A stretch of 64,000 bases of DNA from Chloroflexi bacterium OHK40 (GTDB lineage: Bacteria > Chloroflexota > Chloroflexia > Chloroflexales > Chloroflexaceae). Positions 1-64,000 of the stretch are shown in pieces; positions within the stretch are counted from its first letter, which is position 1; each line of letters opens with the position of its first letter. The DNA is taken from positions 1-64,000 of the forward strand of contig SFCB01000291.1 of NCBI GenBank assembly GCA_004367505.1. The letters are read 5' to 3'. The notes beneath the pieces were generated by a model. It ran no database searches. It saw only the letters and a program-made list of their open reading frames with translations, and was not told where the DNA came from. The position numbers and the translations under genes are program-made.

Positions 1-1
1 G

Positions 2-778
2 GGCGACGCCACCTGTGACGCGATGGCCGTCGAGGAGCGCAGCGCGGAGACGGTTGCCCCCGGCACGACCGTCAACCACGACAGTGCACTGCGCTGCACC
101 AATGCACCTAGCAGCGGCGTCTACACCTTTACCGTCGCGATCGAGAATCTGGCCACCAGTGAGGCTGGAATCGTCATCGATCGGCTGCGCCTGACCCACA
201 CGACACCGCGCCCGGGTGGGCAGGGGCCCGAGGCGACCGGTAGCACGACCGATTTGCCACTCAGCCTGGCTCCAGGGGCCAGCGGCGAGGTGACAGTGAG
301 CGGCACCTATACGCTTGTCACCACCGGGGTACGCCAGCACGCCAACCTGCACTTCTGCCTCAGCGGCACCGCCGCCGAGAGCGGCGAGCCATTCGCCCTT
401 GGCGTCAACGCCTTCATCTCGGGCGGCGGCAGCGACGATGACGCTCAGGCGCGGGGCATGCCAGCCGGTCCACCAGCGATCGCTGACGTGCAGCTGGATG
501 TGCGGGCCGCTCGCGCCACCGTTACCTGGAGCACCGACCAGCCCGCCAGCGGGGTGGTGTTCTACCGGGCCGAGGGCGATGACGAGGACCGGACAGCGCG
601 CGGCGAACTCTGCGCGGCCACCCAGCAGCACCAAGTCGAGATCGGCGGGCTCGACCCGACCACCGCCTACACCTTCAGCATCAGCTCCCGCGGGATTACC
701 GGTGCCGCAGCGGCCACGGCGCGCGCCAGCTTCGTCACACCCCGGGCCCAGGTCTTTCTGCCGGTGCTCCAGCCGTAG
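2..778 (+). CDS. Secreted protein with C-terminal fibronectin-III-like domain (5' end missing)
   Basis: The open frame runs in from the left edge, so the start lies outside the window; an internal ATG at 23 is not supported by a ribosome binding site. The visible 258 residues hold one beta-rich segment (about 15-130, with repeated CT/CL cysteines) and then a fibronectin type III-like domain (about 155-245: PAIADVQLDV, TVTWSTDQPASGVVFY, VEIGGLDPTTAYTF). The protein ends VFLPVLQP, an ending resembling the F/Y-L-P-hydrophobic tails I recall on many exported Chloroflexota proteins. Probably extracellular and binding or structural. No catalytic motif is visible in this part. Confidence 0.6.
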   Translation, partial: GDATCDAMAVEERSAETVAPGTTVNHDSALRCTNAPSSGVYTFTVAIENLATSEAGIVIDRLRLTHTTPRPGGQGPEATGSTTDLPLSLAPGASGEVTVSGTYTLVTTGVRQHANLHFCLSGTAAESGEPFALGVNAFISGGGSDDDAQARGMPAGPPAIADVQLDVRAARATVTWSTDQPASGVVFYRAEGDDEDRTARGELCAATQQHQVEIGGLDPTTAYTFSISSRGITGAAAATARASFVTPRAQVFLPVLQP

Positions 779-970
779 GGGGCCTGCAAACCCGGTTTGA
801 TCGGGTGCGCGACGTTGTGCTGCACAGGGGCATGCGGCCCCTCCGAGCCCCCGCCGATGCACCCGATCCAGCGGGACGTGATAGGAGTTCGGATCGGCGG
901 GGCAGATCCGCGAGGCGAGGAGCACGAAACCAGACATCCCCGGCCTTTTGCGGCGCCAGCCCCCCGCCAG
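779..970. terminator. Structured intergenic region with a long-range inverted repeat
   Basis: A perfect 10-bp inverted repeat, GATCGGGTGC at 799-808 and GCACCCGATC at 859-868, encloses a second smaller stem (AGGGGC / GCCCCT). Just before it lies CAAACC-C-GGTTTG (787-799). It sits directly after the stop codon at 778, so a transcription terminator or stabilising 3' structure is the simplest reading. No U-tract follows. Confidence 0.4.
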
Positions 971-1071
971 GAGCCTATCCGAAAGATCCTCGCATGCCCC
1001 CACCGGGAGGCTCTGGGAGGGCCTGGCCCTCCCAGAGCCTCTCTGGACAACCAGGGTATCCGGAAAGGCTC
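971..1071. mobile_element. MITE-like element with GAGCCT..TCCG inverted ends
   Basis: A 101-bp palindromic element. The left end reads GAGCCTATCCGAAAG and the right end, read inward on the other strand, GAGCCTTTCCGGATA, giving about a 13-bp imperfect terminal inverted repeat. The centre is a perfect 13-bp hairpin, GGCTCTGGGAGGG (1009-1021) with CCCTCCCAGAGCC (1027-1039). It has no coding capacity and abuts the stop codon of the DUF4332 gene (1072-1074). The ends resemble those of IS4/IS5-class insertion sequences but no family can be assigned from this window. Confidence 0.55.
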
Positions 1072-1554
1072 TCAGTACACCTCGCCGTTGCCCCCGAAGA
1101 AGATGACCTGGGGAAGCGAGCGGGCGTGGTCGATCCAGCCCTTGAGTACTCTGGCCGATGGAAGGCGCTTAACGAGCCCGAGCTCGGCGTTGGCCCGCTG
1201 GAGCTGAGGCAACAGGTCATCGGGGTTGCGGAAGGCCAGGTCGGGCACGGTCGTCACGCCGGCAGCCGTCAGCAGGCGCGCGCTGATCCAGGAGACTCCG
1301 TCCACGCGCTCCAGATCCATCATATAGAGCGCCTGTAGCAACTCCACCTGGTCGAGCCCGGTGGCGGCACAGAGGGCCTCGCGGGCCTCGGGCCGGGCGG
1401 CACGATCGAGCAAGGTAGCATTGTCGGCGATCCCGTGGTCCGCAAGCCTGGCCACAAGCTCAGAGCTAAGGCCCTGGATGCTGCGAAGCCTGGTGGCAAA
1501 GCTCACGGCGCCACCGGTGCGGATGGCCTGGCCCTCGCCAGCTGCCTCGGTCAT
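1072..1554 (-). CDS. DUF4332 helix-hairpin-helix protein
   Basis: A 160-residue protein of the DUF4332 type, a family with helix-hairpin-helix folds of unknown biochemical role. Visible hallmarks are repeated helical hairpin segments such as IQGLSSELVARLADHGI, MDLERVDGVSWISARLL and AAGVTTVPDLAFRNPDDLL. The start is set by the ribosome binding site: AGGAGGG lies immediately in front of the first of two close ATGs (1560) but seven bases in front of the second (1554), so the second is preferred. It is a single gene and its stop codon touches the MITE-like element at 971-1071. Function unknown; DNA or protein binding is only an inference from the fold. Confidence 0.75.
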   Translation of the reverse strand: MTEAAGEGQAIRTGGAVSFATRLRSIQGLSSELVARLADHGIADNATLLDRAARPEAREALCAATGLDQVELLQALYMMDLERVDGVSWISARLLTAAGVTTVPDLAFRNPDDLLPQLQRANAELGLVKRLPSARVLKGWIDHARSLPQVIFFGGNGEVY

Positions 1555-2010
1555 ACCCATCCCTCCTATGAGTCAGTTCGAGAGCAAGAACCGGAGAACC
1601 GCGAACCCAGAACCGGAGAACCGCGAACCGGAATCGGATACTGCTCAGACGGGCTCTAGCTTTCGGAGCGATGCTCGACTGGCCGGCTGCCGTCACGGGG
1701 CGAACGGCGGGCCTATTGTAGCACGAGGCGGCGCGCCGCTGGGAGGAAGGGACGGTGCGGTGTGACGCAGCGTTCTGCGGGGGCCACACACGCGCAGCAC
1801 CCGGGTACAGACACCCACTCCCGCGCATGCAGAGCAGCCCGCTTGAGCGGGCACAGATCATCCGCGTCCGGGCGAGTTTTGCCGCGTTGGACCGACGCAG
1901 CACGCGGCGCTACGCTCCCTCGCTGACACATGCAGGAGCGGACAGCACGTCTGGCCGGAGCCGTGGTTCACGGCGTTGGGACGTGCTGCTGGCCCGCGCC
2001 CCAAACGGCA
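1555..2010. repeat. Intergenic region with two dispersed repeat fragments
   Basis: No convincing gene in these 456 bases. Positions 1587-1640 carry a short internal tandem, GAACCGCGAAC and GAACCGGAGAACC units, related to the repeats at 20324-20399, 22049-22123 and 55449-55505. Positions 1933-1999 carry GCGGACAGCACGTCTGG followed by GTGGTTCACGGCGTTGGGA, shared with copies near 11719, 20449, 28060 (inverted) and 36180. Confidence 0.6.
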
Positions 2011-2610
2011 CTAGCGTCCCACGATCGTGCGGCGGGTGAAGCGCAGGCGCTGCCAGGCGGTCAGGTGCGAGATTGCGCCGGCGGCAATCACCGCCCATTC
2101 GAGGGGGCGAGCGCCAGGGAGCAGCGGCTGCAACAGCAAGCCGATCAAGAGCAGCGCGAGCTTCTCCTGGCGACCGGCGAGCCCCACATTGGCCGAGCCG
2201 ACCAGGCCAGTGGACTCAGCGCGCGCGCGCACATAGCTCGCCATCACCATGCCGAAGAGCGTAAAGAGCGCCCAGCGCGGATCGACGGCGCCGCTCCAGG
2301 CCGCGCCGAGCAGCACCATAAACTCCACGTAGCGGTCCACCGTATGGTCCAGCACCATGCCATAGGGCGAAGCCATGCCACCAGCCCGCGCCGCGGCCCC
2401 ATCAGCGACATCGGCGAGGCCCACGAGCAGGATGACGCCGATCGTCTGCCAGTAGGCCCCACGGGCGAGGATGTAGCCGGCGAGGATGCCGAGGAGCAGG
2501 CTCAGGGTAGTGAGGGCGTTCGGTGTAAGCCCGAGTTGCAGGCAGAGGCGGCCCAGAGGCAGCGTAACCTCCTCGTAGCGGCCACGGAAGCGGGCCAGGA
2601 TCGGCATCAT
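2011..2610 (-). CDS. CDP-alcohol phosphatidyltransferase family membrane protein
   Basis: A 199-residue integral membrane enzyme of the CDP-alcohol phosphatidyltransferase family, which moves a phosphatidyl group from CDP-diacylglycerol to an alcohol to make phospholipid head groups. The complete family signature D-x2-DG-x2-AR-x8-G-x3-D-x3-D is present, beginning DVADGAAAR and ending in the [12 protein letters not shown] LDHTVD. About five or six hydrophobic helices surround it. It overlaps the upstream PfkB kinase gene in an ATGATG/TGA junction, so the two are translationally coupled. The substrate cannot be read from sequence; the kinase partner makes inositol phosphate attractive (phosphatidylinositol-phosphate synthase type), but this is inference. 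Confidence 0.85.
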   Translation of the reverse strand: MMPILARFRGRYEEVTLPLGRLCLQLGLTPNALTTLSLLLGILAGYILARGAYWQTIGVILLVGLADVADGAAARAGGMASPYGMVLDHTVDRYVEFMVLLGAAWSGAVDPRWALFTLFGMVMASYVRARAESTGLVGSANVGLAGRQEKLALLLIGLLLQPLLPGARPLEWAVIAAGAISHLTAWQRLRFTRRTIVGR

Positions 2611-3515
2611 CGCGCGGTTCCTCCTGCCAGCAGCGTTTCCGTGCGCCGCTCAACCTCGCCGGGAGTGATCGGCGCATCAGGCCCGGTATGCTCGATCCAG
2701 ATCGAGGCCGTAGCGGCCCCCGTGCAGCCCGCAGCGTAGAGATCGCCCGGGTTGCGAAGATAGGCGTGCAGAAAACCGGCCATGTAGGTGTCACCAGCGC
2801 CGGTCGGGTCGCGCGCGTCGGTGGCGTAGGCGGGGATGCGGTACTGGCGCGCGCCATCATCGATGAGCGAGCCGGCCTCGGCGAGCGTGACGATGGCGAT
2901 CGCGCAGCCAAGCGCCCGCAGGCGGGCCACCGCCTCCGGGCCATCGACCCGTGGGTCCACCCCGGTGATCACCTGCGCTTCGAGCTCATTGGCCTTGATC
3001 ACCTGGAAGAGCGGCGCCAGGCGCGCGAGCTCAGGAAGCGGGTGATGCTCTACGCGCCCGTCGGGCCCGATCCGCCGCAGCATGCCCTGCGGGTCGAGCA
3101 GGAGCGGGGCATCGGTAGCGGCCCGGATGCGCTCGATCAGGTCTGGGGGCGTCTCCCCGAGGATGGGCCCGACGATGACCGCCTCGGCCCCGCCGAGTAC
3201 GGCGGGGAGCTCCTCAACCGCATCGGCGCGGCCCAGTACGTCGAGGGTGCGGCCTCCCCGCTCGTCGTAGATCAGCGAGAAACCGCCCGTCTCAGCGCAA
3301 AGCGCGACGTGCGGCTCAACCCCGTAGCGCCGCAGGTCGCCGATCAACCGGGCATGGTAGTCGGCGCCAACCCGACCAACGAGGGCGGTGGGGCGGCCAA
3401 GGCGCGCGAGTGCGAGGCACCCGTTGGTCGAGCAGCCAGAAAGCACCCGCTCCCCCGTCGTGACGGCCGGGGTGCGGATGTAGTCGTACACGGGGTTCCC
3501 AATTGCAACGATCAT
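2607..3515 (-). CDS. PfkB-family carbohydrate kinase
   Basis: A 302-residue sugar or polyol kinase of the ribokinase/PfkB family. The N-terminal MIVAIGNPVYDYIRT strand, the GCSTNGCLALARLG substrate region and the C-terminal PfkB signature DPTGAGDTYMAGF with the catalytic aspartate are all visible. Length matches the family. It is the first gene of a two-gene unit overlapping the CDP-alcohol phosphatidyltransferase. Family members include ribokinases, fructokinases and archaeal-type myo-inositol 3-kinases; given the neighbour, phosphorylation of inositol for lipid synthesis is a reasonable hypothesis, not a demonstrated activity. No strong ribosome binding site precedes the ATG. Confidence 0.85.
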   Translation of the reverse strand: MIVAIGNPVYDYIRTPAVTTGERVLSGCSTNGCLALARLGRPTALVGRVGADYHARLIGDLRRYGVEPHVALCAETGGFSLIYDERGGRTLDVLGRADAVEELPAVLGGAEAVIVGPILGETPPDLIERIRAATDAPLLLDPQGMLRRIGPDGRVEHHPLPELARLAPLFQVIKANELEAQVITGVDPRVDGPEAVARLRALGCAIAIVTLAEAGSLIDDGARQYRIPAYATDARDPTGAGDTYMAGFLHAYLRNPGDLYAAGCTGAATASIWIEHTGPDAPITPGEVERRTETLLAGGTAR

Positions 3516-3956
3516 GGGCGTATGTTAAGCTGATCCGCTGACGCGCTATGCTACCACAAGTGGCCACGAACGCGCCAGTGCTCGGCGGGGGGTGAGTGTG
3601 GCGAAAGTTCCTGCCCACCCACGGGCCGTGGCGCTGAAGCGCGCGGCTCTGGGGCGGCGAAGCCCGCCTGCGCGGGCTCCCAGGGCCGCCGGTGGCGGCC
3701 TGCGCCTCGCTTGCGCGGGGGAGGAGCTGCGCGCGTTACGGCCGTGACACCCTCCGCTTGCGCGGGGGCATGCTGGCGTACACGATCGTACGCCATACCG
3801 GCGGCGTACAGGTGTTGGCGCGTGGGGCCACATCCGTGCCAGGACATGAGGGCGCGGCGCCCTCGTCGCTCCGTTGCAAGCCTCCAGCCCGCGCGTGCAG
3901 GAGGTCCGTAAACAGCCACGACGGCGAGCGGGTGTGCGCTCGCATCCACACGCGCG
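3516..3956. other. Intergenic region, GC-rich repeats only
   Basis: The 441 bases between the kinase start and the fumarylacetoacetase stop hold no credible gene. They contain GC-rich near-palindromes (GCCCGCCTGCGCGGGC near 3661-3676 and GCTTGCGCGGGGG near 3709) of the same style as the dispersed repeats elsewhere in the window. The short frames here carry no family signature. Confidence 0.5.
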
Positions 3957-5219
3957 TCAGCCCTGGGCGGGCAGCACGCGCCCTGTCGCCTCCCCAAAAC
4001 CGACGCGATAGCCATCGCCTTGAGCCCAACCCGTCAGCGTCAGCAGGTCGCCGTCCTCGAGCCAGATCCGCGTCTCGCCATTCGGGAGCGTGAGCGGCTC
4101 GGTGCCGCGCCAGGCCAACTCCAGCAGGCAACCACGGCTCTCACGCTCAGGCCCGCTGATCGTGCCTGAGGCCAGCAAGTCGCCCGGGCGCAAGTTACAC
4201 CCACCGACGGTATGGTGGGCGAGCTGCTGGGCCATGCTCCAGTAGAGGTGGCGAGCGTTGCTGCGAGCGATGCGGGCAGGGTCGGCCATGGTGGGCGACT
4301 GGATCAGCACATCGAGGGTGATGTCGAAGGCGCCGGGCCCCTGCTGGCGCAGGTAGGGCAGCGGCTCGGGCTCCTGGGGCTCCCCGGCCACACGGAAGGG
4401 CTCGAGCGCGTCGAGGGTGACCACCCAGGGTGAGATGGTGGTGCAGAAATTTTTGGCGAGGAAGGGGCCGAGCGGCTGATACTCCCAGGCCTGGATGTCG
4501 CGGGCGCTCCAATCGTTCACGAGTACGAGGCCGAAGATCTGCTCCTCGGCCCGCTCGATCGGCACCGGCTCGCCAAGGGGGTTACCGGGGCCAACGAAGA
4601 AGCCGAGCTCCAGCTCGAAGTCGAGCTGGCGAGTAGGCCCGAACAGGGGTGCGCCTCCGTCAGGCGGGCGGAGCTGCCCCCATGGCCGGCGTACAGCGGC
4701 CCCGCTCAGCACGATCGAGCTGCTGCGCCCGTGATAGCCCACCGGCAGGTGACGCCAGTTCGGGAGCAGGGGGTTCTCGCCGCCACGGAACATCGCGCCG
4801 ACGTTGCTGGCGTGGAAGCGTGAGGAGTAGAAGTCGGTGTAGTCGCCAATCTCGGCGGGCAGCAGCAACTCCACCGCACCCATGGGCCACAGGGCTGCCT
4901 CGCGCAGGGCGGGGGTGTCGCGCAGGGCGGGCTCGTTGGCGTCGAGCAGGTGGGCAGCCACGGCGCGGGCGGCGCGCCAGGCGGGCCGACCAAGGGCCAT
5001 GAGCGCGTTGAGAGACGGGCGAGCGAAAACAGCCCGGCCATCCAGGGGCGTGCCACGGAAGTGGCCAGCCTCCTCGAGCGCGGCCATATCGAGCACGTAG
5101 TCGCCGATTGCCACACCGACCCGGCCCGGGCCACCGGCGCGCGGGCGAAAGACGCCGAAGGGCAGGTTCTGGATGGGGAAGTGCGAGTCGGGCGCAACCT
5201 CGACAAAGGAGCGGAGCAT
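3957..5219 (-). CDS. fahA: Fumarylacetoacetase
   Basis: A 420-residue fumarylacetoacetate hydrolase, the last enzyme of tyrosine/homogentisate breakdown, splitting 4-fumarylacetoacetate to fumarate and acetoacetate. The full-length two-domain architecture is present: an N-terminal SH3-like region starting FVEVAPDSHFPIQNLPFGVF and a catalytic FAH domain with YTDFYSSRFHASNVGAMFRG, LLPNWRHLPVGYHGR, the metal-binding FELELGFFVG segment and NDWSARDIQAWEY. Length equals the eukaryotic-type enzyme. GAGG seven bases before the ATG supports the start. No other homogentisate-pathway gene is next to it; the co-oriented upstream gene encodes an unrecognised 313-residue protein. Confidence 0.95.
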   Translation of the reverse strand: MLRSFVEVAPDSHFPIQNLPFGVFRPRAGGPGRVGVAIGDYVLDMAALEEAGHFRGTPLDGRAVFARPSLNALMALGRPAWRAARAVAAHLLDANEPALRDTPALREAALWPMGAVELLLPAEIGDYTDFYSSRFHASNVGAMFRGGENPLLPNWRHLPVGYHGRSSSIVLSGAAVRRPWGQLRPPDGGAPLFGPTRQLDFELELGFFVGPGNPLGEPVPIERAEEQIFGLVLVNDWSARDIQAWEYQPLGPFLAKNFCTTISPWVVTLDALEPFRVAGEPQEPEPLPYLRQQGPGAFDITLDVLIQSPTMADPARIARSNARHLYWSMAQQLAHHTVGGCNLRPGDLLASGTISGPERESRGCLLELAWRGTEPLTLPNGETRIWLEDGDLLTLTGWAQGDGYRVGFGEATGRVLPAQG

Positions 5220-5333
5220 AGGGCACCTCGGGGTTTGAGCAAGGGCCGTGCACCAGGATCGGCGAACCGCAAGTGGAAGCGTTCCGGGCGCTCCAACCCA
5301 CAGAGACGACTCAACCGTTCCGAGCGAGGCGTT

Positions 5334-5421
5334 CTATGAAACCAGGTTTCGCTTCCGGCAGCTCGGAGACGTAGCACGCCGCATTCCTGCGCGGGCGCCT
5401 GAACGATGCGTATGGTTCCAT
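5334..5421. repeat. Dispersed CTATGAAACCA repeat, copy 1
   Basis: This stretch starts CTATGAAACCA and continues with TTTCGCTTCCGGCAGCTCGG, then ends TATGGTTCCAT next to the stop codon of the 313-residue protein gene. Recognisably similar sequence occurs at 49857-49945 and, inverted, at 58300-58364. All three copies are intergenic. Confidence 0.5.
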
Positions 5422-6363
5422 TTAGAGGATGCGCAGGGCGCGCAGGTCGTCGCGGGGCTCATCGAAGCTACAGCTACCGTAGCCGATCAGCGCCTCCGCG
5501 CGGAGCCGGGCTACCTCGGCGGTAGGCGCAACCAGCTCGCGCCAGGCCAGGCCATCGTCGGCAAAACGGAACGAGCCCGGGTCTTCGTCGGCGAGGATGG
5601 CGGCCACCTCGGCGGCTTGTAGCCCGTGCAGATGGGCGAGGATACCGGCCACGAACACATTGACGAAGCCGTGCATCGGCGTCGCCACCTCGGCCCGGTA
5701 CTGCCGGAAGGGGTGGTGCAGCCCAGCGGTGCATTTGAGTGCCAGGCCAGCGTCGCGGGCGGCCACCAGGGCAGCGGCCAGTTGGTCAGGGGAAGGGAAG
5801 GCGTCGGCAGTCACCCCGCCGGCCCGAAGCTTGAGGCCGGCGGGAGGCCCGCCGCAGGCGTTGTGGGCGGCGAGCGCGGCCACCGTCGCATGAACCGCCT
5901 CCTCCCAGCCCGGCTCGGCCGGGTGAACCGCCGGCTCGCAGAAGAGGCGCAAGCCGGCGGCGCGGGCCAACTCGGTGGCCGTCGCGAGGATCGCGCCCGG
6001 GGGGCCAGGCGGCAGCGGCAGCTCCAGCACCTCGGCGGCCACAACGGGCCCGTGGCGGGCGCGGAGCGCGTGCAGGCGGGCCAGATCGGCGGAGAGATCG
6101 CCGGGAGCAGCAGCGATCGCGGGCGCGCGGCGCGCGATCACGGTGAGGGCGAGCGGTGGACCAGCGGCGAAGAGCGGCACCAGGGGATCGAGCTCGGCCA
6201 GACGGGAGGCTGGGCAGAGGAACCGGCCGAGCATCCACGCATCGGGGCCGCCACGGTAGGCGGCATAGTTGCGGAGGGCCGGCTCAAGGGGCAGACTGGC
6301 GGGCGGGAAGAGGCCAGCGTAGTCGATCAGTTGTTCCAGGAGCGCGCGCAGGCTGGCAGGCAT
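5422..6363 (-). CDS. Conserved hypothetical protein (LIDYAGLFPPA family)
   Basis: A 313-residue soluble protein I recognise only as a conserved, uncharacterised family. Distinctive segments are LLEQLIDYAGLFPPA near the N-terminus, RNYAAYRGGPDAWMLGRFLCP, and a C-terminal KCTAGLHHPFR followed by PMHGFVNVFVAGILAHLHG. Alternating hydrophobic strands (VVAAEVLELPL, GLRLFCEPAV, LKCTAGLHH) suggest a TIM-barrel-like enzyme with conserved histidines, but no function should be assumed. It lies upstream of and co-oriented with fumarylacetoacetase, with 202 bases and a repeat between them. GTGAGG seven bases before the ATG supports the start. Confidence 0.75.
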   Translation of the reverse strand: MPASLRALLEQLIDYAGLFPPASLPLEPALRNYAAYRGGPDAWMLGRFLCPASRLAELDPLVPLFAAGPPLALTVIARRAPAIAAAPGDLSADLARLHALRARHGPVVAAEVLELPLPPGPPGAILATATELARAAGLRLFCEPAVHPAEPGWEEAVHATVAALAAHNACGGPPAGLKLRAGGVTADAFPSPDQLAAALVAARDAGLALKCTAGLHHPFRQYRAEVATPMHGFVNVFVAGILAHLHGLQAAEVAAILADEDPGSFRFADDGLAWRELVAPTAEVARLRAEALIGYGSCSFDEPRDDLRALRIL

Positions 6364-6557
6364 AGAGCAACCTCACCCCGCCGGGCGACGGCGCTAGCGG
6401 CGGGCATTGTGCGGTGGGCCTGCGCCTATTGTAGCGCACCGGCGGGCCCGTGCGATCAGCATGCCACCAGCCAGGTGGAGGCTCACCGAGCGCCAGCCGG
6501 TGCGCCGGTTGGGGTGCTCCTCGTGGGCGCCCTGTGGCGAATGTTCGCTATGAGGCG

Positions 6558-7037
6558 CTACTCGGGCACGGAGCCCTGTGGCATGTGCGATCCATCGCGG
6601 CGGGGCGTTCTACTCTGGCGGCTGGCGAGCCCGGAGGCGGCGCGCAGGCCGAGGTAGAGCAGAAAACCCAGCGGGCCGAGCATCAGGATCAAGAAGAGCA
6701 CGGGGGCCATGAGCCAGGGGCTGATGCGCCGTTCGCGGCTCTCCAGGTAGGCCCAGCGGCCCACGAGCAGGTCGAAGGCGAGAAAGTGGGCCCACGCGAT
6801 GGTGGCGCCTTCAGGCGTGCCGAGCAGCGCGGCCACACCAGCGAGCTCCGGGCTGCTCACGGCTGCGAAGAGCGGCCCGATGCGGGGCAACACAAGCGCG
6901 GCATAGATCAGCGCGGGCAGGGCGGCCACGAGCGGCGAAGCGATCACCCGGCGGGTGAGCGACCAGCCGGGCAGGAAGATCATCAGTAGCCAGAACGGCA
7001 TCACCGTGAGGTTCGATAGCGCAAAGATCATGTCCAC
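6558..7037 (-). CDS. ABA4-like (DUF4281) integral membrane protein
   Basis: A 159-residue four-helix membrane protein of the ABA4-like/DUF4281 family, named after the plant protein needed for neoxanthin synthesis; bacterial members are uncharacterised. Visible features are the N-terminal FALSNLTVMPFWLLMIFLPGW helix, WAHFLAFDLLVGRWAYLES and a final LGPLGFLLYLGLR helix. A GTG at 7037 is chosen because GAGGAG lies exactly seven bases upstream; the longer frame would begin in the inverted repeat at 7094-7143. It is co-oriented with, and downstream of, another multi-span membrane protein. A link to carotenoids cannot be judged here. Confidence 0.75.
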   Translation of the reverse strand: MDMIFALSNLTVMPFWLLMIFLPGWSLTRRVIASPLVAALPALIYAALVLPRIGPLFAAVSSPELAGVAALLGTPEGATIAWAHFLAFDLLVGRWAYLESRERRISPWLMAPVLFLILMLGPLGFLLYLGLRAASGLASRQSRTPRRDGSHMPQGSVPE

Positions 7038-7093
7038 GGGCGTGCTCCTCGTGATTTGTTCTACCAGATACATGTGGTGTCCCGCACGATCCG

Positions 7094-7143
7094 CCACCGC
7101 TCCACCGCTCTGCAGGCCGATCTGGAGCGCGGTGGAGCGGTGG
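7094..7143. terminator. Perfect 15-bp inverted repeat between two membrane protein genes
   Basis: CCACCGCTCCACCGC at 7094-7108 pairs perfectly with GCGGTGGAGCGGTGG at 7129-7143 around a 20-base loop. It lies after the stop of the 340-residue membrane protein and before the start of the ABA4-like gene on the same strand, so it could attenuate read-through. No T-run follows. Confidence 0.55.
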
Positions 7144-7223
7144 GAGTTGAGCCAAGGCGTTGCCAGCACGTCGATGTGGGATGCGTCGTTCGCTGCGACC
7201 AGGCGAGCAGCCGGAGCGCGACC

Positions 7224-8246
7224 CTACGGCTGTTCTCCAGACTGCAGGGCCTGCGGCGCATCATCGCTCCCAGGTGCGGTAGCCCTGGCGTGGATCAGTA
7301 CGACACCGGCGGCGAGCACGGCCGCCGCGATCAACCCGGCCAGGGCGCCAAGAGTGAGCCCGTCGGGCTGGAGCAGCGGCTGATCCCGCAGGGCCTGCCA
7401 GGTAACGAGCACCACGAGGCCGAGGTGGGCGGCGGCGCCGATGACGAGCAAGGCAAGTTTATGGCCCACCCGCAGCCCACCGGCGCGGAGTTGCAGCAGC
7501 AGAAAGCCGAGCAGCGGGATCGTCTGCGCGCCATGGATGCCGACGAAGTGGCCGATTCGCAGGTCGCCGTGTTCGGTGCTCCAGCCGAGCAGAGGCAAGC
7601 CAGGCCCCCCGTCGAGGCCGCCGACGGTGTGGGCGCCAATCAGGTCGAGTTGCTGGCCAGCAGCGAGCATGGCCTGCTGCGTAGCGTTGGGCGACGGCAT
7701 CAGGAAGCCCTGGGTGAGGCCCACGAGGGTAATGAGCATCCCGAGGCGCACGCTCCAGGCCAGCACCCGGTTTGGCATGGGCTGCACGAGCAAGAGAATG
7801 ACCCCCACAACTGTGACGAGCCAGAAGAGCATGATCGACACGCTCATGATCTGCCAGAGGGCGGCGTCGAAGGGCGTGGCAACATTGAAGTGCATCGGGA
7901 CGCCACGAGTGGCCTGGAGCGCGAGCAGCACAATCTCCAGGGTGAGGATCGCGCCGGTAGCGTGGGCCACGAACTGGGCCAGGCGGGGGCGCCTGGTGAT
8001 CAGCGGCAAGATCCAGAGCAGCGTGGCTCCGTAGAGCAAGAGCGAGATGCCAAACTTGGTGCTCTTGGCCCAGTTGGGCATACCGAGCACGATCCGCGGG
8101 TCGACGATCATGCCCACGCTGCCCACAAGGAGCAGCCCCAGGCTCGCGATTACGAAGATCACCAGGGTCGGGTTGAAGCGCCACGCGCGGTGGAGCCAGT
8201 GGTCCGGACGAGCCGGCATAGGCCGGGCCGATGCCTGAGTGGTCAT
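7224..8246 (-). CDS. Multi-span membrane protein of unknown function
   Basis: A 340-residue integral membrane protein with eight or nine predicted helices, for example TLVIFVIASLGLLLVGSVGM, FGISLLLYGATLLWILPLI, IMLFWLVTVVGVILLLV and LTLGALAGLIAAAVLAAGVV. A loop with GHFVGIHGAQTIPLL carries conserved-looking histidines that could bind a metal or cofactor. GGAAAGG five bases before the ATG supports the start. It precedes the ABA4-like gene on the same strand and may be co-transcribed despite the hairpin between them. I do not recognise a characterised family. Confidence 0.7.
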   Translation of the reverse strand: MTTQASARPMPARPDHWLHRAWRFNPTLVIFVIASLGLLLVGSVGMIVDPRIVLGMPNWAKSTKFGISLLLYGATLLWILPLITRRPRLAQFVAHATGAILTLEIVLLALQATRGVPMHFNVATPFDAALWQIMSVSIMLFWLVTVVGVILLLVQPMPNRVLAWSVRLGMLITLVGLTQGFLMPSPNATQQAMLAAGQQLDLIGAHTVGGLDGGPGLPLLGWSTEHGDLRIGHFVGIHGAQTIPLLGFLLLQLRAGGLRVGHKLALLVIGAAAHLGLVVLVTWQALRDQPLLQPDGLTLGALAGLIAAAVLAAGVVLIHARATAPGSDDAPQALQSGEQP

Positions 8247-8342
8247 GGGGGCCTTTCCTTTGAGGTGAGCAAACGGAAGATGAGAGCGGTCCAGACGCCC
8301 CGGTGGGGCGCCGCGTCGCGGGGAGGGCCTTCTGACGCGCCA

Positions 8343-8615
8343 TCAACCTGGATGCATGGGGTCGGCGGCGAGGCGCTGTTCGTCGGCCAGGGGCTCTTCG
8401 GCGGCCACGGCGGGCCGCAGGGGCGCCATCCCGATCACCAGGGCCGTGACGCCAAGGAGGCTGAGCGGGATCGCGTCGGTGAGGGCCAGGGCGCCCAGCG
8501 CGATGGCGGTGGTGAGCAGCCCGATGGCGACCATCGCTCCCTCGCCGAAGCGCTCGGCTACACGCCCGATCACGAACACCTGGACGGAGCCGGAGAGGGG
8601 ACGACTCACTGGCAG
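8343..8615 (-). pseudogene. Remnant of an MFS transporter
   Basis: About 80 codons on the minus strand resemble the middle of a major facilitator superfamily drug/sugar exporter: VQVFVIGRVAERFGEGAMV, then two hydrophobic stretches, AIGLLTTAIALGALALT and LSLLGVTALVIGM, followed by a hydrophilic tail ending DEQRLAADPMHPG as at an MFS C-terminus. The N-terminal and most C-terminal helices of a normal 400-residue transporter are absent, so this is a deletion remnant. It sits directly downstream of a TetR gene, the usual position of a repressor-controlled efflux pump. Confidence 0.55.
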
Positions 8616-8653
8616 CCTCGCTTCCGTGGAGATCAGAGATCCTGCGCCTTGCA

Positions 8654-9331
8654 TCAGGGCTCGAGGCCAACCGACGCAAGGTAGAGCTCCATCCGGCCAC
8701 GGAAGAAGGTCTCCGGGTCGTGGAGGGAGTGGGGCAGAAAGCCGAACAGCTCGAGGGTGACGACGCCGTGCATGGTGGTCCATCCCGCGAGGCCACTGTA
8801 CATGACGGGGGGCGCATAGTGGGCGAACGGGTTGCCTGGGGACGGCAGGCACAGGGCGGCGGGGGTGAAGTCGGGTACGGGGCGCAGCCGGCCCGCGCTG
8901 TAAGCCTCGTTGATGATGTCTAGAAATACGCCGAAGACGCGCTGCATGGCCGGCCCCGTCAGCTCGACTGGCCCGTGATAGCCGGGGATGGGGTTGCCGA
9001 AGATCAGCTGGAAGTCGACCGGGTGGGCGAGCGACCAGGCGCGGTAGGCGAGGGATGCGGCCTTGAGCCGGGCACCGTAGGCATGAGCGGGGAAGCTTTC
9101 CACGGCGATGTGCAGCGCGGCGGCCAGGTCGGCGAAGGCGTCGAGCAACAGGGCCGTGATCAGCGCGTCGCGGTCGGGGTAGTAGCGGTAGAGTGCCGAG
9201 GGCACGAGCTCCATCTCGCGGGCCACTGCCGTGAGTGAGAGCGAGGCGGTGCCGCTGGCAGCCATCTGGCGACGCGCTACGGCCTTGATCTCCTCGCGGG
9301 TGGCCTCGCGGGCTCGCTCACGTCGTGACAT
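8654..9331 (-). CDS. TetR/AcrR-family transcriptional regulator with WHG-type C-terminal domain
   Basis: A 225-residue repressor. The N-terminal helix-turn-helix spans about residues 8-55 (ATREEIKAVARRQMAASG, LSLTAVAREMELVPSALYRYYPDRDALI). The ligand-binding half, with YRAWSLAHPVDFQLIFGNPIPGY, matches the WHG (TetR_C_13) type. The start at 9331 is preferred to 9358 because GAGGAAGGC lies directly before it. Two perfect palindromes in the AT-rich upstream region are probable operators for autoregulation. Its natural target, an MFS gene just downstream, survives only as a fragment. Confidence 0.85.
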   Translation of the reverse strand: MSRRERAREATREEIKAVARRQMAASGTASLSLTAVAREMELVPSALYRYYPDRDALITALLLDAFADLAAALHIAVESFPAHAYGARLKAASLAYRAWSLAHPVDFQLIFGNPIPGYHGPVELTGPAMQRVFGVFLDIINEAYSAGRLRPVPDFTPAALCLPSPGNPFAHYAPPVMYSGLAGWTTMHGVVTLELFGFLPHSLHDPETFFRGRMELYLASVGLEP

Positions 9332-9362
9332 GCCTTCCTCTCTGTGAATATTTGACACTTTC

Positions 9363-9396
9363 GAGATGATTCATCTCTTTAGTGAATGGTATTCAC
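9363..9396. promoter_or_regulatory. Two palindromic operator candidates upstream of tetR
   Basis: GAGATGA-T-TCATCTC (9363-9377) and GTGAAT-GGT-ATTCAC (9382-9396) are perfect inverted repeats lying side by side in an unusually AT-rich patch (about 9340-9412) between the TetR gene and the divergent glycosyltransferase gene. Position, symmetry and length fit TetR-family operators. Which one TetR binds, or both, cannot be told from sequence. Confidence 0.6.
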
Positions 9397-9567
9397 AATA
9401 ATACACGCCTTTCTCGGTTTGTCAAGGGCCTGGCATCCCCGGGGCACGAGACGGTGGAACATCGAACGCTACCCGTCGCGGGGGCGGGCAGCGGGACGGG
9501 TTCCGGTTCTGAACCCCGGCGGATACAATAGCAAGCAGCGCGGCCGCGCGTGAGCAAAGGAGGCGCC

Positions 9568-10737
9568 ATGCCACGAATCGGGGTGTTCCACGTCTCTGCG
9601 GGCACCGGCCACAGCAGCGCGGCCCGGGCCATTGGCGCGGCCCTGGCGCTCCACCCGGGTGTCGAGCCGCTCGTCGAGGACGTGTTCGACTACGTGAACG
9701 CGCCGGCCCGTAAGCTGATCACCGCTGCCTACAACGAACTCTCGACCCACCTGCAGCCGCTGTATGCGATGGTCCACTCGCGGATCAACATCGCGGACCC
9801 TGGCGACGCCTTGAAGGCCAACGCGGCGATGAAGCGCGTGGGCCAGCCCTTCCTGCGGCGCTTCGAGCACCATGTGGCCACGCTCCGGCCCGACGCGATC
9901 ATCTGTACGATGCAGTGGCCGCTCCACGTGCTGCAAGATTACGCTGCGGCCCACGGGGTGCCCGAGTACGCCGTGATCACCGACTTCTCGGTCCAGAGTA
10001 GCTGGCTGCGAGAGGGTGTGGACGGTTACTTCGTGGCTAGCGAGCTCACCCGCGATGTGCTCCTGGCGCGCGGGGTGGCGCCTGAGCGCATCCACGTGAC
10101 CGGCATCCCCGTGCGGCTGGAGATCGCCGAGCCAAAGGAGCCCGCCGCGATGCGCGCCCGCCACGGCTTGCCGCTGGATCGACCGCTGATCACGGTTTTT
10201 GGCGGTGGTGTGGCGACCGAGCGGGTGCGGCATATGGTGGCGGAGTTGCTCCTCGGTGACACTCCGGCGACCGTGGTGGTGGTTGCTGGTCGCAACCATG
10301 AGCTCGGCGAGGCCCTCGCCGACCTCGCGAGTGGGCCGCGCGTGGAACTGCGCCTGCTCACCTTCATCGATTATGTCGATGATCTGGTGGCGGCGAGCGA
10401 CCTGGTGATCACCAAGCCTGGGGGGCTGATCACCAGCGAGGTGCTGGCCCGAGGCACCCCATTGATCGTGATCGACCCGGTGCCCGGCCAGGAGGAGTGG
10501 AACGCCGACGTGGTGGCCGGCAGCGGGGCGGGCCTGCAGATCCGTGTTCCCGAGCTGGTACCGTGGGCGGTGCGGCTGCTGCTCGCCCAGCCGGAACGCC
10601 TGGCTACCATGCGCGCCCAGGCCAGCCAGATCGGGCGACCCCGGGCAGCCCATACGATCGCCGCGCGGGTAGTGGCTGAGCTCGCGGCAGGCTCAGCGCT
10701 GCCGCCGGAGGGTGCGGGCGGCGCAACATCCGGGTGA
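9568..10737 (+). CDS. MGDG-synthase-like glycosyltransferase (GT28)
   Basis: A 389-residue family 28 glycosyltransferase resembling monogalactosyl- or monoglucosyl-diacylglycerol synthases, which transfer sugar from a nucleotide donor to diacylglycerol at the membrane. The N-terminal half has the lipid-acceptor signature VFHVSAGTGHSSAARAIG and the FDYVNAPARKLITAAYNELS segment; the C-terminal half has the donor-binding motifs TVFGGG, FIDYVDDLVAASDLVITKPGGLITSE and DPVPGQEEWNAD. The ATG at 9568 is chosen because AAAGGAGG ends four bases before it. It is monocistronic, and converges with the next gene across only 28 bases. Glycolipid synthesis is likely; the sugar is not predictable. Confidence 0.88.
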   Translation: MPRIGVFHVSAGTGHSSAARAIGAALALHPGVEPLVEDVFDYVNAPARKLITAAYNELSTHLQPLYAMVHSRINIADPGDALKANAAMKRVGQPFLRRFEHHVATLRPDAIICTMQWPLHVLQDYAAAHGVPEYAVITDFSVQSSWLREGVDGYFVASELTRDVLLARGVAPERIHVTGIPVRLEIAEPKEPAAMRARHGLPLDRPLITVFGGGVATERVRHMVAELLLGDTPATVVVVAGRNHELGEALADLASGPRVELRLLTFIDYVDDLVAASDLVITKPGGLITSEVLARGTPLIVIDPVPGQEEWNADVVAGSGAGLQIRVPELVPWAVRLLLAQPERLATMRAQASQIGRPRAAHTIAARVVAELAAGSALPPEGAGGATSG

Positions 10738-10765
10738 ACCGTCCCTTCCCACCCTTCGCGATGAC

Positions 10766-11680
10766 CTATCGCGCCCTTCCCGATGCAAGAGAGGCGGCCA
10801 CCTTGCGCCCAAGTACCGCGTAGAACGACGAGATGCGCAGACAGGCCAGGTGGGCCGCCGTCACCGAGAGGCCACTATCAAAGAACTCGTCATCGACGCC
10901 CTCGATCACGCCGCGCACGCTGAAGCTCAGGAAGTCGTGGGGGTCCCAGACGTTCCACCAGGCCCCGAGGTGACGACGGTCGGGGAAGGGCGCCGCCCGC
11001 CCCTTCCCGTGGGCCGGGTCGCTCGCCAGGAAGAGCTGCATCTCTTCGAAGAGCCCCACCTGGGACGCGAGCGAGGCCCAGAAGTCCACGTGGATGGCCT
11101 CGCAGCCCGGTGTGTTTGGCAGAAAGTGGGTGAGCACATCGTAGAAGATGCTGCCGCCAAGGCTGTGGGTGAAGACGATCAGGGGCTCGCCCCCGCGCTG
11201 GAGCTGGTTCTCGCGGGCCGCCCGTAGCGCGCCGAGCACCCGAGCGGGGATGGCCCCGGGCCGCTCGGCGGTTCCCCGGTGGGCGAAGTAGTAGAGCGCA
11301 TCGCCGATGAACATGGCGGTCAGCCGGGATTGCGGCCGCCCGAGCATGGCCGCGATCCGCCCCAGGTAGTAGCCGAGGGTCGCCGAGAGCCGCAGCCAGA
11401 GCTCGGCGAGCAGGTGGCGCCGACGCCCCCGGGGAAGCAGGGTGAGCAGGGGGTGATTGCGGATCACCGGTGGCGGCGTCGGCGGCAGGCTTGTGCCGTC
11501 CAGGCGCAACTCGACGCCGATGTCGCCCCAGTAGGCCACGCTGATCGCGACGTTCTGGGGGTCCGGCGCGATCACGGGAGCCACGTAGTGCCGCAGGTGG
11601 GCCAGCACATGGGCCGAGTCGACGTGGTAGCGCCGGTAGTACTCGCGGGTGCCGGCACCATGAACGAAGACGATCGGCAT
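10766..11680 (-). CDS. Alpha/beta-hydrolase-like protein
   Basis: A 304-residue protein with features of a serine hydrolase or lipase: an N-terminal MPIVFVHGAGTREYYRRYHV strand and oxyanion HGAG motif, and a nucleophile elbow in IVFTHSLGGSIFYDVLTHFL (T-H-S-L-G-G, with G-x-S-x-G relaxed to T-H-S-L-G). A later WNVWDPHDFLSF could supply Asp/His of the triad. GAGAGGG before the ATG supports the start. It faces the glycosyltransferase in a convergent pair. Substrate unknown; a lipase or esterase acting on glycolipid is possible but unsupported. Confidence 0.65.
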   Translation of the reverse strand: MPIVFVHGAGTREYYRRYHVDSAHVLAHLRHYVAPVIAPDPQNVAISVAYWGDIGVELRLDGTSLPPTPPPVIRNHPLLTLLPRGRRRHLLAELWLRLSATLGYYLGRIAAMLGRPQSRLTAMFIGDALYYFAHRGTAERPGAIPARVLGALRAARENQLQRGGEPLIVFTHSLGGSIFYDVLTHFLPNTPGCEAIHVDFWASLASQVGLFEEMQLFLASDPAHGKGRAAPFPDRRHLGAWWNVWDPHDFLSFSVRGVIEGVDDEFFDSGLSVTAAHLACLRISSFYAVLGRKVAASLASGRAR

Positions 11681-11718
11681 GGAACCCTCTCTGCTGGCGA
11701 CCAGCCCCCCGCCTGCGC

Positions 11719-11898
11719 GTTCAGGGGTGGACAGAACTGGCGGACCGAAACGTGATGCTCCGCGTTAGGACACGCTGCTGGCCCTCACCCCGGCCTGCGC
11801 GGGGGCAGACCCCTGACCCCCTCTCCCGCGTACAGGAGAGGAGGGGCACAGCCCGTCAGGATGCGGCAAACCGTTGATCGAACTGTCCGCCCCTGAAC
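11719..11898. mobile_element. MITE-like element with 16-bp terminal inverted repeats
   Basis: A 180-bp element bounded by GTTCAGGGGTGGACAG (11719-11734) and CTGTCCGCCCCTGAAC (11883-11898), inverted repeats that match in 15 of 16 positions. The interior has the block CACGCTGCTGGCCCTCACCC, a GC hairpin, and CCCGTCAGGATGCGGCAAAC. Parts of this element recur at 1933, 20449, 28062 (inverted), 36180 and 55654-55720 (inverted). It encodes no protein. No target duplication was evident at the flanks. Confidence 0.65.
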
Positions 11899-12174
11899 AA
11901 TCGTACACCCGGGCCCGCGTGTGGGCAAGCGCTCCCTCGTTGTGCCGGAGCTTGAGCAACACCCCGAGATTCCGCGCCCTGAGGAGCGCGCAGCGCGTAT
12001 CATAAAGATGTTCGCTCGACGACGTTGCTGAAGCGCTGCCTTTGTGCCCGTGCGCCTGGTGCGCTTTGTCGCTCGACACCCACGGCGGCCACTGCTACGA
12101 TCGTGCCGGACCAGGTGCCCGGGCCACACCGGCCCGCCGCCCGCAACGCGAGGCCCCGATCTGGAGTGACCCCT

Positions 12175-13065
12175 ATGCCATCCTTGCCCTACGTGCTCGT
12201 TGATGCCTTCACCGACCGGCCCCTTGGCGGCAACCCCTGTGCGGTGCTCTTCGACACAGCGGCCCTCGACGACGCCACCATGCAGGCGATCGCCCGTGAG
12301 ATGAACCTCTCCGAGACAGCCTTCGCGCGGGGCTCGGCGGTGGCCGATGTCGGCGCCCGCTACTTCACGCCCGTCGAGGAGATCCCCCTGGCCGGCCACC
12401 CCACCATCGCGACGATCTTCGCGCTTGTGGACGCCGGCCGCATCGCCCTGCGCGGCCCCGAGACGCTGGTCACGCTTGAGCTCCCCGCCGGCGTGATCGA
12501 CGTGGTCGTCGAGGCCGAGGGTGGCCGCGCGCGCCGCGTGGTGATGAGCCAACTCGCACCCCGTTTTCTGGCCACCTACAGCCCGGTCGATGTGTTGCCT
12601 GTGTTCGGCCTCACCCCGGACGACCTGCTTCCCGGCGCGCCGATCCAGACGGTGAGCACCGGCACGCCCCAGCTGATGATCCCCCTGCGCAGCCATGAGG
12701 CCCTGCGCCGCACCAGGGTTAATCCCACCTCCTTCGCGGCGCTACGCGCCCGGGGCGACTTCTTCAGCCCGCACCTCTTCTGTCTCGGCGGGGCAACGGC
12801 GACGGGCCGGACCTTTGCGCGCCACTTCGGTCTGCCGCCCGACACTCCCGAGGACCCCTTCACTGGCTCGGCCACTGGCGGGATGGCCGCCTACCTCTGG
12901 CACTACGGCCTGATCGACACGCCCGAGTGGGTTGCCGAGCAAGGGCACTGGATGGGCCGCCCGGGCCAGGCGACGGTCGAGGTAATCGGCCCGCCGGAGG
13001 CGATCCGCACCGTACGGGTGGGCGGCGCGGCGGTGGTAGTTATCCGCGGGGTGTTGTACCTGTAG
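12175..13065 (+). CDS. PhzF-family isomerase/epimerase-like protein
   Basis: A 296-residue protein of the PhzF/YHI9 family, whose best-known member isomerises a phenazine precursor; most bacterial members have unknown substrates. The two-lobed fold is visible: PLGGNPCAVLFD, the catalytic glutamate region MNLSETAF (Glu47), ARYFTPVEEIPLAGHPTIAT in the first lobe, and FTGSATGGMAAYLWHYG in the second. Start set by GGAG upstream of the ATG at 12175; the open frame extends further but lacks family sequence. No phenazine genes are nearby, so phenazine synthesis is not implied. Confidence 0.88.
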   Translation: MPSLPYVLVDAFTDRPLGGNPCAVLFDTAALDDATMQAIAREMNLSETAFARGSAVADVGARYFTPVEEIPLAGHPTIATIFALVDAGRIALRGPETLVTLELPAGVIDVVVEAEGGRARRVVMSQLAPRFLATYSPVDVLPVFGLTPDDLLPGAPIQTVSTGTPQLMIPLRSHEALRRTRVNPTSFAALRARGDFFSPHLFCLGGATATGRTFARHFGLPPDTPEDPFTGSATGGMAAYLWHYGLIDTPEWVAEQGHWMGRPGQATVEVIGPPEAIRTVRVGGAAVVVIRGVLYL

Positions 13066-13107
13066 CCGGCGGCAGCCCGCCTGGTTGCGGTGGCGGCTCC
13101 GCAGCCC

Positions 13108-14487
13108 TTACGCCAACCCGTTGCGGGCGATAACGGCGCGGTACCAGGAGGCCGATGCTCGGGGCGTACGCGCCAGGGTGGCATAGTCCACCCGCACCAG
13201 CCCGAAGCGCGGCCCGTAGCCATCCTCCCATTCGAAGTTATCCAGCAGCGACCAGACAAAGTAGCCCCGCAGGTTTGTCCCTGCCGCGAGGGCCTTGTGG
13301 GCCGCCGCAAGATGGTCGCGCAGGTAAGCAATCCGTGATGGGTCGTGGATGGCCCCGTCCGGGCCTGGCCTATCTGCGAAAGCAGCGCCGTTCTCGGTAA
13401 TGTAGAGCGGCAGCGGGGTATACTCGGTCGCCAGGGCGAGGGCCTCGGTGATGCAGGGCGGGTAGATCTCCCAGCCCATCGCCGTGCGCGGGCCGGGGCC
13501 CGGGAGGGCGCGCACGCCGCGCAGGGGGTTGCGATCCCGCGTGGCCAGGGTGCGGGTGTAGATGTTCAGGCCGAGGAAATCAATTGGCGCCCCGATCACG
13601 GCCAGATCGCCGGGGAGCGCCGGCAGCCGCAGGGTGCGCCGGCCAAAGAAGCGCAGCGCCGCCTCGGGGTAGCGGCCCCGGAAGAGCGGCTCCAGAAAGA
13701 GGCGGTTCGTCAGAGCGTCGAGCGTGGCGGCGGCCCGTACGTCGCCCGGCTGGGGGCTGGCGGGGTGGCAGGGGCGCAGGTTGAGCGCAATGCCGATGCC
13801 GGCGTGAGCGCCGGGGGATGGAGCGGGCACGAGCTGGCGATAGGCGCCCACCGCCAACCCGTGGGCGAGCAGCAGATGATGGGCGACGGCCAGGAGCAGG
13901 CGAGGCCGGCGCAGCCCGGGCGCCTTTGTTCCACCGGCATAGCCGGCATAGGCCACCAGCATCGGCTCGTTGATCGTCGCCCAGAGCGGCACATCGTGAC
14001 CCAGGCGCTCGAAAAGGCAGGCCGCGTACTCGGCGAAGCGCAGGGCCGTCTCCCGGCTGGCCCAACCACCCCGCTCCTGCAGCGCCTGCGGCAGGTCCCA
14101 GTGGTAGAGCGTCGCCATGGGCACGATGCCACGCTCGCGCAGGGCGGCGACGAGCCGCCGGTAGAAGTCGATCCCGGCCTGGTTGGGCCGGCCGCCTCCG
14201 GTGGGGAAGATTCGCGGCCAGGCAATGCTGAAGCGGTAGGCCCGCAGGCCGAGCTCTTCCATGAGCGCCACGTCGTCGGGCCAGCGATGGTAGTGGTCGC
14301 AGGCCACTTCGCCGCTTGCGCCACCGGCCACGCGGCCAGGCATGCGGCAGAAGCGATCCCAGATACTCTCGCCGCGCCCGTCCTCGGCGACGGCCCCCTC
14401 GATCTGGTAGGCCGAGGTGGCGGCGCCCCAGAGGAAGCCAGGCGGAAAGGCGAGCGCCGACACTTGGTCCGAGGACTCCTGGCCCAC
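13108..14487 (-). CDS. Beta-glucosidase, glycoside hydrolase family 1
   Basis: A 459-residue retaining beta-glycosidase hydrolysing terminal beta-linked glucose or galactose from oligosaccharides in the cytoplasm (no signal peptide). The family 1 signatures are complete: FPPGFLWGAATSAYQIEGA near the N-terminus, the acid/base glutamate in ATINEP (Glu174), the nucleophile in YITENG (Glu365), and the WSLLDNFEW substrate loop near the end. Length is typical. The start is a GTG with GGAG upstream. No transporter or regulator accompanies it. Confidence 0.95.
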   Translation of the reverse strand: MGQESSDQVSALAFPPGFLWGAATSAYQIEGAVAEDGRGESIWDRFCRMPGRVAGGASGEVACDHYHRWPDDVALMEELGLRAYRFSIAWPRIFPTGGGRPNQAGIDFYRRLVAALRERGIVPMATLYHWDLPQALQERGGWASRETALRFAEYAACLFERLGHDVPLWATINEPMLVAYAGYAGGTKAPGLRRPRLLLAVAHHLLLAHGLAVGAYRQLVPAPSPGAHAGIGIALNLRPCHPASPQPGDVRAAATLDALTNRLFLEPLFRGRYPEAALRFFGRRTLRLPALPGDLAVIGAPIDFLGLNIYTRTLATRDRNPLRGVRALPGPGPRTAMGWEIYPPCITEALALATEYTPLPLYITENGAAFADRPGPDGAIHDPSRIAYLRDHLAAAHKALAAGTNLRGYFVWSLLDNFEWEDGYGPRFGLVRVDYATLARTPRASASWYRAVIARNGLA

Positions 14488-14590
14488 GGCGGGATCTCCG
14501 GCAGGGTTTCCTGGCGCGTAGGGGCCGGTGGCAGATCCATCAGCCGCCGATCATCATCGCGGTCGCCCGGGGGGCTTCCTGACTCTCGCG

Positions 14591-14995
14591 CTAGAGCGCG
14601 CGGAGCTGAGCGGCGAGCTGTTCAGCGGGAGCGTAGCCGAGGTTCAGCGCGCGCACCCGGCCCCGCGAGTCAACCACCGCCGTGGCCGGCACGGTGAGGA
14701 GCCCGAGGCGATCAACGAGCTCGGGGTAGGCGGGGGCGGCCAGGCTCCGGATGACGACCGCCTCGCCCCACTCGGCGGCCAGGCGCTCCAGGGCCGGCCC
14801 TTGCCGGGTGCGGCACTCGGCGCAGTTGGGCGCCGAGAAAGCGATCACGGCGGGCCGGCCGGGCGGGATGATCGCGGCGAAGGGCGTCTCGGCGGCCAGT
14901 CGGGCGAGGCGCCGGGCGTGCCAGTACCGCAGCGCGCCCAGCAAGGCCGCTATGGTCCCGGCGACGAGGAGCAGGATCAGCAGCCGCTCGAACAT
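14591..14995 (-). CDS. Membrane-anchored thioredoxin-like protein
   Basis: A 134-residue protein with an N-terminal transmembrane anchor (FERLLILLLVAGTIAALLGAL) and a thioredoxin fold carrying the redox motif CAEC (Cys58, Cys61) after AVIAFSAPN, and a cis-proline region LLTVPATAVVD. It probably performs thiol-disulfide exchange outside the membrane. The ATG overlaps the stop of the DUF4395 gene as TGATG, so the two are coupled; the longer upstream frame is disregarded. DUF4395 and thioredoxin domains are frequent partners, suggesting a joint redox relay. Confidence 0.82.
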   Translation of the reverse strand: MFERLLILLLVAGTIAALLGALRYWHARRLARLAAETPFAAIIPPGRPAVIAFSAPNCAECRTRQGPALERLAAEWGEAVVIRSLAAPAYPELVDRLGLLTVPATAVVDSRGRVRALNLGYAPAEQLAAQLRAL

Positions 14996-15441
14996 CAGCG
15001 CCCCCGCAATCGCTGTAGCTGGAAGAAGACGAAGCAGCCCGCGCAAAAGCCGAAGAGCAGGTTGACCGCCGCCAGCGCCACTACCAGCAGCACAAGTGCC
15101 CAGCCCAGAGCCGCCGCGCCAGCCAGGAAGGCGAGCAGCGCGAGGCCGAGCACGCCAGCACCCATACCCTGCGCGAAGCGGTGAGGGGCGGCATCCTCCT
15201 CGTGGAGATCTGGCTTGAGCAGGCCCGCTGGCCGTAGCACGTCGCGGTAGAGGCGTTGGAAGAGTGCCAGGCGGGGGGTGAGCGTGCCCAGCGCCATCAC
15301 GACGGCGACGGTAGCTACCAGCCAGATCTGGTCGAAGAGAAAGCTTCCCAGGAGCAGGGTGACGATCGCGGCCTGATTGACGCGCAGGGCCGTGCGATCA
15401 ACCGGCGGGGCGGGACGCGCCGTGGCGGGAGGGGTTGCCAT
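14995..15441 (-). CDS. DUF4395 membrane protein
   Basis: A 148-residue membrane protein of the DUF4395 family with about four helices and a cytosolic loop. The last helix contains a Cys-x-x-Cys motif (FCAGC, Cys133 and Cys136), suggesting redox activity coupled to the thioredoxin-like protein encoded immediately downstream (overlap TGATG). GGGAGGCC before the ATG supports the start. A role in disulfide or electron transfer across the membrane is inferred from the cysteines and partner only. Confidence 0.82.
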   Translation of the reverse strand: MATPPATARPAPPVDRTALRVNQAAIVTLLLGSFLFDQIWLVATVAVVMALGTLTPRLALFQRLYRDVLRPAGLLKPDLHEEDAAPHRFAQGMGAGVLGLALLAFLAGAAALGWALVLLVVALAAVNLLFGFCAGCFVFFQLQRLRGR

Positions 15442-15490
15442 CGTGGCCTCCCTTGAGCAGGCAAGCAGGGCGTTGATTACTATCTAGCGC

Positions 15491-15519
15491 AACATTGTTG
15501 GCATTGTAGATCCAGCCGC
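15491..15519. promoter_or_regulatory. AT-rich palindromic region upstream of the DUF4395-thioredoxin pair
   Basis: CAACA-T-TGTTG is a perfect palindrome followed by GCATTGTAGA in an AT-rich patch about 50-80 bases upstream of the DUF4395 start. On the minus strand CAATG occurs twice four bases apart. It may be the promoter/operator of the redox pair. No consensus -35/-10 pair is clear. Confidence 0.3.
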
Positions 15520-15527
15520 CGCCGCTG

Positions 15528-15647
15528 TCAAGCGAAGAAGCCCGAGCGGGCGATGATCTCATCAGCGGTCACGAAGGTCGCTTCAACCACCGACTGCCCG
15601 GTACGCCGCTGGTAGGCCCGCTCGGCATCAACAATCTGAAACCGCAT
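15528..15647 (-). CDS. Possible 39-residue small protein
   Basis: A short open frame encodes MRFQIVDAERAYQRRTG... and ends RSGFFA. It has a good ribosome binding site (GGGAGGGG, seven bases before ATG) and balanced, non-repetitive composition. It lies alone between the ECF sigma gene and the DUF4395 gene on the same strand. I recognise no family; it could equally be the start of a decayed larger gene. Confidence 0.35.
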   Translation of the reverse strand: MRFQIVDAERAYQRRTGQSVVEATFVTADEIIARSGFFA

Positions 15648-15776
15648 CACGGATCCCCTCCCGATCGTGTGGGTTCACACCCACGGCGCGTACCTTTGGA
15701 GGCACGCATAGCGCCTCACGTGGCGTGAAGCGCGATCGGCCAGAAGACGGGATTGCCGGGGCGAACGGCGCGGCGG

Positions 15777-16325
15777 CTATCCGGAGACGACCGGGCTGAG
15801 CTCGCGGCGCAGGCGCTCGAACCCGGTGCGCATCCGCGTCTTCACCGTGCCAAGGGGGATCTGCATACAGGTGGCGATCTCGGCCTGGGTGAGGCCACCG
15901 TAGTAGGCCAGGTCGATCACCTGGCGCTGGTCGGGCGTCAGCACCCGAAACGCGGCGCGCACGGCCACGCGCACGAGCTGGGCATCGCTACCACCCTCCC
16001 CATCGCCCGGAGCGGCGTCTGCGTCGGGGAGCCACTGCTCACGCTGGCGCGCCTGGAAGGTGCGCGAGCGCACGGCATCGATCGCGCGGTGGCGAGCCAG
16101 ACCGATCAGCCAGGCAACCAGCGAGGCGCCGGCGCGGAACTGGGCCGCCGAGCGCCAGGCCGAATAGAAGGTGTCCTGCAACACCTCCTCGGCCACCCCA
16201 CGATCGCCGGTGATGCGCAGCGCGATCGTGTAGAGTAGCCGGTGGTAGCGGTCGTAGATCTCGCCCAGGGCCACTTCGTCGCCAGCCAGCACCGCCGCGA
16301 TCAGCTCGTTCTCGTTGCGCAGCAT
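15777..16325 (-). CDS. ECF-type RNA polymerase sigma factor
   Basis: A 182-residue extracytoplasmic-function sigma factor. Region 2 is seen as ALGEIYDRYHRLLYTIALRI and VAEEVLQDTFYSAWR, and region 4 as LTPDQRQVIDLAYYGGLTQAEIA followed by PLGTVKTRMRTGFERLR, the promoter -35-binding helix-turn-helix. The ATG at 16325 has AGGAG six bases upstream and begins right at the family N-terminus; a longer frame exists but lacks conserved sequence. No anti-sigma factor gene is adjacent, which is unusual for ECF factors, so its control is not visible here. Confidence 0.92.
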   Translation of the reverse strand: MLRNENELIAAVLAGDEVALGEIYDRYHRLLYTIALRITGDRGVAEEVLQDTFYSAWRSAAQFRAGASLVAWLIGLARHRAIDAVRSRTFQARQREQWLPDADAAPGDGEGGSDAQLVRVAVRAAFRVLTPDQRQVIDLAYYGGLTQAEIATCMQIPLGTVKTRMRTGFERLRRELSPVVSG

Positions 16326-16450
16326 GCTTCGCTCCTGTTCAACTCCGGCGAGCACCTGCGCCCAGGGTAGCGAAACGGGGTGCCGGCTGCCCCGCCATTT
16401 TTGTGCCAATCAGCGCTCACCTGACGCTCACCAGATCAGTCAGACGGCGC

Positions 16451-16485
16451 GATGCCCCACCCCCACAGGGTGGGAGCGGGGCATC
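16451..16485 (-). terminator. Hairpin terminator after the lectin gene
   Basis: GATGCCCC (16451-16458) pairs with GGGGCATC (16478-16485), and within it CCACCC pairs with GGGTGG, giving a strong GC hairpin about 20 bases downstream of the lectin stop codon. No U-tract follows on the minus strand. Confidence 0.55.
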
Positions 16486-16506
16486 GACACGGAGAGGGGG
16501 CGCGGG

Positions 16507-17655
16507 CTACTCAGCCAGATCGGGGATGAGCGTCCCAGGCTCTACACCGGGCATCACGTCCTCGCCCTCGACGGGCTCGGGAACCGCTGCGTCGGCGTCG
16601 GCCATGTTGCTGGCCACCAGCAGCTTCTCGGCCATGCCGCTCACGGCGCGGGCCCGCTCGAGCTGTAGCCAGCCCGACCAGCCCTTGCCCAGCGCGATCT
16701 GGCTGGAGAAGTAGGCCACGTCGGCCGTGCCCTGAACCACCACCGCCATGCGCCCATCGCTCTGCAGGGCGGTGGCGGGGTTATTCGTCAGGTAGCCGCC
16801 GTGGGAGCGCCACTCGATCCACCGGCCGTTGGGCGCGGACTGCTGGATCTGGTAGAGCGCGCCGTTGGCGCCACGCACGAAGGCGGCGAGCCGGCCATCA
16901 GCGTAGCGGGCCACAGCGGGGTTGCTGGTGAGGTGGCCGCCGAGCCGCAGCCATTCGCCATAGGCACCGCCCGGGGTGAGCTGCGACTTGACGTAGAGGC
17001 CCATGTCGGTGCCACGGGCAAAGATGGCCATGCGCCCATCGGCGTGATAGCCCAGGGCCATGTAGCTGGTGACGATCCCGCCGAGGTTCACCCAGCCGCC
17101 GCTGAAGCCGTTGTTGGCCTCGCGCTGCAGGTAGATGTTGCCCTCGGTCCCACGAACGATCACCTCCATGCGTCCATCGCTGTGCTGGCCGATCACCGGC
17201 GCGCTGGTGATGTAGCCGCCGAGGTTCACCCAGTCGCCGAACTCACCGTTAGGCTTGTTCTGGATGCGGTAGAAGAGCCGGTTGTCGGTACCGCGCACGA
17301 ACACGGCGATCCGGCCATCGCGGCGCACCGTCTGGGCCACCGGCTCGTCGAAGATCTGGCCGCCCAGGTCGATCCAGTTGGTCCAGTTACCGTTGGGGAC
17401 GATCTGGTGCGCCATGTAGAGCCGGTTGTTGGAGCCGCGCACGAACACCGCCAGGCGCCCGTCGGCGTTGCGGGCAGCGGCCGGGTTGCCCTGGACGATC
17501 CCGCCGCGTGAGGCCCAGGTAGCCCAGGCGCCCCCAGGGGCGGTCTGCCAGATGTGGTAGAGGGCGTTATCGGCCCCACGCGCGAAGGCCTCGAGACGAC
17601 CGTCGGCGTTGTTGGTGATCGCGAACTTGATATTTGTGGCGAGAGGGCCGGACAT
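16507..17655 (-). CDS. Seven-bladed beta-propeller lectin-like protein (PLL type)
   Basis: A 382-residue protein made of seven tandem repeats of about 48 residues, each with a core like NADGRLxxFxRGxDNxLYxxxQ...GxWxxWxxLGGxIxxxP. This matches the PLL-type seven-bladed propeller lectins first known from Photorhabdus, which bind fucosylated and O-methylated glycans. A 50-residue acidic tail (ending EPGTLIPDLAE) follows. No signal peptide is seen at the start chosen at 17655, where AGGAG lies eight bases upstream. It is monocistronic with a hairpin at each side. Carbohydrate binding is inferred from fold similarity; the sugar-contact residues were not checked individually. Confidence 0.8.
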   Translation of the reverse strand: MSGPLATNIKFAITNNADGRLEAFARGADNALYHIWQTAPGGAWATWASRGGIVQGNPAAARNADGRLAVFVRGSNNRLYMAHQIVPNGNWTNWIDLGGQIFDEPVAQTVRRDGRIAVFVRGTDNRLFYRIQNKPNGEFGDWVNLGGYITSAPVIGQHSDGRMEVIVRGTEGNIYLQREANNGFSGGWVNLGGIVTSYMALGYHADGRMAIFARGTDMGLYVKSQLTPGGAYGEWLRLGGHLTSNPAVARYADGRLAAFVRGANGALYQIQQSAPNGRWIEWRSHGGYLTNNPATALQSDGRMAVVVQGTADVAYFSSQIALGKGWSGWLQLERARAVSGMAEKLLVASNMADADAAVPEPVEGEDVMPGVEPGTLIPDLAE

Positions 17656-17762
17656 CGTTGTTGCTCCTGAGGTTTTTGCGTAGCTCTGCTCGGGCCTGCG
17701 GAGAGGATAGCAGCACGCAACCAGGAGCGGATCGCCCGGATTGACCATCTTGCCGAGGATAC

Positions 17763-17808
17763 GCGGCATGGCTCGCTGGCTCGTTAGAGCCATGGCGAGC
17801 CATGCCGC
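17763..17808. terminator. Long near-perfect hairpin between flavoenzyme and lectin genes
   Basis: GCGGCATGGCTCGC (17763-17776) pairs perfectly with GCGAGCCATGCCGC (17795-17808); inside, TGGCTC and GAGCCA pair across a GTTA loop. The result is a 20-bp stem with a two-base bulge. It lies 150 bases past the flavoenzyme stop and about 110 bases before the lectin start, so it could end the former or regulate the latter. Confidence 0.6.
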
Positions 17809-17959
17809 CACGTGATCTGCAGGCATGTCCAGCGTATGGACAGCGACTCAATCGAAGCGCGGCCATCGTCCGGTCACATGCGCCGGGGCGCAGCGTGCGG
17901 TATCGACGCGGTACCGAACGTGCCGTGTGGTTCCCTGAGTTGCGCGGGGCCAGAGACGA

Positions 17960-19339
17960 TCACCGCTGCGGCGGGATATTCTGGTTGAGCCGGAAGATGT
18001 TCTCGGGGTCATACCGAGCTTTGATCGCGGCCAGGCGCGCCAGGTTCGGCCCGTAGGCGTCGCGCACCTCATGGGGCTCCCCCCGCCCAAGGAAGTTCAC
18101 GTAGCTACCGCTGCCCGCGTAGGGCCGCAGGAGCTCCTTCACGCCGCCGGCCCAGGCCAACTGGGGCTCTGCGGGGCCGCTCTGCCACGCCGCCGTGGCG
18201 GTGAGAAAGTACTGCGGGGCGCGCAGGGCAAAGGCGGTAGCCTCGGTCGCCACCCGCGAGGCGGCGCCGTGCAGGCGCTGCAGCATGATCGTGGCGAAGG
18301 GTGTGGGCCTGCTAGCCGCCGCCACCAGCAGGGCCTCCACGGCACCGTCGCTGAGCACAGGGAGGGTCGTGGTGACCCCGCTGAAGCGGAGCCCGACGGG
18401 CATTGGCTCAGCCTCGGCGTAGAGGTTGGCGTAGGCCATCGGTGCTACGCTGTCGGCGGCGGGCAGGCCAGAGGCGCGTAGGGGCGCCAGCAGGCGCTCG
18501 CCCGCCGCCAGGTCGTCGCCGCTGTAGCAGACGTCAACCACCAGGGCTGGACCGATCCGGGGCGGAGTCACGAGCCGGGCCATCGTCGTCAACTCATCCG
18601 GCGCGGCCAGGTCGAGGGCACGCAGAGCCTGGAGGCCAGCACGGGCATCGGCGAGCGGGATGACAACCCGGCCAGCGAGTACGCGCTCAAGCGGATGGAG
18701 CTGGTACTCGATCTCCGTGACGATCCCAAAATTGCCGCCACCGCCGCGCAGGGCCCAGAAGAGCTCGGGATGCTCGCTCGCGCTGGCGGTACGCAACTGG
18801 CCGTCGGCGGTGACGATCTGAAAGGAGCGGACGTTGTCGATCGTCAGCCCGTGCTTGCCCATCAGCCAGCCAATGCCGCCGCCGAGGGTCAGGCCGCCGA
18901 GGCCCACACCTGCGGCGTTGCCGGTGGTGGTGGCGAGACCGTGAGCGGCGGCGGCGCTCACGAACTTGCCATTGGTGGCGCCGGGCTGGGCGCGAGCGAT
19001 CCGACGCGTGGGATCCAACGTTACCGCATCGAAGCGGGAGAGATCCACCACTACGCCGTCGTCGCAGAGGGCGAGGCCCGCACCGTTGTGGCCGCCGCTG
19101 CGCACCGCCAGAGGCAGATCGAAGGCCCGGGCGAAGGCGATGGCCGTCGCGATATCGCCGGCGTCGCGCGGGCGAACGATAAAGCCTGGGTAGCGGTCTA
19201 CCTGGGCGTTCCAGTGCTGGCGGGCCTCCTCGTAGCCGGGCTCGCCACGGAGGATGAGCTCGCCGGCGATTCGCCGGCGGAAGTTGCCAATGGCGCGGAG
19301 CTCAAGCGGAAAGGTCTCGCTGGACGGATGCACAGCCAT
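17960..19339 (-). CDS. FAD-dependent oxidase of the berberine-bridge-enzyme family
   Basis: A 459-residue flavoprotein oxidase. The FAD-binding PCMH domain covers about residues 50-220 and includes the covalent-flavin histidine motif RSGGHN (His84) and GVGLGGLTLGGGIGWLMGKHGL. The second covalent site, a cysteine normally just before the VGxGG stretch, is replaced (TTGNAAGVGLGG), so flavin attachment should be through histidine alone. The C-terminal BBE motif YVNFLGRGEPHEVRDAYG and the final RYDPENIFRLNQNIPP are intact. Substrates in this family include sugars, alcohols and alkaloids; none can be assigned. Confidence 0.88.
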   Translation of the reverse strand: MAVHPSSETFPLELRAIGNFRRRIAGELILRGEPGYEEARQHWNAQVDRYPGFIVRPRDAGDIATAIAFARAFDLPLAVRSGGHNGAGLALCDDGVVVDLSRFDAVTLDPTRRIARAQPGATNGKFVSAAAAHGLATTTGNAAGVGLGGLTLGGGIGWLMGKHGLTIDNVRSFQIVTADGQLRTASASEHPELFWALRGGGGNFGIVTEIEYQLHPLERVLAGRVVIPLADARAGLQALRALDLAAPDELTTMARLVTPPRIGPALVVDVCYSGDDLAAGERLLAPLRASGLPAADSVAPMAYANLYAEAEPMPVGLRFSGVTTTLPVLSDGAVEALLVAAASRPTPFATIMLQRLHGAASRVATEATAFALRAPQYFLTATAAWQSGPAEPQLAWAGGVKELLRPYAGSGSYVNFLGRGEPHEVRDAYGPNLARLAAIKARYDPENIFRLNQNIPPQR

Positions 19340-19543
19340 GCGGGAGTCCCCCTGTATCTATGGCGACCGTGACGCACCGGCGCCACGGGATGATGCCGAT
19401 CGCTGGCACCTCTCCACGACAATGCGGAGGGAGGAGGCGGGCCGGATGCGCCGGGTGCGAGGCATGTTGCCCACACTCGCGTTACCCCGCCGGGTAGCCA
19501 GCGGCGAACCCACAGGACTCCCGATATGCCCCCGCCATTTTCA

Positions 19544-19652
19544 GCTAGTGCTGTTCCAACCTTAGCGGTTGGGCATCGAGGATGGACTCGGGGAGGGCGA
19601 AGCCCTCCCCGAATCTCCCATGCCCGAACAGCTCGGCTGTTTCTGCACTAGC
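19544..19652. mobile_element. MITE-like element with GCTAGTGC ends
   Basis: A 109-bp palindromic element with ends GCTAGTGCTGTTCC (left) and, read inward from the right, GCTAGTGCAGAAAC. Its centre is a perfect 11-bp hairpin, TCGGGGAGGGC (19588-19598) with GCCCTCCCCGA (19602-19612). It lies between the acetyltransferase stop and the flavoenzyme gene and encodes nothing. Confidence 0.55.
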
Positions 19653-19722
19653 GATCGTGTGTACGGGCAGAAGCCGGACGGTGGTAGTCCGGCTACGATC
19701 ATCTTCGAGGGGAAACAGAGGC

Positions 19723-20280
19723 CTACCGCCGCGCCACCCGCTTTGCCATAAGGATGTCAGGCCTGCCGGGGCCGTTGGCGTCGGGCACGACTCCCACAAT
19801 CACGAAGCCGCAGCGCTGGTAGAACTCGTAGGGATGGCCGCGCAGGTTGCGGATGGCGGCGATGTGTGGCCAGGGGTCGGGAAAGAGCTCCACACCGCTG
19901 AGGCTGGTCATGCCGGCCTGGTCATCGGTGCCGAGGGTAATTGTGAGGCCGCCACGGGCGGCCACCTGGCGCTCGAAGTCGGCCACCAGGGCGCGGCCCA
20001 GGCCCCGGCCACGGGCATCGGCGCGCACGACGAGGGGGTGGAGCTCCCAGACATTGCCATCATACTCGGGCACGCCGCCGATCCAGCCGAGCACGGCGCC
20101 GGCCTCGTCGCGGGCGGCGCGGCAGATCTTGCCGGGCTCCAGGGCATCGTGGAGCTCTTCCAGGGCGGACGCGAGATCAGGCCAGGCATCCGGCCAGTGC
20201 TCGCGGAAGCCCTCGACGAGCAGGGCCGCCGCCTCGCGGATGGCGCCGGTGTCGGTGGGGTGAAGGTCGTCGATCCGCAA
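19723..20280 (-). CDS. GNAT acetyltransferase resembling aminoglycoside 6'-N-acetyltransferase
   Basis: A 185-residue GNAT acetyltransferase. The acetyl-CoA site is seen in LHPLVVRADARGRGLGRALVADFE. The C-terminal segment GHPYEFYQRCGFVIVGVVPDANGPGRPDILMAKR strongly resembles chromosomal AAC(6')-I enzymes, which acetylate the 6'-amino group of kanamycin- and gentamicin-type drugs. A TTG at 20280 with GGGAG six bases upstream aligns with the family start; a GTG at 20301 with GAGGG is the alternative. Environmental homologues may have other natural substrates. Monocistronic. Confidence 0.75.
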   Translation of the reverse strand: MRIDDLHPTDTGAIREAAALLVEGFREHWPDAWPDLASALEELHDALEPGKICRAARDEAGAVLGWIGGVPEYDGNVWELHPLVVRADARGRGLGRALVADFERQVAARGGLTITLGTDDQAGMTSLSGVELFPDPWPHIAAIRNLRGHPYEFYQRCGFVIVGVVPDANGPGRPDILMAKRVARR

Positions 20281-20323
20281 TGAGTTCTCCCGGCGCGCCA
20301 CGGGGCGCCCTCATGTTCAGGAA

Positions 20324-20399
20324 GGTTGCGCCGTCTGCGGAGAGCTGGAGCGCGCCAGAACGCCGTCCACGTGTGGTGCTCCAGTTCCGGTTCTCAGTT
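20324..20399 (-). repeat. Dispersed repeat, inverted partner of 22049-22123
   Basis: Read on the minus strand this contains GAACCGGAACTGGAG, then GGACGGCGTTCTGGCGCGCT and AGCTCTCCGCAGACGGCG. Very similar sequence lies on the plus strand at 22049-22123, so the alcohol dehydrogenase gene is flanked by inverted copies; shorter relatives are at 1587-1640 and 55449-55505. Confidence 0.6.
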
Positions 20400-20448
20400 T
20401 GTGCCCGACACCAGGTTCCCCTGGGCAAGTCGCGTGCCCCTGCGGGGC

Positions 20449-20985
20449 ATACAAGGGCAGACAGCACGTCCGTCGGAGGCGTGGTTTACGGCGTTGGGAG
20501 ACACTGCTGACCCTCACCCCCACCTGCGCCGGGGGCAGGCCCGCAGGCATTCCTCCCTGGACGCCCGCCTGCGCGGGCGTGACATGTATAGCGGCACCCG
20601 GCCCGCCATGCAGACCCCTGGACGCCCGCTGGCGCGGAGGTGCCAGGCGTGTGTTGGGCTGTCGTTCCCGCGCACGCGGGAACCCAGCGTCCCCCGCTTG
20701 CGCGGGGGCAGGCCCCCACTTGGGTGGGGCAGGCCCGCAGGCATTCCTCCCTGGACGCCCGCTGGCGCGGGCGTGACATGCACCGCGACACCCGGCCCGC
20801 CATGCGGGCCCCTGGCCGCCCGCTGGCGCGGGCGTGACACAAGGGCGACGGGGGTGTCGTTCTCGCGGAAGCGGGAACCCACCACCCCCGCCTGCGCGGG
20901 GGCAGATCCCTGGCCCCCGCTCCCAGAGCGGGAGCGGGGGAACGTCGCCTGCCAGAATGATAGCGCAGACGGTCGATCAGCGCTA
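20449..20985. repeat. Composite repeat block with a 194-bp tandem duplication
   Basis: The block starts with the GGCAGACAGCACGTC end of the element family seen intact at 11719. A unit beginning GCAGGCATTCCTCCCTGGAC occurs at 20543 and again at 20737, 194 bases apart, each followed by GGACGCCCGC, CGCGGGCGTGACATG and ACCCGGCCCGCCATG. The same unit appears inverted at about 37310-37450. The block ends with GC hairpins near 20880-20945. The long reading frames here are low-complexity artefacts. Confidence 0.65.
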
Positions 20986-22029
20986 TTAGGGGATGATCAC
21001 CCCGCGCCCGATGATACGCCGGTGTTTGAAGTCGTCGATAGCGGTATTAATCTGCTCGAGCCGGTAGTGCTGGCCGTGCAGCTTCACGCGGCCCTCGGCG
21101 TTCAGCTCCATCAGCTCAACGAGCTCGAGGTAGTTGCCCACCAGGCTCCCCTCGATCGCGATCTCGCTGATCACCATATGCACGGTAGGCACCTGCACCG
21201 CACCACCGTAGCCAACAATGTAGTGGGTGCCGCCCTGGCGCAGCATCTGCCAGGAGAGTTGCTCGGCCCCCAGCTCGCCCACGAAGTCGATTACGGCGTG
21301 CGCGCCGCCCCGAGTGAGCTCCCGCACCTCCTGGACCACATGATCGCCGCCGTCGAGCACGTGGTGGGCACCCAGCTCCCGCGCCAGCTTGCGAGCGTTC
21401 TCAGAGCGATCGACGGCGATGGTGCGGGCACCGCACAGCTCGTGGAGGGATTGCAGGGCAACGTGGCCCAGGCCACCCACGCCGAGCACCACGCAGTACT
21501 GGCCGGGTGTGAGCTTTCTGGCCGCCTTCTTCGCAACCCGGTAGGCCGTGATGCCAGCGTCGGCCAGGGGCGCCACATCCACCGGGGCGACATTGGGGTT
21601 GAGCTTGATCAGCGCCCGCTCGTTGGTGAGCAGATAGTCGGCGAAGCCACCATCGCAGTTCAGGCCAGGGAAACTGCCGTGCTCGCAGTACATGTCCTCG
21701 CCTCGCCGGCAGCCGAGGCAGACACCGCAGGAGCGCAGCGGATGGCAGATCACCGGATCGCCCACCTTGACCGAGGTAACCCCGGGGCCGACATCTTCGA
21801 CCCAGCCGGCGTTCTCGTGGCCGAGCACGTAGGGCAGCAGGGTGCGCTGCGGGTCCTGGATATCCTTCCAGACGCCCTCGATGATGTGCAGGTCGGTACG
21901 GCAGAGGCCCGCCGCGCCCACGCGCACGATGACTTCGCCCGGCTTGCTGATCTGCGGCGCGGGAATATTGTCGAGCTTGAGCTCGACATTCATGTGCTCG
22001 TCGTACTCATACAGGCGCGCAGCTCTCAT
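20986..22029 (-). CDS. Zinc-dependent NAD(P) alcohol dehydrogenase
   Basis: A 347-residue medium-chain alcohol dehydrogenase oxidising an alcohol to aldehyde or ketone. Catalytic zinc ligands are in GLCRTDLH and GHENAGWVEDVG; the structural zinc loop shows four cysteines in SCGVCLGCRRGEDMYC; the Rossmann motif is VLGVGGLGHVALQ. GGAGG six bases before the ATG at 22029 fixes the start. It is the third gene of a minus-strand set with a DUF59 protein and an amidohydrolase, the order I recall for the accessory genes behind mim/prm-type propane and acetone monooxygenases. A 302-base gap with repeats separates it from the DUF59 gene. Confidence 0.9.
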   Translation of the reverse strand: MRAARLYEYDEHMNVELKLDNIPAPQISKPGEVIVRVGAAGLCRTDLHIIEGVWKDIQDPQRTLLPYVLGHENAGWVEDVGPGVTSVKVGDPVICHPLRSCGVCLGCRRGEDMYCEHGSFPGLNCDGGFADYLLTNERALIKLNPNVAPVDVAPLADAGITAYRVAKKAARKLTPGQYCVVLGVGGLGHVALQSLHELCGARTIAVDRSENARKLARELGAHHVLDGGDHVVQEVRELTRGGAHAVIDFVGELGAEQLSWQMLRQGGTHYIVGYGGAVQVPTVHMVISEIAIEGSLVGNYLELVELMELNAEGRVKLHGQHYRLEQINTAIDDFKHRRIIGRGVIIP

Positions 22030-22048
22030 CTCCAGCCTCCTTACAAAG

Positions 22049-22229
22049 CAAGAACCGGGAACCGGGGAACCGCAAGCGGACGGTATTCCGGCGCGCTTTA
22101 GCTCTCCGCAGATGGCGCAACCATTTCGAGCAATGCGCTCGTGATCGGCCACGGTGCTGATGCGGGATGGCCGGGAGGGCGCCCACCAGCGACGCCCCGA
22201 GGCCCCCATCCGGCGCCATCGTGGCCGAT
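22049..22229. repeat. Dispersed repeat plus 86-bp imperfect hairpin within the operon gap
   Basis: Positions 22049-22123 carry the repeat shared (inverted) with 20324-20399. Positions 22144-22229 form a long imperfect hairpin bounded by ATCGGCCACGGTG (22144-22156) and CATCGTGGCCGAT (22217-22229), with GGATGG/CCATCC pairing inside. Both lie between the DUF59 and alcohol dehydrogenase genes, so they interrupt an otherwise operon-like set. Confidence 0.55.
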
Positions 22230-22331
22230 TCCTTGCCGACAGTGTGGAAACCCAGCCGCCCCGCTGATCGCGCCAGACAGCGGATGGTCCTCAGCCGATG
22301 ACGGAGCACAATGGCGAGGAGCAGCCGGGAG

Positions 22332-23156
22332 TTAGTCCCCCGGGCCATTCAGAGCCGGCCCGACGAGCAGGGCATCGCCGACGCTTCCGTGGCAGCCGGC
22401 CTGCTCGGGGCGAAACTGGGTACGCAACAAGCCCTCGCACAGCGTCGTGTTGAAGGCGATATTGAGCCGGGCTGCCCGCGAGCGCCGCAGGTAGGCAGCC
22501 AGATCCACCTCGGCCAGCGGCTGCCCCTCTGTAGTGGTAAAAAGCAGCGCCTCAGGGGCCTGGGCAAGGCCGAGCTTGCGGCGCTTGTGCAGGTACTTCT
22601 CCAGGTCAGCGGCGGCCAGGGGCACCCGCAGGGCCGTCCCATCCGGCGTCACGACACGCACATCTTCACCCTGAGGCGTCAGCGCACCGACCCTGAGGGC
22701 GAGGGCGGTAGCTTCATCGATCCCGGCCTGACGCAGCCGGCGCAAGAGCACATCCTGGCGAGCGAGGAAGCCCTTCAGAGTGAAGGTATGCCTGAGCGCC
22801 TCGAGCCCCTCGTCCACCAGATCGTCCGGAAAGGTCTCGGCGAAGGACTTGCCCGCGTTGATCCCCGCGTTGATCTCGTTCTCGGCGCAGTTATTGCGCA
22901 CGAGCACCGTGACTGCCGCGACCCCCGGCACTCGGGCGACTTCATGGCGGATGTCGGAGGACATCAGGAAGACGAAGTTGGGGGCGCACCAGAAGGTCGG
23001 CACGGTGTAGCGCACAGTTACGTGGCCACCGGTGATCGTCACCTCGTCGATGAAGCCGAGGCGGGTGAGCGGCGCATCGAGCTCAGGATCGTAGACCTGA
23101 TCGAGGGCGGCGAAGACCTGATCGCGCGAGAGCGGCACACTGCTGATCGTGCTCAT
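22332..23156 (-). CDS. DUF59/MIP18-type metal-cluster assembly protein with C-terminal extension
   Basis: A 274-residue protein. Residues about 10-105 are a DUF59 (MIP18, PaaD-like) domain: VFAALDQVYDPELDAPLTRLGFIDEV, then VRYTVPTFWCAPNFVFLMSSDI. Stand-alone DUF59 proteins are about 100 residues and act in iron-sulfur or diiron enzyme maturation; here about 160 further residues follow with KYLHKRRKLGLAQ and a cysteine pair late in the sequence. It lies three bases behind the amidohydrolase stop, hence is co-transcribed. The arrangement parallels accessory genes of mim/prm-type diiron monooxygenases, but none is encoded here. Confidence 0.8.
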   Translation of the reverse strand: MSTISSVPLSRDQVFAALDQVYDPELDAPLTRLGFIDEVTITGGHVTVRYTVPTFWCAPNFVFLMSSDIRHEVARVPGVAAVTVLVRNNCAENEINAGINAGKSFAETFPDDLVDEGLEALRHTFTLKGFLARQDVLLRRLRQAGIDEATALALRVGALTPQGEDVRVVTPDGTALRVPLAAADLEKYLHKRRKLGLAQAPEALLFTTTEGQPLAEVDLAAYLRRSRAARLNIAFNTTLCEGLLRTQFRPEQAGCHGSVGDALLVGPALNGPGD

Positions 23157-23159
23157 CGG

Positions 23160-24230
23160 TTAGATCGCCGGCTCGAGGCGCGACGGCTCCTCGCTCACAT
23201 CATCTTCACCGAGGGTCACGGGCGCGCCACGGAGCTGGGCCGCCTTCTGCTCAACGTCGATACCGTAGAGGCGAGCGGCGTTGAGCCCAAGGATCTTGGC
23301 CTTCGTCTCGGCGGTCAGATCGACGCCGTACTCCGCCTTAATATCCTCGGGCAGCTCGAAGGCCATAAACTTATCGATCAGCCAGCCGGGGGTCCAGAGC
23401 GCATAGTCGCTGGCGAAGGTCAGCTTGTCGGGGCCGAGCCAGTAGAGCAGGTTGGCGATCACCTCGGCAAAGTAGCGCGGGCGCGAGTGGATGAAGGGCA
23501 GTGCAACGGCCAGACCGCCCCAAACGTTCGTCTCCTGGGTGGCGATCCAACAGAAGTCCTCGAGCCGTGGCAGGCCGCAATGCTCAACGATAAAGGTCAG
23601 GCCCTGGTAGCGCGTGGCAACCTCGTCAACATCGGCGACGTCGAAGGCGTCGCGGTTGAGCGGCCAGATCGTGGGACCCTTGTGCACGTGGATCCGGGTG
23701 ATCCCGAGCTTCTCGCACTCGGCGAAGAACGGCTGGGCCTCGGGGTCGGTCAGCTTCCAGCCCTTCGAGCCATTGTTCCACTCGGCGGTGTAGAGCTTTA
23801 CGCCCGGGATCCCATACTCCTGCCTGGCACGGCGCAGGGCGTTCAGACCGAGCGGGCCATCCTCACCGTGGCGGGGATCGAAGGAGCCGTTGAGGATCAC
23901 GCGGTCGGGATAGGCCTTCTTTAGCTGGTAGTTGCGCTCGATCGGGTTGAAGCCGGTTTTGTAGAAGTCGAAGAGGTTGGTCGTCTGCAGGATGCACATA
24001 TCGACATAGCCATCGACAAACAGATCCCTGGCCATGTCGTTAACCGAGTACTTCTCGTAGTGCTCGAGGGTCCAGACCCGATCGGGCGGCGAGAGATTCT
24101 TGTGATAGGCGTAGAAACAGTCGATCCAACCTTTACCATACTGGTTGAGCTGGTTTGCGGGGCTAGCGTCCCAGAGGTGTGTGTGGGCATCAATGACGAA
24201 GAGCTCACTACCATCGGCCATGCGATACAT
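23160..24230 (-). CDS. Amidohydrolase-2-family metal-dependent hydrolase
   Basis: A 356-residue TIM-barrel metal hydrolase of the amidohydrolase 2 (PF04909-like) group. Metal-ligand motifs are in order: FVIDAHTHLWD near the N-terminus, ITRIHVHKGPT, FIVEHCGLPRL and LTFASDYALWTPG. GAGGAGG five to six bases ahead of the ATG at 24230 fixes the start; the longer frame is not used. It leads the three-gene set with the DUF59 protein and alcohol dehydrogenase and is transcribed divergently from the sensor kinase gene. Reaction unknown; in monooxygenase operons the homologue is thought to assist maturation or metabolism, but its role is unsettled. Confidence 0.85.
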   Translation of the reverse strand: MYRMADGSELFVIDAHTHLWDASPANQLNQYGKGWIDCFYAYHKNLSPPDRVWTLEHYEKYSVNDMARDLFVDGYVDMCILQTTNLFDFYKTGFNPIERNYQLKKAYPDRVILNGSFDPRHGEDGPLGLNALRRARQEYGIPGVKLYTAEWNNGSKGWKLTDPEAQPFFAECEKLGITRIHVHKGPTIWPLNRDAFDVADVDEVATRYQGLTFIVEHCGLPRLEDFCWIATQETNVWGGLAVALPFIHSRPRYFAEVIANLLYWLGPDKLTFASDYALWTPGWLIDKFMAFELPEDIKAEYGVDLTAETKAKILGLNAARLYGIDVEQKAAQLRGAPVTLGEDDVSEEPSRLEPAI

Positions 24231-24525
24231 ACCGTCCTCCTCTGCTTCATTGCCCTGAGACCATTCGCCGCGATCCACCCTGAAGGCAGCGTCGGTGCAT
24301 GGAAGGAGTGGCCCCGACGACTCGCCGGGACCGGGGAAGAACGCTCTAGCCTCTGACACCAAGGGTTAGCCGCATCTTAGCAGGGTGGGCAGGCGGCGAC
24401 AACCGGGGCCCAGTGAAAACCGGGTGAAAATTTGCCGCAGTGGTATAGACCTCGCCCACGGCTTGTGCTATAACGTGCACATCCCCAGGAGCTGTACGCA
24501 GCCGCGATGCAAGGGTGCGGGCGCA
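24231..24525. promoter_or_regulatory. Divergent control region between amidohydrolase and kinase genes
   Basis: A 295-base intergenic region that must hold promoters in both directions. GCTATAAC near 24468 is a plausible -10 for the kinase. Two close AAAACCGGGTGAAAA-like units around 24414-24430 could be regulator half-sites. No clear consensus pair is present. Confidence 0.35.
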
Positions 24526-27105
24526 ATGGAGCAAACCGGGCGAACAAGCCTTGCTTTGTCGTCGTCCCTCGACATCGAGCAATTCGCACGGCGTCTGGCG
24601 GCGATGCGCGAGGCGTTCCTGGCCACCGGGAGCACCGGGCGGCTCCAGCCACGGACGCTGATCTACGACTCGTGGCGGCGCTGCCGGGCCCTTGCGGTCG
24701 ATGCCGAGCGCAACCTTGCCGGCTTCGGCGCCGCAAGCGACCAGCAACTCGCCGAGCTCCGGGCGCGCAACGAGGGGCTGCTGCTGGCGGCTGGCCCGGT
24801 GCTGGCCAGGCTCGTGGCGATGCTCGCCGATATTGGCTATGTCGTCGCCCTTGGCGACGCGGCGGGCAACCTGCTCGAGGTCGCGGGCGATCCCGAGTGC
24901 CGCCGCCGGCTGGCACGGAAGGGGCTGCTCCCCGGGAGCAACTGGAGCGAGGCAACGGCGGGCACGAACGCGATCGGCACGGCCCTGGCCACCGGGCGGG
25001 TGGTGCAGTTGCTAGCCGCCGAGCACTACTGCGCCGGCTGGCAGGATGTCACATGCACTGCCGCGCCGATCCGGCACCCCGGCAGCGGCGCCCTGGTGGG
25101 GGTGCTCGATATCACCGGCGACTATCGGCTCGCGCAGCCATTCCTCAGTGGGATGCTCGCCGCCGCCGCGCTCGAGGTGCAGCGTGGCCTGATTGCCGGC
25201 CAGCGCGAAGAGCAGGCCCCCGTTCGATTCGCCGGTGTTGCCGTTCCGCCGCCCACTGCCCAGGAGGCCCCGGGCCTTACGCTGCCGCAGCCGGCCCATG
25301 GTGGCGGTTCCTGGCGCGGCTCCCCGGCCGAGCGGCTCGCCGCCGCGACCAGCGTGATGAGTTCGGGGCTTGATCTCGGGCTGACACTCGATCGTGTAGC
25401 GGCTCAGGTGGGGCTGTCGCTCGGGCTGCCCTGTGCCGGTGTGGCGCTCCTCGATAGCCCGGACGGCCCGGTGATCCGGATCTGGGTGGGCGAGAACCCG
25501 CGCACCACCGCCCTCGGCCCAACACTCACAGCGCTGCTCCGCGCGCCCGTTGCCACGGCATGGCTGGCGCACAAGGAGCCAGTCCTGCTGGCCGGTCCGG
25601 CCCAACTACCGCCGGAGCTAGTGGCACCCTGGGCGCAGGCGAACCTCGGGGCCCTGGCACTCTTCCCACTCGTCGCGCCACGGGGCCCATTCGGCCTGAT
25701 CGCCGCCCCACAGCCTGGCGCTGCGCGCTGGGCAGCGGATGAGGTACAGCTTGGCCAGGCCCTGGCCTCCCACGCGGCGATTGCCCTCGAGAACGCCCGG
25801 CAGTTTACGATGCTACGAGCCTATGCGGCGCATACCGAGGCGCTCAACACCCTGACGGTCTTTCTGAACACCCTCCTCGACCCCGGCCAGCACCTCGAGT
25901 TGATACTGCGCCAGATTATTGAGATTACCGATCGTGATGCCGGCCTGATTTGCCTCCGGAGTACGCCTGACGGAGCCCTTACCCCCGCCGCCGTCTATGC
26001 TCTGTCCGTTCCAACAACTGAGCCGCACCCGCCGCTGCCGCCCGCCCTGATACAGCTGGTAGAGGCGGTGGACCTGACCGGACAAGCGCTGCTGCTCTGC
26101 CGCCAGCACGAGTCCGAGCAGGAGGCCGAGGTACTCGTCGCGATGGGTGTCTGCGACGTTGTGGCTGTGCCGCTCACCCAGAACACCAGCAGGCTGGGAG
26201 TGCTGGTGGTGGCCCATCGCCGCCACCACCAGATGAGCCGAGAAGCCTTGCTCCTCTTCCAGACGATCGCGCAACAGCTTGCCCTGACGCTCAGCAACGC
26301 CCGCCTGCGCCGAGCCGCCAGCGAGAACGAAGCCCTCCGCGAGGCCGACCAGCTCAAGAGCGCGTTTCTGGCCATGGTCACCCATGAGCTGCGCTCCCCA
26401 CTGACGGCCATCCGCGCCTCGGTCGAGGGGCTCCTCGATCGGGCCAGCCCGGTCCCGGCGAGCGAGGCTGTCGGGCTGCTCCAGAATATCTCCCGCCAGG
26501 CAGGCAGGCTGGGGCGCTTCGTGGACCAACTGCTCGACCTGTCGCGGATCGAGGCGGGCACACTCGCCATTGACCGTGAGTGGGTCGAGGTGGCCGCCAT
26601 GCTCGATGACGTGCTGAGCTCGTTCCAGCGCCGCGCCCCTGCCTGTGTGGTCGAGCGGGCTTTCTCGCCAGACCTGCCCCTGCTCTACCTCGACCAGGCT
26701 CTGACAGTCCAGGTGTTCTGGAATTTGCTGGAGAACGCTCAGAAATACGGGCCGCCCCAGGGGCCGATCCGAGTCGAGGCCTTTTGTACCGGCGCCCGGG
26801 TATTGATCAGCGTGGCCGATCGTGGCCCCGGGGTTGCGCCGCAGGATCGCACGCGCATTTTCAACCACTTCGTGCGCCTCGATCGGGATCGGCGTGCCCA
26901 GATCGCCGGTAGCGGCCTTGGCCTGGCGATCTGCCGTGGAGTCGTTGAGGCTCACGGCGGGCAGATCTGGGTGGACGATCGGCCCGGCGGCGGCAGCGTC
27001 TTCCGGGTCGCATTGCCGCTGGCCACGCCAGATCTGGTGGCCCTGCACCGATCTGAGCCCGCCCCGCCAGGGCTCACGACAAGCAAAGGGGGGGCCGGAC
27101 GATGA
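24526..27105 (+). CDS. Sensor histidine kinase with AcoR/MimR-type N-terminal sensor and two more GAF domains
   Basis: An 859-residue cytoplasmic sensor kinase. Residues about 40-215 match the sensory module of AcoR/MimR-type sigma-54 activators: IYDSWRRCRALAVD, LPGSNWSEATAGTNAIGTALA, LAAEHYCAGWQDVTCTAAPIRHP and GVLDITGDY. Two GAF-like domains follow (about 268-430 and 437-600), then HisKA with the phosphorylated His620 in MVTHELRSPLTAI, and HATPase_c with NLLENAQKYG, DRGPGV and GSGLGLAICRGVVEAHGG. No membrane helix. It overlaps the response regulator gene by ATGA. It is divergent from the amidohydrolase set, the probable target. The sigma-54 AAA output domain usually attached to this sensor is replaced by a kinase. 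Confidence 0.9.
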   Translation: MEQTGRTSLALSSSLDIEQFARRLAAMREAFLATGSTGRLQPRTLIYDSWRRCRALAVDAERNLAGFGAASDQQLAELRARNEGLLLAAGPVLARLVAMLADIGYVVALGDAAGNLLEVAGDPECRRRLARKGLLPGSNWSEATAGTNAIGTALATGRVVQLLAAEHYCAGWQDVTCTAAPIRHPGSGALVGVLDITGDYRLAQPFLSGMLAAAALEVQRGLIAGQREEQAPVRFAGVAVPPPTAQEAPGLTLPQPAHGGGSWRGSPAERLAAATSVMSSGLDLGLTLDRVAAQVGLSLGLPCAGVALLDSPDGPVIRIWVGENPRTTALGPTLTALLRAPVATAWLAHKEPVLLAGPAQLPPELVAPWAQANLGALALFPLVAPRGPFGLIAAPQPGAARWAADEVQLGQALASHAAIALENARQFTMLRAYAAHTEALNTLTVFLNTLLDPGQHLELILRQIIEITDRDAGLICLRSTPDGALTPAAVYALSVPTTEPHPPLPPALIQLVEAVDLTGQALLLCRQHESEQEAEVLVAMGVCDVVAVPLTQNTSRLGVLVVAHRRHHQMSREALLLFQTIAQQLALTLSNARLRRAASENEALREADQLKSAFLAMVTHELRSPLTAIRASVEGLLDRASPVPASEAVGLLQNISRQAGRLGRFVDQLLDLSRIEAGTLAIDREWVEVAAMLDDVLSSFQRRAPACVVERAFSPDLPLLYLDQALTVQVFWNLLENAQKYGPPQGPIRVEAFCTGARVLISVADRGPGVAPQDRTRIFNHFVRLDRDRRAQIAGSGLGLAICRGVVEAHGGQIWVDDRPGGGSVFRVALPLATPDLVALHRSEPAPPGLTTSKGGAGR

Positions 27106-27788
27106 GCGGCGGCCAGCGCATTCTGCTCGCCGACGACGACCCCGGGATTGTCGAGGCGATCCGCGCGGCGCTCGAAGCTCACGCCTTCGAGGTTGTCAGC
27201 ACCGGAGACGGCGAGGCGGCGCTCGCCGCGTTTGAGCATACGGCACCACACCTGGTGCTGCTCGACCTGGTGATGCCACGGGCGAGCGGGCTCGATGTCT
27301 GCCGGAGGATCCGCCAGCGCGCGGCGACGCCGATTATCGTGCTGAGCGTCAAGGGTTCGGAGGCCGACATCGTCAGCGTACTCGATAGCGGCGCCGATGA
27401 CTATCTGGTCAAGCCGTTCCGGCTCAGTGAACTGCTGGCGCGCGTGCGCGCCGTCTTGCGCCGGGGGAGCCGCATCGCGAGCCGCCTCGTCATTTGCCAG
27501 GATCTCGAGATTGATACCGACCAGCGGAGCGTATCACGCGCAGGGCAACCTGTGGCCCTGACCCCAACGGAGTACGCGGTGCTTGCCGAACTGGCGACCA
27601 ACGTCGGGCGGGTTGTCACCTCGCGCCAGCTGCTCCAGCGGGTCTGGGGGCCGCAGTACAGCGATGCTACCGACTATGTCAAAGGGGTGATCAGGCGGTT
27701 GCGGGTCAAGCTCGAGCCCGATCCGGCCCACCCGCGCTACCTGCTTACCGAGCCACACCTCGGCTACCGGCTCAATGACACGCTGTAG
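27102..27788 (+). CDS. OmpR/KdpE-type response regulator
   Basis: A 228-residue DNA-binding response regulator. The receiver domain (1-120) has the acidic pocket LADDDP, the phospho-acceptor Asp55 in LLDLVMP, and lysine in YLVKPF. The C-terminal winged helix (130-228) has LTPTEYAVLAELATNVGRVVTS, LLQRVWGPQY and VKGVIRRLRVKLEPD, of OmpR type. It starts inside the kinase stop codon (ATGA), so kinase and regulator are a coupled pair. Targets are probably the divergent amidohydrolase operon and/or the downstream acyl-CoA synthetase. Confidence 0.95.
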   Translation: MSGGQRILLADDDPGIVEAIRAALEAHAFEVVSTGDGEAALAAFEHTAPHLVLLDLVMPRASGLDVCRRIRQRAATPIIVLSVKGSEADIVSVLDSGADDYLVKPFRLSELLARVRAVLRRGSRIASRLVICQDLEIDTDQRSVSRAGQPVALTPTEYAVLAELATNVGRVVTSRQLLQRVWGPQYSDATDYVKGVIRRLRVKLEPDPAHPRYLLTEPHLGYRLNDTL

Positions 27789-28095
27789 GTGCCCGCGAAC
27801 GCTGATTGCACCAGGGCAACGAGCCAGGATCGGTGGTGGCGGGCTTACCCTGCCAGCCTTACCGGCAGGCTGGCGGAGTGACGTACCCTATTGCACGTCG
27901 GCGGCAGCGACCCACACCGGCACCTGGCGGCGCGGCGATGCAAGTCGTCCTGCCCAAGCGGGAAGGGCCTGCCTCCGCCCAAGCGGGGGGAGGGCCAGCA
28001 GCGTACCCCAATGCCGTACACCACGGTTCCGACCAGCCGTTCTGTCCGCCCCGCGTGTACCGACCGGGTTTCGTGATCCACATAGGAGGCGCACG
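27789..28095. terminator. Intergenic region with hairpin and inverted repeat copy
   Basis: GCCAGCCT (27852-27859) pairs with AGGCTGGC (27867-27874) about 65 bases after the response regulator stop, a likely terminator. Positions about 27945-28062 carry, inverted, the element family of 11719 (GCGGGGCGGACAG end at 28062). A fresh promoter for the acyl-CoA synthetase gene is not obvious. Confidence 0.5.
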
Positions 28096-29727
28096 GTGAC
28101 CAACGAAATCCCCTTCGGCGATGTCTGGCTTGCCGCGCTGACACCACGGAGCTTCTTGCAGCGCAGTGCCCGCGTCTTCCCCGAGCGCTCGGCCGTGATC
28201 TACGGTGCGCGGCGCTTCAGCTACCGCGAGCTTGATGAGCGGGTGCGCCGGCTCGCCGCCGCAATGCGTAGCCTCGGCGTGGGCCCCGGTGACAGGGTGG
28301 CCTTCCTCTGCCCCAATATCCCGCCGCTGCTCGAAGCTCACTTCGCCGCCCCGCTGATCGGCGCCGTGCTCGTGGCGATCAATACGCGCCTCAACGCCGG
28401 GGAGGTCGGCTACATTCTCGACCACTCCGGCGCGAAGCTGCTCTTCGTCGATAGCGAACTGGCCCACCTCGCCGCGCCACACCTGGGCACGGTGGCCACC
28501 CTCCAGGCCGCCATCACCATCGCCGACGCCGAAGCCGGTGCCCCCGGCCAGCGCCTCGAAGGCCCCGAGTACGAGGCCTTGCTGGCGGCCAGCGAGCCCC
28601 TCGGCTGGGACGAAGCGGCGCCCGTGCGGGAGACTGACACGATCAGCATTAACTACACCAGCGGCACCACCGGCCGCCCCAAGGGCGTGATGTACTCCCA
28701 CCGTGGCGCCGCCCTCAACGCCCTCGGCGAAGTGATCACCGCTCGCCTCGATAGCCGCAGCGTCTACCTCTGGACGCTGCCCATGTTCCACTGCAACGGC
28801 TGGTGTTTCCCCTGGGCCGTCACCGCGATGGGGGCGACCCACGTCTGCATGCGTCGCTTCGACCCGGCCGCCGTGGTGCGCCTGATCGCCGAGCACGGCG
28901 TGAGCCACTTCTGCGCCGCCCCCACCGTGCTGATCATGCTGCTCAACAGCCCGGCCATCACCGAACTGACCCTCAAGGTCCCGCTACATATCGTCACCGC
29001 TGCCGCCCCGCCCTCCCCCACCGTGCTCGCCGCCGTCGAAGCCCTTGGCGCCACCATCACGCACGTCTATGGTCTCACCGAAACCTACGGCCCCCATACG
29101 GTCTGCGAGTGGCACCCCGAGTGGGACGCCCTGCCCCCCGAGCGCCGCGCCCGCCTTAAGGCCCGCCAGGGCGTACCCTACCACCACGCCCAGGAGCTGC
29201 GCGTGGTGGACGACCAGATGAACGACGTGCCAGCCGACGGCACCACCCTCGGCGAGATGGTGATGCGCGGCAACAACGTGATGCAGGGCTACTACCGCCA
29301 GGAAGAGGCCACCGCTCAGGCCTTCCGTGGCGGCTGGTTCCATAGCGGCGACGTGGGCGTGATGCACCCCGACGGCTATATTGAACTGCGCGACCGCGCC
29401 AAAGATATTATCATCTCCGGCGGTGAAAATATCTCCACGATCGAAGTGGAGCAAGCGATCTATCAGCACGAGGCCGTGCTCGAGGTGGCCGTGGTGGCCC
29501 GCCCCGATGAGCTCTGGGGCGAGGTGCCGGTGGCCTTCGTCACCCTCAAGGCCGGTGCCGAACTGGGTGAAGCCGAACTGATCGCCTTCTGCCGTGAGCG
29601 CCTGGCCGCCTACAAGTGCCCCAAGGCGGTTGTGTTCGGCGATCTACCCAAAACCTCCACCGGCAAGATTCAGAAGTTCAGGCTCAGGGAGCGATTCTGG
29701 GAGGGCAGGGAGCGCGGGATCAATTAA
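28096..29727 (+). CDS. AMP-dependent acyl-CoA synthetase
   Basis: A 543-residue adenylate-forming ligase activating a carboxylic acid to its CoA thioester. Motifs in order: the P-loop-like YTSGTTGRPKGVMYSH, YGLTETYGPHT, the ATP/hinge region GGWFHSGDVGVMHPDGYIELRDRAKD, IISGGENIS, and the catalytic lysine in KTSTGKIQKF near the end. It resembles medium- or branched-chain fatty acyl-CoA ligases. The start is a GTG with AGGAGG six bases upstream; the longer frame runs through the repeat region. It follows the kinase/regulator pair on the same strand. The acid substrate cannot be predicted. Confidence 0.92.
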   Translation: MTNEIPFGDVWLAALTPRSFLQRSARVFPERSAVIYGARRFSYRELDERVRRLAAAMRSLGVGPGDRVAFLCPNIPPLLEAHFAAPLIGAVLVAINTRLNAGEVGYILDHSGAKLLFVDSELAHLAAPHLGTVATLQAAITIADAEAGAPGQRLEGPEYEALLAASEPLGWDEAAPVRETDTISINYTSGTTGRPKGVMYSHRGAALNALGEVITARLDSRSVYLWTLPMFHCNGWCFPWAVTAMGATHVCMRRFDPAAVVRLIAEHGVSHFCAAPTVLIMLLNSPAITELTLKVPLHIVTAAAPPSPTVLAAVEALGATITHVYGLTETYGPHTVCEWHPEWDALPPERRARLKARQGVPYHHAQELRVVDDQMNDVPADGTTLGEMVMRGNNVMQGYYRQEEATAQAFRGGWFHSGDVGVMHPDGYIELRDRAKDIIISGGENISTIEVEQAIYQHEAVLEVAVVARPDELWGEVPVAFVTLKAGAELGEAELIAFCRERLAAYKCPKAVVFGDLPKTSTGKIQKFRLRERFWEGRERGIN

Positions 29728-29732
29728 CATGA

Positions 29733-31088
<1,356 letters not shown>

Positions 31089-31117
31089 CGCATGCTCATC
31101 GCAGAAAGTACGGACCA

Positions 31118-31639
31118 ATGGCTACCCACCCACCAACCGGCGCCGTCAGCTCAGGCAGCCCCGTCAACAGCAGCGAGTTCGCCACCAGCGCCTTCGAGCG
31201 GCTCCGCATCCTGCAGCGCTACCGGCGCATCGCGATGGTTGGCCTGAGCAGCAACCCCTACCGGCCCAGCCACTTCGCGGCGGTCTACCTGCTCGCCGAG
31301 GGCTATGAGGTAACGCCTGTCAACCCGCGTGAGCGCGAGATCCTGGGGCGCACCGCCTACCCATCGCTGCGAGAGGTGCCAGGCCCCCTGGAGATCGTGG
31401 ATATCTTCCGCGAGCCGGCGGCGGTGCCGGCGATCGTCGAGGAGGCGATCGAGCGCGGCGCAAAGGTGATCTGGATGCAGCTCGGGGTGATCAACGAGGC
31501 GGCGGCGCGGCGCGCGCGTGAGGCCGGGCTCGCTGTGGTGATGGACGCCTGCGTCAAGATCGAGCACGCCCGATTCTTCGGCGGCCTGAGCACGGTTGGC
31601 CTCAACACCGGGGTGATCACCGCGCGGAAGCGGGTGTGA
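31118..31639 (+). CDS. CoA-binding (Rossmann) domain protein
   Basis: A 173-residue protein of the small CoA-binding family (YccU-like). The Rossmann nucleotide-binding core is visible: YRRIAMVGLSSNPYRPSHFAAVYLLAEGYEVTPVNPRE, then VDIFREPAAVPAIVEEAIERGAKVIWMQLGV and a conserved cysteine in VMDACVKIEHARF. It sits 29 bases behind metY, a frequent pairing. Family function is poorly defined; a redox or regulatory role in sulfur metabolism is only suggested by context. Confidence 0.85.
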   Translation: MATHPPTGAVSSGSPVNSSEFATSAFERLRILQRYRRIAMVGLSSNPYRPSHFAAVYLLAEGYEVTPVNPREREILGRTAYPSLREVPGPLEIVDIFREPAAVPAIVEEAIERGAKVIWMQLGVINEAAARRAREAGLAVVMDACVKIEHARFFGGLSTVGLNTGVITARKRV

Positions 31640-31691
31640 GAAAGGACCAGCGCTGCCCGGATCGGCGAGGGAGGAGGTGCGGCACGGATCT

Positions 31692-31724
31692 CCGCTGCGA
31701 CACCCCGATGGGGTGTCGCAGCGG
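31692..31724. terminator. Perfect 15-bp bidirectional terminator hairpin
   Basis: CCGCTGCGACACCCC (31692-31706) and GGGGTGTCGCAGCGG (31710-31724) form a perfect stem with a 3-base GAT loop, lying between two convergent genes. The symmetry would serve both directions. Confidence 0.75.
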
Positions 31725-31741
31725 GATCGGCGGGAGGGCCT

Positions 31742-32704
31742 CTAGCCTGTGGCGAGCCACCTGATCATCTGCTCGGGCGTCAGGTTCCCGCCGCAGAGGA
31801 TGCTCGCCACCAGCCGGCCCGCGAAGCGCTCCGGGTTGGCAAGCAGCGCCGCTACACCGCAGACGCCGGACGGTTCGAGCACCAGCCCGAGGTGGGTGTG
31901 GGCCAGGCCCATCCCCTTCACCAGCCCCTCATCGTCGACCAGTATCACTTCATCGACCACACCGGACAGGTCGGCCAGGGCCTCGGGCACTGGCACCCGC
32001 ACGGCGATCCCGTCGGCGATCGTCTCGGCTCGCTCGGTGGTGATGAGGCTACCCGCGCGCCAGGAGCGCTCCATGGCCGGCGCGCCAGCGGCGCTCACAC
32101 CAATCACCTCCGTGCGCGGGCTGTGGGCCTTGACCCAGTGGGCCACCCCGGCCAGCAGCGCGCCATTTCCCAGCGGCACCAGCAGCGCGTCCAGGGGCTC
32201 GGGCCAGCGCAGCAGCTCCAGCCCGATCGTCCCGGCGCCCTCGGCCGTCTCCACATCGCGGCTATCCTCGACGAAGCGCGCGCCCGCGCCCTCAGCGTAG
32301 GCCCGCGCGGCCTGCTTCGCCGCGTCGAAGTCGTCGCCCTCCAGCCGCACCTCAGCGCCGAGGGCCCGCATGCGCGCCACCTTGAGCGGGTTGGCGTTGG
32401 TGGCGGCGAACACCGTGAGCTCGAGGCCCCGCTTGCGCGCCGCGAAGGCCATCCCCTGGCCGAAGTTCCCCGCGCTGGCACACACCACCTGTGCCCCGGC
32501 CTCCATGCCTGCACAGAGCAACTCCGCTCCACGCCCCTTGAAGGAGCGGATCGGGTTGACTGTCTCCACCTTCACCAGGAGCCGGCAGCCCAGAAGGGCG
32601 CCGAGGCTCTCGGCCACATACTGCGGGGTATTCAGAAAGACTGGGTCGATCACCTCCATCGCGCGGGCGATCCGCTCCACAGAGATGCGCTGGGGATGGG
32701 CCAT
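31742..32704 (-). CDS. Threonine dehydratase-like PLP enzyme
   Basis: A 320-residue fold-type II PLP enzyme resembling threonine/serine ammonia-lyases. The PLP lysine is in VNPIRSFKGRGAELL; the phosphate-binding glycine loop is PLGNGALLAG; ASAGNFGQGMAFAARK is the substrate-carboxylate loop. There is no C-terminal ACT regulatory domain, so it is of the short catabolic form rather than the full IlvA. GAGG six bases upstream of 32704 supports the start. Related racemases share these motifs, so the exact reaction is uncertain. It ends facing the metY pair across a strong terminator. Confidence 0.82.
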   Translation of the reverse strand: MAHPQRISVERIARAMEVIDPVFLNTPQYVAESLGALLGCRLLVKVETVNPIRSFKGRGAELLCAGMEAGAQVVCASAGNFGQGMAFAARKRGLELTVFAATNANPLKVARMRALGAEVRLEGDDFDAAKQAARAYAEGAGARFVEDSRDVETAEGAGTIGLELLRWPEPLDALLVPLGNGALLAGVAHWVKAHSPRTEVIGVSAAGAPAMERSWRAGSLITTERAETIADGIAVRVPVPEALADLSGVVDEVILVDDEGLVKGMGLAHTHLGLVLEPSGVCGVAALLANPERFAGRLVASILCGGNLTPEQMIRWLATG

Positions 32705-32830
32705 GCGATACCTCGTTGATGAGCCGGGTCGTCGGGGGCAGCTACCTGGCGCTGCGTGCCGGCACACCCGCCATTGTAGATCAGCAAAGGGGCGGTGGCC
32801 GCACCAGGACATGCGACACCCTCACACAGC

Positions 32831-32872
32831 TTGACGCTGGCTCGATCGAGTGCTATCATCTAGACAGTCTAG
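32831..32872 (+). promoter_or_regulatory. Sigma-70 promoter with overlapping palindromic operator for the toxin-antitoxin pair
   Basis: TTGACG (32831-32836) and TATCAT (32854-32859) are separated by exactly 17 bases, a good housekeeping promoter. Immediately after the -10 lies CTAGAC-A-GTCTAG (32860-32872), a perfect palindrome covering the expected transcription start, followed by AGGAGG at 32875-32880. This fits autorepression by the antitoxin. Confidence 0.75.
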
Positions 32873-32885
32873 CCAGGAGGTGTGG

Positions 32886-33140
32886 ATGGGCAAGGTATGG
32901 CAGCTTCAAGAGGCGAAGAACCGGCTCAGTGAAGTCATCGACGAAGCGCTGCGGGACGGCCCGCAGGTGATCACCCGCCGGGGAGCGGAGACGGCGGTGG
33001 TACTGTCCTATGCCGCATATCGCGAGCTGCGCGCCAGGCGCCAGCCACTCTCGGCCTTCCTCCGCGAGTCGCCGCTGGCCTACACTGCCCTGGACCTGGA
33101 GCGCGACACGAGCCCGCCCCGGGGCGACCCGGAGCTATGA
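32886..33140 (+). CDS. Phd/YefM-family antitoxin
   Basis: An 84-residue antitoxin. The N-terminal DNA-binding fold reads VWQLQEAKNRLSEVIDEALRDGPQVITRRGAETAVVLSYAAYREL, the Phd/YefM signature; the C-terminal tail would neutralise the toxin. AGGAGG five bases upstream of the ATG fixes the start. It overlaps the toxin gene by ATGA. Expected to repress its own promoter through the CTAGAC palindrome. Confidence 0.92.
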   Translation: MGKVWQLQEAKNRLSEVIDEALRDGPQVITRRGAETAVVLSYAAYRELRARRQPLSAFLRESPLAYTALDLERDTSPPRGDPEL

Positions 33141-33559
33141 ACTACCTGCTGGACACGAACGTCATCTCCGAGCTCGTGGCCCGGCGTCCGGAGCAGCGGG
33201 TGGTAGCCTGGGTGGATGGCCTGGAGGATGAACGACTCTACCTGAGCGTGATCACCATCGGCGAGATCCGCAAGGGGATCGCGAAGCTCCCCCCATCGCC
33301 ACGGCGCGAGGATCTGCGGCGTTGGCTGGAAGGCGATCTGCTTGCCCGCTTCGCTGGCCGGATCGCCGGCATCTCCACGGCAACGATGCTCGCCTGGGGT
33401 GAGCTGACGGGCCGGCTGGAGCGAGCCGGGGTGATGCTCCCGGCGATCGACTCACTGATCGCCGCGATTGTGCTCGAGGGCGGCTTCACCCTCGTCACCC
33501 GCAACGACGGCCACTTCCGGCAGGCGGGGGTCCCGGTGGTCAACCCGTGGCAGCCCTAG
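33137..33559 (+). CDS. VapC/FitB-type PIN-domain toxin ribonuclease
   Basis: A 140-residue PIN-domain endoribonuclease. The four acidic metal-binding residues are visible: Asp6 in YLLDTNVISE, Glu43 in ITIGEIRKGI, Asp105 in LPAIDSLIAA and Asp124 in TRNDGHF. When released from the antitoxin it would cleave RNA and halt growth. It is coupled to the antitoxin gene by a 4-base overlap. All catalytic residues are present, so the toxin looks functional. Confidence 0.92.
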   Translation: MNYLLDTNVISELVARRPEQRVVAWVDGLEDERLYLSVITIGEIRKGIAKLPPSPRREDLRRWLEGDLLARFAGRIAGISTATMLAWGELTGRLERAGVMLPAIDSLIAAIVLEGGFTLVTRNDGHFRQAGVPVVNPWQP

Positions 33560-33595
33560 CCGGCAGGGGAGCGCGCAGGGGGAACCAGGAACGTC

Positions 33596-33703
33596 ACGCG
33601 GCGAGCGCACAGGAGATCACGCCCGCCGCAGCGCCCGCGCGCTGGCCACGCACCTGGTGGCGCCCAGGCACGCGGCGAGCGCACAGGGGATCACGCCCGC
33701 CGC
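33596..33703. repeat. Two 34-bp direct repeats 74 bp apart
   Basis: ACGCGGCGAGCGCACAGGAG followed by ATCACGCCCGCCGC occurs at 33596-33629 and, with one mismatch, at 33670-33703. They lie downstream of the toxin gene. The unit is not seen elsewhere in the window; too few copies for a CRISPR array. Confidence 0.6.
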
Positions 33704-33835
33704 GACACCTTGTTCGATCTGCGTCCCCGCGTAGACCTATCGGCGCCCGGCGGCAGCGCGAGCGCCTGCCGGAACGGCAGCCACTCGCGCCACGGGGAAG
33801 GCTGGCGCACTCCTGATACACCACCCTGAACGACC

Positions 33836-34786
33836 TCAGTCGCGCCAGTAGCTGATCAACTGGCCCTGGGGATTGTAAAGCGCCCCGTCGTCGTCCTCAC
33901 CATTGCTCCAGATCGTGCCGCTGCCAGCATAACGGTAGGTCCGCGTCTCACCTGGCGCCAGGGTGCCGCCAATACCATCATGGCGCTGGTTGCCCCGGAT
34001 GCTGCACATGATCCAGCCATCCAGGTTGACGACTGCATCGCTCACGTTCCGGAGCAACACCTCCTCGCGATGATCGTCGATGCCGACGATCCTCACCGGG
34101 AAGTTGGGCGCCACATCAGCGTTTGGGTCAGCCTGACAGTTGTTGTAGCTTGGCGGCGGAGGCTGGGGCGCTGGCGGCGGCTGGGCTGGCGCCGCGTTCG
34201 CCCGCACCTCGGAACCGAGCAGGCCCAGGAGCACGGCGCTCGGCCCGATTTCGGGGTGCAGCTCGAAGCGGCGACGCTCGAAGTATTGCACCGTGTAGGG
34301 GCGGCCTTCCAGCTCGGTGGTGAACTCGCCCGTTACGGGGAGGCCGAAGCGCTCCAGACCACCGTTGGCCCGCCAGTAGGCGGCAAACGCCCCGCAAACC
34401 TGGTGGCCCGTCTCGGGAAAGGCGGCGCAGCCGGGGCTGGCCGGTGCACCCGGGCCGGGCTGCCAGGGCGTGCCCAGCTGCGCGAGCCGCTCAACACCCA
34501 GCCGGCCCGCCGTCACGCGGCCATCGGCCTGGATCTCGAGCCGGTCGCGCTCGAACCACTGGGCCTGGAGCGGCTGGCCCTCGACCAGCTCGACGCTCTG
34601 GGGGGTGATGGGCAGGCCGAAGACGGGCAACCCACCACCTCGCTCCCAGTAGGCGCGGATCGGCCCGCTGATGCACAGACCGGTCTCGGCGAAGCAACGC
34701 TGGTCGGCCTGGGCTGCAGCGGGAGCAGCAAGAGCGAACCCGGCGAGGAGCGTAAGCGCAATGATCAAACGCACTGTGTGGCCCAT
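33836..34786 (-). CDS. Secreted protein with two YWxxNGG-type modules and a lamin-tail domain
   Basis: A 316-residue exported protein. A signal peptide (MGHTVRLIIALTLLAGFALA, cleavage near APAAAQA) is followed by two related modules: CFAETGLCISGPIRAYWERGGGLPVFGLPIT and CAAFPETGHQVCGAFAAYWRANGGLERFGLPVT, each followed by an FERxRxEIQ/HPE segment. A proline-rich linker leads to a C-terminal lamin-tail domain (LRNVSDAVVNLDGWIM, GGTLAPGETRTYRYAG). These modules are common in exported Chloroflexota proteins and probably have wall or polysaccharide roles. The ATG at 34786 has AAAGGA upstream. An extended -10 (TGCTATGAT, minus strand, 34832-34840) precedes it. Confidence 0.8.
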   Translation of the reverse strand: MGHTVRLIIALTLLAGFALAAPAAAQADQRCFAETGLCISGPIRAYWERGGGLPVFGLPITPQSVELVEGQPLQAQWFERDRLEIQADGRVTAGRLGVERLAQLGTPWQPGPGAPASPGCAAFPETGHQVCGAFAAYWRANGGLERFGLPVTGEFTTELEGRPYTVQYFERRRFELHPEIGPSAVLLGLLGSEVRANAAPAQPPPAPQPPPPSYNNCQADPNADVAPNFPVRIVGIDDHREEVLLRNVSDAVVNLDGWIMCSIRGNQRHDGIGGTLAPGETRTYRYAGSGTIWSNGEDDDGALYNPQGQLISYWRD

Positions 34787-34831
34787 CGGATATCCTTTCC
34801 ACTGCGGCGCTGCGGGAGGCGTATCGCCACA

Positions 34832-34840
34832 ATCATAGCA
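34832..34840 (-). promoter_or_regulatory. Extended -10 promoter element of the secreted protein gene
   Basis: On the minus strand TGC-TATGAT (TG-n-TATGAT) lies about 46 bases upstream of the start codon in a short AT-rich patch. No good -35 is present, as expected for extended -10 promoters. Confidence 0.4.
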
Positions 34841-34902
34841 GTGTTGGATGATCAGCAGCTCACTACGCAAGACGATCGGAAATGACAATTATTTCACTGC
34901 CA

Positions 34903-34934
34903 CCACCGGCCCCGGCGATAACCAGGGCCGGTGG
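34903..34934. terminator. Hairpin terminator after the rRNA methyltransferase gene
   Basis: CCACCGGCCC (34903-34912) pairs perfectly with GGGCCGGTGG (34925-34934). It lies 19 bases past the methyltransferase stop and is followed on the minus strand by an AT-rich stretch. Confidence 0.6.
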
Positions 34935-34953
34935 AGGGTGGCCAGGCGAGGCG

Positions 34954-35619
34954 TCAGGCCCCGTGGGGCGAACGCCCCGTCACCTGGCCCGTCAGTAACG
35001 ACGCCCCCACGGCGAGCCGCTCGACACGCACGGCCCGCAGGGCCAGGGCCCAGGGGTGAGGACCGTGGGCCAACCGGCGCGCCCAGGTACTCGGCAGGCT
35101 GCGGAGCTGGCGCTCCCGTAGCTCCGCCACCTGGCCGCAGCTCCAGCCGGCGGCGGAGAGCAGGTGCCGCACACGGCCCAGGCATGCCTCGGGGCTGAGC
35201 CCCTGCTCGGCGACAGCGCCGCCATTCAGGCGCAACTCCAGCAGCGTCTCCGGCTGCGAGACCCGGCGCAGCCCCTCCAGGAGCCCCTGGTCGCCCTCGA
35301 CCAGCCCCTCCAGCAAGCTGCCCCAGGGGAAGTTGATGCTCACCCGTTGGGCGATGCCATCGAGCTCGCCGGGGAGGGCAAGGGCGTTGGCGATCACGAA
35401 GAGGGCGTTGGGCGCGGCCTTAGCCGATCGCTCCCGGAGAGGCTCCCGGCAGGCATCCACACCCACGACGAGCCAGCGCGGCAGGGCCGTGGCGAGATGC
35501 GACACGTAACGCCCGTCGCCGGTGCCAAGATCCAGCCAGACGTACGGATACGCCGCGGCGCGGGCGAGCAGCCCGGCCCGGTCCAGCGTGCGGCGGTTGG
35601 TCCCTTCGATCCGCTCCAT
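34954..35619 (-). CDS. 16S rRNA (adenine-1408-N1)-methyltransferase of the KamB/NpmA type
   Basis: A 221-residue SAM-dependent methyltransferase. The SAM site reads VWLDLGTGDGRYVSHLA (Asp30) and VVGVDACREPL (Asp55). It shares with KamB/NpmA the INFPWGSLL motif and the LPSTWARRL motif, whose tryptophans (here Trp99 and Trp179) sandwich the flipped A1408 in that family. Methylation of A1408 in the ribosomal A site gives high resistance to many aminoglycosides. Length matches (about 215-220). No mobile element or antibiotic biosynthesis gene is adjacent, so it looks like a resident chromosomal gene. Activity is inferred from motif conservation. Confidence 0.8.
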   Translation of the reverse strand: MERIEGTNRRTLDRAGLLARAAAYPYVWLDLGTGDGRYVSHLATALPRWLVVGVDACREPLRERSAKAAPNALFVIANALALPGELDGIAQRVSINFPWGSLLEGLVEGDQGLLEGLRRVSQPETLLELRLNGGAVAEQGLSPEACLGRVRHLLSAAGWSCGQVAELRERQLRSLPSTWARRLAHGPHPWALALRAVRVERLAVGASLLTGQVTGRSPHGA

Positions 35620-36331
35620 CGCTCCACCTTTCTGGTGCTATCACGTCCAATCGAGGGTCGTGATGGCAGCGGGCGGGGGAGCGCGGGCACGGCAAAGCGA
35701 CGGTCGCTCTCAAGCGCCGTCAAGATCGTCGGGGGTAGGTTTCAGCGAGCGGGGGAGAACACGCCGGCCCGGCACGCAACCAGAAGCGGCCCGGAGCTCA
35801 GCGGCGGTTCGGGCTGCCCGGATCAGCCGGGATGAAGGTCGGTTCTAACAGGGCGGACGGGGGCGGTGCAGGCTCATCATCGGGGCTCCTCTCACGGCGA
35901 TGCGCCCAGTATACACGGCACGGCTGTCGGCGGCCCTCCATCCCGGGACGGATTGCGCGGAGGGAGTTGCCCGTGGCGCTCCCCCCACCCCCGTGATCGC
36001 TACCCGTGGCCTACCAGGGGCCATGCCCGCTGCGCCGTCGTGAGCAGCAACATCAGCAACGCCACGCAGGCAAGGGCGCTGCGCACCGCGATGAATAGCC
36101 AGCGCCGCGCACGGACCACTGGCACCGGGCCAGTGGCATGCGCCACATCCAGGGTGAACGCCGTCATCGGGCGGCCCCCGTTAAGGGCAGACAGTACGTC
36201 TGGTCAGAATCATGGTTCACGGTGTTGGGACACGCTGCAGGCCCTCACCCCCGCTTTCGCGGGGGAAGGCCCCTGTCCCCCTCTCCCGCGAGTGGGAGCG
36301 GGGGAGCCCCGCCCGTCAGGATACGGCAAAC
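35620..36331. repeat. Long intergenic region ending in an element copy
   Basis: About 700 bases without a convincing gene. A minus-strand frame at 36000-36167 encodes 55 residues with one hydrophobic helix (RSALACVALLMLLLTTA) but has no good ribosome binding site. From 36180 runs a copy of the 11719-type element (GGGCAGACAGTACGTCTGG, then CACGCTGCAGGCCCTCACCC and CCGTCAGGATACGGCAAACC), cut off at 36334 where AraC sequence begins. Confidence 0.55.
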
Positions 36332-36511
36332 CGCCTGGAGGAGGCCCAGCGCATGCTCCGTGCCCGCGAACACTCGCTGGCCGAGATCGCCTACGAGCTC
36401 GGCTACAGCGACCAGAGCGCCTTCACCCGGGCCTTCCGCCGCTGGACGGGCCTTTCGCCGCGGGCCTGGGCCGTGCGCCACAGGAGCGCCACCCCGCCCA
36501 CAGAGGCATGA
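36332..36511 (+). pseudogene. AraC-family regulator fragment (C-terminal helix-turn-helix only)
   Basis: Sixty codons, RLEEAQRMLRAREHSLAEIAYELGYSDQSAFTRAFRRWTGLSPRAW, are the second half of an AraC DNA-binding domain with its normal C-terminus. The first helix-turn-helix and the whole sensory domain are missing. The upstream boundary coincides with the end of the repeat-element homology (around 36334), so an element insertion and/or deletion destroyed the gene. It converges on the receiver gene, its stop being adjacent to that gene's stop. Confidence 0.75.
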
Positions 36512-36512
36512 G

Positions 36513-36893
36513 CTACTGGCAGGCAGACTTGACGGTCGCGAGGAGCCTGGGGATATCTACCGGCTTCGCCAGGAAATCGTGGACGCCAAGGGGACCCACC
36601 GCCTGGCCGGCGGTACGGTCGGCCGAGATCACGACCACCGGGATGTCGGCGATGGCGGGATTGCGCTGCTGCTCGGCGCGAAAGTCCCACCCGTTCATCA
36701 CGGGCATCATCAGGTCGAGCAGGATCACGCAGGGGCGCTGCGAAGCCTGGAGGAGATAGGTGAGCGCTTCCCGGCCATTGGCGGCCTGAGCGGTGCGATA
36801 GCCTTCCTCCTCAAGGATCTGCGCAAACGACTCGCGGATGGCGTAGTCATCCTCGACGAGGAGTACAAGGGCCGCAGAGGAGCCGGCATCCAT
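36513..36893 (-). CDS. Single-domain response regulator receiver (CheY-like)
   Basis: A 126-residue protein consisting only of a receiver domain: acidic pair in LVEDDY, phospho-acceptor Asp60 in LLDLMMP, serine in VVISAD, and Lys110 in FLAKPV. With no output domain it must act through protein contacts, for example in a phosphorelay. No kinase gene is adjacent. The helix following Lys110 is short, so the protein ends where the domain ends. Confidence 0.9.
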   Translation of the reverse strand: MDAGSSAALVLLVEDDYAIRESFAQILEEEGYRTAQAANGREALTYLLQASQRPCVILLDLMMPVMNGWDFRAEQQRNPAIADIPVVVISADRTAGQAVGPLGVHDFLAKPVDIPRLLATVKSACQ

Positions 36894-37536
36894 AAGCGTT
36901 TCGTACGGCTACTGTGGGTTACCAACCATAGCCTGGCATCAGATGGCCACAAACATCGTCCGGGAGCGACGGGAGCGCATCGTGTTGCATCTGCACAGCG
37001 TGCCCAGGGACGGTTATGGTTCCGGCGAATACGCTACTCATCAAAGCAGCTTGCTGCAACCATAGACCTCAGTATAGCAAGAATGTGGCCGCCTGGCATG
37101 TCCATGATGCCAATGGGGATTGCAGCCTCGTAGTGCTCGGTGTTATCTCTCCGGCGCGACCGCCCTACACAAGGCGTTGCGGAGCGGTGAGAGATGAATG
37201 GGAACCCTCGCGGGGCCATCACGTTGATGGGGTAGTCTATCAAGTTTGGCTTGAGAACGCGCAGCGGCGGGGAGACAAGCAAAGGAAACAGGCGCCTTCG
37301 CAACCCAACGGCGCACGTCTGGCACCCCCGCGCTGGCGGGCGTCCAGGGGCCTGCATGGCGGGCCGGGTGCCGCTATACATGTCACGCCCGCGCAGGCGG
37401 GCGTCCAGGCAGGAACGCCCGCGTGCCGGCCCCACCCAAGTGGGGAGCTGCCCTCGCGCAAGCGGGCGACCTGGGTTCCCGCTTCCGCGCGGAACGACAG
37501 CCTAACGCACGTCTGGCACCTCCGCGCAGGCGGGGG
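36894..37536. repeat. Intergenic region with inverted copy of the 20543/20737 repeat
   Basis: No gene is supported in 643 bases. Positions about 37310-37450 carry the composite repeat of 20543/20737 in the opposite orientation (GGCGGGCGTCCAGG, GGCGGGCCGGGTG, CATGTCACGCCCGCGCAGG). A second CACGTCTGGCACCTCCGCGC unit lies at 37507-37526, so the copy is itself bracketed by related ends. Confidence 0.6.
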
Positions 37537-37926
37537 TCAGGGCAGCACGTGGTGCCCGGCCCCGCGCAGCGCCGCCACCGCCGCCTCCAACGCCTCCGCC
37601 CGCACCAGGAGATAATCGGTATCGTAGGTGGCGATGGCAAAGAGGCTCAGGCCCGCCGCCGCCAGGGGTGTCGCCAGGGCGCTGAGGATGCCGGTGAGCG
37701 CGAAATCCAGCGGCCCGGCAACCTGGAGCGCCCGCCAGGGCCCTACCTGGCGCACGCCCTCGGGCACAGCCTCGGCGGCGCACACCACCGAGAGCTCGTC
37801 GAGGGTGCGGGTGATCGACCAGAAGCCGCCCGACGTGGCCCAGGCGGGCAGGGCCTCGCCCGGAGCCAGCCGGCAGACGGCCAGGGAGCCCGGCAGCACC
37901 CTCAGCGTGAGTGTTCGTTCCGTCAT
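37537..37926 (-). CDS. ACT-domain protein
   Basis: A 129-residue protein of the small two-ACT family (COG3603-like), which binds amino acids or other small ligands. It starts TERTLTLRVLPGSLAVCRLAPGEALP and has the typical FWSITRTLDELSVVCAAEAVP and FALTGILSALATPLAAAGLSLFAIATYDTDYLLV segments. It begins four bases after the sulfite reductase stop, with GAGGG inside the end of that gene, so it is the last gene of the sulfate-assimilation cluster. A sensor role for cysteine or a precursor is a guess from position. Confidence 0.85.
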   Translation of the reverse strand: MTERTLTLRVLPGSLAVCRLAPGEALPAWATSGGFWSITRTLDELSVVCAAEAVPEGVRQVGPWRALQVAGPLDFALTGILSALATPLAAAGLSLFAIATYDTDYLLVRAEALEAAVAALRGAGHHVLP

Positions 37927-37930
37927 TGAC

Positions 37931-39658
37931 TCAGCCCTCGCCGCGAGTCTTTGGCGCGTGCCAGCCCTCGCCAAGCCCGGCGCGGGTAGCCCAATCGCCG
38001 AAAGGCTCGCCGGGCTCGCGTTCGGCGCGCCAGCGCTCAAGTAGCTCGCCGAGCAACCCGGGTAGCTCGGAAGAGCGCACTCCGGCCCGGTAGAGGCGGG
38101 CCAGGCGTGTACCTGCGGGGCTTCCGCCTACGTAGACGTTGTAGAGCCCCAGGCTGCGGCCGATCACCCCGAGCTCAGCACTCGGCGGGCGCGAGCAGCT
38201 GTTGGGGCAGCCGCTGAGCCGGAAGCTTACGTGCTCACTACCGAGGCCCCGTGCCTCCAGGGCGCCAAGCAACTCGGGCAGGTAGCGCTCAGCCTCCGCC
38301 ACAGCCTGACCGCAGGTGGGCAGGGCCGGGCATGCCAGCGCCCCACGCCGCAGCGCGCTCAGCCCGGCCTCACCCTCCCGGGTTGCCAGGCCGTACTCGG
38401 CGATCAGCGCCTCCACCAGTGGCCGCTGCGCCGGCGCGATCCGGGCCAGCACAATATTCTGCTGCGCCGTCAGGCGCACTTCGGCGCCGGTGGCGGCAAT
38501 AATCGCGCGCAGGCCCGAGCGCACCCGCAGCGGGCCCGCGTCCTTTACGCGCCCGCTGTCCACCCAGATCCCCACCAGCCAGTTGCCGTCGGCCTGCTGC
38601 TGCCAGCCCAGGTGGTCGTGAGCGGCGTAGGAGCCAACCTCGGCCGGCGCCGCAAGGGCCTGGCCCAGACGGCGGGCCAACTCGGCGCGGAACCACTCCA
38701 CGCCACGCTCCTCCAGCACGTACTTGAGCCGGGCGTGCTTACGGTTGGTGCGATCGCCCTCATCACGGTAGATCGCGCTGGCAGCTTCGACCACGGCGAG
38801 GGCCTGCTCGGGCGGCAGAAAGCCCACCCGATCGCCGAGGCGCGGGAAGGTCTCGGCCTTGCCGTGGGTGCTGCCCAGGCCGCCGCCAGCCACCAGATTG
38901 AAGCCTAGCAACTGGCCATCCGCGACCACTGCCTCCAAGGCCACATCGTGGGTAAAGAGATCGACGCAGTTATCCTGGGGCAGGCCGATCGCCATCTTGT
39001 GCTTGCGCGGCATGTAGCTCGGGCCGTAGAACGACTCCTCGCGGTTGGGCGTCACCTTTACCCGCTTGCCATCGGCCAGCACCTTCTCCCCATCGAGCCA
39101 GAGCTCGTAGTAAGCGGTACTCTCGGGCAGGAAGCGCTCGTTGAGCTGCGCGGCCACCGCCTGGAGGTCGAAGGCGTGGCCCGGCAAGAGATCGGCCACC
39201 GGGCACGTCACGATATTGCGAGCCACGTCGCCACAGGCGGCGTAAGTGGTCACCAGGCGCTCATTGAGGGCCTTGATCAGAGGTTTGAGGTTGGCCTTGC
39301 CCACACCGTGGAACTGCAGGGCCTGGCGGGTGGTGATGCGCAGAGTGCCGTTCGCGTAGCTGCCCGCAAGCTCGTCTGCCAGCAAGTACTGCTCGGCCGT
39401 CATCCGGCCGCCGGGGGCGCGGGTGCGCACCATAAACTGCCAGGCCCGCTCCTGGCCAGCCTTCTTGCGCGCCTGCCGCTCGTCGCGATCGTCCTGCTGG
39501 TAACTCCCGTGAGATTTGAGCAGCACCTCGGCATCGTCGCCCAGGTTCGGCCGGCTCAGGTCGGCCAGTTCCTCCAGCAGCACCCCCCCGAATCCAGGGT
39601 TGGCGAGCTTGATCTCTTCGACGTGCGACAGTGGCCTCACAGGGTCGGCGATACTCAT
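37931..39658 (-). CDS. sir: Sulfite reductase hemoprotein (siroheme, 4Fe-4S)
   Basis: A 575-residue assimilatory sulfite/nitrite reductase-fold enzyme reducing sulfite to sulfide with six electrons. Both ferrite-reductase half-domains and both siroheme/SIR domains are present: ANGTLRITTRQALQFHGV, ACGDVARNIVTCPVADLL, and the four cluster cysteines in CPALPTCGQAV and SGCPNSC. The latter two pairs ligate the 4Fe-4S cluster bridged to siroheme. KVTPNREESFYGPSYMPRKHK matches the sulfite/CysI type rather than nitrite reductase. No flavoprotein CysJ is encoded, so ferredoxin is the likely donor. GAGGAAG before 39658 sets the start. Confidence 0.92.
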   Translation of the reverse strand: MSIADPVRPLSHVEEIKLANPGFGGVLLEELADLSRPNLGDDAEVLLKSHGSYQQDDRDERQARKKAGQERAWQFMVRTRAPGGRMTAEQYLLADELAGSYANGTLRITTRQALQFHGVGKANLKPLIKALNERLVTTYAACGDVARNIVTCPVADLLPGHAFDLQAVAAQLNERFLPESTAYYELWLDGEKVLADGKRVKVTPNREESFYGPSYMPRKHKMAIGLPQDNCVDLFTHDVALEAVVADGQLLGFNLVAGGGLGSTHGKAETFPRLGDRVGFLPPEQALAVVEAASAIYRDEGDRTNRKHARLKYVLEERGVEWFRAELARRLGQALAAPAEVGSYAAHDHLGWQQQADGNWLVGIWVDSGRVKDAGPLRVRSGLRAIIAATGAEVRLTAQQNIVLARIAPAQRPLVEALIAEYGLATREGEAGLSALRRGALACPALPTCGQAVAEAERYLPELLGALEARGLGSEHVSFRLSGCPNSCSRPPSAELGVIGRSLGLYNVYVGGSPAGTRLARLYRAGVRSSELPGLLGELLERWRAEREPGEPFGDWATRAGLGEGWHAPKTRGEG

Positions 39659-39815
39659 GGTACTTCCTCTGCGATGGGTTGGAACCTGGAGCTCGGATAC
39701 CGGGGTGCCACGATCCTGGGAGCCACCCCAGGCAGCGCGCGGCGATCCAGTGGGCCTCCAGCGTACGATGACCAGGCGGCCCATACGCGCCAGGTGTAAC
39801 GCGGCACGGTGACGA

Positions 39816-40367
39816 TCAATCGGCGGCGCGAGCGCGGGCAGGCTCCAGATAGCCGAGCGCTTCGAGGGCCGCCAGGATGCGGGCGACGCTCTGCTCGGGG
39901 CGCTCCTCCGCGCTCCGGATCGTCACCTCGGGGTCCAGAGGCGGCTCGTACGGGTCGCTCACGCCGGTGAACTGGGGGATCTCGCCGGCCAGGGCCTTCT
40001 TGTAGAGGCCCTTCACATCGCGGGCGATCGCCGTCTCTAGAGGCACATCAACGAACACCTCGACGAAACGTCCGATCCGCTCGCGCACCTCGTCGCGCAC
40101 CGCGCGGAAGGGCGAGATCGCGGCGGCGATCGCGACGACATCGTTGCGGGTAAGCACCTCGCAGACCCAGCCGATCCGCCGGATGTTGGTGTCGCGGTCC
40201 TCGCGGGAGAAGCCGAGCCCCTTCGAAAGATGGGTCCGTACAACGTCACCGTCGAGCACCTCCACCTTGCGGCCCCGGGCGCGCAGCTCGCGCTCAACAA
40301 GCGTGGCGAGGGTGGTCTTGCCGGCGCCCGAGAGGCCGGTGAACCAGAGCGTGAAGCCAGTGGTCAT
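39816..40367 (-). CDS. cysC: Adenylylsulfate kinase
   Basis: A 183-residue APS kinase phosphorylating APS to PAPS. Walker A is in [13 protein letters not shown], followed by [32 protein letters not shown] and the family's [26 protein letters not shown] and YEPPLDPEV. Full length. The start at 40367 lies 11 bases from AGGAG; an in-frame ATG at 40388 is an alternative without a binding site. It sits between the ABC permease and sulfite reductase genes in the cluster. Because the CysH here looks APS-specific, PAPS may be made mainly for other uses. Confidence 0.93.
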
Positions 40368-40435
40368 GAGCACATGCACTCCTGTCATACATCGCCGATT
40401 CGCGGCGATTGGGATCACGGTCGCCGCCAGCGCGG

Positions 40436-41245
40436 CTAGGCCAATCCCCAACGCTCGCGCACCCGGCGCTCGAATGGCGCGAAGAGGATCTGGTCAATAC
40501 ACACACCGATGATCACGATGAGCAACATCACCGCCATCACCTGGGCGGCGTCGTTCAGGTCGCGGCCGATCTGGAGCAGGTTGCCGAGGCTCAGCGTGAA
40601 GTAGAGCAACTCCCCGGCCATCAGCGAGCGCCAGGCGAAGGACCAGCCCTGCTTGAGCCCGCTGAGGATGGCCGGGAGGGCCGCCGGTAGCACCACCTGG
40701 GTGTAGACGGCGGGCCCCCGCGCACCGAGATTGCGCGCCGCCTTGAGGTAGAGCGGCGGGGTGTTCTTCACGCCAGCCTGGACCCCGAGGATGATCGAGA
40801 AGAGCGCTCCGAGCACCACCACGAAGATGATCGCCCGCTCGTTGAGGCCGAACCAGAGGATGGCGAGCGGCAGCCAGCAGACACTCGGCAGGGCCTGCAG
40901 ACCGAGCACCAGCGACCCCAGCGTCTCGTCCAGCACCTTGATCCGCCCGATCAGCAGGCCCAGCACTAGGCCGAGGGCCAGCGAGATGCCGTAGCCGATC
41001 GCCAGGCGCCGCAGGCTCACCACGGCGCCGGTGACGAACGTCCCCCGCTGCACCCCTTCGACCAGCGTCTCGATGACGGTGAGCGGTCCGGGCAGGATCC
41101 AGGGTGGCCAGAACCCCGCGCGGGCCACGCCCTCCCAGAGGGCCAGGAGCGCCAGGTAAAAGCCCAGCCGGCGCACCCACGGCAGCAGAGCAGCGCGGCT
41201 CGGGCCGGCGGCCCGGGGCCGGTTGCGCAAGATCTCAGCGGCCAT
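40436..41245 (-). CDS. ABC transporter permease, nitrate/sulfonate/taurine type
   Basis: A 269-residue inner-membrane permease with about six helices and the inner-membrane coupling motif of this class in [19 protein letters not shown]. It resembles SsuC/TauC. AAGGAGGG four bases ahead of 41245 sets the start, which overlaps the end of the ATPase gene by 11 bases. With the ATPase and the lipoprotein it forms an importer. In its setting between sat and cysC it probably imports sulfate or organosulfonates. Confidence 0.88.
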
Positions 41246-42086
41246 GGCGCCCTCCTTCCATCTCGGCGGCGGCGTGGAGCACCGCCAGAATCTCGGCCGC
41301 CTGGTCCACCAGGGCGTGGTCTTCCAGGCGACGCGGGCGCGGCAGGCGGATCCGGAACTCACGCACGATCCGCCCAGGCCGGGGCGAGAAGACCAGCACC
41401 CGGTCGCCCAGGGCCACCGCCTCGCGCACGTTGTGGGTTACAAAGAGGATCGTCTTGCGGGTCGCGGCCCAGATCGCCTCCAGTTCGGCCTGCAGCCGAT
41501 CACGGGTAAGGGCATCCAACGCGCCGAAGGGCTCGTCCATCAGCAGCACGGCGGGATTGATCGCGAGCGCCCGGGCCAGGGCCACCCGCTGGCGCATGCC
41601 GCCGGAGAGCTGGTGCACATAGCTGCGCTCAAAACCGCCAAGGTGCACCAGATCAATGAAACGTCGCGCCACTGCCGCGCGCTCGGCCCTGGGCATGCCA
41701 GCCTGGCGCAGACCAAACTCGACATTGTGCTGCACGTCCAGCCAGGGGAAGAGGGCCGCCTCCTGGAAGAGCAACACCCGGTCGGTGTCGGTACCACGTA
41801 CCTCGCGCTCGCCCGCCCAGACGCTACCACCGCTGGCGGGCTCGAGCCCGGCCACGATGCTCAACAGGGTGGATTTGCCGCAGCCGCTCGGGCCCAGCAA
41901 GCAGACGAACTCCCCGGCGCCGACCTCCAGGTCGATCGGCTGCAACGCCGGAATGCGGCGGTCGCGGTCCGCGAAGGTCTTATGGACGCCGACGATCCGC
42001 AGGGGGATGCCCTCACCCTTGGCCTGCGGCTCCGCCACTGCCCGCGCAACCACCTGCCGTGATTCACGAGCCGTCTGATCAACCAT
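41235..42086 (-). CDS. ABC transporter ATP-binding protein, nitrate/sulfonate/taurine type
   Basis: A 283-residue ATPase of the SsuB/TauB class. Walker A GPSGCGKSTLL, Q-loop LLFQEAALFPWLDV, signature LSGGMRQRVALARAL, Walker B VLLMDEPFGALD and switch histidine in LFVTHNVREAV are complete. It energises import by the adjacent permease and binding lipoprotein, all in one overlapping set. Substrate follows from the binding protein. Confidence 0.92.
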   Translation of the reverse strand: MVDQTARESRQVVARAVAEPQAKGEGIPLRIVGVHKTFADRDRRIPALQPIDLEVGAGEFVCLLGPSGCGKSTLLSIVAGLEPASGGSVWAGEREVRGTDTDRVLLFQEAALFPWLDVQHNVEFGLRQAGMPRAERAAVARRFIDLVHLGGFERSYVHQLSGGMRQRVALARALAINPAVLLMDEPFGALDALTRDRLQAELEAIWAATRKTILFVTHNVREAVALGDRVLVFSPRPGRIVREFRIRLPRPRRLEDHALVDQAAEILAVLHAAAEMEGGRHGR

Positions 42087-42118
42087 CGGCGCCTCCTCTC
42101 GCTATCAGCCGGCGCGCA

Positions 42119-43180
42119 TCAGGGGAGCGCGATCGGGTCAAGGCCCTCCTCGGCGAGCACGGCATTGAGCGGCCCCAGGTCGTAGATCCCGCTCAGGTCG
42201 GGCTGCTCGTCGCCCAGAAAGCCAAGCTCAAAGGCGTGGCCGGCCATAACGAACAGGGTGCTCGCCAGAGGGTCGTAGGTAAACGCCAGGGTTGTCAGCG
42301 CCTGGTCGAGCACCTGGCTGGGCAGCGGGACGCTGGTGAGGCGCTCGATCTCCTGGTTGACGAGGCTCCTGGCCGCCTCGGGGTCTTCCTGGATGTCGCG
42401 CACCGTGGCAACGTGGCCGCGCAGGAAGGCCTCCACCAGGTCGGGCCGCGCGTTGAGGAACGCGGTACTGACGATCACGTGGGTTGTCACGAAAGAGCCA
42501 TCGGGCCACTGGCTGCGCTCATCGATAAAGACCTTTCCGCCGGCTTCCTGGATGAGGCGGGTTGCCCAGGGCTCAGGCACCCAGGCACCGTCGATCGCAC
42601 CCTGCTGGAAGAGCGTGAGGATCTCGGGGTTCTGGGTGGGTAGGACGGTCACCGTCCCGCCCTGATCGGCGGTCTTCAGGCCATGCGCCCGCAGCAGGTG
42701 GCGCATGGCCACATCCTGGGTGCCACCGAACTGCGGCGTGGCGAAGGTCTTACCCGCAAGGTCGGCGGGGCTGGCGATACCAGCATCGGGGCGCACGATC
42801 AAGCTGGCGCCACCGCTACACGCCCCGGCGATGATCCGCAAGGCCTGGCCATTGCTGCGCACATAGCCGTTGATAGCGGGGTTGGGGCCAACATAGCCGA
42901 TATCGATCTCGCCGGCGAAGAGCGCTTCGATCAGGGCGGGGCCGGCATTGAAGGTCTTCAGGTCGAGGGTGACGTTTGGCCCGAGGGCCTCCTGAAACGT
43001 ACCCCTGGCGCTGCCCACCAGGGCCACGGCGTGGGTAAGGTTAGGAAAGAAGGCCAGGCGGAGCGTGATCGACCCATCGGGGCCCGGGGCAGCCGGAGCG
43101 CCACGGCCACAAGCCGCAACCACGAGCAGCAGCGGCAGCAGGAGCGCGAGCAGGGACCGGCTAGATCCTCGTCCGTTCAC
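42119..43180 (-). CDS. ABC transporter substrate-binding lipoprotein (SsuA/NrtA-like)
   Basis: A 353-residue lipoprotein: hydrophobic signal LLALLLPLLLVVAAC with the lipidated cysteine at 24. The mature part is a type II periplasmic-binding fold of the nitrate/sulfonate class: LRLAFFPNLTHAVALVG, GEIDIGYVGPNPAINGY, KTFATPQFGGTQDVAMRH and IDGAWVPEPWATRLI. The start is a GTG with GAGGAGG seven bases upstream. It delivers substrate to the permease/ATPase encoded next. Sulfate, sulfonate or taurine are candidates; the operon favours a sulfur compound. Confidence 0.88.
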   Translation of the reverse strand: MNGRGSSRSLLALLLPLLLVVAACGRGAPAAPGPDGSITLRLAFFPNLTHAVALVGSARGTFQEALGPNVTLDLKTFNAGPALIEALFAGEIDIGYVGPNPAINGYVRSNGQALRIIAGACSGGASLIVRPDAGIASPADLAGKTFATPQFGGTQDVAMRHLLRAHGLKTADQGGTVTVLPTQNPEILTLFQQGAIDGAWVPEPWATRLIQEAGGKVFIDERSQWPDGSFVTTHVIVSTAFLNARPDLVEAFLRGHVATVRDIQEDPEAARSLVNQEIERLTSVPLPSQVLDQALTTLAFTYDPLASTLFVMAGHAFELGFLGDEQPDLSGIYDLGPLNAVLAEEGLDPIALP

Positions 43181-43311
43181 GGTCGTGCCTCCTCGCTGAA
43201 CGAGCAGCAGGCGGACGGACGCAGAGGTGCAGACGCCGGAAGTGCACATAGTATAGGGCGCGCGTCATCACGATGGAAGACCACGAGAGAGCACGACAGG
43301 GCCACCCTTTC

Positions 43312-44475
43312 TCATGCGGCCCGCAGGGCCTCGATCAGCACCCGGGCTACCTCCGGGCGGGTAAACTCAGGAGGCGGCGCCTCGCCCGCGCGCAGCAACT
43401 CGCGCACCCTGGTGCCGCTCAGGGTCAGGTGGTGGGCGCCGTCGTGGGGGCAGGTGCGCGAGGATGCCACGCTGGCGCAGGTGCGGCAGTAGAAGGTATG
43501 CTCGAAGCGCAGCGGCGTGATCGCCAGGTCACCGGGCCGGAGCGTGTCGAAGATCCGCTGGGCATCGTAGGTGCCGTAATAGCTGCCCACGCCCGCGTGG
43601 TCGCGCCCAACGATAAAGTGCGTGCAGCCGTAGTTCTGGCGGGCGATGGCGTGGAGCAGCGCCTCGCGCGGGCCGGCGTAACGCATCGCAGCGGGGAAGA
43701 CGGCCAGCAAGGTACGGGTGGCCGGGTAGTAACCCTGCAGCAGCACCTCGTAGGAGCGCACCCGCACCTCGGCGGGCAGATCGTCGTCCTTGGTAGCGCC
43801 GACCAGCGGGTGGAGGAAGAGACCATCCACAAGCTCCAGGGCAGCCTTCTGGATGTACTCGTGGGCGCGGTGGATGGGGTTGCGAGTCTGGAAGCCAACG
43901 ACGCTGCGCCAGCCCCGCTCGGCGAAGGCCCGACGGCTCTCGGCGGGAGTCAGATGGAGGGTGGGGAAGGGGCGCCGGGGCGGCTCGATCAGCCACACAT
44001 CGCCGCCCAGCAGCACGGGGCCCTGGCCGTAGAGACGGGCCACGCCGGGGTGGGCCGCATCGGTGGTGCGGTAGACCTCCGCAGCCTCGCGGCGCGGATC
44101 GGCGTGGTAGCGCTCGTGCAGCTCCAGCAGGCCCACCAGGGCGCCATCGCCGGCGTGGAGGGCCACGGGCTCGCCTTCCCGCAGCGCACGGGCCTGCGCC
44201 TCGTCCACCGCCAGGGTGATCGGGATGGGCCAGAGTGTCCCGTCGGCGAGGCGCGCCTCGCCCACCACGCGCTCATAGTCGGCCCGGCCGAGGAAGCCCT
44301 TGAGCGGGCTGAAGACCCCCGTCGCGATCAGCTCCAGATCGGAGAGGCCCACCTCGTTCAGGGTAACCCGGGGGGCCTGGCGGGCGCGGGCGATGGCCTC
44401 ATCGCGGGCGGAGCCCCGCAGCACGCGGTCCGTCAGCGTGCCGCCATGGGGCGGAATGGTTGGGTTCGTGGTCAC
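43312..44475 (-). CDS. sat: Sulfate adenylyltransferase (ATP sulfurylase)
   Basis: A 387-residue single-chain ATP sulfurylase making APS from sulfate and ATP. The active-site motifs are [12 protein letters not shown] (Q-x-R-N-P-x-H-x-x-H) and [12 protein letters not shown]; a C-terminal zinc-type cysteine set is seen in [23 protein letters not shown]. The GTG at 44475 has AGGAG seven bases upstream and gives the usual bacterial length. It lies between cysH and the ABC importer genes. No kinase domain is fused; cysC is separate. Confidence 0.93.
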
Positions 44476-44560
44476 GCGCAATCTCCTGGGTGCAGCTTGA
44501 CAACTGGCGGTTGAGGGTGAGCGCAACGCTGCGCGTGTATGGCGGCGCCGCCCGGGACTC

Positions 44561-45274
44561 CTACAGATGGATGCCGCACTCGGTCTTTCCGGTGCCGGCC
44601 CAGCGCCCGCCCCGTGGGTTGTCGGCGCTGGCCGCGCGCGTGCAGGGCACGCAGCCGAGGCTCGGGTAGCCCCGGTCGAGCAGCGGATTGTAAGGGACAC
44701 CGTTGGCATGGATGTAGGCCCAGACCTGGCGCTCGGTCCAGTAAGCCAGGGGGCTCAGCTTGAGCAACCCATGTTTCGCGCTCCACTGCACAGGCTCCGT
44801 GGCAGCCCGTTGGGCCGTCTGGTCGCGGCGGATGCCGCTCACCCAGGCCTGGTAGGGGCGCAGAGCAGCGGCCAGCGGGGCCACCTTGCGGATCCCACAA
44901 CAGCGGTCGGGGTCACGTGCGTAGAGCTGGGGGCCGTACTGGCGCTCTTGCTCGTCGGGGGTAAGCGCCGGGCGACGCCACTCGATCGCGATATCGTAAT
45001 GGCGGGCGGCCTCCCGGGCCAGGGCGTAGGTCTCCGGGAAGAGCAGGTCGGTGTCGAGAAAAACCACGGCAATCGGCAGGCGCTGCCGGGCGACGATGTC
45101 GAGCAGCACCATTCCGGCGGCACCACCGAAACTGCAGGTGAGCACGGCCCGCCCGGCAAATGTATCGGCCGCCCAGGCGAGCAACTCCTCCGGCGGGCGC
45201 TCCCGGAAGCGCTCATTGAGGGCCTCCAGCTCCTCAGAGCTCCAGGCCGCAAGCTTCTCCGACAGCATGACCAT
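44561..45274 (-). CDS. cysH: APS/PAPS reductase with 4Fe-4S motif
   Basis: A 237-residue reductase converting APS (or PAPS) to sulfite. The PP-loop-like start is [16 protein letters not shown]. Four cluster cysteines, CCGIRK (125, 126) and LGCVPC (208, 211), are the mark of the 4Fe-4S, typically APS-using, form found in plants and many bacteria; the catalytic cysteine is in the C-terminal ECGIHL (Cys233). A consensus promoter lies directly upstream (45342-45370). Next gene in the direction of transcription is sat. Confidence 0.93.
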
Positions 45275-45341
45275 CGCGTTCCTCTCAGCAACTATGGGCG
45301 CGTCCGTGTGGTGATGGCAACGGCGGGTTACGAACGAGGCA

Positions 45342-45370
45342 ATCCTAATATATTTGATCTACATTGTCAA
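45342..45370 (-). promoter_or_regulatory. Consensus sigma-70 promoter for cysH
   Basis: On the minus strand TTGACA (45365-45370) and TAGGAT (45342-45347) are separated by exactly 17 AT-rich bases. The -35 overlaps the stop codon of cbiX, so this is an internal promoter that can drive cysH, sat and downstream genes separately from siroheme synthesis. Confidence 0.75.
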
Positions 45371-46113
45371 GATAAACCATCATCGACCGCGCCTGCGGCC
45401 CGTGCCACCAGCACCTCGGCGATGGCAGGGTCGTAGCCGAGGTAGGCGGCGAGCACGAGATGCGCGGCGGGGTGGCGCGCCTGCGCTTCAGCAATGGCGG
45501 CTGGCAGATCCTCGGCCGCGTGGCCACCAAGCTGCAGCAGGTAGGGCACCACGACGATCGAGTCATCGCCGCGAGCCACGTGAGCGGCGATGGCAGTCGG
45601 GATATCCGGCTCATTCAGGCCAAGGAAGCAGACCCCTACAGCGGCGAAGGCGCCCTGGGCAGCGAGCATCCGGGCCACCGTGTACACAGGCGTATTGCTC
45701 GCCGGGTCGGGGCTACCGTGGGCGGCAAGGAGCACGGCGCTACCGGGCACCGCTCCCGCCGCCACCGCCCGCCGGCGCACCAGATCAGCGAGGGCGGGAT
45801 GGGCGCCGAGGGGCTCAACCTGGGTTATGGGCAGATCAGGATTGGCGGCCCGCAGCCCATCGAGGGCGCGAGGCAGAGCCGCGCCGGTAAAGTAGCCGGG
45901 CACAAGGAAGTAGGGCAGCACCGTAACGGCCGTGGCGCCACGGGCACGCAGGCGAGCGAGGGCCTCGGCGAGGGGCGGGCGACTGTAGTTGAGGAATCCA
46001 GCGCCCACCAGCGGTGCCGTGCCGGCCTCGCGAAGCCGGGCAGCCAGGCGCAGCATGGCCGCCCCCGAGCCGGGGCGAAGACTACCGTGGCCAACAAGGA
46101 GCAGTGCGCGCAC
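45367..46113 (-). CDS. cbiX: Sirohydrochlorin chelatase, CbiX-type
   Basis: A 248-residue class II chelatase built of two homologous halves: MRALLLVGHGSLRPGSGAAM at the start and AVLLAAHGSPDPASNTPV in the middle, each with a metal-binding histidine in an HGS motif; PYFLVPGYFTG and PYLLQLGGHAAEDLP are the paired loops. It inserts Fe (for siroheme) or Co into sirohydrochlorin. In this cluster iron insertion for sulfite reductase is expected. The start is a GTG, ten bases after the methyltransferase gene. Confidence 0.9.
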   Translation of the reverse strand: MRALLLVGHGSLRPGSGAAMLRLAARLREAGTAPLVGAGFLNYSRPPLAEALARLRARGATAVTVLPYFLVPGYFTGAALPRALDGLRAANPDLPITQVEPLGAHPALADLVRRRAVAAGAVPGSAVLLAAHGSPDPASNTPVYTVARMLAAQGAFAAVGVCFLGLNEPDIPTAIAAHVARGDDSIVVVPYLLQLGGHAAEDLPAAIAEAQARHPAAHLVLAAYLGYDPAIAEVLVARAAGAVDDGLS

Positions 46114-46122
46114 GGCCAGTGC

Positions 46123-46911
46123 TCAGTCGGCTGCGGCAGGGCGATCGACCCGCAGCGCCCGGCTCGGATCGAACCAGGCCAGCGCCGCGTGGAGGCCAAC
46201 CACCTCACCCACCACCAGCAGCGCCGGTGGCTCCAGGCCGGCGCGGGACACGGCAGCCGCGATCGTGCCGAGCGTCGCTACCACCAGGGCCTGCTCGACG
46301 GTGGTGCCCCAGCGCACCACGGCGGCGGGTGTCTCGGCGGCACGGCCGTGGGCGATCAGCTGCGCGCTGATCACGCCCAGGCGGCCGGTGCCCATCAGGA
46401 AGACGAGCGTATCGATGCCCCGGGCCAGAGCCTGCCAGCGCAGCCGCGACTCCTCCCGGTCGGCGGGCTCGTGGCCAGAGACGACGGCGAAGGATGCGGC
46501 GTGGCTACGGTGAGTGAGAGGAATCCCCGCGTAGGCCGGCGCGGCGATCGCGGAGCTCACGCCGGGCACTACCTCCCACGGCACGCCGGCCTCCTGCAGG
46601 GCCTCGGCCTCCTCGCCGCCCCGCCCGAACACGAAGGGGTCGCCGCCCTTCAGCCGCACCACGTACAGGCCAGCGCGGGCCCGCTCCACCAGCAGCCGGT
46701 TGATCCAGGCCTGGGGGCGCGTAGGGCCACCAGCCCGTTTGCCCGCGTCCACGATCTCGGCGCCGGGCCGGCACTCATCGAGCAACTCGTGGCCGATCAG
46801 CGCATCGTGGACCACCACGTCGGCGGCGCGCAGGCGGCGCAGGCCCTTGACGGTGATTAGCTCGGGGTCGCCGGGGCCGGCGCCCACCAGGGAGACCAGG
46901 CCAGGGCTCAT
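46123..46911 (-). CDS. cobA: Uroporphyrinogen-III C-methyltransferase
   Basis: A 262-residue SUMT that methylates uroporphyrinogen III twice to precorrin-2, the branch step to siroheme and cobalamin. Motifs: SLVGAGPGDPELITVKGLRRL at the SAM site, VVVHDALIG, VRLKGGDPFVFGRGGEE, VVPGVSSAIAAPAYAGIPLTHR and LVFLMGTGRL. Full length without the CysG dehydrogenase domain, which is encoded just upstream and overlaps it by ATGA. Confidence 0.95.
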   Translation of the reverse strand: MSPGLVSLVGAGPGDPELITVKGLRRLRAADVVVHDALIGHELLDECRPGAEIVDAGKRAGGPTRPQAWINRLLVERARAGLYVVRLKGGDPFVFGRGGEEAEALQEAGVPWEVVPGVSSAIAAPAYAGIPLTHRSHAASFAVVSGHEPADREESRLRWQALARGIDTLVFLMGTGRLGVISAQLIAHGRAAETPAAVVRWGTTVEQALVVATLGTIAAAVSRAGLEPPALLVVGEVVGLHAALAWFDPSRALRVDRPAAAD

Positions 46912-47564
46912 GCGGCCACCTCGGCACGCTGCGGGCCGAGGGCGCCCTGGATCACGGCGGCCACCAGATCGTCGCTGCCCTCGCGCAGCCAGCCCAGGGC
47001 CTGCTCGGAGCAGAGCCAGGCGAGCAGCGCGTCCCGGAGAGCGCCGGGCAGGCGGCTCTCCGGCAGATCGCGCAGGGCCGCCGCGAACGAGAGCACACGG
47101 GTGTACTCGGGGCCGTAGCGCCCAGCGAGCTCGCTCCGCAGCCGGGCGGCCAGCGCGGGACTGCTACCGCCCGTCGAGACGGTGAGCAGCAGGGCGCCGC
47201 GGCGCAGCGTGGCTACGGTGTGGAAACTACCGGCGCCCGGATCGTCGGCCACATTCACCAGGACACCGCAGCGGCGCGCCTCTACGGCAATCCGGGCGTT
47301 CGTCGCCCGCTCGTCGGTGGCAGCGATCACCAGCACGGCGCCTGCCAGATCGTCTTCCTTGAAACGGCGTGGGAGCTGGTCGAGCTGGCCGGCATCGCGC
47401 CAGGCGGCGAGGGTGGGGGTGAGCACCGGGCTGATCACCAGCGGGCGGGCGCCCGCCGCGATCAAGCCCGCAACCTTCCGCTCGGCCACCTGGCCGCCGC
47501 CTACCACCACACAGCGGGCCGTGGCGAGATCCGTCAGGATGATCGGGTAGCTGCTTGTTGCCAT
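46908..47564 (-). CDS. Precorrin-2 dehydrogenase (CysG N-terminal/Met8-like)
   Basis: A 218-residue NAD-dependent dehydrogenase making sirohydrochlorin from precorrin-2. The N-terminal Rossmann motif CVVVGGGQVAERKVAGLIAAGA, VLVIAATDERATNARIA and VNVADDPGAGSFHTVATLRRGALLLTVSTGGSSPALAARLR are typical. The start is an ATG at 47564. It leads the siroheme trio and thus the whole minus-strand cluster. An AT-rich region with two ATTGTTG units lies upstream at 47600-47635. Whether it also chelates iron, as Met8 does, is unclear since CbiX is present. Confidence 0.9.
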   Translation of the reverse strand: MATSSYPIILTDLATARCVVVGGGQVAERKVAGLIAAGARPLVISPVLTPTLAAWRDAGQLDQLPRRFKEDDLAGAVLVIAATDERATNARIAVEARRCGVLVNVADDPGAGSFHTVATLRRGALLLTVSTGGSSPALAARLRSELAGRYGPEYTRVLSFAAALRDLPESRLPGALRDALLAWLCSEQALGWLREGSDDLVAAVIQGALGPQRAEVAA

Positions 47565-47599
47565 CGCCTCTGCGCCGGCGGCTGGCGACGCCCGGCGCC

Positions 47600-47660
47600 A
47601 TTGTTGATAATATCGCCCTGGATTGTTGAGTTTATAACAGAGAAGTGGCACGCTGTCAAC
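47600..47660 (-). promoter_or_regulatory. AT-rich promoter region of the siroheme genes
   Basis: A local AT-rich patch upstream of the precorrin-2 dehydrogenase gene; ATTGTTG occurs twice about 20 bases apart, and GATATTATC on the minus strand is a possible -10. The pairing with a -35 is not clear. Confidence 0.4.
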
Positions 47661-47726
47661 TACAGCGTGACCACCGACTGCGGCGCCTGGTTGCGCACGG
47701 TAAAGATCCCGCAACCTTCCCCGCTG

Positions 47727-47779
47727 TGTGATCTTGATCACCGCAAAGGCACCTCACCGGGCTCCTATGATCGAGATCA
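47727..47779 (+). promoter_or_regulatory. Two CRP/FNR-like palindromes upstream of nrfHA
   Basis: GTGATC-TT-GATCAC (47728-47741, within TGTGA-N6-TCACC) and TGATC-GA-GATCA (47768-47779) are perfect inverted repeats resembling CRP/FNR-family sites. Their centres are 39 bases apart, close to four helical turns, and both lie within 80 bases of the nrfH start. Control by an oxygen- or nitrite-responsive CRP/FNR-family regulator is likely; none is encoded in the window. Confidence 0.6.
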
Positions 47780-47806
47780 CCAGCCCCAGGAGCGAAGGGA
47801 GGTCCC

Positions 47807-48271
47807 ATGCGCCTCGCCCCGAGTCACGCACTGCTGCTGACACTCTGCGTCGCCTTCGGCCTCTTCGTCGGCCTCGGGGGCTACACGTTCTGGTACGCCC
47901 GTGGCGCCTCCTACCTCTCCGACGACCCCGCCGCCTGTGTGAACTGCCACGTGATGCGCCCGCAGTTTGCTGCATGGCAGGCCAGCAGCCACCACGCCGT
48001 TGCCACATGCAATAGCTGCCACGTCCCTCACGATCTCATCGGCAAGTACTACACCAAGGCCGAGAACGGCTTCCATCACTCGCGCGCCTTCACCTTCCAG
48101 GACTTCCCCGAGACGATCCGCATGCGCGAGTCGAGCCGGGCGATCGTGCTCGCCAACTGCGTGGACTGCCACCGCCAGCTCGTTGACACCCTGGTGGGCC
48201 ACCAGGATGACCCCCAGCAGCAGCTCGATTGCATCAACTGCCACGCGGGCGTTGGTCACGGCCCGAACTGA
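47807..48271 (+). CDS. nrfH: Cytochrome c nitrite reductase small subunit NrfH
   Basis: A 154-residue NapC/NirT-type membrane-anchored tetrahaem cytochrome. One N-terminal helix (LLLTLCVAFGLFVGLGGYTFWY) anchors it; four CxxCH sites follow: CVNCH (44), CNSCH (68), CVDCH (118) and CINCH (142). CVNCHVM near the first haem provides the methionine typical of NrfH. It passes electrons from menaquinol to NrfA. GGGAGG four bases before the ATG supports the start; nrfA follows after 74 bases. Confidence 0.95.
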   Translation: MRLAPSHALLLTLCVAFGLFVGLGGYTFWYARGASYLSDDPAACVNCHVMRPQFAAWQASSHHAVATCNSCHVPHDLIGKYYTKAENGFHHSRAFTFQDFPETIRMRESSRAIVLANCVDCHRQLVDTLVGHQDDPQQQLDCINCHAGVGHGPN

Positions 48272-48345
48272 TGCGGAGCCGTCATCTCGATTCGGCCTCA
48301 CGCCACCCGAAAAAGGCCAGGTAAGCTTGTAGGAAGGAGCACCGT

Positions 48346-49815
48346 ATGCGCCAGCGTATCACCGCACTGCCCGGCTGGGTCTACCTTGGCGCAATCGTGG
48401 GTGTAGCCACCGCCACCGTACTGCTCCTGCTCCTGCTCCAGAACATCGCCACGCGCCAGGAGGAGGCCCGCCAGGATGTGTTTCGCGTTGTCGCCCTGGA
48501 CGAAAGCACCGAAGATGCCGCCGTCTGGGGCCAGAACTACCCGCGCCAGTACGATAGCTACCTGCGCACGGCGGATATCGCCCGCACCCGTTACGGCGGC
48601 AGCGAGTCGATCTCGAAGATCGACGGCCCGTACGAGGCGTGGCGCACGATCTGGAACGGCTACCCCTTCGCGGTAGACTTCCGCGAAGATCGCGGCCACG
48701 CCTACATGCTGATCGATCAGCGCGAGACCGAGCGCGTGCGGCAGTTCAAGCAGCCGGGCACCTGCCTCCACTGCCACGCCTCAGTCATCCCGGCGTACTA
48801 TGCCCAGGGCGTCGCCGCCGGAGTCCCCGCCGACGACCGCCACGCGGCGATTATGCGCGGCTTCGAGATCATCAACACCATGCCCTACAGTCAGGCCACC
48901 ACCCTGGTGACCCACCCGGTCACCTGCCTCGACTGCCACGACCCGGACACGATGAACCTCCGGGTGACGCGCCCCGGCTTCTTCCTGGGCATCCAGGCCC
49001 TCGCTGAAAGCGGCGCGCCGGTGCCGCACCTGCCGAGCATCGAGCGCTGGCGCAACGAGGGCGGCGAGGGCGTCTACGACCCCAATGTCTGGGCGTCGCG
49101 CCAGGAGATGCGTAGCTTCGTCTGCGGCCAGTGCCACGTGGAATACTACTTTCAGGGCGCTGAGAAGCTCCTCACCTACCCCTGGCAGAAGGGCCTGACC
49201 GTTGAGCAGATTGAGGCCTACTACGACGAGGTGGCCCACAAGGACTGGCAGCACTCCGACACGGCCGCCCTGGTGCTCAAGGCCCAGCATCCCGAGTTCG
49301 AGCTCTGGAGCCAGGGCATCCATGCCCAAAGCGGTGTGGCCTGCGCCGATTGCCATATGCCCTACCGGCGCGAGGGCGCGGTCAAGGTGAGCGACCACCA
49401 GGTGCGCAGCCCGCTGCTGGCCGACGCCATTGCCTGCCAGACCTGCCACAACCTCGACGCTGCGGAGCTCACTGCCCGGGTCCAGACCATCCAGGACCGT
49501 ACGGCGGGCATGATGCTGCGGGCCGAGCAGGCCGTTGTGGCGCTGATCACGGATCTGAAGGCTGCCATGGACGCCGGTGTGCCGGACGAGCAACTCACCG
49601 AGGCCAGGGCACTCCAGCGCCGGGCTCAGTGGCGGCTGGACTTCGTCTCGGCCGAGAACTCCATGGGCTTCCACGCTCCCCAGGAGGCTACCCGCATCCT
49701 TGGCGAGGCGATCGACTATGCCCGCCAGGGCCAGTTGAGCGTGGCCAGAGCCACCGCCGCTCGCAGTGCCTGCGCTGGCTGCCACCCGAGCCCCATCGCC
49801 GCGCGGCTGCCCTGA
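48346..49815 (+). CDS. nrfA: Ammonia-forming cytochrome c nitrite reductase NrfA with a sixth haem motif
   Basis: A 489-residue multihaem enzyme reducing nitrite to ammonium. A single N-terminal membrane helix (VYLGAIVGVATATVLLLLLL) is uncleaved or a signal anchor. Haem motifs: CLHCH (140), CLDCH (194), CGQCH (260), CADCH (333), CQTCH (364) and an extra CAGCH (476) near the C-terminus. Known NrfA has five, and its catalytic first site is usually CxxCK; here it is CxxCH. Catalytic tyrosine and histidine contexts are kept: CGQCHVEYYF and SQGIHAQSGVACADCHMPY, and the distal-ligand segment SAENSMGFHAPQEA. It receives electrons from NrfH encoded upstream. Confidence 0.93.
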   Translation: MRQRITALPGWVYLGAIVGVATATVLLLLLLQNIATRQEEARQDVFRVVALDESTEDAAVWGQNYPRQYDSYLRTADIARTRYGGSESISKIDGPYEAWRTIWNGYPFAVDFREDRGHAYMLIDQRETERVRQFKQPGTCLHCHASVIPAYYAQGVAAGVPADDRHAAIMRGFEIINTMPYSQATTLVTHPVTCLDCHDPDTMNLRVTRPGFFLGIQALAESGAPVPHLPSIERWRNEGGEGVYDPNVWASRQEMRSFVCGQCHVEYYFQGAEKLLTYPWQKGLTVEQIEAYYDEVAHKDWQHSDTAALVLKAQHPEFELWSQGIHAQSGVACADCHMPYRREGAVKVSDHQVRSPLLADAIACQTCHNLDAAELTARVQTIQDRTAGMMLRAEQAVVALITDLKAAMDAGVPDEQLTEARALQRRAQWRLDFVSAENSMGFHAPQEATRILGEAIDYARQGQLSVARATAARSACAGCHPSPIAARLP

Positions 49816-50468
49816 TCAATCGTCTTGACACAGCCCGCTATCGTGCGCTACTGTCTCTATGAAACCACGGCGCGCTTTCGGCACCTCGGCGATGCCGCAT
49901 GCTGCCCCCCTGCACATGCGACCGGACGTATGGTTGTGGTTCTATCGAGAGGAGCGCCATCTACACTGGCACGATGGAGCAGCCTGTAACTCCACTACCT
50001 TGAGCGTGCATCCCGCCACGCGGGTGTCCCGTACGCTTTTGCACGGCCACCTCCGCGCCTGTGGCGGCCAGCCCGCTTGTGCGTTCCCCACGTACGCGAG
50101 CAGGCTCCCCGCGTACGTGGGGGCATCCAGGACATCTTCCTCCTACACGCACCCGCTCTGTCCGCCCTCACACCTGCACAAAGGACCCGAGCGGGCCCCC
50201 CGCCAACGAGCACGCGGTTGCGTCACACCTGTCCGCACCCGCCGTCCGATCGGCTCCCCCAGCGACCCGGCGCATGCGCTCGGATGAGGAGCCAGCACGG
50301 CGCGTCGGCGCCGAGTCCGCTCCCGAGGGGCTGCTCAGGCCCGCGCCGTGCTGATCGCATCCGGCGGTAACCGCTCGTGCCAATCCCATCTCGACCACCG
50401 CCCGAGCCTATGGCGATTGGAGCCGGGAGACTGCCCACCGCCCCCGCCACTTGCCAGAGGAATCGGCC
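49816..50468. repeat. Long intergenic region with a repeat and a strong hairpin
   Basis: No credible gene. Positions 49857-49945 hold copy 2 of the CTATGAAACCA repeat (compare 5334 and 58364). CCCCACGTACGCG (50086-50098) pairs perfectly with CGCGTACGTGGGG (50110-50122), a 13-bp stem with an 11-base loop. The remainder is GC-rich and shows no family signature. Confidence 0.55.
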
Positions 50469-53400
50469 ATGGAGAGCTTCGAGATCACCATCCAGCGCGC
50501 GAGCCAGGCACTCTGGCCGGTTGTGGCCGAGTACCCCGCCCCGGACCACGGGATGCCCGTCCGCTGCGAGGGCACCCTGCCGCCCTTCGATCCTGCCGCT
50601 CTTGCCGGAGCCGACCTGGCCGGCTACGGGCGCATCCTCGGCGAGGCGATCTTCACCGGCCCCCTGCGCGATGCCTTCGCCGAGTGCCTGGGCCGGGTGG
50701 GGCGCATGCGCGTACTCCTCTACGTGGAGGAACCCGCCCTCCGCGCGCTGCGCTGGGAGCGCCTCTGCGCACCCGTGGACGGCGACTGGCCCATGCTGGC
50801 CCGCACCCAGCGCCTGCCCTTCTCACACTACCTCCCCAGCCTGACCGACCGGCGCTACCCACCGATCGGCCGGAGTGACCTGAAAGCCCTGGTGCTTGCC
50901 GCGAGCCCCGCCGGCCTGAGCGATTACGGCCTCGCCCACTTCGACATCGCCGCGAGCGTGGCCGGCGTGCGCGCGGCCCTCGATCCGATCCCGGCCACCG
51001 TTCTCGCCGACCTGCCCGACGCCGCCGGCCCGCCCACGCTCAATGCGCTCTGTGCCCAGATCACCGCGAACCCTTACACCCTGCTCCACGTGATCTGCCA
51101 CGGGCGCGTGATCGGCGATGGCGAGACAGTGATCTACCTTGCCAGCCCCGACGACCAGCACAAGGTTCACGCCATCCCGGCCACTGATCTCCTGGCACGC
51201 CTGAGCGCGCTGGAAGGCTACGGGCTGCCCCACATGACCTTCCTGGCCACCTGCGAGAGTGCCAGCCCCGAGGCCAGTGGTGCCCTGGGCAGCCTGGCCC
51301 AGCGCATGGTCAGCCAGCTCGGCATGCCCGCCGTGGTGGCTATGACCGACACGATCAGCATCGCCACCGCCACCGGGCTGGCGAACGCCTTCTACCGCTT
51401 GCTGCGCGAGCACGGCGAGCCCGACCGGGCGCTGGTAGAGGCCACTGCCGGCTTACAGGAGCAGTCCGATATCACCGTGCCGGTGATCTACAGCCGCCTC
51501 GGTGGCCGCCCGCTCTTCGCCGACTCTGTCGAGCGCCCCCTGCGCGACGACGAGCTGGAAGTCGGCATCACCCGACTGCGCCCGCTGCTTGAGGAACGGG
51601 CGCCCACATTGCTGCCGGAGTTCGATACGGCGGTCCAGACACTCCGCTCCGCCGCTGGTGTGGCCCCCGCCAGCATGAGCCCTGAGCGGCGGGCCGAACA
51701 TGCCGCCGCGCTCCAACAGATTGCGACCATCTGCGTCGATGCCACCGAGATGAGCCTGCACGCGCTGGCTCTTGGCCTGCAAGCGCCCCCGGCCTACGAC
51801 AGCCGCTGCCCCTTCCCTGGTCTGCGGGCCTTCCAGAGTGAACAGCGCGAGTTCTTCTTTGGGCGCGAGGCTGCCATCGAGCGGCTCACCGAGCGGCTCG
51901 CCACAGAGGGACTACTCGCCCTGATTGGCCACAGCGGCAGCGGCAAGTCGTCACTCACGCTCGCCGGCCTGCTGCCCGAGCTCCAGCGCCGGCGGCCCGG
52001 GTTGCGGGCCGCCGTCTTCGCTCCCGGCTTCCTACCCCTCGCCTCGCTGGATCTGGCGCTTTACGAGGCCGAGCGCCAGGGTGAGCCAGATGCGCCCATC
52101 CTGGTGGTTATCGACCAGCTAGAGGAGCTCTTCACCGTCTGCACCGACGAGGAGGAGCGGGCGGCATTCGTGGAGGCGCTGCAGCGCCTGCCCCAGCGCC
52201 ACGGGCTACTGCTCACCATGGGCACCGATTTCTGGGAGGCGTGCGCGGCCTACCCCACTCTGCGCAGCCTGCTCGAGCCCCACCTGGCCCCGATTGAGCC
52301 GCTCACGGCCGAAGAACTGCGGCGGGCCATGGAGCGCCAGGCGGCACTGGTGGGTCTGCGCTTTGAGGCCAACCTCGGCACGCGCATCATCGACGACGTG
52401 CGCAATGAGCCCGGCGCGATGCCCTTGCTCCAGCATGCCCTCCGCGAGCTCTGGCTGCGCCGGCGGGGGCGCTGGCTGCGCTTCGACGCCTACGAGCAGA
52501 TCGGCGGCGTGCAGCGCGCCCTCGCCCACAGCGCTGATGCGATCTACACCGCCCATCAGCCCGAGAGCCGCGAGCGGCTGCGTGATCTTTTTCTGCGCCT
52601 GACGCGCCTCGACCCGAACCACGAAGAGGGGGAGACATGGCGTGACAGCATCCAGCGCGTACCCCTGGACGACCTGGTACCGGCGGGCGAGGCCCCCGAG
52701 ACAACGCGCGCACTGGTGGCCGAGCTGGCCGAGGCGCGCCTGCTCGTCGTGACGGGACCATCGGTGGAACTGGCCCACGAGGCGCTCATCCGCTCCTGGC
52801 CGCGCCTGCGCGACTGGCTGGCCACCGACCGGCAGAGCCTGCTGCAGCGCGAACTGCTGCGCCAGGCGGCGATCGCCTGGGAGCAGAGCAAGGGCAACGA
52901 GTCCTTCCTCTGGAGTGGCAGACGCCTGGCCCAGGCCGAGGCCCTGGCCGAGCTCCCCCGCGTGCCGCTCAACGCTCGTGAGCAGAGCTTCCTTGACGCC
53001 TCCAGGGCCCTGCACGCCCGCCAGGAACAGGCCGCTGCCGAGCAACTGGCCCGCGAGAAGAGGCTCCGCGAGGAGGCCGAGGCCCGCCGCGCCGAGGCCG
53101 AGCAGGCTCGTGAGCGGGCCGTGCAGAGCCAGCAAGAGGCTGAGCAGGCCCGCGAGCGGGCGCGGGCGCGCGCCCGCACCCTGGCGTGGGTCTCGCTGGC
53201 CGCCGCAGCCTTCTTCGTGGCCGCCGCCCTCGCGGCCTACCTCGCGGCCTTTCAGGCCGGTGTGGCCGCCAGCAACGCCCAGGTGGCCCGGACTCAGGCC
53301 GTCCTGGCGCAAAGCCAGCGCGATGAGGCCCGCCGCCAGGAGGCCCTGGCTCTCACCGCCGAGAGCCGCGCGGAGGCCCAGCGCGCCACCGCCGAGGCCG

Positions 53401-55448
53401 AGCGCACGCGCGCCGAGGCGAGCGCCGCCGAGGCCCGCAGCCGGGCCCTGGTGGCCGGGGCCCAGGCCGCCCTGAGCCGCGAGGACCCCGATGAGGCCCT
53501 GGCCCTCGCCCTCGACGCCGACCAGCGCCAGGCGGCCCTCGTACTCGCCGAGGCCGCCGACGCCAGCGCCCGCCTTTCCCTCGGCCCCTTCGACACCCCC
53601 GTCAGCGTGGTCGCCTTCAGCCCCGATGGCAACACCTTCCTCGCCGGTACCGAGGGCGGTGAGCTCACGGTCTGGGATCGCGCCAGCGGTGAGTTGCGCC
53701 GCCGTTTCACCGCGCCAGGGGCGATCACCAGCGCGGCCTACAGCCCCGACTCGACCCGCATCGTCGTCGGGACTGCCGACGGGGTGCTGCTCGAGCTCGG
53801 CGCCGCCGAGGGCCTCCGCTTCGCCCCAACGGCCGGCGGCGCGATTACCCAACTCACCGTGAGCCCCGATGGCAGCCAGGTGTTGAGTGGCGGTGAGGAT
53901 GGCGCGGCGACGCTCTGGAATCTCGCCACCCGGCGCGCCCAGGGCGACCTGCGCCCCGCCGGTGGCCAGCCCGTCGCCGGCGTCGCCTTCCTCCTCGACG
54001 GCGGCGCACTCGTGGTCGGCGGCGATGGCACCGCCCAACGTCTGACCCTCGGCGGTAGCGCGATCGACAGCTTCGTGCTGCGCGACCCGACCGGGCCAGG
54101 AATGGGCGATGATGGGCTCCCGCCTCCCTGCCTGGTTACCGCCATGACCATGCTGCCGGACGGCCAGAGCCTGGTCGCCGGCTGTAGCGACGGGGCGCTC
54201 CTCCACTGGAGCCTGGCCGAGGGCTGGCTGGGCACCCTCTGCTGCCACGACAGCAACGTGCTGGCGGTGACGGCCAGCCGCGATGGGGCGCACGTTGCCA
54301 GCAGCGGCTTCGACAACACGCGCCTCTGGGAGCTCGCCTCTGGCGTGCAGGTCTGGAGCTACGCAGGGCATGAGGGCGAGGTGAACAGCCTGGCGATCAG
54401 CAGGCGGGGCGAGGTGCTAACCGGCTCCTTCGACGGCACCGCGCGCCTGTGGGATCTCCGTGGCGGCCAGCGCCTTGCCGACCTTGCGCTCCCTGACGGC
54501 GCCAGCCTGGAGATGGTCCTGGGGCTCGCCTTCGGCCCTGGCGGCGAGCTCCTGGTGGTGGACAACTTCGGAACGCTCGGTCGCTGGCCTGGGTCCGGCA
54601 GTGCCCGCCCTACAGCTAGCCAGTTGCCCGGATTCCCTCTCGCATTCAGCACCGATGGAAGCCTGGCGGTGCTCTTCGTCGACGATACGAGCGCTGTGGG
54701 CCAGGGACGCTCTGGCACCGGCGAGCTGCTCCTACTCTGGGATGTGGGCGCGGGCGAGCCGCGCTGTGCGCTCCCCGGTGGCGTCGGCAACTTCCAGACC
54801 GCCGCCTTCAGCCCCGGATCGAACCAGGTAGCCGTTGCCAGCGCCGGCAGCCTGTTGCTTGTCGGAAGTCAGGCCAGGCCCGATGGCGACTGCGCGCCCG
54901 TGCGCCGCCTGACAGGCGACGGGGGCGTGATCCGCAGCATCGCCCTGAGCGCCGACGGCGCGCTGGCCGTCACCGGCTCGGAAGACGGGCTGGTACGCCT
55001 CTGGGACGCAGCCGCTGGCAGCCTGGTGGCCGAACTCCCCGGCCACCGCGACATCGTCACCTCGGTGGCCCTGAGCCCCGATGGCACTATGCTGGCCTCA
55101 GGCTCCTGGGATCGCAGCGTGCGCCTATGGGACACCGCCCAGCGGCGCGAACTGGCGGTACTCCGGGGGCATACCCAGGCCGTACAGGCGCTCGCCTTCA
55201 GCGCCGACGGGCGGCTCCTCGCCAGCGGCAGCAACGACCGCAGCGCGCGTCTGTGGGATCTCGCCAGCCGCCAGGAACTCGCCCGCTTTGCTGAGCACCA
55301 GAGCGCGGTGATCCAGGTGGCCTTCAGCCCCAACGCCCGCACCCTGGCCGCCGGCACCGAGACCGGCGAGCTCGTCCTCTGGCTGGCCCTCCGCCCTGAG
55401 GAGCTCACGGACTGGGTGCGGGAACATCGCACCGTGCCAGGAGCATAG
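50469..55448 (+). CDS. CHAT protease - STAND NTPase - transmembrane - WD40 fusion
   Basis: A 1659-residue multi-domain protein. Residues about 80-350 are a CHAT caspase-like protease with the catalytic pair His211 (LLHVICHGR) and Cys262 (FLATCESASPEASG). A STAND NTPase follows, beginning CPFPGLRAFQSEQREFFFGRE, Walker A IGHSGSGKSS (Lys493), Walker B ILVVIDQLEELF. A charged Ala/Glu coiled coil (845-900), one transmembrane helix (905-928), a second coiled coil and then about 13 WD40-like repeats (1030-1655; e.g. SVALSPDGTMLASGSWDRSVRLWD) complete it. The design is that of NLR-like sensors: WD40 senses, NTPase oligomerises, protease executes. It stands alone. GAGGA seven bases before 50469 sets the start. 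Confidence 0.9.
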   Translation: MESFEITIQRASQALWPVVAEYPAPDHGMPVRCEGTLPPFDPAALAGADLAGYGRILGEAIFTGPLRDAFAECLGRVGRMRVLLYVEEPALRALRWERLCAPVDGDWPMLARTQRLPFSHYLPSLTDRRYPPIGRSDLKALVLAASPAGLSDYGLAHFDIAASVAGVRAALDPIPATVLADLPDAAGPPTLNALCAQITANPYTLLHVICHGRVIGDGETVIYLASPDDQHKVHAIPATDLLARLSALEGYGLPHMTFLATCESASPEASGALGSLAQRMVSQLGMPAVVAMTDTISIATATGLANAFYRLLREHGEPDRALVEATAGLQEQSDITVPVIYSRLGGRPLFADSVERPLRDDELEVGITRLRPLLEERAPTLLPEFDTAVQTLRSAAGVAPASMSPERRAEHAAALQQIATICVDATEMSLHALALGLQAPPAYDSRCPFPGLRAFQSEQREFFFGREAAIERLTERLATEGLLALIGHSGSGKSSLTLAGLLPELQRRRPGLRAAVFAPGFLPLASLDLALYEAERQGEPDAPILVVIDQLEELFTVCTDEEERAAFVEALQRLPQRHGLLLTMGTDFWEACAAYPTLRSLLEPHLAPIEPLTAEELRRAMERQAALVGLRFEANLGTRIIDDVRNEPGAMPLLQHALRELWLRRRGRWLRFDAYEQIGGVQRALAHSADAIYTAHQPESRERLRDLFLRLTRLDPNHEEGETWRDSIQRVPLDDLVPAGEAPETTRALVAELAEARLLVVTGPSVELAHEALIRSWPRLRDWLATDRQSLLQRELLRQAAIAWEQSKGNESFLWSGRRLAQAEALAELPRVPLNAREQSFLDASRALHARQEQAAAEQLAREKRLREEAEARRAEAEQARERAVQSQQEAEQARERARARARTLAWVSLAAAAFFVAAALAAYLAAFQAGVAASNAQVARTQAVLAQSQRDEARRQEALALTAESRAEAQRATAEAERTRAEASAAEARSRALVAGAQAALSREDPDEALALALDADQRQAALVLAEAADASARLSLGPFDTPVSVVAFSPDGNTFLAGTEGGELTVWDRASGELRRRFTAPGAITSAAYSPDSTRIVVGTADGVLLELGAAEGLRFAPTAGGAITQLTVSPDGSQVLSGGEDGAATLWNLATRRAQGDLRPAGGQPVAGVAFLLDGGALVVGGDGTAQRLTLGGSAIDSFVLRDPTGPGMGDDGLPPPCLVTAMTMLPDGQSLVAGCSDGALLHWSLAEGWLGTLCCHDSNVLAVTASRDGAHVASSGFDNTRLWELASGVQVWSYAGHEGEVNSLAISRRGEVLTGSFDGTARLWDLRGGQRLADLALPDGASLEMVLGLAFGPGGELLVVDNFGTLGRWPGSGSARPTASQLPGFPLAFSTDGSLAVLFVDDTSAVGQGRSGTGELLLLWDVGAGEPRCALPGGVGNFQTAAFSPGSNQVAVASAGSLLLVGSQARPDGDCAPVRRLTGDGGVIRSIALSADGALAVTGSEDGLVRLWDAAAGSLVAELPGHRDIVTSVALSPDGTMLASGSWDRSVRLWDTAQRRELAVLRGHTQAVQALAFSADGRLLASGSNDRSARLWDLASRQELARFAEHQSAVIQVAFSPNARTLAAGTETGELVLWLALRPEELTDWVREHRTVPGA

Positions 55449-55777
55449 CGCGAGAACCGAGAATCAGGAACTGGAGAGCTGCACGCGGATGGCGTTCTGA
55501 CGCGCCCCGCCCTCCGCCCGCCCCCCGCATGGGCATGCCAGACGTACGTTGGGCTGTCGGTCCCGCGCACGCGAGAACCCAGCATCCCTCGCCTGTGCAG
55601 GAGCGAACAGAACCCGGGTTCGAGCAGCGCTTCACCGCATCCTGACGGGCGGCGTTCCCCCACTCCCGCGCTGGGAGCGGGGATCAGGGCTTGCCCCCGC
55701 GTAAGCGGGGGTGAGGGACGCAGCGGGCTGCGTCCCTCTCCGTCCCAACGGTTTCCCCGGGATGGCCAGGACCATTG
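55449..55777. repeat. Intergenic region with dispersed repeats
   Basis: Positions 55449-55505 carry GAGAACCGAGAATCAGGAAC and GGCGTTCTGACGCG, related to 20324 and 22049. Positions 55545-55590 and about 55591-55720 carry parts of the 20640 and 11719 repeat families (CCCGCGCACGCGAGAACCC; GCATCCTGACGGGCGGCG; CCCCCGCGTAAGCGGGGG hairpin). No gene. Confidence 0.6.
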
Positions 55778-56878
55778 TCAGGGCAACATGAGCTGCGTGC
55801 CGGCGAAGATCAGGTTCGGGTTGGGGCCGATGCGGTCGATATTCGCGTAGTAGATATCAACCCAGCGCATCGGGTCGTTATAGCGGGCCCAGGCAATATT
55901 CCAGAGGTTATCGCCGGGCTGCACGGTGTAGGCCGGGCCCATAATCGCGGCCAGCCCGGGCGTGTTGAGCGTCAGCCCCATCCCCGTCTGAGGCGAGGGA
56001 ATGTTGAACGTCTGGCCGGGGTAGATCAGGTTGGGGTTCACGATCTGGCTCCGATTGGCCTGGTAGATCAGGTACCAGAGGGCCCCGTTGCCATAGGCGC
56101 GCTGGGCAATCGCCCACAGACTATCGCCGCTCACCACCGTATACATCCCCTGGCCCAGGCCCTGCTGCGAAGAGCCGGGCGTGACGGTCGGCTGGTAAAC
56201 CACAGGCGCGATCGTCGGGATGAAGAAGGTCTGCCCCGGGTAGATCCAGTGGGCGTTGGCGATCTGGTTGGCGTTGTAGTCGAAGATCGTGCGCCAGAGC
56301 GCCCCGTTGCCGTAGAAGGCGTAGGCGATACCGCTGAGCGTGTCGCCGGGGCGCACCACGTAGTAGGTGCCGGTGCCCTGCTGGTTCACCGTGCCGTGGG
56401 CATCGACGGCGGGCAGGATCAGGGCCGTGTTGGCCACGAGGGGCTCGGTGGCCATGGCATCAAGGGCCAGTTCGAGGGCCGCCGCGTCAAGCCCGGCCGA
56501 TGCGGAGCGCTCGCCACGGGCCCGCAGTTCCATAGCCACCGCAGGCGCTGCCGCGTCAGCCGCCTCGACCGCGCGCTCCCCACGAGCCCCCAACTCGAGG
56601 GCCGACCCGGCCGCCGCCACGCTGACCGCCACCGTCGCGGGGGCGGGCTCGCTCGCCCGGGCCAGTCCGGTCGAGCTGAGCGCGAGCGCGCCACCGAGCA
56701 CCAGCGCCAGCCCACCGGCGCGCAGCCGCCGTACCGAGCGCCGCACCGCTAGCGGCGCGGGCACACCCTCGGCCAGCAGCTGCGAGAACTGCTGCTCATC
56801 GACCTCGATCTCCCCCGCCATCAGCTGCGCGAGCAGCTCACCGTCGGTGAGCGTCCGACCCGCCTGAGAGCTGACCAT
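55778..56878 (-). CDS. Membrane-anchored protein with three LysM domains
   Basis: A 366-residue protein. A short cytoplasmic N-terminal region (about 55 residues, GELLAQLMAGEIEVDEQQF) is followed by one transmembrane helix (AGGLALVLGGALALSSTGLA), an Ala-rich linker and three LysM domains (YYVVRPGDTLSGIAYAFYGN, YTVVSGDSLWAIAQRAYGN, YTVQPGDNLWNIAWARYND), each ending with a YPGQTFxIP or FAGTQLMLP strand. LysM binds peptidoglycan or other N-acetylglucosamine glycans, so it probably ties the membrane to the cell wall. The ATG at 56878 is preferred; 56905 is an alternative. Divergent from the DAHP synthase gene. Confidence 0.87.
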   Translation of the reverse strand: MVSSQAGRTLTDGELLAQLMAGEIEVDEQQFSQLLAEGVPAPLAVRRSVRRLRAGGLALVLGGALALSSTGLARASEPAPATVAVSVAAAGSALELGARGERAVEAADAAAPAVAMELRARGERSASAGLDAAALELALDAMATEPLVANTALILPAVDAHGTVNQQGTGTYYVVRPGDTLSGIAYAFYGNGALWRTIFDYNANQIANAHWIYPGQTFFIPTIAPVVYQPTVTPGSSQQGLGQGMYTVVSGDSLWAIAQRAYGNGALWYLIYQANRSQIVNPNLIYPGQTFNIPSPQTGMGLTLNTPGLAAIMGPAYTVQPGDNLWNIAWARYNDPMRWVDIYYANIDRIGPNPNLIFAGTQLMLP

Positions 56879-57073
56879 GACTCGTTCCCTTTCTGGTAAG
56901 CGCACGCCTTCGCGTGGCCTCTTCCCCCACGTGGTCCGGTCCCTCGTACTAGCCAGTGTACGACACCAGATGGATCGTGAAATCCGCCAATAGTCGGGCC
57001 TGTTTCTAGATCAGCGTCTGCGTTGCAGCTCATAGCTGGCGAGCGTGTTGATCTGTGGTTCACGACTCTCGGC

Positions 57074-57079
57074 TATACT
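57074..57079 (+). promoter_or_regulatory. Probable -10 element of the DAHP synthase gene
   Basis: TATACT lies about 35 bases upstream of the start codon. TTGATC occurs 20 bases before it, a longer spacing than ideal. Confidence 0.35.
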
Positions 57080-57113
57080 GGTGCCAGAGCAATGAAGCAG
57101 AAAGCTGCGAGCG

Positions 57114-58187
57114 ATGGATACAAGCCCGGACCTCTCCAGGCAGGTGGCCAACCTGCACGTGCGCGAGATGGCCCCGCTCCTGGCGCCCGTGGAGCTCAAG
57201 CAGCGGCTGCCGCTGAGCCCTGCGGCGGCCCGCACCGTTACCCAGGCCCGCGAGGCCATCCGGCGCATCCGCCGGGGCGAGGACCAGCGTCTGCTGGTGG
57301 TGATCGGCCCCTGCTCGATCCACGACACCGTCGCGGCCCTCGACTACGCCCGGCGTCTGCGGCGGCTCCACGAGGAGCTGAGCGGCCAGCTGTTCATCAT
57401 CATGCGCGCCTATCTGGAGAAGCCCCGCACCACCGTCGGTTGGCGCGGCCTGATCAACGACCCCTTCCTCGACGGCTCCTTCGACATGAGCGCCGGGCTC
57501 ACCATCGCCCGCCGCCTGCTGCTGGAGATCAACGAGCTTGGCCTGCCCGTGGCCACCGAGATGCTCGACCCGATCAGCCCCCAGTATCTCGATGATCAGA
57601 TCAGCCTCGCCACGATCGGCGCCCGCACCACCGAGGCCCAGACTCACCGCGCCCTCGCCAGCGGCGTCTCGATGCCGGTCGGCTTCAAGAATGGCACCGA
57701 CGGCGGCATCCAGGTTGCCGTGAATGCCTGCGTGGCTGCCGCCGGCCAGCATAGTTTCCTCGGCATCGACGAGCGGGGCCAGAGCGCCGTGGTGAAGACC
57801 ACCGGCAATCCCGACGGCTTCGTGATCCTCCGAGGCGGGCGCCACGGCCCGAACTACTTCCCCGAGTACGTGGTGCAGGCCGCCCGCCTCATGCGCGAGG
57901 CCAACGTGCAGCCCGCAGTCATGGTGGACTGCAGCCACGCCAATGCCGGAGGCGACTTCCGCCGCCAGGAGGCCGTCTGGCATAACGTGCTGGAACAGGC
58001 CGTGAGCGCCCCCACCCCGATCATCGGTATGATGGTCGAGAGCAACCTGGTGGAGGGCAAGCAGCCGCTCCTGGCCGATCGCTCGAAGCTGCGCTACGGC
58101 GTCTCGCTCACCGATGGCTGTGTGGGCTGGGAAACCACCGAACTGCTGCTCCACGAGGCCCACCTGGCCCTGGAACGCGCGCGCTAG
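57114..58187 (+). CDS. 3-deoxy-7-phosphoheptulonate (DAHP) synthase, class I alpha
   Basis: A 357-residue DAHP synthase catalysing the first shikimate step from phosphoenolpyruvate and erythrose 4-phosphate. It has the AroF/G/H-type length and motifs: LVVIGPCSIHDTVAALDYA, RAYLEKPRTTVGWRGLINDP, GVSMPVGFKNGTDGG, ILRGGRHGPNY, MVDCSHANAGGDFRRQ and MMVESNLVEGKQ, including metal ligands Cys, His, Glu and Asp. The N-terminal segment used for feedback inhibition in enterobacterial isozymes is present in length, but the specific regulator amino acid cannot be read. Monocistronic. Confidence 0.95.
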   Translation: MDTSPDLSRQVANLHVREMAPLLAPVELKQRLPLSPAAARTVTQAREAIRRIRRGEDQRLLVVIGPCSIHDTVAALDYARRLRRLHEELSGQLFIIMRAYLEKPRTTVGWRGLINDPFLDGSFDMSAGLTIARRLLLEINELGLPVATEMLDPISPQYLDDQISLATIGARTTEAQTHRALASGVSMPVGFKNGTDGGIQVAVNACVAAAGQHSFLGIDERGQSAVVKTTGNPDGFVILRGGRHGPNYFPEYVVQAARLMREANVQPAVMVDCSHANAGGDFRRQEAVWHNVLEQAVSAPTPIIGMMVESNLVEGKQPLLADRSKLRYGVSLTDGCVGWETTELLLHEAHLALERAR

Positions 58188-58463
58188 CTGGCGCTTTGCC
58201 TGCTCAATCGGGTTGCTCATGCCTGGATTGTGCACCAGGCAGCCAGGACAGTGCCAGGATCGGCGGGGGAGATGTGGAGGAGCTGTGCGGGACGAGCCGT
58301 GGACAGCGCCGCGACGCAGCAGATTGCGGCTACGAGGCGCCAACCGCGAATCGTGGTTTCATAGCGCGTCCGGCTTGATCATCTGCACCGGCGGGGTGGC
58401 GCGGAGGGGCCTGCGGCTCCCTGGCACAAGAACCGCTTGTACACAATCAAGGTTTAGCATCAT
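58188..58463. repeat. Intergenic region with an inverted CTATGAAACCA repeat
   Basis: The 276 bases after the DAHP synthase gene contain copy 3 (inverted, about 58300-58364) of the CTATGAAACCA repeat. No gene or clear terminator is seen. Confidence 0.45.
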
Positions 58464-61406
58464 TCAGGCCAGGGCCGCGCGCAGCAGCGCCATGGCCCGC
58501 TCCCAGGCCCCGTCCCAGCGCTCTGGGGTTGCGGCCAGAAAGGTGGCGGCAGCGAGCCCTGCGGTCTGGCCCCGGGGCATCGCAAGCAGGCGGGCGCGCT
58601 CGTCCGAGGGCAGGCTAGCCGCCCAGCGGCGCGCAAGTCCCTGTGCGTGCTCCAGATCGTAGTGGCGCGGCGCGAAGGCCTCCTGGTGGGCGAGCGCCAG
58701 GACAAACTGGCGCATGGCCTCGTCCTGGGCGCCCTCCACGCTCGCGCGGCGGGCCCGCAGCAGCGCGGTGCGCCCCCAGATCACATGGGCGAAGGCGGGG
58801 AGCGGCGGCACTAGCTGGCCTTCGGCCTCACGCAGCAGGCTTGCCACCTGCTCCGGCGGGGCGATGGCGGCCTTGAGCGTGAGGAACTCGGCCGCGTGGA
58901 GGGGGGGGATCCGCTGGCCAAGCTCACTCTCCAGCAGATCGGCGGCGAGGAGCCGGTGGCGCCGGGCGGCCACCTCGTTCTGCGCGTCTGCGTAGAGTTC
59001 GGCCAGGTCGATATCATAGGCGGCCCAGTCGCGCGCGAGCTCGATGCGGGCGGCGGGCTCGCCTTGCAGCAGCGGCACCGCATCCTGAAAGCAGCGGGTC
59101 GCGCCGACGTCTGGCGTGCCGCGCGCGAGCATGCGCCGGTGGGCAAGCACGCCACGGCAGTGAGCCACCAGACCACGGGCGCGCGGGCTGCCCGACTCGA
59201 AGGCTGCGCGTTCGGCCCGCTCCAGCAACTCATCGAGCTCGGCATCGTCACCGCCACGGCGCAGCAGCAGCACGGCGTGGCGATGGTAGTAGCGGGCCTG
59301 GCGGTAGGGCGTGGCGCTGGCACCGTGGTCGGCCAGCACCTCGGCGGAGAGCTGGAGAGCGCGCTCCAGCGCGCCGTCCAGAGCGAGCAACGAGGCGTAG
59401 AGGTGAGTCGCCTGCACCAGATCGGCCGCAACCGGATCCGGTGGCGCAGCCTCACCCTGAGCTTGATACTGGCGGAAGGCGCGCATCGCCGCCTTGGCGT
59501 CGGTGGTCGCCTCAAAGAAGCGCAGCTGCTGCTCGTGCACGAGGCCTCGCACGAGGTGAGCCTGGCCAAGCTGCGAGTCGCGCTGCAGGCGCAGCAGAAA
59601 GTCGGGGGTGGCGCCATCGACGTCCTCGAGGACGGCAATCACCTGCGAGCAACGCCGGCCGATCAGCTCGTGCTCGTCGGCCAGGTGTACCCGCGAGGCG
59701 TTCACGGCCCAGGCGAGCGCCAGGCTCACAAAGAGCCGCCGCGAGCGGGCCGGCAGCGCGGCGATGGCCGCCAGATCCTCCGGAAAGGCAACGCCATCGG
59801 CCGCGAAGCTCGCCATCAGCGTGCTCGCCCGCTCCAGCGCCATCGGGTGCTGCTCCTGCGCATGCAGGAGCCACACGGCCCGCACCTGCTCGTCCCGGAG
59901 GATCGCTTCCAGGCTCAACTCAGACTCGCGCAGGGCATCGAGCCCTGGCTGCACATAGCGGCCGTTCCGCCGCAGACGCCGGGTGAGGGTGCGCCAGAAG
60001 ACATCGGAGAGGATCAGGGCCGCCTCGACATCCCGCTCCCGCAGCAAGCGCTCCACGTAGATGGCGTAGCTCGTGTAGCCACCCCGCGCCACATCGCGGC
60101 GCATCTCGTAGGAGACGTGGTTCGCCATCGCGCGCAGCAGCGAGATCAGCTCGCCGGCGTGCTCCACCTGGGCCCGGCTGAGGGCGCACAGGTAGTCCAG
60201 GGTGGGGCCACGCAGCCCCAGGTCGTCGGGTTTGCCACTCTGATCGATCAGCTGGTAAACCTCGTCGTGCAGGAAGAGCAGCGTCTCGCCGCCCGGCCCG
60301 GCTACGGCTTTGACCAGGGCCAGTTCGCCGATCTGGTCCAGGACGACGTAATCGTACTCCAGCCCGAGGTGGGCAAGCAGCGCCTGGAGCTCGCCCACCC
60401 GCAGCCCACGCCGCGCGTAGGAGAGCACGTAGAGGCAGTAGGCGCGCGTCTGGTCGGCCAGACTCAGCGGCGAGAGCGGGTCGAGCACCGAGTCAACCAG
60501 CCAGTCCTCGAACTCGGGCAGGCTCCCGACGCTGAATGGCGGCGCGCCATCAGGCTCCACTGCGGCCGCCCAGCAGGTGAGCAGCAGCGGCCGGCCCGCC
60601 GTGATCTGAAGCAGGGAGTCCGCCGTGCCGGTGTCCACCTGATGTCCGTGTTCGCGCAGGTAGGCCTGGATCTCAGCCGCCTGCCCGAAAGGCTCGATCT
60701 TCTGCACCCCGATAGCCTCAAGCCCCTGCACCTCCAGCCGGGTGAGCAGCGGCAGTTGCCCGTTCTCGGGCGGGCGGCCGCTCAGGATCACCAGCGTACG
60801 GCGGAGCTGCGGCAACACCGTGCGCATCCAGCCCAGCACGAGCTCGCGCTCGCTGAGCACCTGGGCCGCGTGCACGAGCGCCCCGGGGGGCGCCGGTGAG
60901 TCGAGCAGCGTCTCGACGGTGTCGAAGCGCATCACCAGCGGGGCCGCAGCAGCCAGATGGTTCCAACCAGCTACGAAGGCCTCCCGCAGCCGCAGGCCAC
61001 GCCGGCGCTCCGGATCGCCAAACTGCCGCTCACCCCGAGTCTCGGCGACCGCCCGGTGATAGGCGGCGAAGGCCGCCTCAACCTGAGCGGCGGGAAACCC
61101 GTGCCAGAGCCCCGCATCATCGGTCGCCAGGCCGGCGATCAGGCGCGCCTCGATCGCCTCGGCGCTGCGGTTCTCAAAGTCGTACAGGTCGACGATCGGC
61201 GCCACGCGCACCTCGGGGCACGTAGCGCGCACAATCTCGGGGAAGCACTGCAAGAGGCGCGTCTTCCCCAGGCCACCGCCGGCCTCCACCGAGAGCAACC
61301 GGCAACCCTCGCCGCCGGCAGCCGCCAGCGTCCAGGCACAGAGCAGCTCCTTGAGGGCGTCGCGGCCCACATAGGTTGGCAGGCGGTTGAAGGCGCTCAT
61401 CAGCAC
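58464..61406 (-). CDS. Large STAND-type P-loop ATPase with helical-repeat C-terminus
   Basis: A 980-residue predicted cytoplasmic signalling NTPase. Near the N-terminus FNRLPTYVGRDALKELL leads to a Walker A variant, AGGGLGKTRLL (residues 42-51); LVMRFDTVETLLDSP is a Walker-B-like strand and LVILSGRPP a sensor-like strand. LLQITAGRPLLLTCWAAAVE resembles the post-P-loop helical domain of STAND proteins. The C-terminal half (about 480-980) is helical and TPR-like. It starts (GTG 61406, or ATG 61400) by sharing a base with the previous gene's stop (TAGTG), so the two ATPases are coupled. Exact function unknown; it is the last gene of a three-gene set. Confidence 0.7.
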   Translation of the reverse strand: MLMSAFNRLPTYVGRDALKELLCAWTLAAAGGEGCRLLSVEAGGGLGKTRLLQCFPEIVRATCPEVRVAPIVDLYDFENRSAEAIEARLIAGLATDDAGLWHGFPAAQVEAAFAAYHRAVAETRGERQFGDPERRRGLRLREAFVAGWNHLAAAAPLVMRFDTVETLLDSPAPPGALVHAAQVLSERELVLGWMRTVLPQLRRTLVILSGRPPENGQLPLLTRLEVQGLEAIGVQKIEPFGQAAEIQAYLREHGHQVDTGTADSLLQITAGRPLLLTCWAAAVEPDGAPPFSVGSLPEFEDWLVDSVLDPLSPLSLADQTRAYCLYVLSYARRGLRVGELQALLAHLGLEYDYVVLDQIGELALVKAVAGPGGETLLFLHDEVYQLIDQSGKPDDLGLRGPTLDYLCALSRAQVEHAGELISLLRAMANHVSYEMRRDVARGGYTSYAIYVERLLRERDVEAALILSDVFWRTLTRRLRRNGRYVQPGLDALRESELSLEAILRDEQVRAVWLLHAQEQHPMALERASTLMASFAADGVAFPEDLAAIAALPARSRRLFVSLALAWAVNASRVHLADEHELIGRRCSQVIAVLEDVDGATPDFLLRLQRDSQLGQAHLVRGLVHEQQLRFFEATTDAKAAMRAFRQYQAQGEAAPPDPVAADLVQATHLYASLLALDGALERALQLSAEVLADHGASATPYRQARYYHRHAVLLLRRGGDDAELDELLERAERAAFESGSPRARGLVAHCRGVLAHRRMLARGTPDVGATRCFQDAVPLLQGEPAARIELARDWAAYDIDLAELYADAQNEVAARRHRLLAADLLESELGQRIPPLHAAEFLTLKAAIAPPEQVASLLREAEGQLVPPLPAFAHVIWGRTALLRARRASVEGAQDEAMRQFVLALAHQEAFAPRHYDLEHAQGLARRWAASLPSDERARLLAMPRGQTAGLAAATFLAATPERWDGAWERAMALLRAALA

Positions 61407-62965
61407 TACTCGGATCGGGGTGGTGTGTCGCGCAGCAACCGGCGGATGAGCGGATGGAGTGCATAGGCCCGCGTCGCCGGATCATACGAGCAGCACCCCC
61501 GATCGACCAGTACGGCCAGATCGCGCCGGATGCCGGTGATGGAGTCGCCCGTGCGGGCGGCGAGCACACTGGCCAACTCGGCTGCCTGAAAGGAGTCGGG
61601 CATGGCACGGGCCGCATCGAGCAGGGCCAGTAGCCGCGCGCGCTCCTGGTGGGTGGCCGGGCTCAGCATGCGCCCCAGCAACTCGGCGGCGTAGGCACCG
61701 TAGCGGGCCTCGTCGCGGGTAAAGACGGCCGCGTCAATCGGCACATATTCCTGCAGCGCCGCGTGCACAGCCTCCAGGCAGCCGGCTTCCTGCAGCCGCG
61801 CCAGCAGATCCTCGTCGCGGTACACCTGGGCGGGCAGGTCGGCCCCGCCGAGCGCGGCCCGCTCACAGAGCTGGCGCCACCGCCGGGCCCAGGGCTCATG
61901 GTCGCCGCTGGTGCGCAGGGGTGCCGCCGAAAAGTAGAGCCACTCATTGACCGCGCGGGCCTCGGTGATCGGCTGCCCGAGCGCCTGGTCGTAGTAGATC
62001 GCCTCCAGCTCGCGCCACAGCGCCAGCAGCCGCTGGGGGCTCCTGCGTTGCAGATCGGCTTCGACTGCCCGGCGCAGCGCCAGGGTGAAGACCGTCCGGT
62101 GGCCACGGCTATAATCGAGATGGCCACGGGCCTTCAGCTCCCGCAGAGCTTCCTGCAGGTGCCGCGAGGAGCTATCACCGAGGGTGCTCCAGCCCGGCAG
62201 AAAGCGCCTGAGCAGCCGCTCCATCGTGGGCACGTGCACCGCACGCATCACCCCCACTACGCCGACCACCGCGCGCGTAGCCTTGCTGAGCGTATCGAGG
62301 CGGGGCTCGGGCCCCTCGGGCGGCGGGTCAACCCTGAAGTGGCGCAGCAGGGTCTCGACGGCGGCAGGGTGGCCAAGGGCCAGATCGTGGAGGGGGAGGC
62401 CGAGGGGAGTGCGGGCAGCCTGGCGTGCCATCGCGAGCGTCTCGTCGGGCACCAGCCGGGGGATACTCAGCGGGCGACAGCGGGCCCGCAGCTCCCAGAA
62501 GTGCCAGGCCACGGGCGAGCGGCTGGCGATGATCACCAGGGCGCGGGTGCGCTCAACGACCGGCTTGATCAGCGCCCGCTGGAGCACTGGCCATTGCTCC
62601 AGCGCGTCGACGCCATCGATCAGGAGCAGCCAGGGCTGTCCCGGCTGGCGGGGCGCCTGCAGCGCGCAGGAAACACTCACCGCTAGCGGGGCCAGCTCCG
62701 GGTGCTCAGGCGTTGGCCCATCGGGCGGGAGCAATGCGCGCAACGGCGCCGCGCCGGTGGCCCAGGTGCCCGCTGGCACGGCGAAGTTCAAGGCGGCTAC
62801 CGGGTAGTCCGAAGCTACCTGCTCGAACACCTGGCGCAGCAGGTAGCTCTTGCCCATCCCGTACGGGCCGACCAGATTCAGCACCGGCAGCTCACTGTCC
62901 GGGCTGGCGAGCAACTGCCGCAGGAGATCGATCAGCCCGGGGCGGCTCTCGACGCGGAGATTCAT
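61406..62965 (-). CDS. STAND-type P-loop ATPase with C-terminal winged helix
   Basis: A 519-residue P-loop ATPase. Walker A is LVGPYGMGKSYLL (Gly33-Ser40), Walker B LLLIDGVDALEQW (Asp117), followed by LVIIASRSPVAWHF as sensor. A winged-helix-like region links the ATPase to a helical part, and the last 100 residues (AELASVLAARTGDSITGIRRDLAVLVDRGCCSYDPATRAYALHPLIRRLL) form another. The pattern fits a STAND regulator or effector. It overlaps the 980-residue ATPase gene by one base and lies 171 bases behind the winged-helix gene. No nuclease or toxin domain is recognised. Confidence 0.7.
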   Translation of the reverse strand: MNLRVESRPGLIDLLRQLLASPDSELPVLNLVGPYGMGKSYLLRQVFEQVASDYPVAALNFAVPAGTWATGAAPLRALLPPDGPTPEHPELAPLAVSVSCALQAPRQPGQPWLLLIDGVDALEQWPVLQRALIKPVVERTRALVIIASRSPVAWHFWELRARCRPLSIPRLVPDETLAMARQAARTPLGLPLHDLALGHPAAVETLLRHFRVDPPPEGPEPRLDTLSKATRAVVGVVGVMRAVHVPTMERLLRRFLPGWSTLGDSSSRHLQEALRELKARGHLDYSRGHRTVFTLALRRAVEADLQRRSPQRLLALWRELEAIYYDQALGQPITEARAVNEWLYFSAAPLRTSGDHEPWARRWRQLCERAALGGADLPAQVYRDEDLLARLQEAGCLEAVHAALQEYVPIDAAVFTRDEARYGAYAAELLGRMLSPATHQERARLLALLDAARAMPDSFQAAELASVLAARTGDSITGIRRDLAVLVDRGCCSYDPATRAYALHPLIRRLLRDTPPRSE

Positions 62966-63084
62966 GGCGCCTCAATCGCTGCTGGCCGGCGGCTTAGGAC
63001 AGCGCGCAGGCCTCCTGCCGCACCGGCACAGGGCCTGTAATTTCTTATACTGCCCGAAAGAACGCCCCCTCGCAAGGTCGCGCA

Positions 63085-63119
63085 GTGACCGTTCCGTGGA
63101 AATCTCGTGGAACTTCCAC
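63085..63119. promoter_or_regulatory. 11-bp-spaced direct repeats with palindrome between the winged-helix and ATPase genes
   Basis: GTGACC (63085), GTGGAA (63096) and GTGGAA (63107) start exactly 11 bases apart on the plus strand; the last belongs to a perfect palindrome, GTGGAA-C-TTCCAC (63107-63119). Eleven-base direct repeats are the classic half-site spacing of OmpR/PhoB-type winged-helix regulators, and the protein encoded next door ends in such a domain. TATAAG near 63048 on the minus strand may be the -10 of the ATPase gene. Confidence 0.5.
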
Positions 63120-63136
63120 CACCAGGCCCCCAGGCC

Positions 63137-64000
63137 TCACTCGTCACGAAAGTTGCGCAGCACATAGCCGAAGCCGGTCGCGTTATCGATGTAGGTGAGC
63201 GAGTTCTTCACCTCGGGCTCCAGATCCTCGCGCAGGTTACGAATCAGCTTGCGCAGCGAGCCAGTTGGGTCGGCCCGCAGATCCGGGTCGGGGTCGTCGC
63301 GATACACGTCGTCGGCCAACTCCTTGCTGGAGACCCGCCGGTTCCGGTGGGCCCAGAGGTAGTCCAGGCAGCGCTGGCGCAGCCGGGGAAGCTTCTGGGC
63401 GATCCGTCGATCGCCCAGCCAGACATCGCCCCGCTTGTCGACGAAGAGCAGCGGTGGGTCGGTAGAGACGGCGGCCGGGTTCGGGAGGCGTCGGGGCGGC
63501 TCGGGCGAGAGCACCGTCGCTGGTGGGGGCCCACCGACAGCCAGGCCGGAAGGCTGGTACTCGGCCATGGGGGCGACCTCCAGCACGGTGGCCGCCGCGA
63601 TCGGGGCGTCGGGGTCGTCGCTGCGGGCGAGGTGCCTGGTAACCACCATATCGGCGAGGCGCAACAGCTCCCGGGGCGAGCAGTCGGCCCGCTTGGCGAG
63701 GTGCAGGTCAACATCAAAGTCGGCGGCACAGAGGTCGCTAAAACAACGGGTACTCCCCTGGGACGTCTGGCTCAACTGGCTACAGATAATCAGCCGCTGC
63801 TCGAGCATCGCCACCAGATCCTGGGGACGCCACTCCAGCATCAGGCTGCGCATAATCTCAAGGCGGCCGATGCGCTGGGCGAGGAGCAGCTCGCGTAAGG
63901 CGATGGGCAGAAAGAACTTGAACGCGACCCCCTCGCTATCGAGCAGGCCGGCGGCGTTCAGCAGCGGCGCGAGCACTCGCGCCTGGAGCTCCAGATCGTC
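63137..64000 (-). CDS. Winged-helix protein of a STAND gene set (5' end outside window)
   Basis: At least 287 residues; the frame stays open to the right edge, so the N-terminus is missing. The visible part has a helical region (LLNAAGLLDSEGVAFKFFLPIALRELLLAQRIGRLEIMRSLMLEW), a cysteine-bearing middle (CADFDVDLHLAKRADCSPRELL-like) and a C-terminal OmpR-like winged helix (LWAHRNRRVSSKELADDVYRD, SLRKLIRNLREDLEPEV, YIDNATGFGYVLRNF). A STAND or KAP-type NTPase upstream of the visible part is likely, since QRIGRLEIMRSL segments resemble their lid helices, but this cannot be confirmed. First known gene of the three-gene minus-strand set. Confidence 0.65.
   Translation of the reverse strand, partial: DDLELQARVLAPLLNAAGLLDSEGVAFKFFLPIALRELLLAQRIGRLEIMRSLMLEWRPQDLVAMLEQRLIICSQLSQTSQGSTRCFSDLCAADFDVDLHLAKRADCSPRELLRLADMVVTRHLARSDDPDAPIAAATVLEVAPMAEYQPSGLAVGGPPPATVLSPEPPRRLPNPAAVSTDPPLLFVDKRGDVWLGDRRIAQKLPRLRQRCLDYLWAHRNRRVSSKELADDVYRDDPDPDLRADPTGSLRKLIRNLREDLEPEVKNSLTYIDNATGFGYVLRNFRDE

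Follow-up and report, generated by a model that had tools for sequence, protein, structure and literature searches.

In some members of the Chloroflexaceae and relatives, a sensor domain known from activators of short-chain alkane and alcohol oxidation genes forms part of a histidine kinase, which has its own response regulator and lies beside alcohol-oxidation genes and a conserved DNA site. The case analysed here is found in a 64,000-nucleotide stretch of the Chloroflexi bacterium OHK40 genome (contig SFCB01000291.1, positions 1 to 64,000), hereafter the window. We consider it likely that a soluble kinase with an AcoR/MimR-type sensor acts through an OmpR/PhoB-type regulator on an intergenic direct repeat, and that this arrangement goes back to a one-time fusion in which the link to the enzyme genes was kept. 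The system offers a clear case of a sensor keeping its target genes while the whole output machinery was exchanged; both operator and promoters can be recognised, and the carriers stand at different stages of rpoN loss.

The kinase and regulator genes overlap by 4 bp and lie where the preliminary description had placed them, with the following make-up:

24526..27105, plus strand: histidine kinase gene, 859 aa, with an AcoR/DhaR-type sensor followed by GAF, GAF, HisKA and HATPase_c
24526..25212, plus strand: AcoR/MimR/DhaR-type N-terminal sensor module, residues 1-229, conserved core about 42-222 (NCBIfam DhaR, invariant residues, tree)
25387..25791, plus strand: first GAF domain, residues 288-422 (Pfam GAF_2)
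25894..26292, plus strand: second GAF domain, residues 457-589 (Pfam GAF, E 1e-23)
26356..27024, plus strand: HisKA (residues 611-678) and HATPase_c (724-833), both by Pfam, with the phosphoacceptor His620 in THELRSP
27102..27788, plus strand: OmpR/PhoB-type response regulator, 228 aa (Pfam Response_reg and Trans_reg_C), with receiver Asp55 and a winged helix

The kinase start at 24526 is backed by a promoter-like site at 24446-24474, which is downstream of the alternative GTG at 24385. The catalytic motifs of the kinase are intact (H box THELRSP at residue 619, N, G1 and G2 boxes), and together with the receiver aspartate and Trans_reg_C domain of its partner they are those of a HisKA kinase with an OmpR/PhoB regulator; autophosphorylation and phosphotransfer are predicted. 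A Pfam scan of the whole kinase detected neither Sigma54_activat nor HTH_8, that is, neither the AAA+ domain with GAFTGA nor the C-terminal Fis-type helix-turn-helix of enhancer-binding proteins. The earlier view that an AcoR-class sensor continues here, without the usual AAA sigma-54-interaction domain, into two GAF domains, HisKA/HATPase and an overlapping OmpR-type regulator was borne out. No evident membrane segment was seen in the hydropathy profile of the kinase (best 19-residue value 1.9), and therefore its sensor is most likely cytoplasmic.

The N terminus had been assigned to the AcoR/MimR class by its motifs, which we located as SWRRC (residue 49), NWSEATAGTN (residue 139) and AEHYCAGW (residue 165). 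Profile searches with residues 1-229 agreed with this assignment: the DhaR equivalog was the sole match among 18,950 NCBIfam models (E 4e-16, residues 42-196), and no Pfam family was matched at E<=1. The similarity is therefore specific to DhaR/AcoR proteins, and the candidate reading as a generic GAF kinase was ruled out. A PDB search with the sensor gave one relative, DhaR (4lrx, E 1e-4), and searches of genomes and plasmids returned AcoR-type regulators at about 30-44% identity. In the alignment, S49, W50, R52, E142, G146 and H167 were invariant in 10/10 kinases and in 34/34 non-kinase AcoR-type regulators, and T147 and N148 were kept in all but one or two of these 44 sensors. By the DhaR model and these invariant residues, the kinase carries the N-terminal sensor of AcoR-class enhancer-binding proteins. 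The AlphaFold model of the sensor was poor (mean pLDDT 55) and too weak for a fold search.

Divergently from the kinase lie three genes:

23160..24230, minus strand: amidohydrolase (Pfam Amidohydro_2) of the prm/mim accessory type, 55-64% identical to copies in monooxygenase clusters
22332..23156, minus strand: MIP18/DUF59 iron-sulfur assembly-type protein (Pfam FeS_assembly_P)
20986..22029, minus strand: zinc-binding alcohol dehydrogenase (Pfam ADH_N, ADH_zinc_N), 46-67% identical to the alcohol dehydrogenases (ADHs) of such clusters

Judged by homology, this triad, complete in the window, is the accessory set that accompanies propane-type diiron monooxygenases in prm/mim clusters, whose regulators elsewhere are of the AcoR type. 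The three genes are also found inside the mimABCD-GroEL clusters of Gemmobacter, Caballeronia, Aminobacter and Rhodococcus plasmids, and in Rhodococcus and Mycobacterium prmABCD is followed by a conserved hydrolase/DUF59/ADH set, together with a Fis-family regulator (PMC4428276). Moreover, an AcoR-type regulator was present within 16 kb of a close MimA in 18 of 20 plasmid records. The proposed resemblance of the divergent operon to the accessory genes of MimR/AcoR-type regulators thus proved to be an occurrence of the same prm/mim set, with the linkage kept across genera. An actinobacterium on acetone has abundant amidohydrolase and ADH proteins related to these (PMC7176365). The window itself holds no adjacent mimABCD and GroEL genes; in the window genome both are on contig C239. 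None of the Chloroflexus-group and Roseiflexus carriers tested had a PF02332 monooxygenase, and alkane oxidation therefore cannot be the general role of the circuit.

Elsewhere in the window, a sulfur-assimilation-like cluster was recognised by eye from the translations at 37931-47741 (sulfite/nitrite reductase, ABC transporter, sulfate adenylyltransferase, PAPS reductase and siroheme genes), and a single borderline Rfam CRISPR-DR28 match at 3656-3679 (35.6 bits against a cut-off of 35) is probably due to chance.

Three elements were recognised between the kinase and the amidohydrolase:

24413..24430, plus strand: direct repeat GTGAAAA-CCGG-GTGAAAA with an 11-bp period, the proposed response-regulator operator, conserved in the kinase loci examined
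24446..24474, plus strand: proposed sigma-70 promoter of the kinase, TAGAC ... TGCTATAAC (extended -10), at a conserved spacing of 34-36 bp from the repeat in 9/10 loci
24373..24382, minus strand: proposed extended -10 element for the divergent genes, reading TGCTAAGATG on that strand (sequence, spacing)

The repeat is the sole match in the window at up to two mismatches (0.02 expected), and GTGAAAA-N4-GTGAAAA was intergenic in every kinase locus examined, with one mismatch in G061. In whole-genome scans, exact copies were confined to the kinase intergenic region in the kinase genomes searched and were absent from six control genomes; the repeat is thus, by its sequence, conserved and dedicated to kinase loci. 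Its distance to the kinase -10 is 34-36 bp but 45 bp in G251; to the amidohydrolase -10, the measured loci of g3 (a genus of the window's family) have 19-20 bp, and the window genome (G000) and G061 have 30-31 bp, so that the spacing differences at both promoters amount to about one helical turn. Two direct repeats with an 11-bp period near a promoter are the mark of a PhoB/OmpR-type operator, and the spacing behaves as expected of a PhoB-like activator site, to which the regulator would presumably bind. Taken together, the kinase, the regulator and the repeat look like a dedicated local two-component circuit. The sigma-70 output was unsupported as written in the preliminary description; it may now be argued from the promoter-like sequences and the regulator's family. 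No -24/-12 sigma-54 promoter was detected at 24231-24525 with up to two mismatches allowed, and the window-wide number of such matches (42 versus a shuffle mean of 29) was not informative. G206 and G274 each have two copies of the repeat in the same intergenic region. In both genomes (L147, 10000-11020, in the case of G206), the operator is interrupted by a toxin-antitoxin-like gene pair of the MazF-like/ribbon-helix-helix kind, with a duplicate of the site on either side of the insert.

One further copy of the repeat, with one mismatch, was found in the window genome at C239:28400-28417, with the mim-cluster GroEL gene about 7 kb away. It precedes a KDPG aldolase operon that also encodes a B12 diol/glycerol dehydratase and has a BTAD-type regulator divergent to it, and lies about 28-30 bp from a TGCTACGAT element, as at the amidohydrolase. 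Since one-mismatch chance matches occur in these genomes, the near-copy is only suggestive of this operon as a possible second target of the regulator. At this locus (L265, 9401-16426), the dehydratase is fused and the regulator opposite the operon is of the BTAD-AAA-TPR type. A shared operator was also sought at mimA of G000 and G061, and a different 11-bp repeat, ACAAACGC, was found there, next to CTATACT (L031 about 11600, L225 about 4122), suggesting that the monooxygenase in these two genomes is under a different OmpR-type regulator. Control of mimABCD by the kinase pair is thus unsupported in the window genome.

Kinase scans covered 400 Chloroflexota genomes, 82 Chloroflexales genomes and 29 genomes of the family of G251; several genomes in the survey are metagenome-assembled (MAGs). 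Twelve kinases of this type were detected in Chloroflexota, namely in 11/82 Chloroflexales genomes and in G251: seven in genus g3, one in the window, one in G061 (also of the window's family), two in Roseiflexus MAGs (L034, whose contig is that of G323, and L035, whose contig is that of G431) and that of G251. The last genome belongs to another family than the window's (87% complete, 6% contamination), carries the kinase and the mim genes on one contig, and was the only one of the 29 in its family with such a kinase. In L035/L235 (Roseiflexus MAG SKYG45), the N-terminal part of the kinase gene has an in-frame stop, so that either the copy has decayed or the assembly is at fault. The response regulator directly follows the kinase in every locus whose contig continues, and amidohydrolase-DUF59-ADH is divergent from the kinase wherever the contig extends; G251 is the exception, mimABCD-amidohydrolase taking the divergent position there. 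In G061 a single contig carries mimABCD-GroEL and, about 10 kb further on, the kinase. Eleven of the 400 genomes had an amidohydrolase at 70% identity or more, and nine of these eleven had the kinase. The anticipated vicinity of such kinases to these operons was thus observed.

In a tree of 44 sensor domains, the kinase sensors formed one clade (support 100/98), which in this unrooted tree adjoined six regulators, including the monooxygenase-linked ones of Rhodococcus, G231 and G376, at 94/90. A grouping of the kinase sensors with proteobacterial monooxygenase-linked (mim) regulators was rejected by the AU test (p 0.0014); a grouping with short winged-helix regulators was not rejected (p 0.10). 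A single origin of the kinase sensors is thus shown at the sequence level, as are their domain make-up and conserved synteny. The earliest branches among them were G000, G061 and G251. The Roseiflexus G323 sensor nested within the g3 copies, which suggests that this kinase was acquired by lateral transfer. Beyond Chloroflexota the survey was limited to one genome-collection scan by exact peptide words and to plasmids; none of the best 60 plasmid matches to the sensor was annotated as a kinase, some of the records carrying no annotation.

The preliminary description had also placed the kinase in a lineage with little or no sigma-54 use, as a rewiring of the same input to a new output. Against the claimed scarcity, the rpoN search found a full-length RpoN of 450 aa with an intact RpoN box in the window genome, and one canonical GAFTGA activator beside it; the other AcoR-type activator of this genome has a damaged GAFTGA. 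Among the kinase carriers, with G404 and G431 left out of the tally, rpoN is kept in G000, G061 and G251, absent from G274, G134, G118, G052 and G323, and reduced to stop-interrupted remnants in G086 (G086:C57:58287) and G206 (G206:C40:59323) of genus g3. The claim therefore fails for the window genome and stands for the carriers that lost rpoN. In genus g3, where rpoN is a remnant in two genomes and gone from others, an ongoing loss of sigma-54 is visible. No GAFTGA match was found in the nearest relatives of the sensor (G376, G231, two Rhodococcus plasmids, G193 and G226), and GAFTGA-less sister activators occur mostly in genomes without rpoN. GAFTGA-less, sigma-70-dependent relatives such as DhaR and TyrR exist (PMC3162934). 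As the sister activators already lack GAFTGA, the direct donor of the sensor was probably not a working sigma-54 activator, and the escape from sigma-54 probably began before the kinase fusion. This refines the earlier account: the kinase/OmpR-type output of the rewiring stands, but probably not the donor that it implied.

Direct conversion of a working sigma-54 activator, driven by rpoN loss as first proposed, thus seems improbable to us: the five kinase genomes without rpoN and the two with broken remnants would agree with it, but rpoN is intact in the earliest-branching carriers, and the sister activators, found mostly in rpoN-less genomes, have no GAFTGA. Equally improbable is that the N-terminal domain has been kept for dimerisation, with the signal (redox, cyclic nucleotide or energy state) entering through the GAF domains. 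Two extra GAF domains are present and GAF is a common kinase input; however, the N-terminal domain is the best conserved part among the kinases (58-68% identity, versus 31-37% in the GAF region and 52-67% in the kinase core) and holds all the invariant AcoR-class residues. Its better conservation relative to the GAF region points to this domain as the main input of the kinase.

A somewhat stronger, though still rather unlikely, alternative is that the circuit serves general alcohol or ketone breakdown with no link to a diiron monooxygenase, the shared gene set reflecting independent reuse of an ADH module. Most carriers lack a monooxygenase, and in Thermomicrobium roseum the triad goes with an IclR regulator, no monooxygenase being annotated in its vicinity. 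However, the G251 and G061 kinases share contigs with mimABCD as described above, and the nearest sensor relatives are mim/prm-linked.

In the fused sensor kinase that we favour, a short-chain alcohol or ketone, a ligand type suggested by analogy with BmoR- and Mim-type systems, would be recognised in the cytoplasm by the N-terminal domain, upon which the kinase would autophosphorylate at His620 and phosphorylate Asp55 of the regulator. A dimer of the regulator would bind the 11-bp-period repeat at 24413-24430 and activate the sigma-70 promoters on either side, that of amidohydrolase-DUF59-alcohol dehydrogenase and that of kinase-regulator, the latter amounting to positive feedback. Ligand, phosphotransfer, DNA binding and the sign of regulation are all predicted steps. 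As for origin, an AcoR-class sensor from the actinobacterial/Chloroflexota prm/mim regulator branch would have been joined once to a GAF-GAF kinase, and the fused module would have retained its link to the same enzyme genes. It is also possible, at a little short of even confidence, that the prm/mim alkane/alcohol sensor left sigma-54 in two steps, by loss of GAFTGA and then, once and in Chloroflexota, by replacement of its whole output with a kinase and an OmpR-type regulator acting on the same genes via a new operator; in G251-like strains the kinase would switch on the monooxygenase. The pair might serve as a two-component biosensor for short alcohols or ketones, and it is a candidate for the control of the poorly studied propane-type monooxygenases and alcohol dehydrogenases of Chloroflexota.

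Among known systems, Rhodococcus BCP1 and Mycobacterium chubuense NBB4 have two-component genes adjoining smoABCD, which encodes a diiron monooxygenase of group 6 (PMC4428276, PMC8784404). As in the present case, a GAF histidine kinase is next to monooxygenase and ADH/chaperonin genes; however, the response regulator there is LuxR-type, the monooxygenase is of group 6, and, compared by description, an AcoR-type sensor is not reported for these kinases (PMC4428276, PMC8784404). BmoR of Thauera butanivorans regulates a short-alkane monooxygenase that is induced by alcohol products (PMC8784404); by description it is likewise an alcohol-induced regulator tied to such an enzyme, but a sigma-54 activator. 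Regulators of about 400 aa on Tsukamurella, Streptomyces and Deinococcus plasmids share an AcoR-class sensor without AAA, whereas they are one-component proteins with a weak Trans_reg_C-like winged helix. In two cases (Tsukamurella, Streptomyces) they adjoin an aldehyde dehydrogenase. These regulators (L221, L222, L223) represent another output swap of the AcoR-type sensor. The AcoR/DhaR/MimR-type enhancer-binding proteins, lastly, share the N-terminal sensor class and the flanking hydrolase, DUF59 and ADH (and GroEL) genes. Unlike these activators, including the Fis-family regulator of prmABCD (PMC4428276), the window protein has no AAA+ sigma-54 domain and no Fis helix-turn-helix, and its output is instead a kinase with an OmpR-type regulator.
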